In this document: piece by piece, positions 1-64,000 of the stretch
Numbering within the stretch: position 1 is the stretch's first letter
How the letters are laid out: every line of letters starts with the position of its first letter
From: Siphonodentalium dalli
Lineage: Eukaryota > Mollusca > Scaphopoda > Gadilida > Siphonodentaliidae
DNA: 64,000 nucleotides
Direction: 5' to 3'
Assembly (NCBI GenBank): GCA_032622095.1
Contig: CP136069.1
Coordinates: 19,419,326 to 19,483,325 of the forward strand
Position numbers and translations under genes: made by a program
Notes under the pieces: generated by a model
The model's input: only the letters and a program-made list of their open reading frames with translations
What the model was told of the DNA's origin: nothing
Databases searched by the model: none

Positions 1-1
1 A

Positions 2-550
2 AGAGCCGAAAACATTCCTCAGTACATCCAGGGGCTTGAAAAAGAGACCAAACGATGCCACCAACTGGCCCGGGAGTCGTTAAAGACAGCAACTGCGAAA
101 ATGAAACGGGACTATGATGTCACTATGCTAAAGCATAGTTACAAAGTAGGCGATCCCGTTTATTTGTTAGATACGGCAACCAAAAAGGGCCGAAACCGGA
201 AACTATCTCCTTTTTGGAAGGGGCCGGGAGTAGTGGGCGAAGTGTATACCCCTTACTTGTTCAAGGTCCTTTTCCGGAACTCAATAGTGGTGGCTAATCA
301 TGATCGGCTCAAAAAGTGCCATGACAAAACACATCCACCGTGGCTGGCCAAATGCCTGAACCTTTTTCTCACAACGGGGGAACTCTCTATGGTAAAGTCA
401 AACGGGATCTATTGCCTGTGCCGCAAAGGTCGACAGGGCCAATTCATGATCCAATGCGATTACTGCAAAGAGTGGTACCATGGGGGATGTGTAAACATTA
501 CGCCCGAAGAAGGGGAATCAATGGACGAATACCGGTGCCCACAATGCTAG
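2..550 (+). CDS. Ty3/gypsy-like integrase C-terminus with appended PHD finger (5' partial)
   Basis: The reading frame is open from base 2, so the 5' part of pol lies outside the window; the first ATG (101) is internal. The translated start (a helix with ARESLKTA, then KRDYDV) and the following KVGDPVYLLD, WKGPGVV and NHDRLKK motifs are the usual small-barrel C-terminal domain of Ty3/gypsy integrases, which binds DNA during insertion of the cDNA. About 407-547 encodes a C4HC3 PHD finger: YCLC, CDYC, HGGC and CPQC supply the eight zinc ligands. A Tyr before the first Cys, a Met in FMIQC and the Trp in EWYHG sit where H3K4me3-reading PHD fingers such as those of PHF8/KDM7 carry their aromatic cage. 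The stop is TAG at 548. The PHD occupies the place where chromoviruses carry a chromodomain, which suggests chromatin-guided integration (inference). The second ORF starts 23 bases later in another frame. Confidence 0.88.
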   Translation, partial: RAENIPQYIQGLEKETKRCHQLARESLKTATAKMKRDYDVTMLKHSYKVGDPVYLLDTATKKGRNRKLSPFWKGPGVVGEVYTPYLFKVLFRNSIVVANHDRLKKCHDKTHPPWLAKCLNLFLTTGELSMVKSNGIYCLCRKGRQGQFMIQCDYCKEWYHGGCVNITPEEGESMDEYRCPQC

Positions 551-556
551 AAGAGG

Positions 557-570
557 TTTTTATTTTTCAG
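557..570 (+). promoter_or_regulatory. Candidate 3' splice acceptor just before the TatD ORF
   Basis: A pyrimidine-rich run ending in TTTTTCAG (AG at 569-570) lies two bases before the ATG of the next ORF and directly after the integrase-PHD stop codon. The position matches a subgenomic acceptor, like that used for env in retroviruses. No donor can be seen because the 5' part of the element is outside the window, so splicing is an inference. Confidence 0.45.
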
Positions 571-572
571 AT

Positions 573-3167
573 ATGGCAGATTCAGACGCAATACTGTTGG
601 AATCCGACGATGAGCCGACAACCGGCCGGTTGGACATGGCGATGGATGTGGCACAGGACCTGCCTCCAGTTGACAACCGATTGGAGTGGGCAGTAAGCAC
701 GGGTAGGTTTCCAGATAATCCTACGATATCTCAAAGTGACCCTGAGCATGACAAAACCCCCTACCCCGTTTCAGGAGCCAGCGTGTCATCAATAACTGAT
801 GCAGTGTTGGCATCAACGCTGGAAAACAAATGCCCAGGGGGGTCGGTTTTGATGCGGTCTCAGGCCCCCAATGAGAACGCCACAATGGTTGGGCTCACCG
901 ACTGGTGTTCTTCCTGGGGGGGAGGTGATTTATTGGAATTATTCACCCCAGAATCTGATCTACAAGACATGCAAGTTGACCACCCAAATTCCAATCCACA
1001 CAGCTATAAAAATACCCCAGACCCCAAGCCTGATGGGGATGACATAACATATTCACCACAGGCCAGGGAAATAGATTCAGTTGAGGCTGTTTTGCAAGAT
1101 TTGGACAGACACATTGACCATCTGTCCCAAACTAAACCAACTGTTTCTGTTTCAGGGCAACACACACCCAAATCTACGGCATACTCAATGAGTCATTGTC
1201 CCATCACGTCCTGCCACCAACTGGCGAAAGGGCATGTGCGCAGTCACCTTCAGGGCAAACATCTTCCTCCCCACTGGTGGCAGCCGGATCGAGGACAAGG
1301 TCCGATCCCTAAAGTTTTCAGGGACCTGATTCGACAAGACCTTTTGAGATGTGCCACAAGTCTTTGCCCAGCACAGGGCACCGAGGGCAGGTCCGAACAC
1401 CAGCTGTTGCAGGACCTGTTGGCCAAATTAAATGAAACACCGGACCGGGCGGCGATACCGGAGTCTTTCCAACTGGGCACAGAGATGAGCAAAACGCTCT
1501 CTTTGTTTGCGGAAGATCTCGGGATCGAGGTCCGCGTAGGAGGGCACCAAATTGCACCTACAATAAATTCCATCGCAGGTTTAGCTCACTGGAAAGTTTT
1601 AGTGGCAATCCTAAACAAATTGTCCGCAACTGAGCGGGCCAGGATCGAGGATTCGGTTACCTCCTTGTGGCTGATACAGATGTATAAAGACCGTATGTTC
1701 AGAGATCAGCTTAGTAGGAAAGCAGTCGTAGAGGCTCGCGGGAAGGTTGTGAAAGGGATGGCCCCCAATGAGGCTCCCGACCCGATTATTGCGGCGGTAA
1801 TAATTCATAACGCTTTCATGTCGGAAGGGGAACGTGGTATCGAGGCCACAAAGAGCGCTCGGGCCACTATTCGACCTGTCAAGAGACAACGAGAGTCTGC
1901 AAAGAGCCATCGACCATCTGACCGCCCTGACAAGAGACGTCATCGCTCCGACAGCCGGAGGGAAAGGACGGCTAAGCAGTCGCGGTCGGACCGACCATCT
2001 GGAGAGCCGAAACAACAGCAGAAGCTGGCGGCCGCAGTCTGTCCACCTAACCCAGGCCGCAAACCATCGGCATCACAGAGTAGGCCATATAGTTCGGACG
2101 GACGAGGGCGACCCACAACAACTGTGGCCCCTAAACCTAGCCACGGCAAGGAACGCAACTTTTCAGCATCGCAAGGTAGACCAGAGCAGTCAAGGGAGCG
2201 AGGGCGACCAACAACTGGGGCACCTCAATCCCCAAGACACAGATACACCGGAAGGGATCATTCGAGCCGGGGAGAGCATACGACAACCGTGGCTCCTCAG
2301 TCTTATCCCATGCCGGTGATACATGATGGAATAGACAGCCATTTCCATCTGAATCGGATAAACAGTACCTTCAAGATCAAGGCCACACATCCATTGCAAG
2401 CTCTGGACCAGACCCGTCGCCGGGTCAAAGTGTCCCCTGTCGTCAATGTCATCGGAGGTGTGGCCGTTTATTGCGACCCGGAGGAATTCCCAGATCCGAG
2501 ATCTCTTCGGCATGATGGTTCTTGGAAGGTGGCCATTGGATGGCACCCCAAGAAAGCGGCACAGTGGAGTAGTAACCCGGCAGCCAGGGCTCGATTCACC
2601 AACTTGATCGGGCACCCGGAAGTCGCAGCCGTGGGAGAATTCGGCCTTGACCGGTCAAAACCCATGTCGAGGGACGAGCTGGTCAAGCAGGACGACTGTT
2701 TTGAAGAGCTCCTTAGGGCCACAACGGTTACCTCTAAGCCGCTCATCCTTCATGTTCGAGGGCCGGGTGCAGATCCATACAGTTTGGACGTGAGTTATAA
2801 CGCTCTAGCGAAAGTCATTGACCACACCACAAAGGGTCAGACTATCCACCTCCATTGTTTCACGGGCACAAAGTCCCTGGTGGAATCATGGTCAAGTGCC
2901 AGACCAAACACATATTTTGGTATTACGGGAGCCTGTGCACTGTTCGACAACCGACAGTGCACAGCTGTCAGAGCAATCCGCCCCGACCGCCTACTTTTGG
3001 AGTCGGACGCGCCCCATTTTGGCACCCCTCCAAGTCGACCTCACACGACACCAGCTGTCATCGGAGAAGTCGCCACGGTCCTGGCGAGCATTTTGGAAAC
3101 CACTCCAGAAGTGGTGCTGAGGAGGACAGTCCAAAATGCGCGGGATTGCTACGGCATCCGGAACTAG
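573..3167 (+). CDS. Retrotransposon-encoded TatD-like metallohydrolase with long N-terminal extension
   Basis: This is an 864-residue ORF in a different frame from the integrase. Residues about 584-862 form a TatD-family TIM-barrel: HFH at 590-592, GEFGLD with Glu689, HVRG with His727, HCFTG with His761 and ESDAPH with Asp812. Thus every metal ligand expected of a TatD nuclease is present, and the HCFTG/SDAPHF wording resembles animal TATDN2. TatD proteins are metal-dependent DNases or RNases; the activity here is inferred. The N-terminal 580 residues are not recognised. They are acidic at the start, contain a possible zinc finger (Cys209, Cys214, His225, His230), a helical stretch at 240-420, then a basic Arg/Ser-rich low-complexity linker from about 428 to 570. 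A polypurine tract follows 80 bases after the stop, so the ORF sits between pol and the 3' LTR, where env would be. There is no evident signal peptide or membrane segment, which argues against an envelope protein. The frame is intact, so the copy is probably young. Confidence 0.85.
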   Translation: MADSDAILLESDDEPTTGRLDMAMDVAQDLPPVDNRLEWAVSTGRFPDNPTISQSDPEHDKTPYPVSGASVSSITDAVLASTLENKCPGGSVLMRSQAPNENATMVGLTDWCSSWGGGDLLELFTPESDLQDMQVDHPNSNPHSYKNTPDPKPDGDDITYSPQAREIDSVEAVLQDLDRHIDHLSQTKPTVSVSGQHTPKSTAYSMSHCPITSCHQLAKGHVRSHLQGKHLPPHWWQPDRGQGPIPKVFRDLIRQDLLRCATSLCPAQGTEGRSEHQLLQDLLAKLNETPDRAAIPESFQLGTEMSKTLSLFAEDLGIEVRVGGHQIAPTINSIAGLAHWKVLVAILNKLSATERARIEDSVTSLWLIQMYKDRMFRDQLSRKAVVEARGKVVKGMAPNEAPDPIIAAVIIHNAFMSEGERGIEATKSARATIRPVKRQRESAKSHRPSDRPDKRRHRSDSRRERTAKQSRSDRPSGEPKQQQKLAAAVCPPNPGRKPSASQSRPYSSDGRGRPTTTVAPKPSHGKERNFSASQGRPEQSRERGRPTTGAPQSPRHRYTGRDHSSRGEHTTTVAPQSYPMPVIHDGIDSHFHLNRINSTFKIKATHPLQALDQTRRRVKVSPVVNVIGGVAVYCDPEEFPDPRSLRHDGSWKVAIGWHPKKAAQWSSNPAARARFTNLIGHPEVAAVGEFGLDRSKPMSRDELVKQDDCFEELLRATTVTSKPLILHVRGPGADPYSLDVSYNALAKVIDHTTKGQTIHLHCFTGTKSLVESWSSARPNTYFGITGACALFDNRQCTAVRAIRPDRLLLESDAPHFGTPPSRPHTTPAVIGEVATVLASILETTPEVVLRRTVQNARDCYGIRN

Positions 3168-3249
3168 CCGAGTGCTAGCCGGTCAGCCATGTACATATAT
3201 TCAATTTATCATTGGTTGTAAATCCATCCCCTCAGGAAGTTCTTCAAAA

Positions 3250-3262
3250 TTAAAAGAGGGGA
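3250..3262 (+). other. Polypurine tract (plus-strand primer)
   Basis: The purine run AAAAGAGGGGA lies directly before a TG-starting sequence and 80-90 bases after the TatD ORF stop. LTR elements use such a tract to prime plus-strand DNA synthesis at the edge of the 3' LTR. Its place marks the end of the internal region of the element. Confidence 0.6.
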
Positions 3263-3265
3263 TGG

Positions 3266-3486
3266 TGTTGTGTAAATAGTCATGTGCTTGTTAAGAGTGC
3301 CCAAGGGAGGTCACTCGTGACGCCAGTTCCGACTGGGAAACGCAAACCCGGAACCAGGAGCCAGGTCTAGGAAGCGCGGGAACTGACGTCACGGCAGACG
3401 ATTTCTAAATACAGACCACAGCGGCAGCTTGTTATTACTCTGAGCAAAAGTGATCAACTAGAAGTTAATAATGATCTGGATTCACA
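3266..3486 (+). repeat. Probable 3' LTR of the Ty3/gypsy-like element
   Basis: The segment starts with TGTTGTG after the polypurine tract and ends with ATTCACA, so it has TG...CA ends and a length near 220 bp, short but acceptable for this group. The right edge is a guess from the terminal CA. The 5' LTR and left target-site copy lie outside the window, so neither LTR identity nor a duplication can be checked. Confidence 0.45.
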
Positions 3487-5088
3487 GTTAGGTGAGTCTA
3501 GTTTACTTAACCATTGTGTAGACATTGTCTATAAGGTATAAAACACCCCTTTATACTTTATATATACTTTATAGAATCGAAAACGGCTGCACCGATCGAG
3601 ACCAAACTTCCCATCTAAGAGTAAAAACTCACGGGAATGGTCGTCGCGGCGTTTTTGGAGAAGCTCCGAGCACCCGTTCTCCACACCCAGTCACAAAAAT
3701 GACCGTCCTTGGCACTGTGGGGTTAATCGCGTTGATAGTTAAAGAGCGTTCGTATCCACAGTGGCGTTGATAAAGAGCGTATGCGTGTAGTGTGATTCTT
3801 ACGTCTGGGTCCAGACGTGAGCGTGACTGTATCCAGACATGAGCGTGTTGTGTGATTCTTACGTACTTAGGGCTTCATAGGAACGGGGGAGATTTTCATC
3901 GGGTCAGTTTTTCCGCCCGAGGTGATCTTCACCTTGAAACGGGTACCCACAAATGATATATATGTGTGTGTCCTTTATAGACTCGAACCGATTGAGCTCA
4001 AACTTGCTACCTAGGGGTACTTTTGTGCGGGAAGTGTCATGGATGGGTTAAATTGTCACCCCGACCTGACCTTGACCTTGAAAACGATCAATTCAAGGTC
4101 AAATCGGGTAAAACTGGCGGATTTCGAAGAAATTTTACACCTAGGTGCAGCATACGTGTCTCGGAAGCTGTTGCAATTGCCTTTTCGAACAAAGCCATGA
4201 GACGAACCACGCCAGTGGCGGGCTAACCTGCTAGTATAATATATAAGACAAGGCTAGACAATGTTCGGTTTCCAATTCCCTAAATTCGTTGCATTTCTCA
4301 CTCACCGAACCGATCAACTTTTGTATACTTTGAAGTGAGAAAATTGCTTCAAATCAAATCATTAACATGCACTCCACAGTTGGTGATTATCGGAATACAA
4401 TAGGGGAACACTCCGACGTTCGTACTCAGATTTCACCAATTTTCGTGCCTTGCTTGCCTGTACCAAGAAAATGACCAATTTGATTCTAGTATTTGTCGTT
4501 ATATATATTTATTACCCCATTTGTTATTCCTTTTCATAAAAATAAAATAAAACAAGCCGAAAATGATATGTTTAAAATGTCTTAAGCATGATATTGGGCT
4601 TATTGGCGATAAGTTGTTATTAGAGTACGTTATACTTGTGATAGTTACGCACACGGTATTAGCAAATGTGACTCTTTCACATTGGTCGATATGCACAATA
4701 TTTTTTTTTCAGACCGTCTTTTCGTAAACAAAGCCACGTGAATATCGACCAATCAGAAAGAGGGCATTATGTTGCCACGATTAATGCCAATGGTGAATCG
4801 TCCCATGTTTATTCTTAGATTAGAAAGATTTCTAACACTTGAACATATAAAACAGGTTTATATCGGCATTCTACATCACTTTACATGGTAAGGAGGGTTA
4901 AATATCACTTTTGGAAGTAGCACTAGCAATATACGCGACAATAGGCCTATACCGACCCGTTTATCCGACCAAAATCGGTGCAGTGAGTCAGAAAATCAAC
5001 GTTGACGGCGTTCGGCGCTATTCCGTACCGAATTAGTGGCCCTCCCCTGTGGTATGTAATTACTATGTATATGAGGTATATATATATA
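3487..5088. other. Intergenic stretch, no gene; diverged duplicated repeats
   Basis: No coding signal is convincing. Two diverged copies of one repeat can be aligned by eye, near 3555-3620 (CTTTATAGAATCGAAA... GACCAAACTTCCC) and 3970-4020 (CTTTATAGACTCGAACC... CTCAAACTTGCTACC). Short direct repeats of GTGTGATTCTTACGT occur at about 3790 and 3850. The rest is AT-rich single-copy-looking sequence. Confidence 0.5.
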
Positions 5089-5734
5089 GGTGACACTCCA
5101 CAGTTTCGAATTATCAGTAGGGGTAAATTTCTTAGAATAGAGTACCAGTGTTTTCTGTCACCATGGGTGTGGTATGTTTATTGAGAGAAGGTTAGTTATG
5201 AATTTGTGGATTTTTAGAGGATGTCTTTGAGTTTTGAAAAATATTGTTTCAGGTGACCTTGACCCCACCAGTATGAAGTAGTAGCGATTTCTGCGAAACA
5301 GTGGCTCCAGACACCAGCGTGACATTTTAGCACCTAAAATTTGTCATCTGCATGAAAAATATTTTTAAAAAACTTACAGTGGTGAGAAGTTTGAAATTTT
5401 TTGATATTTTTGTGAGGAAACAGTGTTCTTCCAGACAACATAGGCGGCTATACCATTGATCTTCTGGTTTTTGTGTCCCACGAGCCTGAAAATCGCTTAT
5501 TTTGGTCATTTTTGCATCAAAATTTCATTTTTCAGGCACACAATCAAGGGGCATAACTCTTGCTACCCCCATTAAAATGACAATTCTGTACCAAAATCTT
5601 TAAGCCTAGTATGTGCTCAACCCAGGTATATATACATTGTATATGTGTTGTGGGATCACATTTCTGTTATTTTTCATTGAATTGATGCCCCCTTATTTTT
5701 GCACCAATCCCTGCAGAAACTGTGGAGTGTCACC
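5089..5734. mobile_element. TIR element A1, complete 646-bp copy
   Basis: The unit starts with GGTGACACTCCACAGTTTC and ends with the exact reverse complement. It has no long ORF. It is nearly identical over 6589-7108 and 9246-9374 to the split copy A2, and more distantly similar to the B copies. Confidence 0.85.
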
Positions 5735-6588
5735 TTCAAGACCAGCAAATAGCACCATTTTCATCTGTCAACTTGACAAATATTGTTACTGAAAATCATT
5801 TTTTAGCAAACCTGTTCAGTTAGAAGGAACATTTTATGGTAGATACACCATTCTTCTATGCATATTCCAATACAGGTTGTCTTTAATCATATAAATTGGT
5901 GGGGATATGGAGTCTTGGAGCAGTGGGGGGGGGGGGGGGGGGGGGGGGTGGTGGTGGTTCATGTATATGGTTATTGGTGATTTTTCAGATGATGGGTACT
6001 TTTTCATGACATCATATGCTCCTTGAATCTTAGCTGAAAAGGCTGATATTGTGACATTACACAGTATACAACAAGATTAGATATTCAGTCTTTCTTATTC
6101 ACAAGTGTGAAATATAATAATACAGGTTTCCTTGGTCATATTTCACTTGACAACATATTGTTCATGTGATGTCATAACCTTGTAAAGCTTTCCCTTAATG
6201 CTAAATAAGACTTGGAATTTTTTAACCCATAGTTTTGGGAGAGTATTAAAGATAGTTGTTGTATGAAATATTATGTTTTATTTTGATATCTGAGGAAAAT
6301 ATGCATCTCATAATATATTTATACAACATTTTAGCATTTCAGACCTTTTTCAAGCTATAGATGATGGTTGAATATATCCATTTTTTCACTACGTCAAGCA
6401 TAACGTCATTGGGTTCTGAAAGACCCAAAAGGGGTGAAATCATGGGGGTGCATGTAAATCCCCACCCAATCTTGCTGCCTGTGATTGCAATAACGCATGG
6501 GGTGTAATATATCATTTTAAGCGGTATAATGCAGAGAATATGGAGGTGTGGTCCCTATTAAAGATTAATAAAATTGCATTTCCCTTAA
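5735..6588. repeat. Cargo segment S1 between A1 and A2
   Basis: This segment is non-coding, contains a G homopolymer (about 5929-5948) and ends in CCCTTAA before A2. It is highly similar to 7756-8590, which lies between two B elements. Its presence in both composites is what makes the arrangement look like a carried segment rather than chance neighbours. Confidence 0.75.
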
Positions 6589-7108
6589 GGTGACACTCCA
6601 CAGTTTCGAATTATCAGTAGGGGTAAATTTCTTAGAATAGAGTACCAGTGTTTTCTGTCACCATGGGTGTGGTATGTTTATTGAGAGAAGGTTAGTTATG
6701 AATTTGTGGATTTTTAGAGGATGTCTTTGAGTTTTGAAAAATATTGTTTCAGGTGACCTTGACCCCACCAGTATGAAGTAGTAGCGATTTCTGCGAAACA
6801 GTGGCTCCAGACACCAGCGTGACATTTTAGCACCTAAAATTTGTCATCTGCATGAAAAATATTTTTTAAAAACTTACAGTGGTGAGAAGTTTGAAATTTT
6901 TTGATATTTTTGTGAGGAAACAGTGTTCTTCCAGACAACATAGGCGGCTATACCATAGATCTTCTGGTTTTTGTGTCCCACGAGCCTGAAAATCGCTTAT
7001 TTTGGTCATTTTTGCATCAAAATTTCATTTTTCAGGCACACAATCAAGGGGCATAACTCTTGCTACCCCCATTAAAATGACAATTCTGTACCAAAATCTT
7101 TAAGCCTA

Positions 7109-9245
7109 GGTGACACTCCACAGTTTCGAATGATCAGTAGGGGTGATTTTATAGATATAAAGTGCTAGTGGTTTCTGGCACCATTAATGTGGTATGTATA
7201 TTAAGACAAGGTGGGATATCAATTTGTGTAATTTTAGAAGGTGTTCTCGACTGATGAAAAAATTAAGTGCAAGTGACCTTGACCCCACCCATAGACAGCA
7301 GTAGCGTTTTCTGCGAAACAGTGGCTCTAGATACTGGGTCAATTTTTTAGCACCCAAAATTTGTCATCTGCATTAAAAATTGATTTTCTGGAAAATTTAA
7401 CGGCGAAAGTTTGAAATTTTTTCACATTGATGTTGGAAGCCAGAGGCCTCTAAACCAACATAGGTGACCATGCTTGAAAAAATCTGGTATTCGTGCCTCT
7501 TGGGTATGAAAATGCAATATTTTGGTCATTTTTTGAATAAAAATCACATTTTCGATCAAAAGATCAAGGGCCATAACTCTTGATAGCCCATATATTATGG
7601 AAATTATGTATCAAATTCTGAATGCCTATTCTGTACTAATTTCAGGCATATATATATTGTCTATGTGGTTTGGGATCATAATCCAGATAAATTTCAATGA
7701 ATCTATGGGCCCCCTATTTCTGGGCCCATACCTGTTGAAACTGTGGAGTGTCACCTTAAAGACCAGCAAATAGCACCATTATCATCTGTCAACTTGACAT
7801 ATATTTACATTGAAAATCATTTTTAGCAAATCTGCTCAGTTAGAAAGAACATTTTATGTTAAATACACCATTCTTCTATGGATATTCCAATACAGGTGAC
7901 CTTTAGACATATAAATTGGTGGGGATATGGAGTCTTGGAGCAGTGGGGGGGGGGGGGGGTGGTTCATGTGTATTGTTATTGATGATTTTTTAGATGATGG
8001 GTACTTCTTCATGACATCATGCTCCTTGAATCTTAGCTGAAAAGGCTGACATTGACATTACACAGTATACTAAAAGATTAGATATTCAGTCTTTCTTATT
8101 CACAAGTGTGAAATATAATAATTCAGGTTTCCCTGGACATATTTCACTTGACAACATATTGTTCATGTGATGTCATAACCGTGTATAGCTTTCCCTTAAT
8201 GCTAAATAAGACTTGGAATTGTTTAACCCATGGTTTTGGGAGAGTATTAAAGATAGTAGTTGCATGAAATATTATGTTATATTTTGATATCTGAGGAAAA
8301 TATGCATCTCATAATATATTTTATACAACATTTTAGCATTTCAGACCTTTTTCAAGCTATAAATGATGGTTGAATATATACATTTTGTCACTACGTCAAG
8401 CATAACGTCACTGGGTTCTGAAAGACCCAAAAGAGGTGAAATCATGGGGGTGCATGTAAATCCCCACCCAATCTTGCTGCCTGTGATTGCAATAACGCAT
8501 GGGGTGTAATATATCATTTTAAGCGGTATAATGCAGAGAATATGGAGGTGTGGTCCCTATTAAAGATTAGTGAAATTGCATTCCCCTTAAGGTGACACTC
8601 CACAGTTTCGAATGATCAGTAGGGGTGATTTTATAGATATAAAGTGCTAGTGGTTTCTGGCACCATTAATGTGGTATGTATATTAAGACAAGGTGGGATA
8701 TCAATTTGTGTAATTTTAGAAGGTGTTCTCGACTGATGAAAAAATTAAGTGCAAGTGACCTTGACCCCACCCATAGACAGCAGTAGCGTTTTCTGCGAAA
8801 CAGTGGCTCTAGATACTGGGTCAATTTTTTAGCACCCAAAATTTGTCATCTGCATTAAAAATTGATTTTCTGGAAAATTTAACGGCGAAAGTTTGAAATT
8901 TTTTCACATTGATGTTGGAAGCCAGAGGCCTCTAAACCAACATAGGTGACCATGCTTGAAAAAATCTGGTATTCGTGCCTCTTGGGTATGAAAATGCAAT
9001 ATTTTGGTCATTTTTTGAATAAAAATCACATTTTCGATCAAAAGATCAAGGGCCATAACTCTTGATAGCCCATATATTATGGAAATTATGTATCAAATTC
9101 TGAATGCCTATTCTGTACTAATTTCAGGCATATATATATTGTCTATGTCACTATGTGGTTTGGGATCATAATCCAGATAAATTTCAATGAATCTATGGGC
9201 CCCCTATTTCTGGGCCCATACCTGTTGAAACTGTGGAGTGTCACC
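7109..9245. mobile_element. Nested composite element B1-S2-B2 inside A2
   Basis: B1 (7109-7755) and B2 (8591-9245) are near-identical direct copies with the same TIRs as A but a diverged interior. Between them S2 (7756-8590) matches S1. The whole block interrupts A2: AAGCCTA is followed by the block and then CTAGTATG, whereas intact A1 reads AAGCCTAGTATG. This gives a 3-bp target duplication, CTA (7106-7108 and 9246-9248). A 3-bp duplication would suit a Harbinger-like element, but this is weak evidence. B2 has a small extra duplication (CACTATGT) near 9148. Confidence 0.8.
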
Positions 9246-9374
9246 CTAGTATGTGCTCAACCCAGGTATATATACATTGTATATGTGTTGTGGGATCACA
9301 TTTCTGTTATTTTTCATTGAATTGATGCCCCCTTATTTTTGCACCAATCCCTGCAGAAACTGTGGAGTGTCACC

Positions 9375-9817
9375 TATATTTCAATATGTTTTTTCTACAA
9401 GTTCCCCGGGCCCAGTTCAACACTTTTCTTTACATTATATCAAAGACTTTTATTTTGAAGTTGAACATGAGTCTGAATACTGTCTCACTGTGAATAACGC
9501 GCTATCAAAGCTCCGTCAATTTGAGATATTTATAGCAGAAATAAACAGATAAATCTGTGATCAACCTTTGCAATCTTGCAGGGAAAATTGCTGCATGGAG
9601 GCCGCCATTTTTATTACAATACTACATGATATTTTTTTTTATAAAGAAATGTGTAAAATATATCACGAGATATAAATAATCTAAATAAAACCCTTAAATA
9701 AAATAAAATTCAAATGTTTTAGTATTACATAGACTGTGGCTAATCAAACAAAGAGGAGTTTTTATACAGTTTTAACTTCGAGATAATTATCAATTACTTT
9801 TGCATATTGTCGTAAAG
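9375..9817. other. Upstream region of EIF3G
   Basis: AT-rich sequence between the composite element and the start codon of EIF3G. No TATA box is evident at a sensible distance. The open frame ending at 9552 begins inside the transposon tail and has no recognisable protein features. Confidence 0.5.
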
Positions 9818-9825
9818 CCGGAAGT
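9818..9825 (+). promoter_or_regulatory. ETS/GABP-like motif in EIF3G promoter or 5' UTR
   Basis: CCGGAAGT, the consensus ETS-family site, lies 12 bases before the EIF3G ATG. Such sites are common near the start of TATA-less housekeeping genes. Its closeness to the ATG implies either a very short 5' UTR or a site within the transcript. Confidence 0.35.
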
Positions 9826-9836
9826 TGCAAATAATC

Positions 9837-9853
9837 ATGCCGTCGTTAGAAGA
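9837..9853 (+). CDS. EIF3G: EIF3G coding exon 1
   Basis: The ATG at 9837 begins MPSLEE. The donor is GTAAGT at 9854, splitting a Glu codon after two bases. The start is chosen because it is the first ATG in frame with the SWADQVE exon. Confidence 0.9.
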
Positions 9854-12800
9854 GTAAGTTGAAAACCCCACCGTATGCTTGTAAATACACCTTTAAATAA
9901 TGAACCAAACGCAAAGTTATTGTGTTTTTAATTAAACCTTGATTTCTATTTTAGATCTGGTGGAATTAGCTGGGCCGATCAAGTTGAACAAAATGAGAAT
10001 CGTGAGTATTTCGTTCAATCGTTGTTTATAAATTATATATTTCAATTTCGCAATCTATCAAGATTTATCAAAACTGAGATTGGTTACAATACACCAAATG
10101 ATTTGCATAGGACTCAGTGTTAACACATCCCGCTGTGCTGTATTCGCATGAAAGGGTTGACCCTGCACGAGTATCAAAAATTAAAGAACATATTTTTAGA
10201 CACACAAAAATGTGCCCAAAAGTACTGGTCAATATAATAAATATATTGCGTCACAACTCACATTGCAGTTTTGACAAATGTCACACTAGTCACTACCCGC
10301 AAAATGGAGGAAAAAAATCAACGAACGCTCTCATAATTTATAAATTCACCATATGGCTATATTTGATATTTCTCGTCGGGGAACCACATTTGTGCATTTT
10401 TTCCTACACTTTTCATCCATGTATCATTGACAGCTGCCAGAATTTTTTTTATGCTGAACCTAGCTTGGGGGGTGCCATGCCGGGGGAAATCACTCTACTA
10501 ATTTGTATTTGGTATATTATAACCGATTGGGAATGGAATCTCACAAAAATTGACGCTGGGAAAATGGCCAGCAAATGATCGTGATTCATGATTGAGTTCA
10601 TGTTTCGTCTTGGTTTATAGTTAAAGTTACAGTACCTGTACGTAAAGTGTCTTGTATAAGGAAAACACTGAACCCTGTGGGAACTGAACTGAACTGAACT
10701 GAAGTGATTTTTATTTGATAAATTAAATTATGCATATTATACACAATAACAACGGGGCTCTGTAGAAGGCATGGCTTATGGGCCAGAGCCCTATAATAGC
10801 ATGATAAATACAATAATGAATATAAACTGAGTGTAGGTAGGTGCAAGGATTGGGGAGAGTTGGGGCTAGTGGGGGGGGGGGGGCGCAAGATTACATGGTG
10901 TGCATAATATGTTGGGCGATGCTCATAAAGTATATATATTAAGTCAACTCCAAGAACAAATTAAAATGTTTTATGTGAATATCAAGGATGTGGCTGTACA
11001 ATCAGTGGACCTCATTTAGGTTTGAGATATGTGGTAGTTTAGTTTATACTTTCAGATTTAAGTTTAGAATTGGCCATTGATACGGCTGAATTATTGTACT
11101 CGTTTTCTTATAAAGTAATCTTTTAAATATTTAATGTATCCTGGGCTACTAATTTTAATGCGTAGTGTGCAGTCTGCAGGGAGGCTATTCCATAATTCTC
11201 GCGCTTTGTTTGAGATTGCACTTTTTGAGTTTTTAGTCCTTTTGAATTCATGATAAAGATTACCTTTTGTTTTTGCGCGGGTATTATAGCTATGGATATC
11301 TTCAATATGTGTGAGTAATTTTGATAACGAATCCGGTAGTGCATGCATATGATAATCATGTAGTATTCTAATGAGCTGCATGTTACCAATATCATCAAAT
11401 ATTAGTAGTTTGTTTAGTTTACAATAAGTCATAATATCACTTGTATCATTTGAGATAATTTTAAGGGCATTCTTCTGTAGTTTTCTGATTTTGGTTAGGT
11501 TCTTTTTGGTAGTCGAGCTCCATATTGCGTTACAATAGGTCAAGTAGGGGATAATTAGTGATAAGTATAAGGTTTTCAAAGTTTTTGCAGGAACAAATTC
11601 ACTGACTTTCCTCAGGATTCCAACATTACTGGCAAGTTTAGAGCATAATGAATTTATGTGTTTGTCCCAGGATAAGTTGTCTTCAATAGTGATGCCTAAA
11701 AATTTGGTATTTGCCACTCTATTAACATTTTTATTGTTTATAGTTAGGACTGGTAATACCTCAGGTAGTGAACAATTAGTGAAAAGCATGTAATTTGTTT
11801 TATCAATGTTCAATGACAGTTTATTAGCAGCAAACCACTGATTCATATAATCCAGTTCAGTGTTAACTCTGTTAAATAATTTGTGGATATCTCTATCAGA
11901 ACAAAATGCATTTGTGTCATCTGCAAAAAGTATCAATTTAGCATCCTTGCATATACTTGGTAAGTCATTCATATAGATTAAAAATAAGAGAGGCCCTAAG
12001 ATTGAGCCTTGTGGGACCCCACAGGTAATTTCATTGAGTTCTGATATATGGCCATCATATTGAACGCATTGTTTTCTATGAGTAAGATAATCCTTGAACC
12101 AGTTCAGTGCAACCCCTCGACATCCATAGTGCTCTAGTTTTTGAAGCATTATTCTATGATTTATTGTATCAAATGCCTTAGATAGGTCGAGGAACACTCC
12201 AATTGTGTGTTCATGATTGTCTAAGGCACCAGTTATTTTCTCTATAAGGTCAGTCAGAGCTAGAATTGTGGAATGATTCTTCCTAAAGCCATACTGGCTG
12301 CTGTATAAAATCTTGTGTTTTTCTAAGTATTTATTTAATCTATTATACATGAGTTTTTCAAGTACTTTTGAAAAGATAGGTAGCACAGATACAGGTCTGT
12401 AGTTACTGACTATACTTGCATCTTTAGCTTTGAAGATTGGGGATACTTTAGCAAATTTCATTCGTTCTGGGAATACACCTGTGGAAAGAGATAGGTTACA
12501 GATATGTGTCAATGGTAAGATAAAGGAATCTGCACATTGTTTTAAGATGCCACATTTAAGTTCATCTAGGCCAGCTGCTTTTTTTGAGTCTATACTTTTC
12601 AGTATGTATATTATTTCTAATTCTCCAGCAGGTTCAACAAATAATGAAGATGGGTTGGGAAGGGGAAGAAATTCCTTTGGGTCATTGGTTGAATTTATCT
12701 TTTTTGCTAGATTAGGACCTATATTTGTAAAAAATTCGTTGAATTTTTCTGCAATTTTGTTTTTACCACTTATATACTTATTTTCATGTTGAAATTGTGT

Positions 12801-15800
12801 CACATTAGTTTTGTTTTTATTTTGATTAAGTATTTTTTTCAGAACAGTCCATGTTGATTTCATGTCACCTTGGTAGCGTTCAAATTTTTTGTGATAGTAA
12901 TGTTTTTTGGCCATTCTTATTATGGATATTAATCTATTTTTATATGACTTGTACCTTTCATTGTTAATTTTAGATTTGTTTTCTATAAAATTTTGATATA
13001 GTTTGTTTTTTCTTTTAATTGAGTTAATTATTCCTGTTGTTATCCAGGGATTGTTATTCTGAGTTCTGATTTTCTTTCTACATTTAGGAAAGCTATAGTT
13101 GTAAGCATCAGTCATCATATCAATGAATGTATTATAAGATGAGTTGCAGTCGGTGGCGTTGTTCACATTGCTCCAGTCCATAGTTGATGTCTTGTTGATG
13201 AAGGTTTGAATATTTTGTTTTGAAAATTCCCGTTGGAAGATGTACGGGCTTCTAGACGTTTCGTACCATGGTCGTTTCGTACCTGGACGTTTCGTACCAT
13301 CTGGTCGTTTCGTACCATATTTTTTGGTCGTTTCGTACCGCATTGTTTGGTCGTTTCGTACCATGTAGAAAATCAATTGGTCGTTTCGTACCATGTAGAA
13401 AATCAATTGGTCGTTTCGTACCGTGTGTTGTTCCATGTTGGGAATGGGGGGAAACAGTATTAATTTCATACTTTATTCTTTATTTTAAAATAACAATAAC
13501 ATATTAACATTAACAATATTATTTTACACAATAATATGGGACATGATATTTATTATTTGATTAACAATCAGCAGGCTCGACATCAAGGACAGCAACTGTT
13601 GGCGCAAACAGTTTTGAACATGCCTTCAAAAGACCACTGGTGGAAATGCCGCCGTTTTCGTAGTTACTCCACAAGCAGAATGGTTGCGCCTGGTTCTCCC
13701 GATACTGGAGTCTTTGGTACCTTTTATTGGTATTTTATTGGTATTTTTTTTTTCACCAACCAACTTTACTGTCATGTCTGTCGTTGCCGATTCCTTCTTG
13801 AGCATTGGAACCAGGATGTAATATGGGATGTTTGTTGCCTTGTTTTTGAATTGGATGCGTCTGTGCCATCCCTTAGTGTCGTTGTTTGTTCGGATGGAGC
13901 ACCCGTAGACGCACCACGATTCCATTGGTAGGCATCTGGAGTCCAGCCACTGTGATTCCACATACTCGTAGATTAATGGCATGTTGCCGATTTTGGCTGT
14001 CGGGTGATCTCACATCCTGGCAAATGCTGATCGGATGTGTTCAGCTGGTGATAGTCAATCAATCAATCAATTGTTTATTCTCGTCACTCAAAATTACATG
14101 GGTATTGAGACGTGGCAGAAGTGGCAAAGCATTATATATATATAAAGCTTTCGCAGTTGCCTACAAAAATGAAAAGAAGATATAAACATAAATAAGAAAA
14201 TTTTCAGTTTGTTATATATTATTCTAATTTCCCCCTATTTCTGCTAATTGAAATAATAGCATTATTCTACTTATATAATTGAAAATAAAAATAATAATCA
14301 TATAAGTTATATTTTGAAAAAATTGATTTAATCATACAATTCTATTATTTTATTTTAATCATATAATTCTATTATTTTTATTTTATCTACTATTTTATTT
14401 TATGAGAACTAATATTTACCTGTATTCGTCTCCTTTTTTGTTGTACAGTTCGATCAGCCCTTTTGAATATGCTTATTCACGGCCTGGGTCCAGTGAAAAT
14501 AACAACCACGTCTTTCTACCTCTGGTAGTAACTTGTGTTTGGACTTCCATGTTGCCTTGTCAAAGTCCATACAATTAACGTCGGAGAGAAAGTCATCCAT
14601 GATTGTGAGATGAATGATGAAATGATGGGGGATCTCATGTTACTTATAGGATTCCAACAAAAACAACCGTGTTTTCCACATTTCCAACACACGGTACGAA
14701 ACGACCAATTGATTTTCTACATGGTACGAAACGACCAAAGAATGCGGTACGAAACGACCAAACAATATGGTACGAAACGACCAGATGGTACGAAACGACC
14801 AAGTACGAAACGACCACGGTACGAAACGTCCTGTACCCGATGTACGTTGCTTTGTTTTGGTGTTGTTCTTTATCATGACCTCTAATTATATGGAATATTG
14901 GTAGGTGATCAGATATATCTTCAACAAAAATGCCTGAGTATTTCGGTGATGAGTGGTGACAGTTGGTGAAAATGTTATCTATCAGGGTTGCACTGAACTC
15001 AGTTATTCGTGTTGGCTTGGTGATCATTGGGAGGAACATAAATGATTTCAAGAGATTGGTAAAGTGTTTCTCTGCATTATTCTCTGAGCCTAGGTTAATA
15101 TTAAAGTCTCCCATAAGGATACAATTCCTTCTCTCTTTGGATATCTTTGACATGATTGATTCCATTTTTTCCATAAATTTCTCAAGATCTGAGTTTGGGG
15201 GGCGGTATATACATCCTACTATTTGTTTTTTCCCTTTGTTATCTTCTACTTCGGCGAAAATACTTTCCAGATAGTCAGTGTTAGTAGTTAGGTCAGATCG
15301 GATTTCAGCTTTTAATGATGTGTGAATATATAGTCCAACTCCCCCTCCGCCTTTATCATTTCTATGTCTTTCTACTAAGTTATATTCATTAAGTTTCATG
15401 AGGTTCATTGGTGAGTTGTCAGCTAACCAAGTTTCAGTAATACCTATAATGTGAAAGTTGTGCTTACAATTATTGAGGAAGGTTGATAATTTATCTATGT
15501 TTTTATTTATTGATCTTATGTTAAAATGGATTAAAGATGCTGATATACTGCTTTCGATATCTTTGATTTTTTCATTGAATTCTTCTAGTAATAGATAATT
15601 GGAGGAATTTTGTTGGTTTAAGGTGTCTAGTAAGTTGTCATCATCATTAAATTCATTTTGAAAATTATCATTCAGTGTAAAAGGGTTTGTTATAAGTGGT
15701 TTTATATTTGGTAGTTCTAGGTGGTTAAAATCTTGATTCATGTCATATATAGCTAATTTGAAAAGGGCTTCTTCTTCAATGTTGTTGAAAGGTAAAAGAT

Positions 15801-18800
15801 TTCCTGGATACAATGATAGCAGAACCAGGGTGAGTTATCTTCATTTAACCTTATTAGATCATTTTTTGTTAACTTAGAGCATTTCAAATGAATCCACTGG
15901 TCACACAAGTCACATCCCAGAGCATCTTGATTGTTTCTTACTGATTTGTTACAGGTTGAGCAAGGATATTTTATCGGCATTGCAGTTTGTGGTTGGGGTG
16001 GGTGGGAGGGTAGGGGTTACAAAGAGAGTAAAGTAGAGGAGAGCAGCGTGGAGGAGGTGCAGTTGGATGAAACAAATATAAAAAAAAAGAAAAAAATTTC
16101 AATGGCTGACAGCCAAAAAGATCACTTGTGTAGGTATCTGTTTTCAAAGCTATGCGTGTTGTAAGCTAAATATATGAGATTTCATAGTTTCAGAGGTTTA
16201 ATTTATTTTTCACTACTTGTATGTTTATATACAGTGCATTGCGATTGTGATGTTTCATCGGATTGAGAGGTTTTGTTTCATTTTTTACAAAGTTTTGATT
16301 TTGAATTTTGAATTTTTTATATATTTTTATTTTTAAGCTGTAGGATTATAGAGTACCGGTATGTGAGACCAATCATTGTAGACTAATGAGGGTAATTTAA
16401 TTTAATGTCACAAGTATGAGCTTATATGTTCTAGGTTCTAGTCAAGAGGCTCATATACCTAGTGTTATAAAAGAAAGAAGAGACAAAAAAAAACAATATT
16501 GAGTGAAGACAAGAAATATAGTTTCATGCAGACAAGAAATTTGGTTTCATGCAGGAAGAGAAAGTGGTCATAAAAATAATAGGAATTGGGAAACAGAATT
16601 ATGACAAGAGATATGATTTCATGCAGGAAAGCAAGCATAAATATAATAAGCATACATGAATAAAGATATTAGAAATATTTCATGAATAAATGAATACATT
16701 AATTTTGGTAACATGCACATGATCATGCAATACATTATACAAGTTAGGCTTTAATATGGGCCTTATTTGTTCAACTACTATTGTCATTTTATGACTTAGT
16801 AAGTTAGTATATTTGAATTTAGATTTGTACTGATATCATCTGAATTAAATATTCTAGTAAGGTACGTCATCAGTGCTATGATGGGATGATACCATTATAT
16901 CCAGATCATGGTCTGGACCTACACTCACATCGTTATTCAATTCAGATTATATTTAGTAACTAATGAGTATTTCAGGTGGAAATAAATATGCTTAAGTGTA
17001 TAAGGGCCTAACACTCTAATTCAACTTATAAGTTATGATAATTTAGATCAGGTCTAATATTCGAATTCAAATTATAAATTATGATGATTTAGATGGGAAG
17101 AAAAAACATAAATGTGTTATCATGCAATAAGAAAAGATAGTACATTATTTGCACTGGATGTTAAAGCTATATACATTTAGCATGCAGATAACATGAGATG
17201 ATATTTGTGTAAGCATACCAGGACAACAACATTGATTCATGCAATCAAATCACACTGGACAGTGGAAGTTGGTTACAGATAGCATACCATGAGTAGATGG
17301 AGGACATTGAATACATAAGCATAGACAAATTAGGAATAAACAAACAAACAAGAACAAAGAAGAACAGGTAGATGTACATGCAGATTAGGCTTATGAGCCA
17401 ACTTGTCTTTTCAAATTTTCTCGAGATCACTTAATTTCCTAATGTGAATTTTGGAGTCATTTTGCGTCAGGGCAATTATTTTGCCATCCAAGGTCCATGT
17501 GTTTTTCACATTAACATGCTTATTGGTTAATTTGAGGAGCTCCATATTTTTCCATGTTAGGCTTTCCGTCACCACCAGTTTGGTGTCATTGCCATACATC
17601 TTTGAATTTTTTAACGCTCGTTTACCCATGAACAGTTCGTGTTTCTTGTCATGTCGCGTCAGTCTTACAATAATTGGTCTGGGTCTTTGTTTTTTTGCAT
17701 CAAATTTCCCCAACCGATGGGTGCGGCCAATATCCTTCTCATCAGTCGCAATTTTTAGAGCCTTTCTAAAGACATCCAAAGCTTTAGTATTAGTGTTCTC
17801 ATCTTTTTGTTCAGGAACACCATGTATTAGTAGACAATTTCGTCTGCTATATTGTTCGAGGTTATTTACTTCCTCCATTAGTTTAATATTATCGTCCTTG
17901 AGTTTTCGCATTTCCTTTTCAAGGTTTTCTATACGATTTACAAGAGGGTTGTTTGTTGGTTCAACAATGGATTTGGAGAATTGTTCATTTTGAATGATTG
18001 CCTTCACAATAGTTGATTTCGTATCTTCATTAGATATTATTTCTTGGACAATCTTATCGGCCAATTTTTCAACTAAAAGCTTAAGTATATTATCATCCTT
18101 CAACAGTGTATTAGTTAATGTTTTCTTAAGATCATCATCACCAGAAGATGCACTGGTTGACTTTCTCCCTGCTGGCATTATTACGTTTTGTTTCTATGTA
18201 AACAACAGAACAACTTCCCTAATTTCGTGATACGACGATGGCATTTGATGGAAAAAATCGAATAATTTATCAGTTAGGTTGTATAGTTTGTAGATTATTG
18301 GTTTCTCCTCTATTTAGTTGGTATTCATTGCTATGTTACTCGCATTCAGCTTCATTTACACATTCATTGTAGTATTATATTGTAGTGAAATTTTGGCTGT
18401 CAAATTTTCCGACTCCTTACGCCATTACCGGAAGTTAATTGGAACCCCCAATAAGCCCACTGCTTTTCATAGTGAACATGAAGTTGAGACCATAGTGGAT
18501 CAGATTAAGAATAAGATAAATGAATAAACAAATGTTTGTGAGACTTGCCGGTGATCACCAAGAATCATGTAAATCTCTTTAAAACTCCCAACGTCTACTT
18601 TTTCACGACATACATATGTAGGCTTGAGGTATTAACCCTTTACTGAAGTTTATTTTGAAACATATGCTGTACATTTTTATGTGTACCGGTACCCATACCA
18701 TAGGCATAGTAATACAGTATGGTACACATAGTGTTGACGGCTGGATTGACCACTCGTCGTTGGTCTGTGTAAACACTTTACGCATGGTGCGATAACTCAA

Positions 18801-21800
18801 ATATCTTATATCCGGCGATCGGAACCGAAATTGGTATGTGAGTTTCTGAGCTCAAAATACAGATCGATTTCGAATATGGGTGTGATCCAATTATTTTTTA
18901 TGGAATTAACTTATGGCCCTTTTTCGAATTAGAATTCATGCATGCTGCGAAAACTCAACATTTTTCATCTGATTAGCACCAAATTTGGTATGTGAGTTTC
19001 TCAGCCCAAAATACAGATCATGTTGTTGTTGTTCTTCTAACTGCTTGGACTGTAAAGTCATTCCAGTATAAATGGTCTCGTTGTACTCTCTTCTCGTGTA
19101 CTTTCTCGTGTGTGCTTAACTCTATGTGCTGTGATACACTTGTACATTTGAAAATACTCTTGTGCGCATGCGTTAGGCGTAACATTGTTAATTATTTAGT
19201 TTGCCACAACTGTACTTTCAGTTCCATCAAAACGTTTGGAAGATATAATGTATGATTGGAAAGCCTCTAACATCTGTTTTCTCTGTACTGCCTCCATCTC
19301 AGTGTCATTCCCCGTAAGCACTTGTAGCCTCATCCTCACCTCTTCATCGCCACCCACATATAAAATCGTTCTGTAACTCTCTTCCAATACTCCTCTCTCA
19401 CTCTCAAACTTCTTGCACCTGTTAATGTAATGGTTGATGTCTTCTCTCTCTTCACATTCATCACACAGATCTGTAGTGCAGTTGTTATCCCATTTTACTC
19501 TGCTACTAAGTAATCGATGTTGTCCTGCTATCAGCTGGTTGATGATCATTCCAACTCTTCTCGACTTCCCTTTGAAAAACTTCACTTTTCCAACTTCATT
19601 TATATTAAAAAAATTCTCTCGAATCAGTGTTGAGTTATCCTTTACTGCTAGTAGGGTCCGGCGAATCGGCGATTTTGTTCGAATCGAATCTCGAATCGAA
19701 TCAGAAACGCGGATTTCACATCGAATCGAATCTCGAATCGAATCTTACTCCCCGTGGTAAATCGACAAGAACTAGATTTATGTCGGCGATCCCGCTGCAG
19801 CGCGAGTGTCTCCCCATACCATCACCTGTGCGTGTTTGGCAGCTTGCCGTGTGGACCTGCGTCACAATAAAAAATGTTGAGAACGGCACATGAATATATG
19901 ACGAGATAAATCGTACTCTGTCGTACTTTTTTTTTCATCAGGGCCCAATTTTTTCTTCATCGTAAAGGTGGCTAGTGACAACTGTTTCTTTTTAGGGGCT
20001 CGCCCGCATCGCCGCTACTACTAGACGTGTTGCCGGTTAATTTTCGTTTTGAGTCTTTCTTTTCTTTTGCCCTTATGGTGGATTGCAGGATGACTGCGGC
20101 TAAGGTGTGCCCATAAGTGGGAGGTAGTGCCCGTTTTCTGAACTGATAGTACAGTCGTGCACGATTTGCACCTAAATTTGTCAACGCTGCATTCAAAATA
20201 ACTTTTAATTTCCGCCATTATAACTTTGGATAAATAAAAAGTAGGGAAGGGCACAAGTGATGGATCGATGATATGGATATTACGACGACCCAAGAGCAAT
20301 AATTTACTGAATGAAACAGGACCGCATCTCGTGCACCGACGGCGTTCGCAACGACATCTGCGTGCGTTTGTTTTAGAGCTTTTATAGGACACGCTGTTCA
20401 ACAAGTTCGCACATAATGAGGTTAATATGGTGATTCGAACTACATTCGAATCACACGATCGATTTCGAATCGAATCGAATCAGTAAGACGATTTCGAATC
20501 GAATCGAATCTCGAAGCTTCGCCGGACCCTAACTGCTAGTTATAATAGTTATAATAAAAATCTATGTTATGTTGAAATTTTAAACTATTATGGGGGAAAT
20601 ACCTGGTACATGGAATAATATGGGAACTATATTGATCTATTCTGCGGATCTTGAAGTAAGACTCCGTGAACAGGCAACGATCAGCTTTGATACATGTACA
20701 TCTTTTTGATCATGTTCGAATATGTGTTTGATCTAGCCATAGGCGGTTACCCCAGAAAACAACTCTGTTTTGGTTTGTAACAATATCGACCATTCTTGAT
20801 CGACGTGATTCAGTCCCAACCTACGCACATTTTTAAAAATATTTTATATCTCCTTGCATATTGTTGTCTTTATTGTTTACTGATTATAACTCAAGTACTG
20901 ATAATGTAATTAATACAGGTTTTTCCACTGTGAATAAAGAAAACTCTTATCACTCACAAAGCATTGAAGGTTTTATAGAATATATCGGTTGCAGTTTGGT
21001 TTTGAAATTAAACCAAAAGAAAACCGAGAAACAGTAAACCCACACATCACTACATATCATACACATGGCCTCTTGATCTCTGAGGGAGATAACTAATCTA
21101 CCAGTACTTAGATCTAATGCAGAATTAATTAATTTGGTTTTTGAAACTTTTGAAATGTTATTGTTGTAACTGTGAAACATTTAAGTGGCAAACCTTGGTA
21201 TACATCTAGTCCCACATCATATGATATCATTGAATATGATTAACCCTGTCCACACATCATATGGTTTTGTGATATTTTTCATATCATCATTCTCCTATTC
21301 TAAGTCCAGGTTGATGGTGATCCACTTTCACTCTCATGGATTTTGAGATTAAAATTAATCCATTCCATAGACACATGATATGTGATAGGTAGATATTAAA
21401 TTATCCCTTCCATTTTGAGCCAAGATGAGCAATGAATTCTATAAACCACCTAATGAATATTCTTATATCATTAGAGGACATGTCTTATTTTGAAATTCCC
21501 TCAATTGCATTTGGGCTGCAGGGTAATACTAACAGTGCTGGTATTCATTGAGACTGACTTATTGTATGGGTTTATATATCCAATGACATGGTTTTTATAA
21601 ACTAATGTGTGTTTGGGTAAGATTAAGCCGTCACTATCTGATTTGATATTTGTCATTGATTGTGTTTTATATTTCATGGTACAGTTTATGATAATGCATC
21701 CCTGACCTGCATAGTGAAGGTCATTTGGTTGATTTCAAGTCTTGAAATAGGGTGTCTGTCATTTGCAGAATGAGGTCCCCAGAGGGTGAATTTGGTGATG

Positions 21801-24800
21801 CTAGCCCGCTATGCGGGGGTAGCATCACTAAATTCACCCTCTGGGGACCTCATTCTGAAAATGACAGACACCCTATTTCAAGGCTTGGTTGATTTGCTCA
21901 AAAATATTAACCTTCTCCACCAATCCTGTTGACAAAATGTGACCCGCCATATCAAATCCAGTCGTAAGTCGGGATTTTTTTACCCTGTGCCGATGCATTC
22001 TCTTATATATGCGAGTCGCCTCACATATATAAGAGAATGCATTGGCCTAACAATTTTTTTACAATTTTAATAGTTTTTTCTTGTATTCTTTAACAATTTT
22101 ATAATTTAACCCATACAGAGCCCCAGACAAACATGAGCAGACAACACTCTTCTATATGCTTCTATATATGTGTGGGGCTCCCTGCAGGGTAATGGATGTT
22201 TTTTATTTTATGTCAGAAACATTTATTTAAAAAAAATGATAAAAAATTGTTAGGCCAATGCATTCTCTTATATATGCGAGGCGACCTATGGTCGACTCGC
22301 ATATATAAGAGAATGCATTGGCACAGGGTAAAAAAATCCCGACTTACGACTGGATTTGATATGGCGGGTCACAAATGTGATAACTAAATATTTTTTACCC
22401 GATCACTCTTATAATCACATGCAGGTTAATCATGACACATTCTTCACCTGTATAGATTTTGGTATTGATTTTTTGGTTTTGAAAATATTAACCCTACCTT
22501 TAACCATGAAATGAACACCTGCTATCCAAAGCAATACTTTATCTGATCTCATATTTATACCAATCCAAGTAAATGATGGACCCCCCCCCCCCAATTTATC
22601 TTTCCCATCATCTCAACATTTACATGTATGTGTGAAGGTGTATATTAAGTTCTAGATTGCTGATTCTGAGTTATGGTTTAAGGTATGGGTTAAACTTCTG
22701 CAATTTGTTATCGGCATGTTGTCTTTATTATGGTTGATCAATGGCCACCAGTGACCATCTTGGATTTGACATTTGAATCCATCTTAATACTTAAGTACCA
22801 GTATAAGCTACCAGGCCAAGCAAACTGATCAACAATTAACTTACACTGACATCTATTTTGTTTTTCCAGCACTCTTACCTCAAACGCAGGAAGAATATGA
22901 CAGAAATACTGGAATTAAAAAGATTACAGAATACAAGCAAAATGAAGACAATAAGTTGGTGAAGACTGTCAAACATTATAAAATTGAAAAGAAGTTGGTC
23001 CCAAAAGCAATTGCAAGGAGAAAGGTATATATTATTATATGTCATTTAATTAAAACCCTTTCAGTGCCAAGTTTGATTTTTGTATCAACCCATATTTCCT
23101 TAAAGTCATTAGCTTCACTCCCGGTGGGCATATATTTGATGTCAGACAGAACTGTGCCCGATATACCACAAGAAAGGTCATAAAAAACTAGAAAGAAAAC
23201 CCCAATGTGGCATATTATTAGTGCGGTACTCGCCCTGTATTAAATTGTTGAAAACTGCGATCAGAGTAAGAAATCTTCTCAGATACTAACACATTTTCGG
23301 AGCGAATCAGCGCGCGGAGTCTCATGGAATTATATTCGGAGGAAATCGGAACCACCCGAATAACGACGATCGGCTGGCACGCACGACTGGGAGAACAGCC
23401 AAAACAAAGGCCGGCATGTCGATAACGAAAGTAGATTCAACAAAAAGAGAAAAAAAATAAAAAATAATAGGGGGCCTATCATAGTTTTTGCATTCAAGTT
23501 TTCTAAGTAAAATGTCGACAATTATTTGGCAACTAACAAAGTTTTCACACTCTGTATATATATTTAATTTTATATATATATGGAATTTTTGCAAATTTAG
23601 GAGAGAATGAGTACGTATTCACAGTGTGCAAAAGACGATTGGCACACCTCCGAAATTATCCAGGTTCACCAATAATAAACAAATCTGGGAATTCTGCCTT
23701 CTAATCTAACGTCAACATATTTGGCCGAATACAAGGTGAAGTTATCTGCATGCGAATTATTGACTTCTGTAAATGTAAATTATAAGCAATATTTCAATAA
23801 TATTTGACATCACAATAGACCAATCGTGCTGAGCTAGATCGATTGGTCTTCCTGACACTGTTGTAAGAGATTTCTTGAATATTGAAATTTTGTTTGCTTG
23901 AAGATTTGTTCAAATTTATGATGAATATACCAGCAAAAAATTATACATTGTCTTTCGTTAGTTTCAAAATTGTCTTTCATTAGTTTCAAAATGAATAAGA
24001 ATAATTTTTTTACAAAAAAATGGTTGTAACTTGAAAGAACAATTTAGAGTAGGCCTACTCCCTTTATCCAAGATTCATGCTGGCTGTGAAAGACCGATGG
24101 GATTATTTTAGCCCGATCAGTATATTTTAGCCCGATCGGGCTATTATTGATTGATCGGTGGTTCACCCAGACCTGTAGGATATGCGCACTATAGGATATA
24201 GATAAGGCGTTTTATGTATGGGAGGCCTATTTCACTTGAAAGAACAATTTATAGTAGGCCTACTCCCTTTATCCAAGATTCAGGCTGGCTGTGAAAGACC
24301 GATCGGTCTATTTTAGCCTGATCGGTCTATTTTAGCCCGATCGGGTTATTATTGATTGATCGGTGGTTCACCCAGACCTGTAGGGTATGCGCGCTATATA
24401 GTATATAGATAAGGCGTTTCATGTATGGGAGGCCTATTTCACTTGAAAGAACAATTTATAGTAGGCCTACTCCCTTTATCCAAGATTCAGGCTGGCTGTG
24501 AAAGACCGATCGGTCTATTTTAGCCCGATCGGGCTATTATTGATTGATCGGTGGTTCACCCAGATCTGTAGGGTATGCGCGCTATAGTATATAGATAAGG
24601 CGTTTCATGTATGGGAGGCCTATTTCACTTGAAAGAACAATTTAGAGTAGGCCTACTCCCTTTATCCAAGATTCATGCTGGCTGTGAAAGACCGATGGGA
24701 TTATTCTAGCCCGATCAGTATATTTTAGCCCGATCGGGCTATTATTGATTGATCGGTGGTTCACCCAGACCTGTAGGATATGCGCACTATAGGATATAGA

Positions 24801-27800
24801 TAAGGCGTTTTATGTATGGGAGGCCTATTTCACTTGAAAGAACAATTTATAGTAGGCCTACTCCCTTTATCCAAGATTCAGGCTGGCTGTGAAAGACCGA
24901 TCGGTCTATTTTAGCCCGATCGGTCTATTTTAGCCCGATCGGGTTATTATTGATTGATCGGTGGTTCACCCAGACCTGTAGGGTATGCGCGCTATATAGT
25001 ATATAGATAAGGCGTTTCATGTATGGGAGGCCTATTTCACTTGAAAGAACAATTTATAGTAGGCCTACTCCCTTTATCCAAGATTCAGGCTGGCTGTGAA
25101 AGACCGATCGGTCTATTTTAGCCCGATCGGTCTATTTTAGCCCGATCGGGCTATTATTGATTGATCGGTGGTTCACCCAGACCTGTAGGGTATGCGCGCT
25201 ATAGTATATAGATAAGGCGTTTCATGTATGGGAGGCCTATTTCACTTGAAAGAACAATTTAGAGTAGGCCTACTCCCTTTATCCAAGATTCAAGCTGGCT
25301 GTGAAAGAACGATCGGTCTATTTTAGCCTGATCGGTCTACTTTAGCCCGATCGGGCTGTTATTGATTGATCGGTGGTTCACCCAGACCTGTAGGATATAC
25401 GCGCTATAGCATATAGATACGGCATTTCATGTATGGGATACCCATTTCACATTTATTATTCATTTACGATCAAGCGCAAATATTTCACAAAATAACATCT
25501 ATCATTTGCGCTTCAGTGTAAATCATTTGCGCAAATAAAAATTAATATGCATTGATATCACCCCCCTGAATTAATTTTAAATGGCACAGACCCACCATAT
25601 GAGGGAAGCACCCCCCCAGTAACCCCAATATCTCTTTTATGACCATGGAAATGGTAGAGATATGTGCAGGATATTTCTCTTTTATAAAATATTCTAGATC
25701 TCTGGGATGGAGACACAAATTCTTGGGGACAGGGATGCTGATAATATGAAAATTGGGGTTTTCCCCAATTTCAACTCAATAAGTACACCATATGAGGGAA
25801 GCGAGTCCCCAGTAACACCGAATTCCATATTTATGGCCATGGAAATGGTATATATCTGTGTAGGAGATGTCCCTTTAATAAAATATACTAGAGCTCTGGG
25901 AGTGAGGCAACAATTCGCACTAGAGCTCTGGGAGTGAGGCACCAAATAGTATGGGACACCAGGGACAGAGATGCTGATATATGCATATGGAAATATTTTT
26001 TCTTCAATGTTTCAGTATTATATGGGGCTACTACTATGGGTCCATGATAATATACTATGAGATGGGCTCTATCATTCACAATCAGAGGGAAGTAAGGGAG
26101 TGTTAGGTATTTGCGCTTAAGCGCAAATATATTGATAGACATATACTTGCGCTTAAGCGCAAATGATTCATTTTCACATTTTATATTAACTAATTGCATT
26201 TAAGCGTAAATCAGTTACGCTTAATGTAATCATTTACGCTTAAGCACAATTGACTTATGCGTTATCATAATACATTGGAATTATATTAAGAGCAATAATT
26301 TCATCGGCTGTCTTACCTTATATGTATATTTGTATAATCTGATGTATGTTAACTTACTGGCATTAGTAATGTGGTTGCATCCATTTCAGCTTGAGTATGT
26401 GGAGTTCAATGGGGGTGTATATGAATTACGGTTAAGCGCAACTCATTTACGCTTAAGTGGATTTCATTTACACTTAAGCGTAATTGAAATTAATTATGCT
26501 TAAGCAAATACATGTACCTATCTCCAACTGGTTTCCTCAGTCTGAACATCCATCTTAGTATGGGATCTGGGTGGAGTCCTCACCTATGTTTGAGTAATGT
26601 TTTATGGCCTGAGTTAATTTGAGTTTAGAGCAAATCACATGGGAGTCTTTTTTACATTTATTATTTATTTGCATACAAATATTTGCGCTTAAGCATAAAG
26701 CAATTGCGCTTACTTAGTGCAAATACACAACACTTCTTTACTTCCATCCAATTTTAACTGTCAATGATTGAGTCCATCTTATGGTATATTTATTTGGGCC
26801 TATATAAACTCAAAAATTGAAGAAAACATAATTCCATATGGATAGCTATATCACTATCGCTGTCCCAAACAAATACGGTCTGTACTAGAATAGTGAATAG
26901 CAATATGGCACACATGTAGCATTGCACAGGTAATTAAACAGTTTGAAATACACATGTAAGACAACTCTTTCTGCACGAGACTGTACCTGCTGTAGTTCGA
27001 TCATAAAATCGGTCAACGATCTGCAACGATTACAAATTTCTATAAATAGTAACATTTTCAACTGTTACCGTCGTTCATTGCTCGATCATGACCACTTTGA
27101 TTATAATTCTTTCATAACTCGGTCAATGTTCTTCCGTTGGTGATTTCAGGCAATAATTCCTTTTATATCCCTCCCATTCGAATTGACTATACCGCTTGTT
27201 TTTCGTTTTATTAAGCTGATGTTACGCTATTCCAGCAAACGGCCTCCCTCCACGGAAGCTATTTTCTGAGAACGAAAGCCGACTCAATCCCGACCAAGTC
27301 GGAAGTGTTCGGGTGTTTCCGCGACTGCACACGACAACTCGTTTGTGTATTTATTTCGCGTTTACAGTGGAATTATTCGTCCCGATTGAGGGAAAGTAAA
27401 TAGTTAGTTACGTGGCCGTATAATTAGTACAAACTGATATCTGGTTAGGGCATTTCGTGTATGGGGGTTATTTTATTCAGTCTTTCCACAGAATAACGCA
27501 GGGAACTTGTGAGGTTCAATTTACGTTTCACATCACTTTAATCATTTTTCAAATTTATTGATTATAATAATGTGATACATTGATGGAAAGAGCTCTTAAA
27601 TTTGAAAAATGATCAAGGAAATATGGGTTGATACAAAAATCGGACTTGGCACTGAAAGGGTTAAGCCACATGGTGGTTTGTGCTCCAAAATACACCTAAT
27701 AATATATTCACCATGGAATTTTTCCCGGTATTGAAATAAATGCCTAAACTACCTTTTTATGAACATTATTTGTCACAGAAAGGCGCATTGAGGTCATAAA

Positions 27801-30800
27801 AATATAACTTCGAACACAATGTACAGGTTGTTATTTGCAAAAATCACTATTCTGGAATCTGAAATGGAATGTATGGAAAAGGTATATTGCATTATTTTAA
27901 CATGAAACTATTTTTAAAACTTCACGGACTGCTTTATCTTGTTTTACTCATGAAATTTTGTACAATGTAGTACCATAAATGTTTCAGAGCAACAAAAGCT
28001 CTAGAATTTCTCCGTCTACATTTGCAATTTTTACATGACCGCTGACTAAAACAATAGATATAAAATTTACCGAAAATGAAAAGAAACAAAACACATATTT
28101 TGAGTGCTATATCAACAAATTTGTTCTGAAATCTTCTGCGTAGGTATGTTTTGAGAAACCAAGTCATGTCCGTTTAAATTATTCGCAGGCTTATTAATCA
28201 AATATATAATTACGCAGAAAAAAGCTGTATTGCTTCTAACTGATCAAACACTCAGATTGATCGAGAAGAAACTGTATATTAAGCTGTTCCATGCATCGGA
28301 ATCGCGATGAATTGTGGTAGCCATACTATTTAGTATAAACTTTCTTTGATATCTACATGTTCTTTACTGGCATTCAAGGCTCATAATAATATTTTTTTAC
28401 TGACTGTCAAAATGACAGACACCAAATGGTGCTTGTGGCTGTCAAAATTCAGCTGTACTGTATGAGACAGTATTTATATTTGGATTATAAATTATTATTC
28501 ATCAATGATGCACACATTTTAGGGGAGCGTCCAATCGCCACCCAGGAAAAACCCATGTTATTTTTGTTTTCAATAGTTTAAAAACTTTACGTCGATTAAT
28601 AAATACACATGCAATTCACAAACGACATAATTATATACACTCTGAATTGATCTGAAATAAAAAAAGAACTATTTTTTACTTTTAATGTGAGATTTGGCCA
28701 ATAGTACCAAAACAGATAGAGATTGTTTAAAAATTTGCAATGGACAAAATGTCAGACAGATACAGAAGTGCACTGGACATATTAGCTATTTTTCGTCAAA
28801 CAATGACCATGACCGGCCACTTATTTTGAGCCTTGGTGGCATTTTTTTCGTGATACTCTTATCTCATACCGATGTTCTTTCCGCAGGAATGTAAGAAATT
28901 TGGAGCAGCTGAACATGATCCTCCTGGACCTAATTCTTCCAACACAATTATATCAGAAGAAATTTCGATGCAGTTTATCAATAGCAGAGAGGTTTGTATA
29001 TTTGTGAATGATGAAAAACAAACCTTGAAATAATGCATCTGTCATTTGCAGAGTAGGGCCCCGAATAGAATCTCGAATAGAATGGACCTATCCATAGGTA
29101 CCGCCCCATTTTCAATTATAGCCAATGATCCAATAGCTTAATCGTTGATACGACATGTGTCTGCCTAGCGATATGGAAAACACCACAAGTGACTCCCTAA
29201 CAACCATTATAAGCAGTAGAGGGTTTACAAACACGAGAGCAAAATATCTGTTATTTAGCTATAAAGTTGTTGAAACATGCATGGGGAACATGTCCGGTTG
29301 ACGAGCGATATTTATACACATGTTTTAGTTCGGTTTCCTAAATCAAAAAGTAACTAAGACATCTGTTTACGATGGATTAAACAATGCCAACGACCACACA
29401 CGGATCCTATATTAATATAACAGATTTCAAACTAAAATGTGGAAATAGTAGTCCCGATCGATGATGCGTTATGAATATTAATTATGCTGCGAGTATTTGT
29501 TTTATGTGAAGTGTTTTTCGTTGTAAATGTATACATGCATGTGTTGCTGTTATAACACCGTGGTAATATAGAGTTCAAATGTCTGCTATTCACACTAACC
29601 TGTAGGATCTCCTGCGAACATTTTACTGTATCCATTTGAGAATCTAAACCTGCCTCCATATTAATGCGACAATGTACGTGTAAATGAGAATCAACAGATG
29701 TTTTCCAAGAGAATTACAAGAAATTTCACACATTGCACGTGCTTCGCGGTGTATACACACAACCTTCACCGAACGAGTTCACTTTGTGCCATTGTTGCCA
29801 CATGGCAACATGAAACTGACTCCATTATAGTTAGCGTTTTCTTTAATGTACTTTAATGACGGCAAAATAGGATGTGGAATATTAAAATACCATTATTTGA
29901 TAATCCTTTGCATCCGGTCGCAAAGTTGTCCATACATCTGATGTCACCGGGGCTCATGCAGAACGCTCGAGGTATGGGAAACTGATATCATTATATTTAT
30001 TTCGACAAAAGTGGGATTATAGATTAATTGCCACATGTACACCTCCGTTTGGTTTATTTCATCAAGGTGTGAACTATTAGCATATTAAATTTGCTATTTG
30101 ATATTGAAGTTATATAATGGCTTCATTTGTACAGTTTGATTCAACGTAAACATCGATCTTTGTTGGTTATCTGAAATGGCCTAATAATCACACATGGTTT
30201 TTTGTTTAAATCTGGTTCTATTTTTGTTTATATCTAACGACAGTCACTTTTACAAGATGCATATATACACTCATAGGTGATCTTGAAAATCGTGAAACTC
30301 AGAAAAAACAACACAGTCTGTTCTCATCGGAAGCCATTTTAGTAATGAATATGTAGCGAGATTGAGATGGCTTGTGGTGCTTAGTAATAGTAACCATGTA
30401 GCCTATTGGTGGGCGGTACGTACGGATAGGTTCGACAAGCATTGGATCAACATGTTGGGATGTCCGCCGTCCATCCATACTTGTCGGATCTTGTCCACAT
30501 GGTAACTTGAGCAATATTCAAGGAAATTTCTTGATATGTGATTCAGGCCAAGTTTGAAGTTATGCCCCTTTTTAGACTTAGAAATTGCTGTTTTTGTGTT
30601 GTCCGCATGCGGACTTGAGTAATATTGAACAGAAATTCTTGATACGGGGGTTCAGATTTGAGAAGACCCAGGTCAAGTTCGAAATTGGTCACGGGCCGAT
30701 GAGTTTTGATGGAGTTATGCCTCTTTTTGTCCCCCGAAAAAAAAAATTCGGGGGACTATTAAAATAGCCGGTGTCCGTCCGTGCGTCCGTGCGTGTGTCG

Positions 30801-33800
30801 TTCCGTGTTTACTAATGACTACTTATGTGGCTAAGATTGTGTGAAATGGATATTTATGTGCATAACTTCCGTTGCGTGGCTAGCCACGTAACAGCTTTCA
30901 GATGGACGTTCAAAAATGATCTATTTGGCCTAATCAGCTTATTATGCCCCCGATCTCCGATGGAGATTTGGGGGTATATAGTGGAGCCCTCTGTCCGTCC
31001 GTACGAACGTTTCAACTCATAACTTTGGTTTCGCTAACTCAATTCAGTTGATCTTTGGTATGCTAATAGACCAGCCGGGGGGACAAGATTTCCCCATAAC
31101 TGCGGTTTCGTCCGCCCATTTTTTCCAGAGTTACGCCCCTTTTTGGACTTAGAAAATTCAGTTTTCTGTGGCATACGAACGTTTCAACTCATAACTTTGG
31201 TTTCGCTAATTCAATTCAGTTGATCTTTGGTATGCCAATAGACCAGCCGGGGGACAAGATTTCCCCATAGCCGTGGTTTCGTTAGCCCATTTTTTCCAGA
31301 GTTACGTCCCTTTTTGGACTTAGAAAATTCAGGTTTTCTCCTACTTTTTTTTTGGTTTCCAGATTTTGGATTGTTTATTTGCAAAACCCGTTTTTTTGTG
31401 TATTACCAATATCGCAATACAGGTCAAGGTAAAATTTCGGTTCAATCGGATAATTGTTGTGAGAGTTATGACCCTTTTTCGACTTAAAAAATTCATTTTT
31501 TTTTTTAGAAAATTCAGTTTTCCTTCTATTTTTGTGGCACCAGACCAAATTTGAAGCTAATATAGAACAACATTTGGCATTTTTATAGCGCTTAACCAGA
31601 AAGTTTCTCTGATTGTACAGTCGGGGGCGTTACCTCCGCCCAGCGGTGCACTTGTTTAATTTTGTAGTCACTCAAAATTTGGAAACAAAAAGTCCATCGA
31701 TTTAGACATCCATGACCCGTCAATAGGAGATGTCGGACACTGACTGACATTTATGTGGCTAGCCACCCAATCACCGACCTGTCAGTTTCTCCTATTCCAC
31801 TGTCCCAGTTGCTGTGTGCAAGTTTTTGAGTTTTAATCAGCTTCTTCTGCTATAATTCCAACATGTTATGAATCCATAATCTGGAGTTTTATCACTATCT
31901 ACTACTTGATAGCCACATAAAATTTTATGGCTACTTGAGAAGCCACATAAAAACTAAAGCCACATTACCATTTCTTGCCACATAGGTCGAGCCACATATC
32001 TACCCATTTGTTCGTCTGTCCGTGTGTCTGTGCGTCCGGAAATGGTTTCCGGATGATAACTTTAGTTTCGGTTATTAGATCAAAAGCAAATTTCATAGGT
32101 GAGTTTATCAGACCAAAATATAGGTCAAGTTCGAATATGGGTTTGCTCCGCCCATTTTTGCGAGAGTTATGGCCCTTTTTAGCTCAACTTTACTTTGTAA
32201 AGTTTGAGCTATTGCCATGGCTTTGTCGTCCGTCGTACGTGTGTGTGTGTGTACGTGTGTACGTAAGGCGTCAACAATGCAGGCTACAGGTCGTACCTTT
32301 CGTCGGATCATTATGAAATTTCTCATAGCTGTTGACATCAACATTTAGACCAGAATAATTAATTTTGGGGTCATTCGGAAAAAAAACATGGCCGCCAGTG
32401 GCCATATTGGATTTCAAAATTCAATCCATTAGCACGGGCTACAGGCCGTACTGTTTGTCTGATCTTCATGAAATTTGTCATGGATGTTAATATTGACATG
32501 TAGATGGGAACGAGTAATTTTGGGGTCATTCGGCCCAAAAACATGGCCGTCAGCAGCCATCTTGGATTTTACTCTTTGTATGACTAAATTCTTTAGCACG
32601 GGCTACAGGTCGTACTTTTAGTCTGATCATCATAAATTTTATCAAGAATGTTAATAATGACATGTAGATGGGAACGAGTCATTTTGGGGTCATTCGGCCA
32701 AAAAACATGGCCGCCAGCAGCCATCTTGTATTTTACTCTTTGTATGACTAAATCCTTTAGCACGGGCTGCAGGTCGTACCTTTAGTCTGATCATCATAAA
32801 ATTTGTCATGGCTGTTGAAATTGGAATGTAGATGGGAACGAGTCATTTTGGGGTCATTCGGACAAAAAACATGGCCGCCAGCAGCCATTTTGGATTTCAA
32901 AATTTAATCCATTAGCACGGGCCACAGGTCGTACTGTTCGTCTGATCACCATGAAATTTGTCATGGATGATAATATTGACATGTAGATGGGAACGAGTAA
33001 TTTTGGGGTCATTCGGCCAATAAACATGGCCGCCAGCAGCCATCTTCGATTTTACTCTTTGTATGACTAAATTCTTTAGCACGGGCTGCAGGTCGTACCT
33101 TTAGTCTGATCATCATAAAATTTGTCATGAATATTAACAATGACATGTAGATGGGAACGAGTCATTTTGGGGTCATTCGGCTAAAAAACATGGTCGCCAG
33201 CTGCCATCTTGGATTTTACTCTTTGTATGACTAAATCCTTTAGCACAGGCTACAGGTCGTACCTTTAGTCTGATCATCATAAAATTTGTCATGGTTGTTG
33301 GAATTGGAATGTAGATGGGAACGAGTCATTTTGGGGTCATTCGGACAAAAAACATGGCCGCCAGCGGCCATATTGGGTTTAAAAATTTAATCCATTAGCA
33401 CGGGCCACAGGTTGTACTGTTCTTCTGATCATCATGAAATTTGTCATGGATGATAATATTGACATGTAGATGGGAACGAGTAATTTTGGGGTCATTCGGC
33501 CAAAAAACATGGCCGCCAGCAGCCATCTTGGATTTTACTCTTTGTATGACTAAATTCTTTAGCACGGGCTGCAGGTCGTACCTTTAGTCTGATCATCATA
33601 AAATGGGTCATGGATGTTAACAATGACATGTAGATGGGAACTAGTCATTTTGGGGTCATTCAGCCAAAAAACATGGCCGCCAGCAGCCATCTTGGATTTT
33701 ACTCTTTGTATGACTAAATCCTTTAGCACGGGCTGCAGGTCGTACCTTTAGTCTGATCATCATAAAATTTGTCATGGCTGTTGAAATTGGAATGTAGATG

Positions 33801-36800
33801 GGAACGAGTCATTTTGGGGTCATTCGGACAAAAAACATGGCCGCCAGCGGCCATTTCGGATTTCAAAATTTAATCCATTAGCACGGGCCACAGGTCGTAC
33901 TGTTCGTCTGATCACCATGAAATTTGTCATGGATGATAATATTGACATGTAGATGGGAACGAGTAATTTTGGGGTCATTCGGCCAATAAACATGGCCGCC
34001 AGCAGCCATCTTCGATTTTACTCTTTGTATGACTAAATTCTTTAGCACGGGCTGCAGGTCGTACCTTTAGTCTGATCATCATAAAATTTGTCATGAATAT
34101 TAACAATGACATGTAGATGGGAACGAGTCATTTTGGGGTCATTCGGCTAAAAAACATGGTCGCCAGCTGCCATCTTGGATTTTACTCTTTGTATGACTAA
34201 ATCCTTTAGCACAGGCTACAGGTCGTACCTTTAGTCTGATCATCATAAAATTTGTCATGGTTGTTGGAATTGGAATGTAGATGGGAACGAGTCATTTTGG
34301 GGTCATTCGGACAAAAAACATGGCCGCCAGCGGCCATATTGGGTTTAAAAATTTAATCCATTAGCACGGGCCACAGGTTGTACTGTTCTTCTGATCATCA
34401 TGAAATTTGTCATGGATGATAATATTGACATGTAGATGGGAACGAGTAATTTTGGGGTCATTCGGCCAAAAAACATGGCCGCCAGCAGCCATCTTGGATT
34501 TTACTCTTTGTATGACTAAATTCTTTAGCACGGGCTGCAGGTCGTACCTTTAGTCTGATCATCATAAAATGGGTCATGGATGTTAACAATGACATGTAGA
34601 TGGGAACTAGTCATTTTGGGGTCATTCAGCCAAAAAACATGGCCGCCAGCAGCCATCTTGGATTTTACTCTTTGTATGACTAAATCCTTTAGCACGGGCA
34701 ACAGGTCGTACCTTTAGTCTGATCATCATAAAATTTGTCAGGGTTGTTGAAATTGGAATGTAGATGGGAACGAGTCATTTTGGGGTCATTCGGACAAAAA
34801 ACATGGCCGCCAGCGGCCATATTGGATTAAAAAATTTAATCCATTAGCACGGGCCACAGGTCGTACTGTTCGTCTGATCACCATGAAATTTGTCATGGAT
34901 GATAATATTGACATGTAGATGGGAACGAGTAATTTTGGGGTCATTCGGCCAATAAACATGGCCGCCAGCAGCCATCTTGGATTTTACTCTTTGTATGACT
35001 TAATTCTTTAGCACGGGCTACATGTCATACCTTTAGTCTGATCATCATAAAATTTGTCATTCGGCCAAAAAACATGGCCGCCAGCAGCCATCTTGGATTT
35101 TACTCTTTGTATGACTAAATTCTTTAGCATGGGCTACAGGTCGTACCTTTAGTCTGATCGTCATAAAATTTGTCATGGATGTTAACGATGACATGTAGAT
35201 GGGAACGACTCATTTTGGGGTCATTCGGCCGAAAACAAGGCCGCCAGCAGCCATCTTGGATTTTACTTTTCTCTTCATGTCTATAAACATGTATTAGATA
35301 TTCAACTTTCCACATTCCTAATGGCTCCATTGACTGTAATACATTAAATTATTCCCTTTCCAAGTTGAGCTACAGTGTCATTGACACTTTCATTTGACTT
35401 AGAAAACCCCTGAAAGTTGGTTTCCGGATGATAACTTTAGTAGAGTTAATCGGATTCAAACCAAATTTGGTATATTACTTTCTCCCAGCAAAACACAGGT
35501 CAAGTTCGAACTTGGGTTCTGCCCGGCCATTTTTTGCAGAGTTATGCCCCTTTTTCGACATAGAAAATTTAGTTTTTCTTCTGTTTTTTTGTTTCCGGAT
35601 GATAACTTGATTTTGGATTGTTTTTATGTAAAACCCGTTTTTTTGTGGATTACTTATATCAAAATACAGCTCAAGTTCGAATTTTGGTTTAATCCGATAA
35701 CTTTTGCGAGAGTTATGGCCCTTTTTTGTCGGCCGACTCGACATATAAAACCCCAAAAGTTGGTGTCCGGATGATAACTTTAGTAGAGTTAATCAGATTT
35801 ATACCAAATTTGGTATGTGTCTTTCTCCCAGCAAAACACAGGTCAAATTCGAATTCGGGTTCTGCCCGCCAATTTTCACCAGAGTTATGTCCCTTTTTTA
35901 CTTAGAATTTTTGCCAATTTGAGGTTTCCGGATGATAACTTCAGTAAATGTGTACTGAATGAAATTAAATTTGGAATATGTAGGTTTACTAGCACAAAAG
36001 ACAGATCAAATTCGATTTCGTGTTCCGCCATGCCAATTTCTATACGCAAACAACGGTCGTATCAAGCCGACGCTTAGAGGCGGACATGAGGTCTACCGAC
36101 CTTTTATTCGACTTGTTTTACTTAGAAAATTTCTCACTTTTTCGGTTTCCGGATGATATCTCAAATTGGATCCTTTAATTGCAAATACCGTTTTTATGTG
36201 GATCAGTCATATCACGATACAGGTCAAGTTCGAATTTGAGTTTGAACCGATAATTTTTCTCAGAGTTATGGGCTTTTCGACTTAGAAAATTCAATTTTTC
36301 TTGTAATTTTCTTAATTTTATGCCAAATTGAGGTTATATTTTGACTTTAAGAGTTTTTTTAAGATTTGGTTATTTGTATGCATGTCAGTAATGAGACAAT
36401 GCACAAGTGTCTTATCCATATAGTATACTTCTACAAAGCCTCCGCTCCAAATGAAGCCACCGGTTCGGGAGACACTGTGGCCGAGCGGCCTTTTATTTCA
36501 CTCAGGAATTGTATTCGTGTTTTCATTTTTTTTGCATGGTAACTTAATCAATATTCAAGAGATATCTTGATAATTGGCACGTGGTTCTCATTTGAGAAGA
36601 CACAGGCCAAGTTCTAGTTTATTCCATTGGAAATACCATTTGTGTTGTTCTTCAATAGAATCTCTTGATAATTGGTGTTTGTAAGAACCGAAACCTAATA
36701 ATGAAACGTACTGTATGTGAAGTTCGTTAATATACCAGAGACGCTCGCCTGATGACTCCAATTGCTGGCCATTATTTTCTGATTCCCAACATTCTAAGTA

Positions 36801-39800
36801 CCTATTTTCGGCTTGGTCTTAGTAAACATTTTCCAAAGTATATAATTTACGCCTCCTAATGTTATCAAGCTATGCTGACAATCAAACATAAAAATATTAT
36901 TGTGTAGACTTTACTGTAGCAGTATAATGTTTGCAAACTATACTAAAAAACACTTATAAAGAGCGTTCCATTTGCATGCATATGCATTTTATATACACTT
37001 ATCTGTATACAATTCATATTATATTTGGGTCATTTATTCAGTTTAATCCCTTCATACACTGCTAATGAAATTCGGGGTCCAGCCCTTTATATGTAACAGT
37101 CCTCAATTCATAATGTTGTTACCCCTTATTAATTGTAAGTGCATTACAATTCGTGCAATTATGTACGATATAAACATAGCTGTGTTACACCACTAAATTT
37201 ATCATCTGGCAGTACAACCAATGCATCAGCATACACTTTTGTTTACAATTAAGAACTTTTCCCGATAGTACAATCAGGAAAGTCAATGTGTACGTTTTTA
37301 CAATAATTCGTGTATAGTATCATTTTTGTGGATATTGCTTGGTGTGTGGCCCTCGTGATATTTCTATCCCTATGATTTAAACTAGTTGAACGGTTTGACT
37401 GGTACGCTGCCGTTCTATACTTATTCTATATTTATTTTGACATTCAAAATTGTCCGTGTGGCGCTTCGGAATGTGTACCTAGGGTTATTACGCACCTTTG
37501 TCCATGTTACCGAAGACAGGTTTACCCCTGTACTCTACGGTGTTCCCAGCCCCCCTGGATCTCTATATTTTACAACCTTTGAGAACATGCATGTCATTGT
37601 CTAGGTTGAGTCAAATTTTGCCAGAATTTTAATTGTTTGTTCTTTAAAAAAGCCAATGTCCCAAAAATCTAAATCGATTCATGGGACGTGGGGTCTGCCT
37701 CCTTTTATTTTCTTTGCAAAGTGGGTGATTGATGTTTGAAGCTTAACCCTTTGAACCCGGCTGGCTGGTGGTATTCGGCCAGAATGTAATTGCATATATA
37801 CCCGACTGGCCTGGTTTTCCGGCCATGACGTAATTTCGCGTTCTACCATCGTCAAAATGGATTTTGCTGTGCTGAATTAAGAATTTAATAACCATTCCAA
37901 TGGTATAAAAATTATGGTAGAAAAAAAAAATTTAACATAACAAACACCATGCGCCTAAACACTGTCTACAATAAGTCAAAATACCACTGGGAGCCCACGG
38001 TCATGGTGTCGATCGTCGTGCATCATTATATAATAACATAAATACCACTGGGAGTCCACGGTCAGGGTGTCGATCGTCGTGCATCATTATATAATAACAT
38101 AAATACCACTGGGAGCCCACGGTCATGGTGTCGATCGTCGTGCATCATTATATAATAACATAAATACCACTGGGAGCCCACGGTCATGGTGTCGATCGTC
38201 GTGCATCATTATATAATAACATAAATACCACTGGGAGCCCAGGGTCATGGTGTCGATCGTCGTGCATCATTATATAATAACATAAATACCACTGGGAGCC
38301 CAGGGTCATGGTGTCGATCGTCGTGCATCATTATATAATAACATAAATACCACTGGGAGCCCAGGGTCATGGTGTCGATCGTCGTGCATCATTATATAAT
38401 AACATAAATACCACTGGGTGCCCAGGGTCATGGTGTCGATCGTCGTGCATCATTATATAATAACATAAATACCACTGGGAGCCCAGGGTCATGGTGTCGA
38501 TCGTCGTGCATCATTATATAATAACATAAATACCACTGGGAGCCCACGGTCAGGGTGTCGATCGTCGTGCATCATTATATAATAACATAAATACCACTGG
38601 GAGCCCACGGTCATGGTGTCGATCGTCGTGCATCATTATATAATAACATAAATACCACTGGGAGCCCAGGGTCATGGTGTCGATCGTCGTGCATCATTAT
38701 ATAATAACATAAATACCACTGGGTGCCCAGGGTCATGGTGTCGATCGTCGTGCATCATTATATAATAACATAAATACCACTGGGAGCCCAGGGTCATGGT
38801 GTCGATCGTCGTGCATCATTATATAATAACATAAATACCACTGGGAGCCCAGGGTCATGGTGTCGATCGTCGTGCATCATTATATAATAACATAAATACC
38901 ACTGGGAGCCCAGGGTCATGGTGTCGATCGTCGTGCATCATTATATAATAACATAAATACCACTGGGTGCCCAGGGTCATGGTGTCGATCGTCGTGCATC
39001 ATTATATAATAACATAAATACCACTGGGAGCCCAGGGTCATGGTGTCGATCGTCGTGCATCATTATATAATAACATAAATACCACTGGGAGCCCACGGTC
39101 AGGGTGTCGATCGTCGTGCATCATTATATAATAACATAAATACCACTGGGAGCCCAGGGTCATGGTGTCGATCGTCGTGCATCATTATATAATAACATAA
39201 ATACCACTGGGAGCCCACGGTCATGGTGTCGATCGTCGTGCATCATTATATAATAACATAAATACCACTGGGAGCCCACGGTCATGGTGTCGATCGTCGT
39301 GCATCATTATATAATAACATAAATACCACTGGGAGCCCAGGGTCAGGGTGTCGATCGTCGTGCATCATTATATAATAACATAAATACCACTGGGAGCCCA
39401 CGGTCATGGTGTCGATCGTCGTGCATCATTATATAATAACATAAATACCACTGGGAGCCCAGGGTCAGGGTGTCGATCGTCGTGCATCATTATATAATAA
39501 CATAAATACCACTGGGAGCCCACGGTCATGGTGTCGATCGTCGTGCATCATTATATAATAACATAAATACCACTGGGAGCCCACGGTCATGGTGTCGATC
39601 GTCGTGCATCATTATATAATAACATAAATACCACTGGGAGCCCAGGGTCATGGTGTCGATCGTCGTGCATCATTATATAATAACATAAATACCACTGGGA
39701 GCCCACGGTCATGGTGTCGATCGTCGTGCATCATTATATAATAACATAAATACCACTGGGAGCCCAGGGTCATGGTGTCGATCGTCGTGCATCATTATAT

Positions 39801-42800
39801 AATAACATAAATACCACTGGGAGCCCAGGGTCATGGTGTCGATCGTCGTGCATCATTATATAATAACATAAATACCACTGGGAGCCCACGGTCATGGTGT
39901 CGATCGTCGTGCATCATTATATAATAACATAAATACCACTGGGAGCCCACGGTCATGGTGTCGATCGTCGTGCATCATTATATAATAACATAAATACCAC
40001 TGGGAGCCCACGGTCATGGTGTCGATCGTCGTGCATCATTATATAATAACATAAATACCACTGGGAGCCCACGGTCATGGTGTCGATCGTCGTGCATCAT
40101 TATATAATAACATAAATACCACTGGGAGCCCACGGTCATGGTGTCGATCGTCGTGCATCATTATATAATAACATAAATACCACTGGGAGCCCACGGTCAT
40201 GGTGTCGATCGTCGTGCATCATTATATAATAACATAAATACCACTGGGAGCCCACGGTCATGGTGTCGATCGTCGTGCATCATTATATAATAACATAAAT
40301 ACCACTGGGAGCCCACGGTCATGGTGTCGATCGTCGTGCATCATTATATAATAACATAAATACCACTGGGAGCCCACGGTCATGGTGTCGATCGTCGTGC
40401 ATCATTATATAATAACATAAATACCACTGGGAGCCCACGGTCATGGTGTCGATCGTCGTGCATCATTATATAATAACATAAATACCACTGGGAGCCCACG
40501 GTCAGGGTGTCGATCGTCGTGCATCATTATATAATAACATAAATACCACTGGGAGCCCACGGTCAGGGTGTCGATCGTCGTGCATCATTATATAATAACA
40601 TAAATACCACTGGGAGCCCACGGTCATGGTGTCGATCGTCGTGCATCATTATATAATAACATAAATACCACTGGGAGCCCACGGTCATGGTGTCGATCGT
40701 CGTGCATCATTATATAATAACATAAATACCACTGGGAGCCCAGGGTCAGGGTGTCGATCGTCGTGCATCATTATATAATAACATAAATACCACTGGGAGC
40801 CCACGGTCATGGTGTCGATCGTCGTGCATCATTATATAATAACATAAATACCACTGGGAGCCCACGGTCATGGTGTCGATCGTCGTGCATCATTATATAA
40901 TAACATAAATACCACTGGGAGCCCAGGGTCATGGTGTCGATCGTCGTGCATCATTATATAATAACATAAATACCACTGGGAGCCCAGGGTCATGGTGTCG
41001 ATCGTCGTGCATCATTATATAATAACATAAATACCACTGGGAGCCCAGGGTCATGGTGTCGATCGTCGTGCATCATTATATAATAACATAAATACCACTG
41101 GGAGCCCAGGGTCATGGTGTCGATCGTCGTGCATCATTATATAATAACATAAATACCACTGGGAGCCCAGGGTCATGGTGTCGATCGTCGTGCATCATTA
41201 TATAATAACATAAATACCATTGGGAGCCCACGGTCAGGGTGTCGATCGTCGTGCATCATTATATAATAACATAAATACCATTGGGAGCCCAGGGTCAGGG
41301 TGTCGATCGTTGTGCATCATTATATAATAACATAAATACCACTGGGAGCCCACGGTCATGGTGTCGATCGTCGTGCATCATTATATAATAACATAAATAC
41401 CACTGGGAGCCCACGGTCATGGTGTCGATCGTCGTGCATCATTATATAATAACATAAATACCACTGGGAGCCCAGGGTCATGGTGTCGATCGTCGTGCAT
41501 CATTATATAATAACATAAATACCACTGGGAGCCCACGGTCATGGTGTCGATCGTCGTGCATCATTATATAATAACATAAATACCACTGGGAGCCCACGGT
41601 CAGGGTGTCGATCGTCGTGCATCATTATATAATAACATAAATACCACTGGGAGCCCAGGGTCAGGGTGTCGATCGTTGTGCATCATTATATAATAACATA
41701 AATACCACTGGGAGCCCACGGTCATGGTGTCGATCGTCGTGCATCATTATATAATAACATAAATACCACTGGGAGCCCAGGGTCATGGTGTCGATCGTTG
41801 TGCATCATTATATAATAACATAAATACCACTGGGAGCCCACGGTCATGGTGTCGATCGTCGTGCATCATTATATAATAACATAAATACCACTGGGAGCCC
41901 AGGGTCATGGTGTCGATCGTCGTGCATCATTATATAATAACATAAATACCACTGGGAGCCCACGGTCATGGTGTCGATCGTCGTGCATCATTATATAATA
42001 ACATACATACCACTGGGAGCCCACGGTCATGGTGTCGATCGTCGTGCATCATTATATAATAACATAAATACCACTGGGAGCCCACGGTCAGGGTGTCGAT
42101 CGTCGTGCATCATTATATAATAACATAAATACCACTGGGAGCCCACGGTCATGGTGTCGATCGTCGTGCATCATTATATAATAACATAAATACCACTGGG
42201 AGCTCAGGGACAGGGTGTCGATCGTCGCGCATCATTATATAATAACATAAATACCACTGGGAGCCCGGGGTCAGGGTGTCGATCGTCGTGCATCATTATA
42301 TAATAACATAAATACCACTGGGAGCCCACGGTCAGGGTGTCGATCGTCGTGCATCATTATATAATAACATAAATACCACTGGGAGCCCACGGTCATGGTG
42401 TCGATCGTCGTGCATCATTATATAATAACATAAATACCACTGGGAGCCCACGGTCAGGGTGTCGATCGTCGTGCATCATTATATAATAACATAAATACCA
42501 CTGGGAGCCCACGGTCAGGGTGTCGATCGTCGTGCATCATTATATAATAACATAAATACCACTGGGAGCCCACGGTCATGGTGTCGATCGTTGTGCATCA
42601 TTATATAATAACATAAATACCACTGGGAGCCCACGGTCATGGTGTCGATCGTCGTGCATCATTATATAATAACATAAATACCACTGGGAGCCCACGGTCA
42701 TGGTGTCGATCGTCGTGCATCATTATATAATAACATAAATACCACTGGGAGCTCAGGGACAGGGTGTCGATCGTCGTGCATCATTATATAATAACATAAA

Positions 42801-45800
42801 TACCACTGGGAGCCCACGGTCAGGGTGTCGATCGTCGTGCATCATTATATAATAACATAAATACCACTGGGAGCCCAGGGTCAGGGTGTCGATCGTCGTG
42901 CATCATTATATAATAACATAAATACCACTGGGAGCCCACGGTCATGGTGTCGATCGTCGTGCATCATTATATAATAACATAAATACCACTGGGAGCCCAG
43001 GGTCATGGTGTCGATCGTCGTGCATCATTATATAATAACATAAATACCACTGGGAGCCCACGGTCATGGTGTCGATCGTCGTGCATCATTATATAATAAC
43101 ATAAATACCACTGGGAGCCCACGGTCATGGTGTCGATCGTCGTGCATCATTATATAATAACATAAATACCACTGGGAGCTCAGGGACAGGGTGTCGATCG
43201 TCGCGCATCATTATATAATAACATAAATACCACTGGGAGCCCGGGGTCAGGGTGTCGATCGTCGTGCATCATTATATAATAACATAAATACCACTGGGAG
43301 CCCACGGTCAGGGTGTCGATCGTCGTGCATCATTATATAATAACATAAATACCACTGGGAGCCCACGGTCATGGTGTCGATCGTCGTGCATCATTATATA
43401 ATAACATAAATACCACTGGGAGCCCACGGTCAGGGTGTCGATCGTCGTGCATCATTATATAATAACATAAATACCACTGGGAGCCCACGGTCAGGGTGTC
43501 GATCGTCGTGCATCATTATATAATAACATAAATACCACTGGGAGCCCACGGTCATGGTGTCGATCGTTGTGCATCATTATATAATAACATAAATACCACT
43601 GGGAGCCCACGGTCATGGTGTCGATCGTCGTGCATCATTATATAATAACATAAATACCACTGGGAGCCCACGGTCATGGTGTCGATCGTCGTGCATCATT
43701 ATATAATAACATAAATACCACTGGGAGCTCAGGGACAGGGTGTCGATCGTCGTGCATCATTATATAATAACATAAATACCACTGGGAGCCCACGGTCAGG
43801 GTGTCGATCGTCGTGCATCATTATATAATAACATAAATACCACTGGGAGCCCAGGGTCAGGGTGTCGATCGTCGTGCATCATTATATAATAACATAAATA
43901 CCACTGGGAGCCCACGGTCATGGTGTCGATCGTCGTGCATCATTATATAATAACATAAATACCACTGGGAGCCCAGGGTCATGGTGTCGATCGTCGTGCA
44001 TCATTATATAATAACATAAATACCACTGGGAGCCCACGGTCATGGTGTCGATCGTCGTGCATCATTATATAATAACATAAATACCACTGGGAGCCCACGG
44101 TCATGGTGTCGATCGTCGTGCATCATTATATAATAACATAAATACCACTGGGAGCCCACGGTCATGGTGTCGATCGTCGTGCATCATTATATAATAACAT
44201 AAATACCACTGGGAGCCCACCACGGTCAGGGTGTCGATCGTCGTGCATCATTATATAATAACATAAATACCACTGGGAGCCCACGGTCATGGTGTCGATC
44301 GTCGTGCATCATTATATAATAACATAAATACCACTGGGAGCCCACCACGGTCAGGGTGTCGATCGTCGTGCATCATTATATAATAACATAAATACCACTG
44401 GGAGCCCACGGTCATGGTGTCGATCGTCGTGCATCATTATATAATAACATAAATACCACTGGGAGCCCAGGGTCAGGGTGTCGATCGTCGTGCATCATTA
44501 TATAATAACATAAATACCACTGGGAGCCCACGGTCATGGTGTCGATCGTCGTGCATCATTATATAATAACATAAATACCACTGGGAGCCCACGGTCATGG
44601 TGTCGATCGTCGTGCATCATTATATAATAACATAAATACCACTGGGAGCCCGGGGTCAGGGTGTCGATCGTCGTGCATCATTATATAATAACATAAATAC
44701 CACTGGGAGCCCACGGTCATGGTGTCGATCGTCGTGCATCATTATATAATAACATAAATACCACTGGGAGCCCACGGTCATGGTGTCGATCGTCGTGCAT
44801 CATTATATAATAACATAAATACCACTGGGAGCCCACGGTCATGGTGTCGATCGTCGTGCATCATTATATAATAACATAAATACCACTGGGAGCCCACGGT
44901 CATGGTGTCGATCGTCGTGCATCATTATATAATAACATAAATACCACTGGGAGCCCACGGTCATGGTGTCGATCGTCGTGCATCATTATATAATAACATA
45001 AATACCACTGGGAGCTCAGGGACAGGGTGTCGATCGTCGTGCATCATTATATAATAACATAAATACCACTGGGAGCCCACGGTCATGGTGTCGATCGTCG
45101 TGCATCATTATATAATAACATAAATACCACTGGGAGCCCACGGTCATGGTGTCGATCGTCGTGCATCATTATATAATAACATAAATACCACTGGGAGCCC
45201 ACGGTCATGGTGTCGATCGTCGTGCATCATTATATAATAACATAAATACCACTGGGAGCCCACGGTCATGGTGTCGATCGTCGTGCATCATTATATAATA
45301 ACATAAATACCACTGGGAGCCCACGGTCATGGTGTCGATCGTCGTGCATCATTATATAATAACATAAATACCACTGGGAGCCCACGGTCATGGTGTCGAT
45401 CGTCGTGCATCATTATATAATAACATAAATACCACTGGGAGCCCACGGTCATGGTGTCGATCGTCGTGCATCATTATATAATAACATAAATACCACTGGG
45501 AGCCCACGGTCATGGTGTCGATCGTCGTGCATCATTATATAATAACATAAATACCTCTGGGAGCTCAGGGACAGGGTGTCGATCGTCGTGCATCATTATA
45601 TAATAACATAAATACCACTGGGAGCCCACGGTCATGGTGTCGATCGTCGTGCATCATTATATAATAACATAAATACCACTGGGAGCCCACGGTCATGGTG
45701 TCGATCGTCGTGCATCATTATATAATAACATAAATACCACTGGGAGCCCACGGTCATGGTGTCGATCGTCGTGCATCATTATATAATAACATAAATACCA

Positions 45801-48800
45801 CTGGGAGCCCACGGTCATGGTGTCGATCGTTGTGCATCATTATATAATAACATAAATACCACTGGGAGCCCACGGTCATGGTGTCGATCGTCGTGCATCA
45901 TTATATAATAACATAAATACCACTGGGAGCTCAGGGACAGGGTGTCGATCGTCGTGCATCATTATATAATAACATAAATACCACTGGGAGCCCACGGTCA
46001 TGGTGTCGATCGTCGTGCATCATTATATAATAACATAAATACCACTGGGAGCTCAGGGACAGGGTGTCGATCGTCGTGCATCATTATATAATAACATAAA
46101 TACCACTGGGAGCCCACGGTCATGGTGTCGATCGTCGTGCATCATTATATAATAACATAAATACCACTGGGAGCCCACGGTCATGGTGTCGATCGTCGTG
46201 CATCATTATATAATAACATAAATACCACTGGGAGCCCACGGTCATGGTGTCGATCGTCGTGCATCATTATATAATAACATAAATACCACTGGGAGCTCAG
46301 GGACAGGGTGTCGATCGTCGTGCATCATTATATAATAACATAAATACCACTGGGAGCCCACGGTCATGGTGTCGATCGTCGTGCATCATTATATAATAAC
46401 ATAAATACCACTGGGAGCCCACGGTCATGGTGTCGATCGTCGTGCATCATTATATAATAACATAAATACCACTGGGAGCCCACGGTCATGGTGTCGATCG
46501 TCGTGCATCATTATATAATAACATAAATACCACTGGGAGCTCAGGGACAGGGTGTCGATCGTCGTGCATCATTATATAATAACATAAATACCACTGGGAG
46601 CCCACGGTCATGGTGTCGATCGTCGTGCATCATTATATAATAACATAAATACCACTGGGAGCCCACGGTCATGGTGTCGATCGTCGTGCATCATTATATA
46701 ATAACATAAATACCACTGGGAGCCCACGGTCATGGTGTCGATCGTCGTGCATCATTATATAATAACATAAATACCACTGGGAGCCCACGGTCATGGTGTC
46801 GATCGTCGTGCATCATTATATAATAACATAAATACCACTGGGAGCCCACGGTCATGGTGTCGATCGTCGTGCATCATTATATAATAACATAAATACCACT
46901 GGGAGCCCACGGTCATGGTGTCGATCGTCGTGCATCATTATATAATAACATAAATACCACTCAGAGCCCACGGTCATGGTGTCGATCGTCGTGCATCATT
47001 ATATAATAACATAAATACCACTGGGAGCCCACGGTCATGGTGTCGATCGTCGTGCATCATTATATAATAACATAAATACCACTGGGAGCCCACGGTCATG
47101 GTGTCGATCGTCGTGCATCATTATATAATAACATAAATACCACTGGGAGCCCACGGTCATGGTGTCGATCGTCGTGCATCATTATATAATAACATAAATA
47201 CCACTGGGAGCCCACGGTCATGGTGTCGATCGTCGTGCATCATTATATAATAACATAAATACCACTGGGAGCCCACGGTCATGGTGTCGATCGTCGTGCA
47301 TCATTATATAATAACATAAATACCACTGGGAGCCCACGGTCATGGTGTCGATCGTCGTGCATCATTATATAATAACATAAATACCACTGGGAGCCCAGAG
47401 TCATGGTGTCGATCGTCGTGCATCATTATATAATAACATAAATACCACTGGGAGCCCAGGGTCATGGTGTCGATCGTCGTGCATCATTATATAATACATA
47501 AATACCACTGGGAGCCCACGGTCATGGTGTCGATCGTCGTGCATCATTATATAATAACATAAATACCACTGGGAGCCCACGGTCATGGTGTCGATCGTCG
47601 TGCATCATTATATAATAACATAAATACCACTGGGAGCCCAGAGTCATGGTGTCGATCGTCGTGCATCATTATATAATAACATAAATACCACTGGGAGCCC
47701 AGGGTCATGGTGTCGATCGTCGTGCATCATTATATAATAACATAAATACCACTGGGAGCCCACGGTCATGGTGTCGATCATCGTGCATCATTATATAATA
47801 ACATAAATACCACTTGGAGCCCACGGTCATGGTGTCGATCGTCGTGCATCATTATATAATAACATAAATACCACTGGGAGCCCAGGGTCATGGTGTCGAT
47901 CGTCGTGCATCATTATATAATAACATAAATACCACTGGGAGCCCACGGTCATGGTGTCGATCGTCGTGCATCATTATATAATAACATAAATACCACTGGG
48001 AGCCCACGGTCATGGTGTCGATCGTCATGCATCATTATATAATAACATAAATACCACTGGGAGCCCACGGTCATGGTGTCGATCGTCGTGCATCATTATA
48101 TAATAACATAAATACCACTGGGAGCCCACGGTCATGGTGTCGGTCGTCGTGCATCATTATATAATAACATAAATACCACTGGGAGCCCAGGGTCATGGTG
48201 TCGATCGTCGTGCATCATTATATAATAACATAAATACCACTGGGAGCCCACGGTCATGGTGTCGATCGTCGTGCATCGTTATATAATAAAATAAATACCA
48301 CTGGGAGCCCACGGTCATGGTGTCGATCGTCGTGCATCATTATATAATAACATAAATACCACTGGGAGCCCACGGTCATGGTGTCGATCGTCGTGCATCA
48401 TTATATAATAACATAAATACCACTGGGAGCCCACGGTCATGGTGTCGATCGTCGTGCATCATTATATAATAACATAAATACCACTGGGAGCCCACGGTCA
48501 TGGTGTCGATCGTCGTGCATCATTATATAATAACATAAATACCACTGGGAGCCCACGGTCATGGTGTCGATCGTCGTGCATCATTATATAATAACATAAA
48601 TACCACTGGGAGCCCACGGTCATGGTGTCGATCGTCGTGCATCATTATATAATAACATAAATACCACTGGGAGCCCACGGTCATGGTGTCGATCGTCGTG
48701 CATCATTATATAATAACATAAATACCACTGGGAGCCCACGGTCATGGTGTCGATCGTCGTGCATCATTATATAATAACATAAATACCACTGGGAGCCCAC

Positions 48801-51800
48801 GATCATGGTGTCGATCGTCGTGCATCATTTTATAATAACATAAATACCACTGGGAGCCCACGGTCATGGTGTCGATCGTCGTGCATCATTATATAATAAC
48901 ATAAATACCACTGGGAGCCCACGGTCATGGTGTTGATCGTCGTGCATCATTATATAATAACATAAATACCACTGGGAGCCCACGGTCATGGTGTCGATCG
49001 TCGTGCATCATTATATAATAACATAAATACCACTGGGAGCCCACGGTCATGGTGTCGATCGTCGTGCATCATTATATAATAACATAAATACCACTGGGAG
49101 CCCACGGTCATGGTGTCGATCGTCGTGCATCATTATATAATAACATAAATACCACTGGGAGCCCACGGTCATGGTGTCGATCGTCGTGCATCATTATATA
49201 ATAACATAAATACCACTGGGAGCTCAGGGACAGGGTGTCGATCGTCGTGCATCATTATATAATAACATAAATACCACTGGGAGCCCACGGTCATGGTGTC
49301 GATCGTCGTGCATCATTATATAATAACATAAATACCACTGGGAGCCCACGGTCATGGTGTCGATCGTCGTGCATCATTATATAATAACATAAATACCACT
49401 GGGAGCCCACGGTCATGGTGTCGATCGTCGTGCATCATTATATAATAACATAAATACCACTGGGAGCTCAGGGACAGGGTGTCGATCGTCGTGCATCATT
49501 ATATAATAACATAAATACCACTGGGAGCCCACGGTCATGGTGTCGATCGTCGTGCATCATTATATAATAACATAAATACCACTGGGAGCCCACGGTCATG
49601 GTGTCGATCGTCGTGCATCATTATATAATAACATAAATACCACTGGGAGCCCACGGTCATGGTGTCGATCGTCGTGCATCATTATATAATAACATAAATA
49701 CCACTGGGAGCCCACGGTCATGGTGTCGATCGTCGTGCATCATTATATAATAACATAAATACCACTGGGAGCCCACGGTCATGGTGTCGATCGTCGTGCA
49801 TCATTATATAATAACATAAATACCACTGGGAGCCCACGGTCATGGTGTCGATCGTCGTGCATCATTATATAATAACATAAATACCACTCAGAGCCCACGG
49901 TCATGGTGTCGATCGTCGTGCATCATTATATAATAACATAAATACCACTGGGAGCCCACGGTCATGGTGTCGATCGTCGTGCATCATTATATAATAACAT
50001 AAATACCACTGGGAGCCCACGGTCATGGTGTCGATCGTCGTGCATCATTATATAATAACATAAATACCACTGGGAGCCCACGGTCATGGTGTCGATCGTC
50101 GTGCATCATTATATAATAACATAAATACCACTGGGAGCCCACGGTCATGGTGTCGATCGTCGTGCATCATTATATAATAACATAAATACCACTGGGAGCC
50201 CACGGTCATGGTGTCGATCGTCGTGCATCATTATATAATAACATAAATACCACTGGGAGCCCACGGTCATGGTGTCGATCGTCGTGCATCATTATATAAT
50301 AACATAAATACCACTGGGAGCCCAGAGTCATGGTGTCGATCGTCGTGCATCATTATATAATAACATAAATACCACTGGGAGCCCAGGGTCATGGTGTCGA
50401 TCGTCGTGCATCATTATATAATAACATAAATACCACTGGGAGCCCACGGTCATGGTGTCGATCGTCGTGCATCATTATATAATAACATAAATACCACTGG
50501 GAGCCCACGGTCATGGTGTCGATCGTCGTGCATCATTATATAATAACATAAATACCACTGGGAGCCCAGAGTCATGGTGTCGATCGTCGTGCATCATTAT
50601 ATAATAACATAAATACCACTGGGAGCCCAGGGTCATGGTGTCGATCGTCGTGCATCATTATATAATAACATAAATACCACTGGGAGCCCACGGTCATGGT
50701 GTCGATCGTCGTGCATCATTATATAATAACATAAATACCACTGGGAGCCCACGGTCATGGTGTCGATCGTCGTGCATCATTATATAATAACATAAATACC
50801 ACTGGGAGCCCAGGGTCATGGTGTCGATCGTCGTGCATCATTATATAATAACATAAATACCACTGGGAGCCCACGGTCATGGTGTCGATCGTCGTGCATC
50901 ATTATATAATAACATAAATACCACTGGGAGCCCACGGTCATGGTGTCGATCGTCGTGCATCATTATATAATAACATAAATACCACTGGGAGCCCACGGTC
51001 ATGGTGTCGATCGTCGTGCATCATTATATAATAACATAAATACCACTGGGAGCCCACGGTCATGGTGTCGATCGTCGTGCATCATTATATAATAACATAA
51101 ATACCACTGGGAGCCCAGGGTCATGGTGTCGATCGTCGTGCATCATTATATAATAACATAAATACCACTGGGAGCCCACGGTCATGGTGTCGATCGTCGT
51201 GCATCGTTATATAATAACATAAATACCACTGGGAGCCCACGGTCATGGTGTCGATCGTCGTGCATCATTATATAATAACATAAATACCACTGGGAGCCCA
51301 CGGTCATGGTGTCGATCGTCGTGCATCATTATATAATAACATAAATACCACTGGGAGCCCACGGTCATGGTGTCGATCGTCGTGCATCATTATATAATAA
51401 CATAAATACCACTGGGAGCCCACGGTCATGGTGTCGATCGTCGTGCATCATTATATAATAACATAAATACCACTGGGAGCCCACGGTCATGGTGTCGATC
51501 GTCGTGCATCATTATATAATAACATAAATACCACTGGGAGCCCACGGTCATGGTGTCGATCGTCGTGCATCATTATATAATAACATAAATACCACTGGGA
51601 GCCCACGGTCATGGTGTCGATCGTCGTGCATCATTATATAATAACATAAATACCACTGGGAGCCCACGGTCATGGTGTCGATCGTCGTGCATCATTTTAT
51701 AATAACATAAATACCACTGGGAGCCCACGGTCATGGTGTCGATCGTCGTGCATCATTATATAATAACATAAATACCACTGGGAGCCCACGGTCATGGTGT

Positions 51801-54800
51801 CGATCGTCGTGCATCATTATATAATAACATAAATACCACTGGGAGCCCACGGTCATGGTGTCGATCGTCGTGCATCATTATATAATAACATAAATACCAC
51901 TGGGAGCTCACGGTCATGGTGTCGATCGTCGTGCATCATTATATAATAACATAAATACCACTGGGAGCCCACGGTCATGGTGTCGATCGTCGTGCATCAT
52001 TATATAATAACATAAATACCACTGGGAGCCCAGGGTCATGGTGTCGATCGTCGTGCATCATTATATAATAACATAAATACCACTGGGAGCCCACGGTCAT
52101 GGTGTCGATCGTCGTGCATCATTATATAATAACATAAATACCACTGGGAGCCCACGGTCATGGTGTCGATCGTCGTGCATCATTATATAATAACATAAAT
52201 ACCACTGGGAGCCCACGGTCATGGTGTCGATCGTCGTGCATCATTATATAATAACATAAATACCACTGGGAGCCCACGGTCATGGTGTCGATCGTCGTGC
52301 ATCATTATATAATAACATAAATACCACTGGGAGCCCACGGTCATGGTGTCGATCGTTGTGCATCATTATATAATAACATAAATACCACTGGGAGCCCACG
52401 GTCATGGTGTCGATCGTCGTGCATCATTATATAATAACATAAATACCACTGGGAGCCCACGGTCATGGTGTCGATCGTCGTGCATCATTATATAATAACA
52501 TAAATACCACTGGGAGCCCACGGTCAGGGTGTCGATCGTCGTGCATCATTATATAATAACATAAATACCACTGGGAGCCCACGGTCATGGTGTCGATCGT
52601 CGTGCATCATTATATAATAACATAAATACCACTGGGAGCCCAGGGTCATGGTGTCGATCGTCGTGCATCATTATATAATAACATAAATACCACTGGGAGC
52701 CCACGGTCATGGTGTCGATCGTCGTGCATCATTATATAATAACATAAATACCACTGGGAGCCCACGGTCATGGTGTCGATCGTCGTGCATCATTATATAA
52801 TAACATAAATACCACTGGGAGCCCAGGGTCAGGGTGTCGATCGTCGTGCATCATTATATAATAACATAAATACCACTGGGAGCCCAGGGTCATGGTGTCG
52901 ATCGTCGTGCATCATTATATAATAACATAAATACCACTGGGAGCCCAGGGTCATGGTGTCGATCGTCGTGCATCATTATATAATAACATAAATACCACTG
53001 GGAGCCCACCACGGTCAGGGTGTCGATCGTCGTGCATCATTATATAATAACATAAATACCACTGGGAGCCCAGGGTCAGGGTGTCGATCGTCGTGCATCA
53101 TTATATAATAACATAAATACCACTGGGAGCCCACGGTCATGGTGTCGATCGTCGTGCATCATTATATAATAACATAAATACCACTGGGAGCCCACGGTCA
53201 TGGTGTCGATCGTCGTGCATCATTATATAATAACATAAATACCACTGGGAGCCCAGGGTCAGGGTGTCGATCGTCGTGTGGGGCCAGGGTTCAAAGGGTT
53301 AAAAGGTAAATAGGTGATTTGAAAAAGAAAAAAAAGAAAATATTTCTTCTATCTGAATCAAGCCTTGAAATAGGGTGTCTGTCATTTGCAGAATGAGGTC
53401 CCCAGAGGGTGAATTTAGTGATGCTACCCCGCATAGCAGGCTAGCATCACCAAATTCACCCTCTGGGAACCTCATTCTCCTGAGGTGTAAGCAGAATGAG
53501 GTCCCCAGAGGGTGAATTTGGTGATGCTAGCCCGCTATGTGGGGTAGCATCACTAAATTCACCCTCTGGGGACCTCATTCTGCAAATGACAGACACCCTA
53601 TTTCAAGGCTTGATCTGAATGCTGTGTCATATTGTTAGTTGCTCAGTGTGACCTCCATATTGGTATTTACGGACAGTAATGCCCTAATCGACTCCATAAC
53701 CACAGCAGAATTATGGGTAATTTTTCAGGATTTAGTTGGCAATATGGCTTGTTGCCATTCATCGGGAAGCTCTCACTGAGAGCTTTCTGATGAATGGCAA
53801 AGAGCCACATTTCCGACTAAATTCTGAAAAATTACCCATAATTCTGCTTGGTTAAGGAGTCGATTATGGCATTACTGTATATTGGTTGTTCTCACTGAGA
53901 GCTTTCTGATGAATGGCAAAGAGCCACATTTCCGAGTAAATTCTGAAAAATTACCCATAATTCTGCTGTGGTTAAGGAGTTGATTAGGGCATTACTGTAT
54001 ATTGGTTGTTTTAAAAAAGGCCTTGACAATTCACTTTCGTATTATTTGTCTTGACCTGCCATGTACCAGCATTCCACCATCGTATTACAAGTATATTGAA
54101 ACTTATCAAGTGACCTCATAACAGGTGCTTTCATATTTTGCTAAAAAATGTGTACCAAGCTTATAGGGATGAATTTAGATCTGTTTACATCTTATATATA
54201 TAAGAGAATGCACTGGGGTTCAAGGCCAATGTAGTCAGGCATCCAAATAAATCACACATGTCCTATTCTCCCAAGGGATGTCCCAACAGGGGTTTTGGGG
54301 GGGGGGATTTTCAGATTTGTTCAATGAGATGTAAATTTTTTTCCAAAACCAATTACATGAACTAAAATAAAATGAATATAAAATAATAGACCATTGATCA
54401 AGAGAAGTGAGCTCCCAGTTTTAATATTTATTCAATATTTATTATTTTATAACAAGATATCATGCCAGTGCATTCTCTTATATACATCATACATGCATAT
54501 GAGTCTCCCATAGGGAACCTCACATATATAAGAGAATGCACCAGTTGGCTTTCAAGGTCAAGGAAATATTGTTAGGAAAATGAAGTCAGGCATCCAGATA
54601 CATCACACATGTCTATTCTCACAGGAATGTCCCCACAGGGGTTGTTGAGGGCTGGGCTGAATTGTGTTTAGAATTGGCAGATTTGTTCAATGAGATGTAA
54701 TTTTTTTTTCCCAAAACCAATTACATATACTAAAATGAATATAAAATAGTAGACCATTGATCAAGAGAAGGGAGCTCCAAGTTTCAATATATACCCAATA

Positions 54801-57800
54801 TTTATTATTTTATAACAAGATATCATGGGGTGGGTCCTGGCTTCTGATGACGATAAAGTTTCATTAAGCTTAGATGATTGGTGTAGTTATTTTAAACCTT
54901 TCATACCCTTTGTCTGTTTTATCCTTATGTTTTAACATTTAAATTTGAGTATGAACTACCTGTAGAATCAGTTCCTGATAACATGCACTTTTCATTTTAC
55001 AATACAATGTTTTGTCTTCCAACGCATGTACACCTATTGTGCACATAATGTCAACATGTGAATTTTTAACCTGTATCAGGTTTGCTCAAATGGGATTGGT
55101 TTTTCAAGAAGGGGCAGACATTGCAGATTTAATTCTCTGCACTCAAATTAATTGAATTAAGAATGTGTATGTACATGTATGTCAGAGTGAACACTTTAAT
55201 TTCAAAGCTGAATGTATTTGCTCTAACTACTTATTTTGAGGTAATTTTGACAAGTATTAACTCTTGTAGTCTTCAGAGTCGCAGTCTTTACAGTCAGGTG
55301 AGCAACTCCACAGTCATTGACTTATGCTTTGGTCGGTAGGCGTGGGCATCCAGACGGCTCAAGACTGTTAGCACGATAACTCAAAGAAACCGATTTAATT
55401 CATATTTGGTATATACATGTACAGGTTTCGTGCTGCCAAATTTGCCAATGGCAAAATATTTTCATTTGGCAAAAGTATTGGCAAGTCACATTTTAATTCC
55501 TCAAGCAATTTGAAAAATACTGGTCAATCAATACCATTAATTTCAGGAAACTCTTACAACATAATTATATTAGTGGTGTTTTTATAAGGTTTAGGAAAAG
55601 TTAACACCTATTAAGATGCAGTTAATCTCATAGCATTAATACTGATGGTTCGAGGGATTACTAATCCTCCTGTTATGTGCCCTTCTGAGAAACCCTTCTA
55701 GCATTGTATTGTTCGGTGATCGCCTTATTGTTGTATGATAAACCGCAATAGAGAGGCGAGTATAATTAATTATTAACTAACTGCTTTTCAATTGATATCA
55801 AAAGTGGTTCAAACCGCGAGTGTCGAAACATAAGAATTAAGGTTGCAGAAAATTATGGGGATAGCATTTGGTAATTGCTAAAATAATTTGGCAAAAAATA
55901 TTTTCATTCGGCAAATTATTTGGCAAAAGTCAATTTTGGTCCAGCGTGGACTCGTATACAGGTATGTTGGAAGTGCTGCTGGGAAGAGACAAAGCATATT
56001 TAATATCATTATTAACAAGCCTTGAAATAGTGTGTCTGTCATTTGCAGAATGAGGTTCCCAGAGGGTGAATTTAGTGATGCTACCCCCGCATAGCAGGCT
56101 AGCATCACCAAATTCACCCTCTGGGAACCTCATTCTGCTGAGGTGTAAGCAGAATGAGGTCCACAGAGGGTGAATTTGGTGATGCTAGCCCGCTATGCGA
56201 AGTAGCATCACTAAATTCACCCTCTGGGGACCTCATTCGGCAAATGACAGACACCCTATTTCAAGGCTTGCACACAGACCATTATGTGTTTAAAAACACT
56301 CCAGTGTATAAACTTTGATGCTACATGTATTACTTCTACGATGATTGTTGGTCTCCCAACCATTCAAGCCTTGAAATAGTGTGCCCGTCATTTGCAGAAT
56401 GAGGTCCCCACACTATTTCAAGGCTTGATTATTAATCCTTTTCAGATTCAAACTGATGTGGAGGAAGATGCTATGAGCAAACTGAAATCCACAGCGAAGA
56501 TTGTGCAGTGTAGAATCTGTAAAGGAGACCATTGGACAACAAAATGTCCATATAAGGACACGTTAGCTCCTTTACAAGAAAAACTACAGGAAGACGCAAA
56601 AAAACCAGCAGACGGTGCACCCGGAGCAGCCCCGACCGCTGCGGCCGGTGCCCCAAAGGCTGGTGGGGGGAAGTATGTGCCTCCAAGTCTGAGGGAAGGT
56701 GCAACGAGAGGGAGAGGTGAATCGGCTCCTGGGTCGCAAAAGCGGGGTAAGTATTGGACAGGGCTGGAGAACAGTGTTTCTCAATTTTGAGGAGCACAAT
56801 TGCTCTTGTGCACCATAGCACACCCCCCAATTGAAAACTATCGCTCAAAAAGTTGCGTGCCCCACGATCTTGCTTAAGATTTCTCATTGATTTAATAAAA
56901 TGCAAAACAGTAATGGTTGCAAGCCTTGAAATAGTGTGCCTGCTATTTGCAGAATGAGGTTCCCAAAGGGTGAATTTAGTGATGCTACCCCGCATAGCGG
57001 GCTAGCATCACCAAATTCACCTCTGGGAACCTCATTCTACTGAGGTGTAAGCAGAATGAGGTCCCCAGAGGGTGAATTTGGTGATGCTAGCCCGCTATGC
57101 GGGGTAGCATCACTAAATTCACCCACTGGGGACCTCATTCTGCAAATGACAGACACCCTATTTCAAGGCTTGGTGTTTTTAACACATAATGGTCTGTGTG
57201 TGTGCGTCTGTGTCGCAAACAATCAAAGTTATCATCAATAGAATCAAAGAGACAACATTGTCAAAACAGTCAAATATATTATGTCATTGCTGAATACTGG
57301 TCATCACCAAGCCTGCAAATAGTGTGTCTGTCATATGCAGAATGAGGTCCCAGAGGGTGAATTTAGTGACGTTATCCCGCATAGCGGTCTAGCATCACTA
57401 AATTCACCCTCTGGGGACCTCATTCTGCTTATGGCAGACCTAGGATCAGATTGAAGTTCCCCAGTTGAAGTTGGTGATGTTCACCTATTGGGCACCTCAA
57501 TTATGAATTTTATCTTCTGCAAATTAGGGGATATAGAAACTTCTTAGAAGGGAAATGTAAATATAAACAATCTTAATTTGATGCTATAGATACTTCCCAG
57601 AAGATGAAGCCTAAGCAGAATGAGGTCTCCAGAGGGTGAATTTGATGATGCTAGCCCACTTTGCAGGATAGCATCACTAAATTCACCCTCTGGGGACCTC
57701 ATTCTGCAAATGACAGACACACTATTTCAAGACATGCTATTTGCAGACTTGGTCATCACATGGTAATAGTTCCGAGTTACTACACTAAAACAGACACCAG

Positions 57801-60800
57801 TCCTACTCTATATGAAACAGAAACGAGTAAACGGTACGGATTACCAATTCGCCATCGGCAAGGAAATATATTCCCTTGAGTCAGCTGTGTATAAAATGAT
57901 CATAGGAAGTAACTTTTGTTGAAGTAAACCAACAATAAACATTTCGTTTGAAGATCTATTTCTTAAATTAGCAAAAAGCAATGTTATTTGTTTCTTACAA
58001 CAATTCCAGTTTATGATAATGGTATTATAACTTCCTCTTGGAAATAACTTGTAAAATAATTGCATTTAAATCTATTCAGGGTTACAGACTTATTTTCATA
58101 TGCCCTTTTTTTTTTAAATGGGATGTATTATGTTATTGGTCTAGCCGCCTGTCTGTCCATTTGCTTTTGATTTCCAGACGATAACTTTAGATAGTCTCAA
58201 CTGAATGGAATGAATTTGGTATGTGCGCTTTCTAGCACAAAATACAGGTCAAGCTCGAATTCAAGTTCCGCCCACCAATTTTCACCAGAGTTATGGCCCT
58301 TTGTTGGAATTACCAACATTGCTCTAGCATTGCTCTTGTTACAAAACTGTTTGTTCTATATATTTTTAATGATTAACAATTCACTTGAATCATACGAAGC
58401 CAACAGTAATGTAAAATAAGATTTTTGGTCCCCGAAAAATAAATTCTGGGGACTGTAGAGAATTGAAACTTGAGGGTATTTGTTACGAACATATTGCTGA
58501 TTTGCAACATGTAGATGGACGTAAAATTTTGTTTTTCACCGAGTTATTGCCCTTTTTTGACTTACAGAACATTGTTTGACCTTTTTTGAGTTTGGGTAAT
58601 CAACACCTCCCCCAATTTCAATTGTAGAGAATTGAAACTGTAGGATATTGTTACCTATATATTGCTAAAGAACAACAAGTATATGGATGGCCGGAAAACA
58701 TTATTTTATAGAGTTACTCATCCTCTCTTGACTTAATTCTAATTTTCAATCTTTGAATGATTTTTATCAAATTTAATTTGTTTTTCTGAAAAAGCCAACC
58801 TCCTAAGAAAAATATCTTTTTCGGGGGACTTGTGATCGGCGACCTTTTATATAAGCAAAAGTGATTTTATCCCCCTAAATGAAAATTAGTGGAGGATATA
58901 GAAATGGGTTCATAATAACTCTGGAGCTCTCTATTCAAATCATAATAGGTCGCATTTGGATGATTTTAGTACACTCATGAATTAGTATGCTGGAAAGGAT
59001 ATCCACACGAGTTTCGTCCATTCATTTTTTGCAAAGTTATGGCCCTTAGAATGAAATATGCATCTGTGCTAACTTTTGATCTTGGTTATCATAGCTCGTG
59101 TTTGAATTATTCTAGTGTACTCATGATGCAATATCCATGTGCAACATGTTTTGTCCAATGTCCATTTCTTTTGAAGTCATGGTTCTTAAAAATTTAATAA
59201 ATCTCCGCGAAATGCCGGAGTTGCAAGGGATATGCCATGCAGCCCGCTTGTTGATATTTGAGGAGATCTGTTATTGAAGAAAATCATTTCATGAACACAA
59301 AAAAAAAAAAATAATAAAAAATAAAACACTGGGAACGATTGATTTCTGACTTTGTAAAATCATTAAACTTTTTTGACTGGTGATATTGACTGTTGACAAA
59401 TTTTAAATCTGATAAATCACCCATACATTGCCGATGACATCATAAATTAAAATCCAACACCTGTTATCTGCACCATTCAACTCAAATTTTTATTTTAAAC
59501 GTCTAAATCTACATATTTAAAAAGCTGAAGGACAAAATACCACATCATTGGTACCTTCTGTATTTGTATTCTATATTTCTAATCAGTGTTAACCCTTTAC
59601 CCAACAAACCGGTCAAAACCGGCCAAATAAAGCTTCAACAGCCTAAACTATCTTCGGTCTGTCTCAATAGAACCATACAAATATGGATATCATTGGAACC
59701 GGCTCCTTGACCACATTGTGATAGTTACAGTTATACCCTGTGCCAATGCATTCTCTTATATATGCGAGTCAACCATAGGTCGCCTCGCATATATAAGAGT
59801 ATGCATTGGCCTAAAAAAAATCTTTTTTTAACACTTTTTACCATTTTTTCTTACAATCTTTAACAATGTTATAATTTTTAATGTGTTAAGCCAATGCATT
59901 CTCTTATATATGCGAGGCGACCTATGGTCGACTTGCAAATATAAGAGAATGCATTGGCACAGGGCCTTTCTGTTGGGTAAAGGGTTAATCACATTTTTTC
60001 CCTTGTAGATGAGACAGCCACGATACGAGTTACGAACTTGTCTGAAGATACGAGGGAGTCAGATCTCCAGGAGCTGTTCCGACCGTTTGGTCCCATACAG
60101 AGGATATACCTAGCAAAGGATAAAATTACCGGTCAATCAAAGGTCAGAATCACTGATATGTGTGATGATTTATACAGTAATACCATAAATAATTGACTCA
60201 TAAACCACAGCAGAATTATGGGTAATTTTTCGAGATTTAGTCGAAAATATGGCTTGTTGCTATTTATTGGAAAGCTCTCAGTGAGAACCATATTTCAACT
60301 AAATCCTGAAAAATTACTCATAATTCTGCTGTGGTTAAAGAGTTGATTATTTAGGGCATTACTGTAGGAACAAAATCAATCAGTAGATTTTTATCTCCTG
60401 CAGTGTAGATCATGCCATGAATCTCTACTCTGGCTAACACCCATCCGGATCATATTCCACCAGTACAAAACCTTGGAACTTTTTGAAGTTTTGACTGGGA
60501 CCTTATGAAGTTGAAAAAATAATGCGGGGGAATATATTTCTTAGTTTTTATCTGTTCCTTAATAATGTACTTCACAATTTCACAATTTCACAATTTAAGT
60601 GACTTTGTGAGTGATTTTACTTTGCGTCTCTTACAATTATGGAATTTCTCATAGGTAATTAATTAAATGTTTATTGCGATAGTCTGTCCGTCCATTAACA
60701 TTTTTGGTTTCCGATCGATAACTGCCGGTTTGGATAATTTTAGCTGAACCAAAGTTGCTATGTGTATTTCCCAGCTAAAGATACAGTCCAAGTTCGAATA

Positions 60801-62998
60801 TGGGTTCCTTCCAATTATTTTTACATGAGTTACGGCCTTTTTTTACTTAGAATTTGACCGATTTCATAACATGTTGGTTTCCGACTGATAACTCCAGATT
60901 TGATTATTTTATCTGAACCAAAGCTGGTATGTGTGTTTCCCAGCTAAAACTACAGGCGAAGTTCAAATATAGGTTCTGTCCAATTATTTTCACATGAGTT
61001 ACGGACATTTTTCGAATTTCGAATTTGACTGCATTTTGGTATTGAAATTAGGGGTATATCAGATATTCTTTGTAAGCTCAATTTATTATTTTATTTTGCG
61101 GTAGTACAATTTGAAATGGCTGAAGGCCGTATTTTGCTTAATGATGCTCTTGTTTTTGTGGTGTTATCTCCTCCCTCTTTCGATTTAGAAATTTAGAAAC
61201 ATGCATAACTTTGACAAAGCTTGTTTCCTACATTTTCTGGTAAATTTTTTAAAAACATGCCACAAAGGCTGATTGGGCAATTATGTTTGCAGTTTTTCTC
61301 AACTGCCATGAGGGGGGGGGGGGGGGGGGGGGGGGTATCGTTACTCTTATTGAGACAGCCCATCTCTAGTTGTATCTGATATGATTACACAGTTTAAACA
61401 TTATGAGATTATTCCCCCCACGAACTTTCCAGGGAAATATCCAGGGCTGTTTCATTACCTGTTACAGGTGTTCTAAAAACATCTCTGGATTTTTCCCTGA
61501 TAAACACATTAGGAGATGAAGATTATTCCCCCAAGAACTTACCTTTGTTTTCACTAAGTTAATGAAATAACAACAAACAAGTTAGAGTACAAATTTACTA
61601 TAAAGCTTTTGAATTCATCATCAAACTTTTCAATTATAATCTTTATAAAAAAGTGTTAATTCTTAAAGGTGAATAATCCGAATTAATGCTCGCAAATTAC
61701 TCTTTCTTTGGCTTTGGGGGTAAACATATTTGATTCGAGTCGAGGAACCCACCCACCAAAGTTCAGCATGATCAGATATCAATTTTTGAAATCTATTATT
61801 TTCCACCACTGGCAGGGGGGAGTCGTAAAAAATTTGGAGGCACGTATGCTGATTTTTGACTTTCGACCCTTGTTGGGACCCACCCACCCCCGCTTCCAAA
61901 TTTTTTCCATTTTTGGCAGTTTTTTCCGACCATTTTTGGACACCCACCCTACTTTTAACACTAAAACAGAGATTTGCGGGGGGAAATTCACTGTAAACAG
62001 CTGTATATGAATTTCTGTGCATACTATTAGTCATGGATGTTAACATTGACATATAAATAGGAACAAGCCATTTTCGGGTCATTCGGTAAAAAAAAAACAT
62101 GGCTGCCAGCCATCTTGGATTTCAAAATTCAATCCATTAGCATGGGCTACAGGCTATACTGTTTGTCTGTTCATCATGACATTTGTCATTTATGTTAATA
62201 TTGACATATAGATGTGTTTTAAGCCAAACTCATTGCAAAAACAGTCAAAAAGACTTGCAGGAAAAATATTTTTGAGTTGCGGAAAAAATTGTTTGTTGGT
62301 CCTATCGACATGACATGACATTTGTCATTTATGTTAATATTGACATATAGATGTGTTTTAAGCCAAACTCATTGCAAAAACAGTCAAAAAGACTTGCAGG
62401 AAAAATATTTTTGAGTTGCGGAAAAAATTGTTTGTTGGTCCTATCGACCACCCACCCACCCCGGCATACGTGCCCGGAAAAAACTTTTTTCCACCCCCCT
62501 GCCACTGGTACTTTGTAGTGGCCTGGTAAAAAGTTGATGAAAAAAATGCAGATGAAGATGGATAACTCTAAAATCAAGTGTGGCATTTTGTGTCAGCTAT
62601 TTGACAAACCGGCCAAATTTTATTGAACAAAATGTTGATATAAAATAACAGGTTTTGGGAAATTTTATGCTATATTTGACTGATTAGCATTATTTTTGGG
62701 CAATTAATCGAATTAATCTGATAACTGAAGCGGCATTTCAAAAAATGTTGTTGTTGGAATCTGATGATATGGGGACCATCGAATCGGATTGAGCACCTTT
62801 AAATATATAGACATATACCTGATATAAAGTGGGCCATTAAATCCTTTTGTATTCCATTCACTAATCGAGTGCCTAAATTTTTATTTTGCAGGGCTTTGCC
62901 TTCATAAACTTCTACAGAAGGGAAGATGCAGCTAGGGCCATAAGTGGAGTGTCAGGTTTTGGATACGACCATCTAATTCTCAATGTGGAATGGGCTAA
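9837..62998 (+). CDS. EIF3G: Eukaryotic translation initiation factor 3 subunit G, spliced, last exon outside window
   Basis: The coding exons are 9837-9853, 9955-10001, 22870-23024, 28887-28991, 56446-56746, 60009-60142 and 62892-62998, all with GT-AG introns and matching phases, giving 288 codons plus two bases. The N-terminus has the conserved SWADQVE (11-17). A CCHC zinc knuckle follows (Cys130, Cys133, His137, Cys142), then an Ala/Gly/Pro-rich linker and KYVPPSLR. The C-terminal RRM has RNP2 IRVTNL (214-219) and RNP1 KGFAFINF (253-260) and ends with LNVEWAK. eIF3g works in the cytoplasm in the eIF3 complex, where it helps scanning and binds eIF3i through its N-terminal part. Human eIF3g is 320 residues; this copy is shorter mainly in the N-terminal region and in the missing tail. 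The introns hold nearly all the repeats of the window. Confidence 0.97.
9955..10001 (+). CDS. EIF3G: EIF3G coding exon 2
   Basis: The acceptor TTCTATTTTAG ends at 9954 and the donor GTGAGT starts at 10002. The exon encodes [15 protein letters not shown], the conserved N-terminal motif of eIF3g. Phase: completes the Glu codon of exon 1 and leaves one base (C) for exon 3. Confidence 0.95.
10598..10675. other. Start of LINE-flanking DNA in intron 2; nothing else seen from 10002
   Basis: The stretch 10002-10675 is intronic. An open frame at 10117-10578 has no protein family features and lies wholly within the intron. No repeat could be recognised before the LINE tail. Confidence 0.4.
11091..13246 (-). 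pseudogene. LINE ORF2, reverse transcriptase and C-terminal part
   Basis: The frame is open to 13469, but residues before about 75 come from the inserted transposon end. LINE coding resumes at 13246 with FQREFSKQN and runs to the stop at 11091. Reverse-transcriptase landmarks are all present: [53 protein letters not shown] and the catalytic FADD. The C-terminal part has [11 protein letters not shown] and NTRAKTKGN, as in related elements. No internal stop is seen in this half, so the element was recently active apart from the insertion and one upstream frameshift. Confidence 0.9.
13247..13430 (+). repeat. Left TIR of the MULE, modular
   Basis: Seven or more copies of (G)GTCGTTTCGTACC or ACGTTTCGTACC separated by 2-16 bases. 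The 30-bp unit containing ATGTAGAAAATCAATT occurs twice here and once in the right arm. Confidence 0.85.
13626..13982 (-). pseudogene. MULE transposase C-terminal fragment
   Basis: A 118-residue minus-strand frame contains [12 protein letters not shown] followed by a helical segment and VPMLKKES. The TNN-x-EGWH-type motif is a signature of the C-terminal part of animal MULE transposases. The catalytic DDE part is not seen, so the copy is a deletion derivative that depends on a transposase made elsewhere. The first about 40 codons may also be coding ([15 protein letters not shown]). Confidence 0.65.
14685..14838 (-). repeat. Right TIR of the MULE, modular
   Basis: Inverted copy of the left arm, built from GGTACGAAACGACC modules in the same order and with nearly the same spacers (CATCT, ATATTGTTT, GCATTCTTT). 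It is shorter than the left arm by one module. Confidence 0.85.
14847..15813 (-). pseudogene. LINE ORF2, APE-type endonuclease part
   Basis: The minus-strand frame encodes an apurinic endonuclease-like domain: [42 protein letters not shown] and ISDHLPIF, covering the catalytic Glu, Asp, Asn and the final SDH motif. The enzyme nicks the target DNA to prime reverse transcription. The frame continues into transposon sequence below 14847, which is not LINE. Just upstream a single-base shift separates it from the PHD-like finger. Confidence 0.88.
15753..15980 (-). pseudogene. LINE ORF2 N-terminal PHD-like zinc finger, frameshifted from endonuclease
   Basis: The peptide from about 15980 has CSTC, CDLC, HLKC and CYHC, a C4HC3 PHD-like finger with WIHLKC in place. 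Its likely continuation ([14 protein letters not shown]) is in the frame of the endonuclease part, so one base has been gained or lost near 15780-15800. Several animal LINEs carry such a finger ahead of the endonuclease. Confidence 0.7.
15981..17410. other. Spacer between LINE ORF1 and ORF2
   Basis: AT-rich with no ORF of note. Several short repeats of TTTCATGCAG occur near 16520-16630 and a poly-A-rich run at 16080-16100. It is long for an ORF1-ORF2 spacer, so an undetected insertion is possible. Confidence 0.4.
17411..18178 (-). CDS. LINE ORF1 protein (coiled coil plus RRM-like)
   Basis: A 255-residue intact minus-strand frame starting [16 protein letters not shown]. Residues about 75-115 look like a coiled coil ([16 protein letters not shown]). 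The following [23 protein letters not shown] and [13 protein letters not shown] are typical of LINE ORF1 proteins with an RRM and C-terminal domain; a basic C-terminus follows. ORF1 proteins bind the element RNA and form trimers through the coiled coil. It lies upstream of ORF2 on the same strand. Confidence 0.85.
   Translation of the reverse strand: MPAGRKSTSASSGDDDLKKTLTNTLLKDDNILKLLVEKLADKIVQEIISNEDTKSTIVKAIIQNEQFSKSIVEPTNNPLVNRIENLEKEMRKLKDDNIKLMEEVNNLEQYSRRNCLLIHGVPEQKDENTNTKALDVFRKALKIATDEKDIGRTHRLGKFDAKKQRPRPIIVRLTRHDKKHELFMGKRALKNSKMYGNDTKLVVTESLTWKNMELLKLTNKHVNVKNTWTLDGKIIALTQNDSKIHIRKLSDLEKI
18600..19030. repeat. Degenerate 'ATAACT...GGTATGTGAGTTTCT' repeat, two copies
   Basis: Two tandem diverged copies share ACTCAA, ATTGGTATGTGAGTTTC, CAAAATACAGATC and a C/T-rich end. 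The same family recurs at 31360-31600, 35420-36300, 58160-58310 and 60700-61030. No coding content. Confidence 0.55.
19196..19585 (-). pseudogene. Relic of a retrotransposon polymerase C-terminus
   Basis: The minus-strand frame has [15 protein letters not shown], then [20 protein letters not shown]. The pattern C-x2-C, then H, then C after a hydrophobic turn is the zinc-knuckle-like tail seen after the reverse transcriptase or RNase H of several LINE groups. The N-terminal part seems to continue upstream until a hAT element interrupts it at 19652. No catalytic motif survives in the window. The family is not determined. Confidence 0.5.
19652..20531. mobile_element. hAT-type transposon with internal BED finger fragment
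   Basis: The 880-bp element has perfect inverted ends TAGGGTCCGGCGAA and an exact 8-bp duplication ACTGCTAG (19644-19651, 20532-20539), both diagnostic of hAT elements. Close to each end there are repeats of CGAATCGAATC, which are probably transposase-binding subterminal repeats. It inserted into the retrotransposon relic to its left. It lacks a full transposase. Confidence 0.88.
20021..20218 (-). pseudogene. BED zinc finger fragment of hAT transposase
   Basis: A minus-strand frame from the ATG at 20218 encodes MAEIKSYFE followed by CKSC and [10 protein letters not shown], the C-x2-C ... H-x4-5-H layout of a BED finger. BED fingers bind the ends of hAT transposons. The rest of the transposase is absent, so the fragment is a remnant. 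Confidence 0.7.
21736..21887. mobile_element. Foldback MITE, CAAGCCTTG family, single hairpin
   Basis: A 152-bp near-perfect palindrome with ends CAAGTCTTGAAATAGGG and its complement, flanked by an exact 8-bp duplication GTTGATTT (21728-21735, 21888-21895). The arms contain AGAATGAGGTCCCC and GGTGATGCTAGCC. The 8-bp duplication and CA...TG ends suggest a hAT-mobilised MITE. Further copies are at 53359, 56016, 56920 and 57308. Confidence 0.9.
21939..22372. mobile_element. Foldback MITE with GTGACCCGCC ends and two internal hairpins
   Basis: Outer arms starting GTGACCCGCCATATC are inverted copies of about 55 bp. Inside are two hairpins, 21983-22052 and 22245-22330, each made of CAATGCATTCTCTTATATA and its complement. 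AAAT on each side may be the target duplication. No ORF of note. The internal hairpin module recurs in an unrelated-looking element at 59593-59984 and near 63053. Confidence 0.8.
22870..23024 (+). CDS. EIF3G: EIF3G coding exon 3
   Basis: Acceptor TTTTTCCAG ends at 22869; donor GTATAT begins at 23025. The exon encodes residues 22-73, including ITEYK and the basic [11 protein letters not shown] that matches the conserved region of eIF3g ahead of the KKFG motif. It ends in phase 0. Confidence 0.96.
24030..25440 (+). repeat. Tandem array, about seven copies of a ~200-bp unit
   Basis: Copies begin with ACTTGAAAGAACAATTTA near 24030, 24234, 24441, 24627, 24832, 25039 and 25254. Each contains GTAGGCCTACTCCC, several CCGATCGG palindromes and a GATAAGGCGTTT end. 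Copies 1 and 4 share private variants (GATGGGATTATT, CAGTATATTTTAG), as do 2 with 5 and 3 with 6, so a block of three units (about 600 bp) has been duplicated. Confidence 0.9.
25455..26730. repeat. Cluster of GCGCTTAAGCGC-type palindromes and a ~230-bp duplication
   Basis: ATTTGCGCTTAAGCGCAAAT (26109-26128) and many variants (TTACGCTTAAGC, GCGCTTAAGC) are scattered over more than 1 kb. Within the region two diverged direct copies of a segment start with ACCATATGAGGGAAGC (about 25595 and 25787) and both contain ACCATGGAAATGGTA-like text. No coding. Confidence 0.7.
28887..28991 (+). CDS. EIF3G: EIF3G coding exon 4
   Basis: Acceptor TTTCCGCAG ends at 28886; donor GTTTGT begins at 28992. Encodes residues 74-108 with KKFG, DPPGPN and SMQFINSRE, close to the eIF3g family. 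Exactly 35 codons, phase 0 on both sides. Confidence 0.96.
28992..30580. other. Start of intron 4, no feature recognised
   Basis: AT-rich sequence without a family-like ORF. A fragment resembling the foldback MITE end (CATCTGTCATTTGCAGAGTAGGGCCCC) is near 29035. Nothing else could be supported. Confidence 0.4.
30720..31640. repeat. Dispersed repeat block with a 172-bp tandem pair
   Basis: Two tandem copies starting ACGAACGTTTCAACTCATAA (31003 and 31175) share GACCAGCCGGGGGACAAG and TTTTGGACTTAGAAAATTC. The left side has a foldback CCCCCGAAAAAA/TTCGGGGG motif and CCGTCCGTGCG microsatellite-like text. The family is the same degenerate class as at 35420-36300. Confidence 0.65.
32195..35270 (+). 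repeat. Tandem array, about 19 copies of a ~161-bp unit
   Basis: Each unit has TTTAGCACGGGC, GGTCGTAC, TCTGATCATCAT, ATGTAGATGGGAACGAGT, TTTTGGGGTCATTCGG and CATGGCCGCCAGC. Two unit classes alternate. Rare variants recur about 967 bp apart (AAATGGGTCATGGATG near 33600 and 34567; GGTCGCCAGCTGCC near 33191 and 34158), so a block of six units was duplicated. A degraded copy occurs near 62030-62200. Confidence 0.9.
35400..36330. repeat. Degenerate tandem 'CCGGATGATAACTT' repeat
   Basis: Repeated but diverged text: TTTCCGGATGATAACTT, CCAAATTTGGTAT, CACAGGTCAAGTTCGAA, GAGTTATGCCCCTTTTT. About five copies of varying length. Non-coding. Confidence 0.7.
36331..37742. other. Intron 4 segment, nothing recognised
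   Basis: AT-rich, no family-like ORF and no clear repeat up to the TTAA at 37743. Confidence 0.45.
37747..53298. mobile_element. 15.5-kb element with piggyBac-type ends, expanded by an internal satellite
   Basis: TTAA at 37743-37746 and 53299-53302 encloses inverted ends CCCTTTGAACCC...GGGTTCAAAGGG, the sequence style of piggyBac-type MITEs. The left 230 bases are unique non-coding sequence; the right end is only about 20 bases beyond the last satellite unit. All the rest is the 61-bp array. There is no transposase. The simplest reading is a short MITE that contained a few tandem units which later expanded. Confidence 0.8.
37981..53276 (+). repeat. 61-bp satellite, about 250 tandem copies
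   Basis: The unit runs from TACCACTGGGAGCCCACGG through TCATGGTGTCGATCGTCG and TGCATCATTATATAATAACA to ATAAA. Period 61 is read directly from the one-base shift per 60-base line. Units differ mostly at two sites (CACGGT or CAGGGT; TCATGG or TCAGGG), plus rarer types (GCTCAGGGACAGG, CCACCACGG, CACTCAGAG, CATCGTTA). Few indels exist, so the array is very homogeneous. It contains the palindromes CGATCG and ATTATATAAT. Stop codons occur in all frames, so it is not coding. Confidence 0.97.
53359..53612. mobile_element. Foldback MITE, CAAGCCTTG family, double hairpin
   Basis: Outer arms CAAGCCTTGAAATAGGG and complement enclose two successive hairpins separated by CTGAGGTGTAAGC. Exact 8-bp duplication ATCTGAAT at 53351-53358 and 53613-53620. 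254 bp. Confidence 0.9.
53674..53997. mobile_element. Foldback MITE, CAGTAATGCC family, with partial tandem duplication
   Basis: 53674-53877 has inverted ends CAGTAATGCCC...GGCATTACTG with long arms carrying CAGAATTATGGGTAATTTTTC. The right half is repeated at 53891-53997. TA follows the right end but not the left. A second family member at 60175-60364 is flanked by TA on both sides, so a Tc1/mariner origin is likely. Confidence 0.75.
54190..54830. repeat. Direct duplication with hairpin modules (TATATATAAGAGAATGCA)
   Basis: Two diverged direct copies, about 54230-54470 and 54580-54830, share GTCAGGCATCCA, ATTTGTTCAATGAGATGTAA and GACCATTGATCAAGAGAAG. A hairpin of CAGTGCATTCTCTTATATA and its complement lies between them (54465-54545), with half of another before the first copy. 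The same hairpin module occurs at 21983, 59736 and 63053. Confidence 0.75.
54831..56015. other. Intron 4 segment, little recognised
   Basis: AT-rich. ATTTGGCAAAA and related words recur near 55440-55480 and 55870-55930, perhaps a small diverged repeat. No family-like ORF. Confidence 0.4.
56016..56427. mobile_element. Composite foldback MITE abutting the exon 5 acceptor
   Basis: Two CAAGCCTTG-family units, a full double-hairpin one (56016-56271) and a tiny deleted one (56365-56427, 19-bp perfect stem), enclose about 93 bases of other sequence. The outer ends, not the inner ones, carry a matching 8-bp duplication ATTATTAA (56008-56015 and 56428-56435), so the whole block seems to have inserted as one. 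The right duplicate is followed by TCCTTTTCAG and exon 5, only 10 bases further. The duplicated ATTATTAA overlaps the likely branch-point position. Confidence 0.85.
56446..56746 (+). CDS. EIF3G: EIF3G coding exon 5 (zinc knuckle and linker)
   Basis: Acceptor CCTTTTCAG ends at 56445; donor GTAAGT begins at 56747. Encodes residues 109-208 plus one base: the [19 protein letters not shown] zinc knuckle, an Ala/Pro/Gly-rich linker ([21 protein letters not shown]) and YVPPSLREG. The linker differs from vertebrate eIF3g, as expected for a variable region. Confidence 0.97.
56920..57172. mobile_element. Foldback MITE, CAAGCCTTG family, double hairpin
   Basis: Same layout as 53359-53612. No matching 8-bp flanks. 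Its right flank (GTGTTTTTAACACATAATGG) is the reverse complement of the segment just after 56271, so these two copies share flanks in opposite orientation, probably by inverted duplication. Confidence 0.85.
57308..57751. mobile_element. Foldback MITE, CAAGCCTTG family, long variant
   Basis: Ends CAAGCCTGCAAATAG...CTATTTGCAGACTTG with an exact 8-bp duplication GTCATCAC (57300-57307, 57752-57759). Two hairpins are separated by about 180 bases of unrelated AT-rich sequence rather than the usual short spacer. Confidence 0.85.
58140..58850. repeat. Degenerate dispersed repeats in intron 5
   Basis: 58170-58310 belongs to the GATAACTTTAG/GGTATGTG/GAGTTATGGCCC family. 58428-58830 begins GGTCCCCGAAAAATAAATTC and ends TTTTTCGGGGGACT, with two diverged internal copies of GTAGAGAATTGAAACT. 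No coding. Confidence 0.55.
59593..59984. mobile_element. piggyBac-type MITE 20 bp upstream of exon 6
   Basis: Exact TTAA flanks (59589-59592, 59985-59988) and inverted ends CCCTTTACCCAACA...TGTTGGGTAAAGGG. The interior has two CAATGCATTCTCTTATATA hairpins. The pyrimidine tract and AG of exon 6 start right after the right TTAA. Confidence 0.88.
60009..60142 (+). CDS. EIF3G: EIF3G coding exon 6 (first half of RRM)
   Basis: Acceptor TTTTTTCCCTTGTAG ends at 60008; donor GTCAGA begins at 60143. Encodes residues 209-253 with RNP2 IRVTNL and [11 protein letters not shown], ending at the SK before RNP1. Starts by completing an Asp codon. Confidence 0.97.
60175..60364. mobile_element. Foldback MITE, CAGTAATGCC family
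   Basis: Inverted ends CAGTAATACC...GGCATTACTG flanked by TA on both sides (60173-60174, 60365-60366). The arms carry CAGCAGAATTATGGGTAATT and complement. It lies 32 bases after exon 6. Confidence 0.8.
60690..61040. repeat. Degenerate 'GATAACT...GGTATGTGTGTTTCCCAGC' repeat pair
   Basis: Two diverged tandem copies share TTGGTTTCCGA, TGATAACT, TGTGTGTTTCCCAGCTAAA, CAAGTTCGAATATGGGTTC and GAGTTACGG. Same family as 35400-36330. Confidence 0.6.
61310..61336. repeat. Long G homopolymer
   Basis: A run of over 20 G residues in intron 6. Similar but shorter runs are at about 5929-5948 and 7945-7959 in the S segments. Such runs may be length-variable or misassembled. Confidence 0.9.
62030..62450. repeat. 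Degraded 161-bp unit and 130-bp tandem duplication
   Basis: 62030-62170 resembles the 32195-35270 unit (TCATTCGGTAAA, CATGGCTGCCAGCC, ATTAGCATGGGCTACAGG). It is followed by two nearly identical copies of about 133 bp beginning TGACATTTGTCATTTATG (about 62178 and 62311). Confidence 0.8.
62892..62998 (+). CDS. EIF3G: EIF3G coding exon 7 (second half of RRM)
   Basis: Acceptor TTATTTTGCAG ends at 62891. Encodes [16 protein letters not shown] through LILNVEWA. After GCTAA the sequence GTAAGTAG is a strong donor at 62999, which would carry the Lys codon into a last short exon outside the window; family proteins end a few residues later. Without splicing, TAA at 63000-63002 would end the protein directly after Lys289. 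Confidence 0.93.
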
Positions 62999-63010
62999 GT
63001 AAGTAGAACA

Positions 63011-63390
63011 TTAACCCTTACATGACTGGAGCTTCCTGAAATTTTGCGAAAACCCTGTGCCAATGCATTATCTTATATATGGGAATCTCCCATAGGGAGC
63101 CTCGTATATATAAGAGAATACATTGGCCTAACAATATTTACCTCGACCTTGTAAGCCAGTGCATTCTCTGATATATGGGAGTCTCCCATATGGAGCCTTG
63201 CATTTATAATAGAATACATTGGCCTAACACTATTTATCTTGACCTTGTAAGCCAGTGCATTCTCTGATATATGGGAGTCTCCCATATGGAGCCTTTTATA
63301 TATAAGAGAATACATTGTCCTAACAATATTTACCTTGACCTTGTAAGCAGTGCATTCTCTTTATATATGGGTTAACAGCAGTTCTGATTA
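63011..63390. repeat. Tandem hairpin modules after exon 7, possible TTAA-bounded MITE
   Basis: TTAACCCTTACATGACTGG starts 12 bases after exon 7 and looks like a piggyBac-type end. Three to four copies of a hairpin unit follow (CAGTGCATTCTCTGATATA, GGGAGTCTCCCATA, complement arm), about 90-100 bp apart. GGGTTAA occurs near 63368, but the right end is not a convincing complement of the left. Confidence 0.55.
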
Positions 63391-64000
63391 AAACCATACT
63401 CTAAAAGTACTGAGTCTGATGAAACACGCTATTTGTCGCATTACTGTCACTATAAATAACTTCCACAGTATATAGTATGCCATATGACGTCACCGCCCAC
63501 ATTTGTCTTTAAAAATAACTTTGATTGACATAATGTAGTTTCGGTTTCGGTTTCGTTTCCGCGTAAGATTTTACTTTCCGCGAAAGCCTTACGTTTCCAG
63601 GGAATATTGATGCTACGCATTCTCTCAGAATATCTTCTGCGCCTTGTGACATTATTTTAACTGAGATTAATCACGTTCAACAAACTTTAATTGCGTTTAT
63701 GAATCGACGCAAGATATATTTTATTCGTTTAATTTCGAAGTTAATCATCATATCCCAGAAATTAAATAAATTTACGACATCGCGACTTATAAATTATTCG
63801 GTACTAAATGTTGAATTTCTTAAAAAGATTCAATTATATTTGACATATTAAGTAATATTGGTCAATTCTGCACTCTTTAAATACGCTTTTCAGTGTTAAA
63901 TTTGCTGTCGTAAAACTGAATTTGTAAACATTAGCCATGCGGCGGAAAAATTATTGTGCTATTTATAACTATTGGGCGTGGTTTACTGGAATCGGCACCG
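63391..64000. other. Terminal stretch, nothing recognised
   Basis: AT-rich intronic or 3' flanking sequence. A small direct repeat GGTTTCGGTTTCG is near 63541. The last EIF3G exon is not within it in any form that could be recognised. Confidence 0.4.

What the first reader, a model, noticed from the sequence alone, without database searches (positions are those of the whole stretch)
2..3486. LTR retrotransposon with a PHD-tailed integrase and a TatD-type nuclease ORF in the env position
Seen directly: integrase C-terminus running into a C4HC3 PHD finger, then a separate 864-residue ORF with a complete TatD motif set, then a polypurine tract and TG...CA segment. Known: Ty3/gypsy elements may end integrase with a chromodomain, and some carry env-like or accessory ORFs before the 3' LTR; I know of no standard element with a TatD domain there. 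Inference: the element has captured a TATDN2-like enzyme, possibly to process R-loops, cDNA or RNA/DNA intermediates, or to counter a host defence. The intact frame suggests it is kept by selection.
Basis: partly seen in the sequence, partly recalled or inferred. Interest (0 to 1): 0.9.

Follow-up and report, generated by a model that had tools for sequence, protein, structure and literature searches.

The report
Retrotransposon carrying a TatD nuclease gene
A jumping element in an animal genome carries, besides the genes it needs to copy itself, an extra gene for a TatD-type nuclease (in some relatives joined to an RNA-repair enzyme), kept through deep divergence and probably made from its own spliced message, which suggests it helps the element replicate or resist its host.

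Summary
Window 1-3560 is the right end of a complete Ty3/Gypsy-type LTR retrotransposon. Its 5' LTR lies 7.7 kb left of the window (98.7% identical to the 3' LTR; 4-bp target duplication TATA). Order: gag (helix-hairpin-helix, PNMA-like capsid, zinc knuckle), protease-RT-RNase H-integrase-PHD, then an 864-aa ORF3 (zinc finger-like motif, helical domain, class II TatD nuclease), inside the LTRs.

In the same 2.23-Gb genome, 10 of 10 lineages read (RT identity down to 55%) carry PHD and TatD. pol and TatD trees do not conflict, so one early acquisition is simplest. TatD lies downstream of 67 of 80 RT rows tested, upstream of none. In the three deepest lineages ORF3 also carries a Tpt1/KptA RNA 2'-phosphotransferase. 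TatD metal-site residues are invariant. An acceptor-like site precedes ORF3, and 6 of 6 lineages with LTRs read have a donor-like site in the LTR, suggesting an env-style spliced mRNA.

Function is inferred: a nucleic-acid end-processing accessory protein, for the element's own RNA/cDNA or against host defence. Enzymatic ORF3s are known (bdelloid DEDDy exonuclease); I found no TatD or Tpt1 case in the searches that answered.

The parts
2..550 (+). C-terminal part of pol: integrase C-terminal region followed by a PHD finger (413-547); pol begins left of the window
   Evidence: PHD best matched by PHF2, BPTF, DIDO1, PHF8 structures
556..570 (+). acceptor-like site (T-rich tract + CAG) 2 nt before the ORF3 ATG
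   Evidence: Rank 1 of 738 AG sites on the sense strand of this element; missed by the stricter filter
573..3167 (+). ORF3, 864 aa, TatD accessory protein
1197..1262 (+). C2H2-like zinc finger motif of ORF3 (C209, C214, H225, H230), inferred from pattern
   Evidence: Positions shared by families A-D in the alignments; no Pfam hit
1263..1862 (+). middle helical domain of ORF3, no known family
   Evidence: Conserved in A-E, in part in P0001, P0003 and Mercenaria protein P0006; AlphaFold helices at low to medium confidence
1863..2312 (+). basic, low-complexity linker of ORF3 (possible nuclear localisation signal, inferred by eye)
   Evidence: alignment; C vs E dN/dS 0.82, higher than TatD and middle domain
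2331..3155 (+). TatD nuclease domain; metal-site residues H590, H592, E689, H727, H761, D812 (ORF3 numbering)
   Evidence: assignment of residues by analogy to TATDN1/3
3252..3265 (+). polypurine tract
   Evidence: Sequence shows AAAAGAGGGGATGG directly before the 3' LTR
3266..3560 (+). 3' LTR (295 nt); 5' partner 297 nt at C9:19411285-19411581, outside the window
3492..3497 (+). splice-donor-like GTGAGT in the LTR (the copy in the 5' LTR would be the one used)
3561..3564 (+). target-site duplication TATA (partner precedes the 5' LTR)

Best explanation
This is a young copy of a Ty3/Gypsy LTR retrotransposon from an old lineage that acquired, most simply once, a third gene for a TatD metallonuclease fused behind a zinc finger-like and a helical domain. 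Shown: LTR-gag-pol(PHD)-ORF3-LTR order, recurrence in 10 lineages, conserved metal-site residues, purifying selection in the deeper comparisons, pol and TatD trees without conflict, and a Tpt1 RNA 2'-phosphotransferase in the same ORF in three deep lineages. Suggested by sequence: ORF3 is translated from a spliced mRNA joining an LTR donor to an acceptor between pol and ORF3, as env is in retroviruses. Inferred mechanism: ORF3 is a nucleic-acid-binding, probably nuclear, end-processing protein. TatD trims blocked or single-stranded 3' ends or cuts abasic sites in the element's cDNA or RNA/DNA intermediates; Tpt1, where present, removes 2'-phosphates from (or ADP-ribosyl-caps, recalled activity) the element's RNA. 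The PHD finger probably steers integrase to H3K4-methylated chromatin.
For: LTR pairs, TSDs and ORF order; domains; TatD downstream of 67 of 80 RT rows against 0 of 80 upstream; Tpt1 downstream of 19 of 24 RT rows in the 54-59% band and of 0 of 80 elsewhere; trees without conflict and invariant metal ligands; dN/dS; acceptor ranks 1/738, 5/628, 2/625, 1/633 in A-D and 4/611 in E, junctions of F-K by eye; LTR donors in 6 of 6 lineages read; TatD fold, pLDDT mostly 84-98 over the domain, and PDB TatD matches; animal TRPT1 as nearest solved Tpt1 relative; TATDN1/3 activities (PMC10085689) and TATDN2 RNase activity (as cited in PMC12709183).
Against: No expression or enzyme data. Splicing is predicted only: the strict filter failed for A and D, the sites of J and K are weak by eye, and the donors of I, J, K were sought with a looser pattern. 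Close pairs show dN/dS near 1 (D1-D2 1.02, E1-E2 0.92, A window-C3b 0.95; D-pair TatD 0.59-0.99). The RT's own RNase H domain is present, so ORF3 is not a simple replacement for it. ORF3 changes faster than pol (A-B TatD 52% against RT-RH 74%), which also fits a host-facing role. Tpt1 was not found in 7 of 10 lineages.
Confidence: 0.5

Rival explanations
1. ORF3 is a counter-defence protein: it degrades or modifies host defence nucleic acids (small RNAs or their precursors, R-loops) or undoes damage that a host nuclease makes in the element's RNA.
For: ORF3 diverges faster than pol, the middle domain most; Tpt1 is an RNA-modifying enzyme and is also found in gammabaculoviruses (PMC3230848, passages); TatD family members occur in a phage-defence system (QatD model hit, below its cutoff).
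Against: No host target known; metal-site residues unchanged over 10 of 10 lineages, so no sign of changing chemistry; gag also diverges fast (capsid part 56% A-B).
Confidence: 0.3
2. Host gene beside an element fragment (chance neighbour).
For: TatD genes are widespread; TATDN1 is described as ubiquitous (PMC10085689, passages).
Against: Enclosed by LTRs with TSD; TatD downstream of 67 of 80 RT rows; trees without conflict.
Confidence: 0.01
3. ORF3 is a structural or nucleic-acid-binding protein whose TatD domain is kept for binding, not catalysis.
For: Precedent of DEDD relatives (Maelstrom) that bind without cutting (PMC5408684, passages).
Against: The metal ligands are invariant in 10 of 10 lineages.
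Confidence: 0.12

Closest known systems
Bdelloid rotifer LTR retrotransposons (Vesta, Juno) with DEDDy exonuclease or GDSL esterase ORF3 (PMC5408684; abstract and passages read)
   Same: LTR element whose third ORF is an enzyme; the paper says ORF3s of LTR retrotransposons are typically expressed from spliced messages
   Different: Nuclease is an RNase D-like DEDDy type, not TatD; acquired at least twice and missing from early branches; no PHD or Tpt1 seen in the passages read
Orchid Gypsy elements with AlkB RNA demethylase ORF (PMC9289625; abstract and outline read)
   Same: Gypsy element with an extra enzyme acting on nucleic acid
   Different: Different enzyme, described as recent, plants
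TATDN2 / TATDN3 class II TatD nucleases (PMC10085689, PMC12709183; passages read)
   Same: HxH motif and remaining metal ligands; TATDN2 also has a long N-terminal region
   Different: Cellular genes; ORF3 has a zinc finger-like motif and helical domain, sits in a retrotransposon, and orthology is not shown
Ty3/Gypsy chromoviruses (recalled)
   Same: Integrase C-terminus carries a chromatin-reader module
   Different: PHD finger instead of chromodomain
TRPT1/Tpt1/KptA RNA 2'-phosphotransferases; KptA homologs in gammabaculoviruses (PMC3230848, passages)
   Same: Family profile and R-H-R-R residues present; nearest solved relatives are the two TRPT1 chains 7yw2 and 7yw3 (mammalian origin recalled)
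   Different: Here fused to TatD in ORF3 of LTR elements (lineages I, J, K)

Membership tests
Ty3/Gypsy LTR retrotransposon (Metaviridae) | paired LTRs with short target-site duplication | tested here: met
   Window copy 297/295 nt, 98.7%, TATA; C6a CTGT. Matching TSD in 5 of 7 copies read (window, C6a, C, J, K; those of C, J, K read by eye); D and I none; 5' LTR of B not found
Ty3/Gypsy LTR retrotransposon (Metaviridae) | pol order protease-RT-RNase H-integrase | tested here: met
Ty3/Gypsy LTR retrotransposon (Metaviridae) | gag with capsid and CCHC knuckle | tested here: met
   PNMA-type capsid E 2e-6; zf-CCHC E 0.0034, below its cutoff
Ty3/Gypsy LTR retrotransposon (Metaviridae) | primer-binding site and polypurine tract | tested here: met
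   By eye: TGGCGT one or so nt after the 5' LTR in A, C, D and a purine tract before the 3' LTR; tRNA not identified
Ty3/Gypsy LTR retrotransposon (Metaviridae) | RT placed in a named Gypsy clade by tree | not tested
   No reference RT set at hand
Errantivirus-type element with env | env glycoprotein in third ORF | tested here: not met
   ORF3 has TatD and no env family in Pfam; transmembrane segments not tested
Errantivirus-type element with env | third ORF from spliced mRNA | tested here: inconclusive
   Donor- and acceptor-like sites recur; no RNA data
Chromovirus | chromodomain on integrase | tested here: not met
   PHD there, no chromodomain hit
TatD nuclease, class II | HxH motif plus E, H, H, D metal ligands | tested here: met
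   10 of 10 lineages, 16 of 16 ORF3 copies of A-E
TatD nuclease, class II | TatD barrel fold | tested here: met
   Model pLDDT mostly 84-98 over the domain (whole model mean 64.8, pTM 0.52); YcfH, TatD, TATDN1, TATDN3 among the top PDB matches
TatD nuclease, class II | nuclease activity | not testable with these tools
   Needs protein
TATDN2 ortholog | groups with TATDN2 in a tree with TATDN1/3 | not tested
   No TATDN2 sequence fetched; ORF3 groups with P0001-P0008 apart from the bacterial ones
Tpt1/KptA (lineages I, J, K) | family profile and R-H-R-R residues | tested here: met
   PF01885 E 1.6e-44 (K), 2.5e-41 (I), 5.7e-48 (J); R20 H21 R61 R126 invariant in 3 of 3 (that these are the catalytic tetrad is recalled)

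The most novel reading that the evidence does not exclude
A whole animal Gypsy lineage encodes its own RNA/DNA end-repair protein: a spliced third gene that ancestrally joined a Tpt1 RNA 2'-phosphotransferase to a TatD nuclease, letting the element mend or cap its genomic RNA and cDNA against host cutting. TatD was kept throughout; Tpt1 was later lost in most branches.
Probability: 0.3. Interest if true: 0.92.

Novelty: new variant of a known kind. Interest (0 to 1): 0.8.

Why it matters
LTR retrotransposons are generally held to need only gag and pol. A nuclease gene kept through RT divergence to 55% identity, with Tpt1 in the deep branches, points to an unrecognised need in the replication cycle or an arms race with the host. 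It gives a direct test case for what TatD enzymes (whose cellular roles, such as TATDN2 on R-loops, are just emerging) do to reverse-transcription intermediates. It also warns that multi-copy 'TATDN2' genes in invertebrate annotations, such as the one listed inside the giant squid Hox cluster (PMC6962438, passage), may be transposon genes (inference, not tested).

Tried and rejected
Rejected: host gene beside a fragment; env glycoprotein; chromodomain; replacement of RNase H (domain present). Led nowhere: protein search with the full ORF3 (no hit at E <= 0.001) and with profile A1 (one hit); viral contigs (one distant TatD); 5' LTR of copy B not found; slippery heptamer of A not found in the last 90 nt of gag, while B, C and D have TTTAAAC/T. 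The strict acceptor filter found the junction site in B, C and E only; the ranking used matrix values typed from general knowledge. TatD trees have long branches and unsure deep joins. Paper searches that answered; their lists were capped in part (one search showed 30 of 9,621, 15 of 5,694, 20 of 642, 20 of 37), and none of the listed titles or passages read describes a TatD or Tpt1 ORF in a retrotransposon. PMC10711561 was not read (timed out). Cross-match counts: one search used 48 of the 76 Tpt1 rows (fragments and weak rows left out) and 50 of the 79 rows; one search used 139 of 139 rows and 80 of the 104 RT rows (two of the 80 are pieces of one place; the 24 rows of 54-59% were tested for Tpt1, not for TatD). 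How many of the 139 TatD rows have an RT upstream was not counted. One search scored 52 of 1029 candidates, 103 of 4803, 138 of 612, 96 of 96; the first three are lower bounds.
Full report
Observation. The window opens inside an open frame (2-550) that ends in a PHD finger, followed by an 864-aa ORF at 573-3167 whose C-terminal third is a TatD domain (PF01026 E 1e-32). The window is C9:19419326-19483325 of an unnamed 2.23-Gb genome in 9 contigs. Fetching the left neighbour showed the rest of the element: gag of 1143 aa and a pol frame that continues into the window. Pfam finds on gag a helix-hairpin-helix (E 2.2e-5, below its cutoff), a PNMA-type capsid and a weak CCHC knuckle, and on pol protease, RT, RNase H and integrase in Ty3/Gypsy order. 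The LTRs (297 and 295 nt, 98.7% identical) lie at C9:19411285-19411581 and window 3266-3560, flanked by TATA on both sides. So the TatD ORF is inside the element.

Recurrence. The ORF occurs in four full copies at 99-100% identity (the window's own included), and at lower identity in many more places (79 rows, 52 of 1029 candidates scored). Families B, C, D and E (E is a subfamily of C, about 94%) show gag, pol and ORF3 in the same order, except that gag was not within the piece fetched for E. An RT search gave 104 rows from 100% down to 54% identity. I read one copy each of six further lineages, F-K, chosen down that list. All six have the PHD-tailed integrase (tblastn with A's pol and by eye, not by Pfam) and all six a TatD (F with a broken ORF3 frame; J's TatD read in a separate piece). 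That is 10 of 10 lineages read, counting E with C. Genome-wide, TatD lies 0-10 kb downstream on the same strand of 67 of 80 RT rows (6 of 6, 40 of 51 and 21 of 23 in the bands 99-100, 71-75 and 61-64%), against 0 of 80 upstream and 1 of 80 on the other strand. The 13 misses were not examined and may be truncated copies. No TatD-less sister lineage was looked for beyond these bands.

A second enzyme. In lineages I, J and K (RT 55-59% to A) ORF3 also holds a Tpt1/KptA RNA 2'-phosphotransferase domain N-terminal to TatD (E 2.5e-41, 5.7e-48 and 1.6e-44). Its nearest solved relatives are TRPT1 chains 7yw2 and 7yw3 (E 2e-30 and 3.6e-29; mammalian origin recalled), and the R-H-R-R residues (recalled as the catalytic tetrad) are invariant in the three. 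A Tpt1 match lies downstream of 19 of 24 RT rows in the 54-59% band and of 0 of 80 others. I, J and K are enclosed by LTR pairs that are 100% identical (223, 510 and 289 nt), with TSD ATAA for J and TTAC for K read by eye, and none clear for I. These copies are therefore young.

History. A tree of integrase-PHD sequences and a tree of TatD domains over the same ten lineages do not conflict: both join J with K, B with C, and D with F, and both set A-D and F apart with G and H next. The pol tree leaves G/H open and the TatD tree leaves A's place beside B+C and D+F open; several TatD nodes have support of 83-90, and D's pol row fills 42% of columns. The simplest reading is one acquisition before the sampled lineages split, and co-descent since. 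Whether Tpt1 is ancestral and lost, or gained on the I/J/K side, depends on the root, which is not known. ORF3 TatD groups with P0001-P0008 (one of them named, Mercenaria mercenaria; the others I take to be eukaryotic) apart from a sample of bacterial ones. P0001, P0003 and the Mercenaria protein P0006 also share part of the middle domain.

Selection. Between subfamilies C and E dN/dS is 0.22 in TatD, 0.27 in the middle domain and 0.82 in the linker (C1-E1). B pairs give 0.24-0.37 over the whole ORF. Close pairs are noisy or near 1 (D1-D2 1.02, E1-E2 0.92, A window-C3b 0.95; D-pair TatD 0.59-0.99), as expected after insertion. Between deep families dS is saturated. The metal-site residues (DSHFH or DTHFH, the Glu of GE, LH.RG, the His of HCF/HSF/HCC, E[ST]D.P) are invariant in 10 of 10 lineages. 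The HxH motif marks class II with TATDN2/TATDN3 (PMC10085689, passages).

Expression. Between the pol stop and the ORF3 ATG each lineage has a YAG, mostly after a pyrimidine-rich tract. Among all AG sites on the sense strand this site ranks 1/738 (A), 5/628 (B), 2/625 (C), 1/633 (D) and 4/611 (E) (matrix typed from general knowledge), while a stricter filter missed A and D. F-K were read by eye; J and K look weaker. The LTR carries a donor-like site in A, C, D (GTRAGT) and in I, J, K (looser GTRAG), 6 of 6 lineages whose LTRs were read. I infer a spliced env-style mRNA. By the coordinates of copy C3a pol lies in the -1 frame of gag with a short overlap, and B, C and D have a TTTAAAC/T slippery site there.

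Mechanism. TATDN1 and TATDN3 trim single-stranded 3' ends and cut abasic DNA, and TATDN2 is reported to act on RNA of R-loops (as cited in PMC12709183). Together with Tpt1, this makes a nucleic-acid end-processing role for the element's RNA or cDNA the most likely reading (about 0.5). A host-facing counter-defence role comes next (0.3), supported by the fast divergence of ORF3 (A-B: TatD 52%, middle domain 36%, RT-RH 74%). The PHD is nearest to PHF2, BPTF, DIDO1 and PHF8, which suggests targeting to H3K4-methylated chromatin (inference).

Known kinds. Enzymatic ORF3s exist: DEDDy exonuclease and GDSL esterase in bdelloid LTR elements (PMC5408684) and AlkB in orchid Gypsy (PMC9289625). KptA homologs occur in gammabaculoviruses (PMC3230848). 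No paper listed or 106 was seen to describe TatD or Tpt1 in a retrotransposon, judged from listings and passages; four other searches timed out. The elements are a new variant of a known kind.

Noticed in passing
5' LTR at C9:19411285-19411581 vs window 3266-3560: The differences between the two LTRs sit in one short stretch, where the 5' LTR has a perfect inverted repeat (CTGTGAATCCA ... TGGATTCACAG) and the 3' LTR an imperfect one, as if one arm had been copied from its own hairpin partner; the 3' LTR of copy C3a has the same form as the window's 3' LTR.
   Followed up: partly
gag N-terminus, L009:2138-2290 and the matching parts of families B, C, D, J, K: A helix-hairpin-helix motif heads gag; a DNA-binding motif there is unusual to my knowledge (J and K by eye).
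   Followed up: partly
window 37979-53278: 15.3-kb tandem array of a 61-nt unit, about 251 copies at 98% match.
   Followed up: no
window 5088-9375: Several repeat copies ending in inverted AGGTGACACTCCACAGTTTC, likely a small terminal-inverted-repeat element, partly duplicated.
   Followed up: no
window 32282-35060 and 24029-25450: Further satellite arrays with units of about 164/483 nt and 205 nt.
   Followed up: no
C6:168573749-168830600: Cluster of four short Tpt1-like matches (39-44% to K), possibly tandem host TRPT1 genes.
   Followed up: no
C3:274699000-274713000: Copy C3b of the element lies in a tandem array with a spacing of about 436 nt and has lost its gag side.
   Followed up: no
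giant squid Hox cluster, PMC6962438 figure legend: A 'TATDN2' gene is listed beside other transposon-like genes among the Hox genes; it may be an ORF3 of such an element.
   Followed up: no
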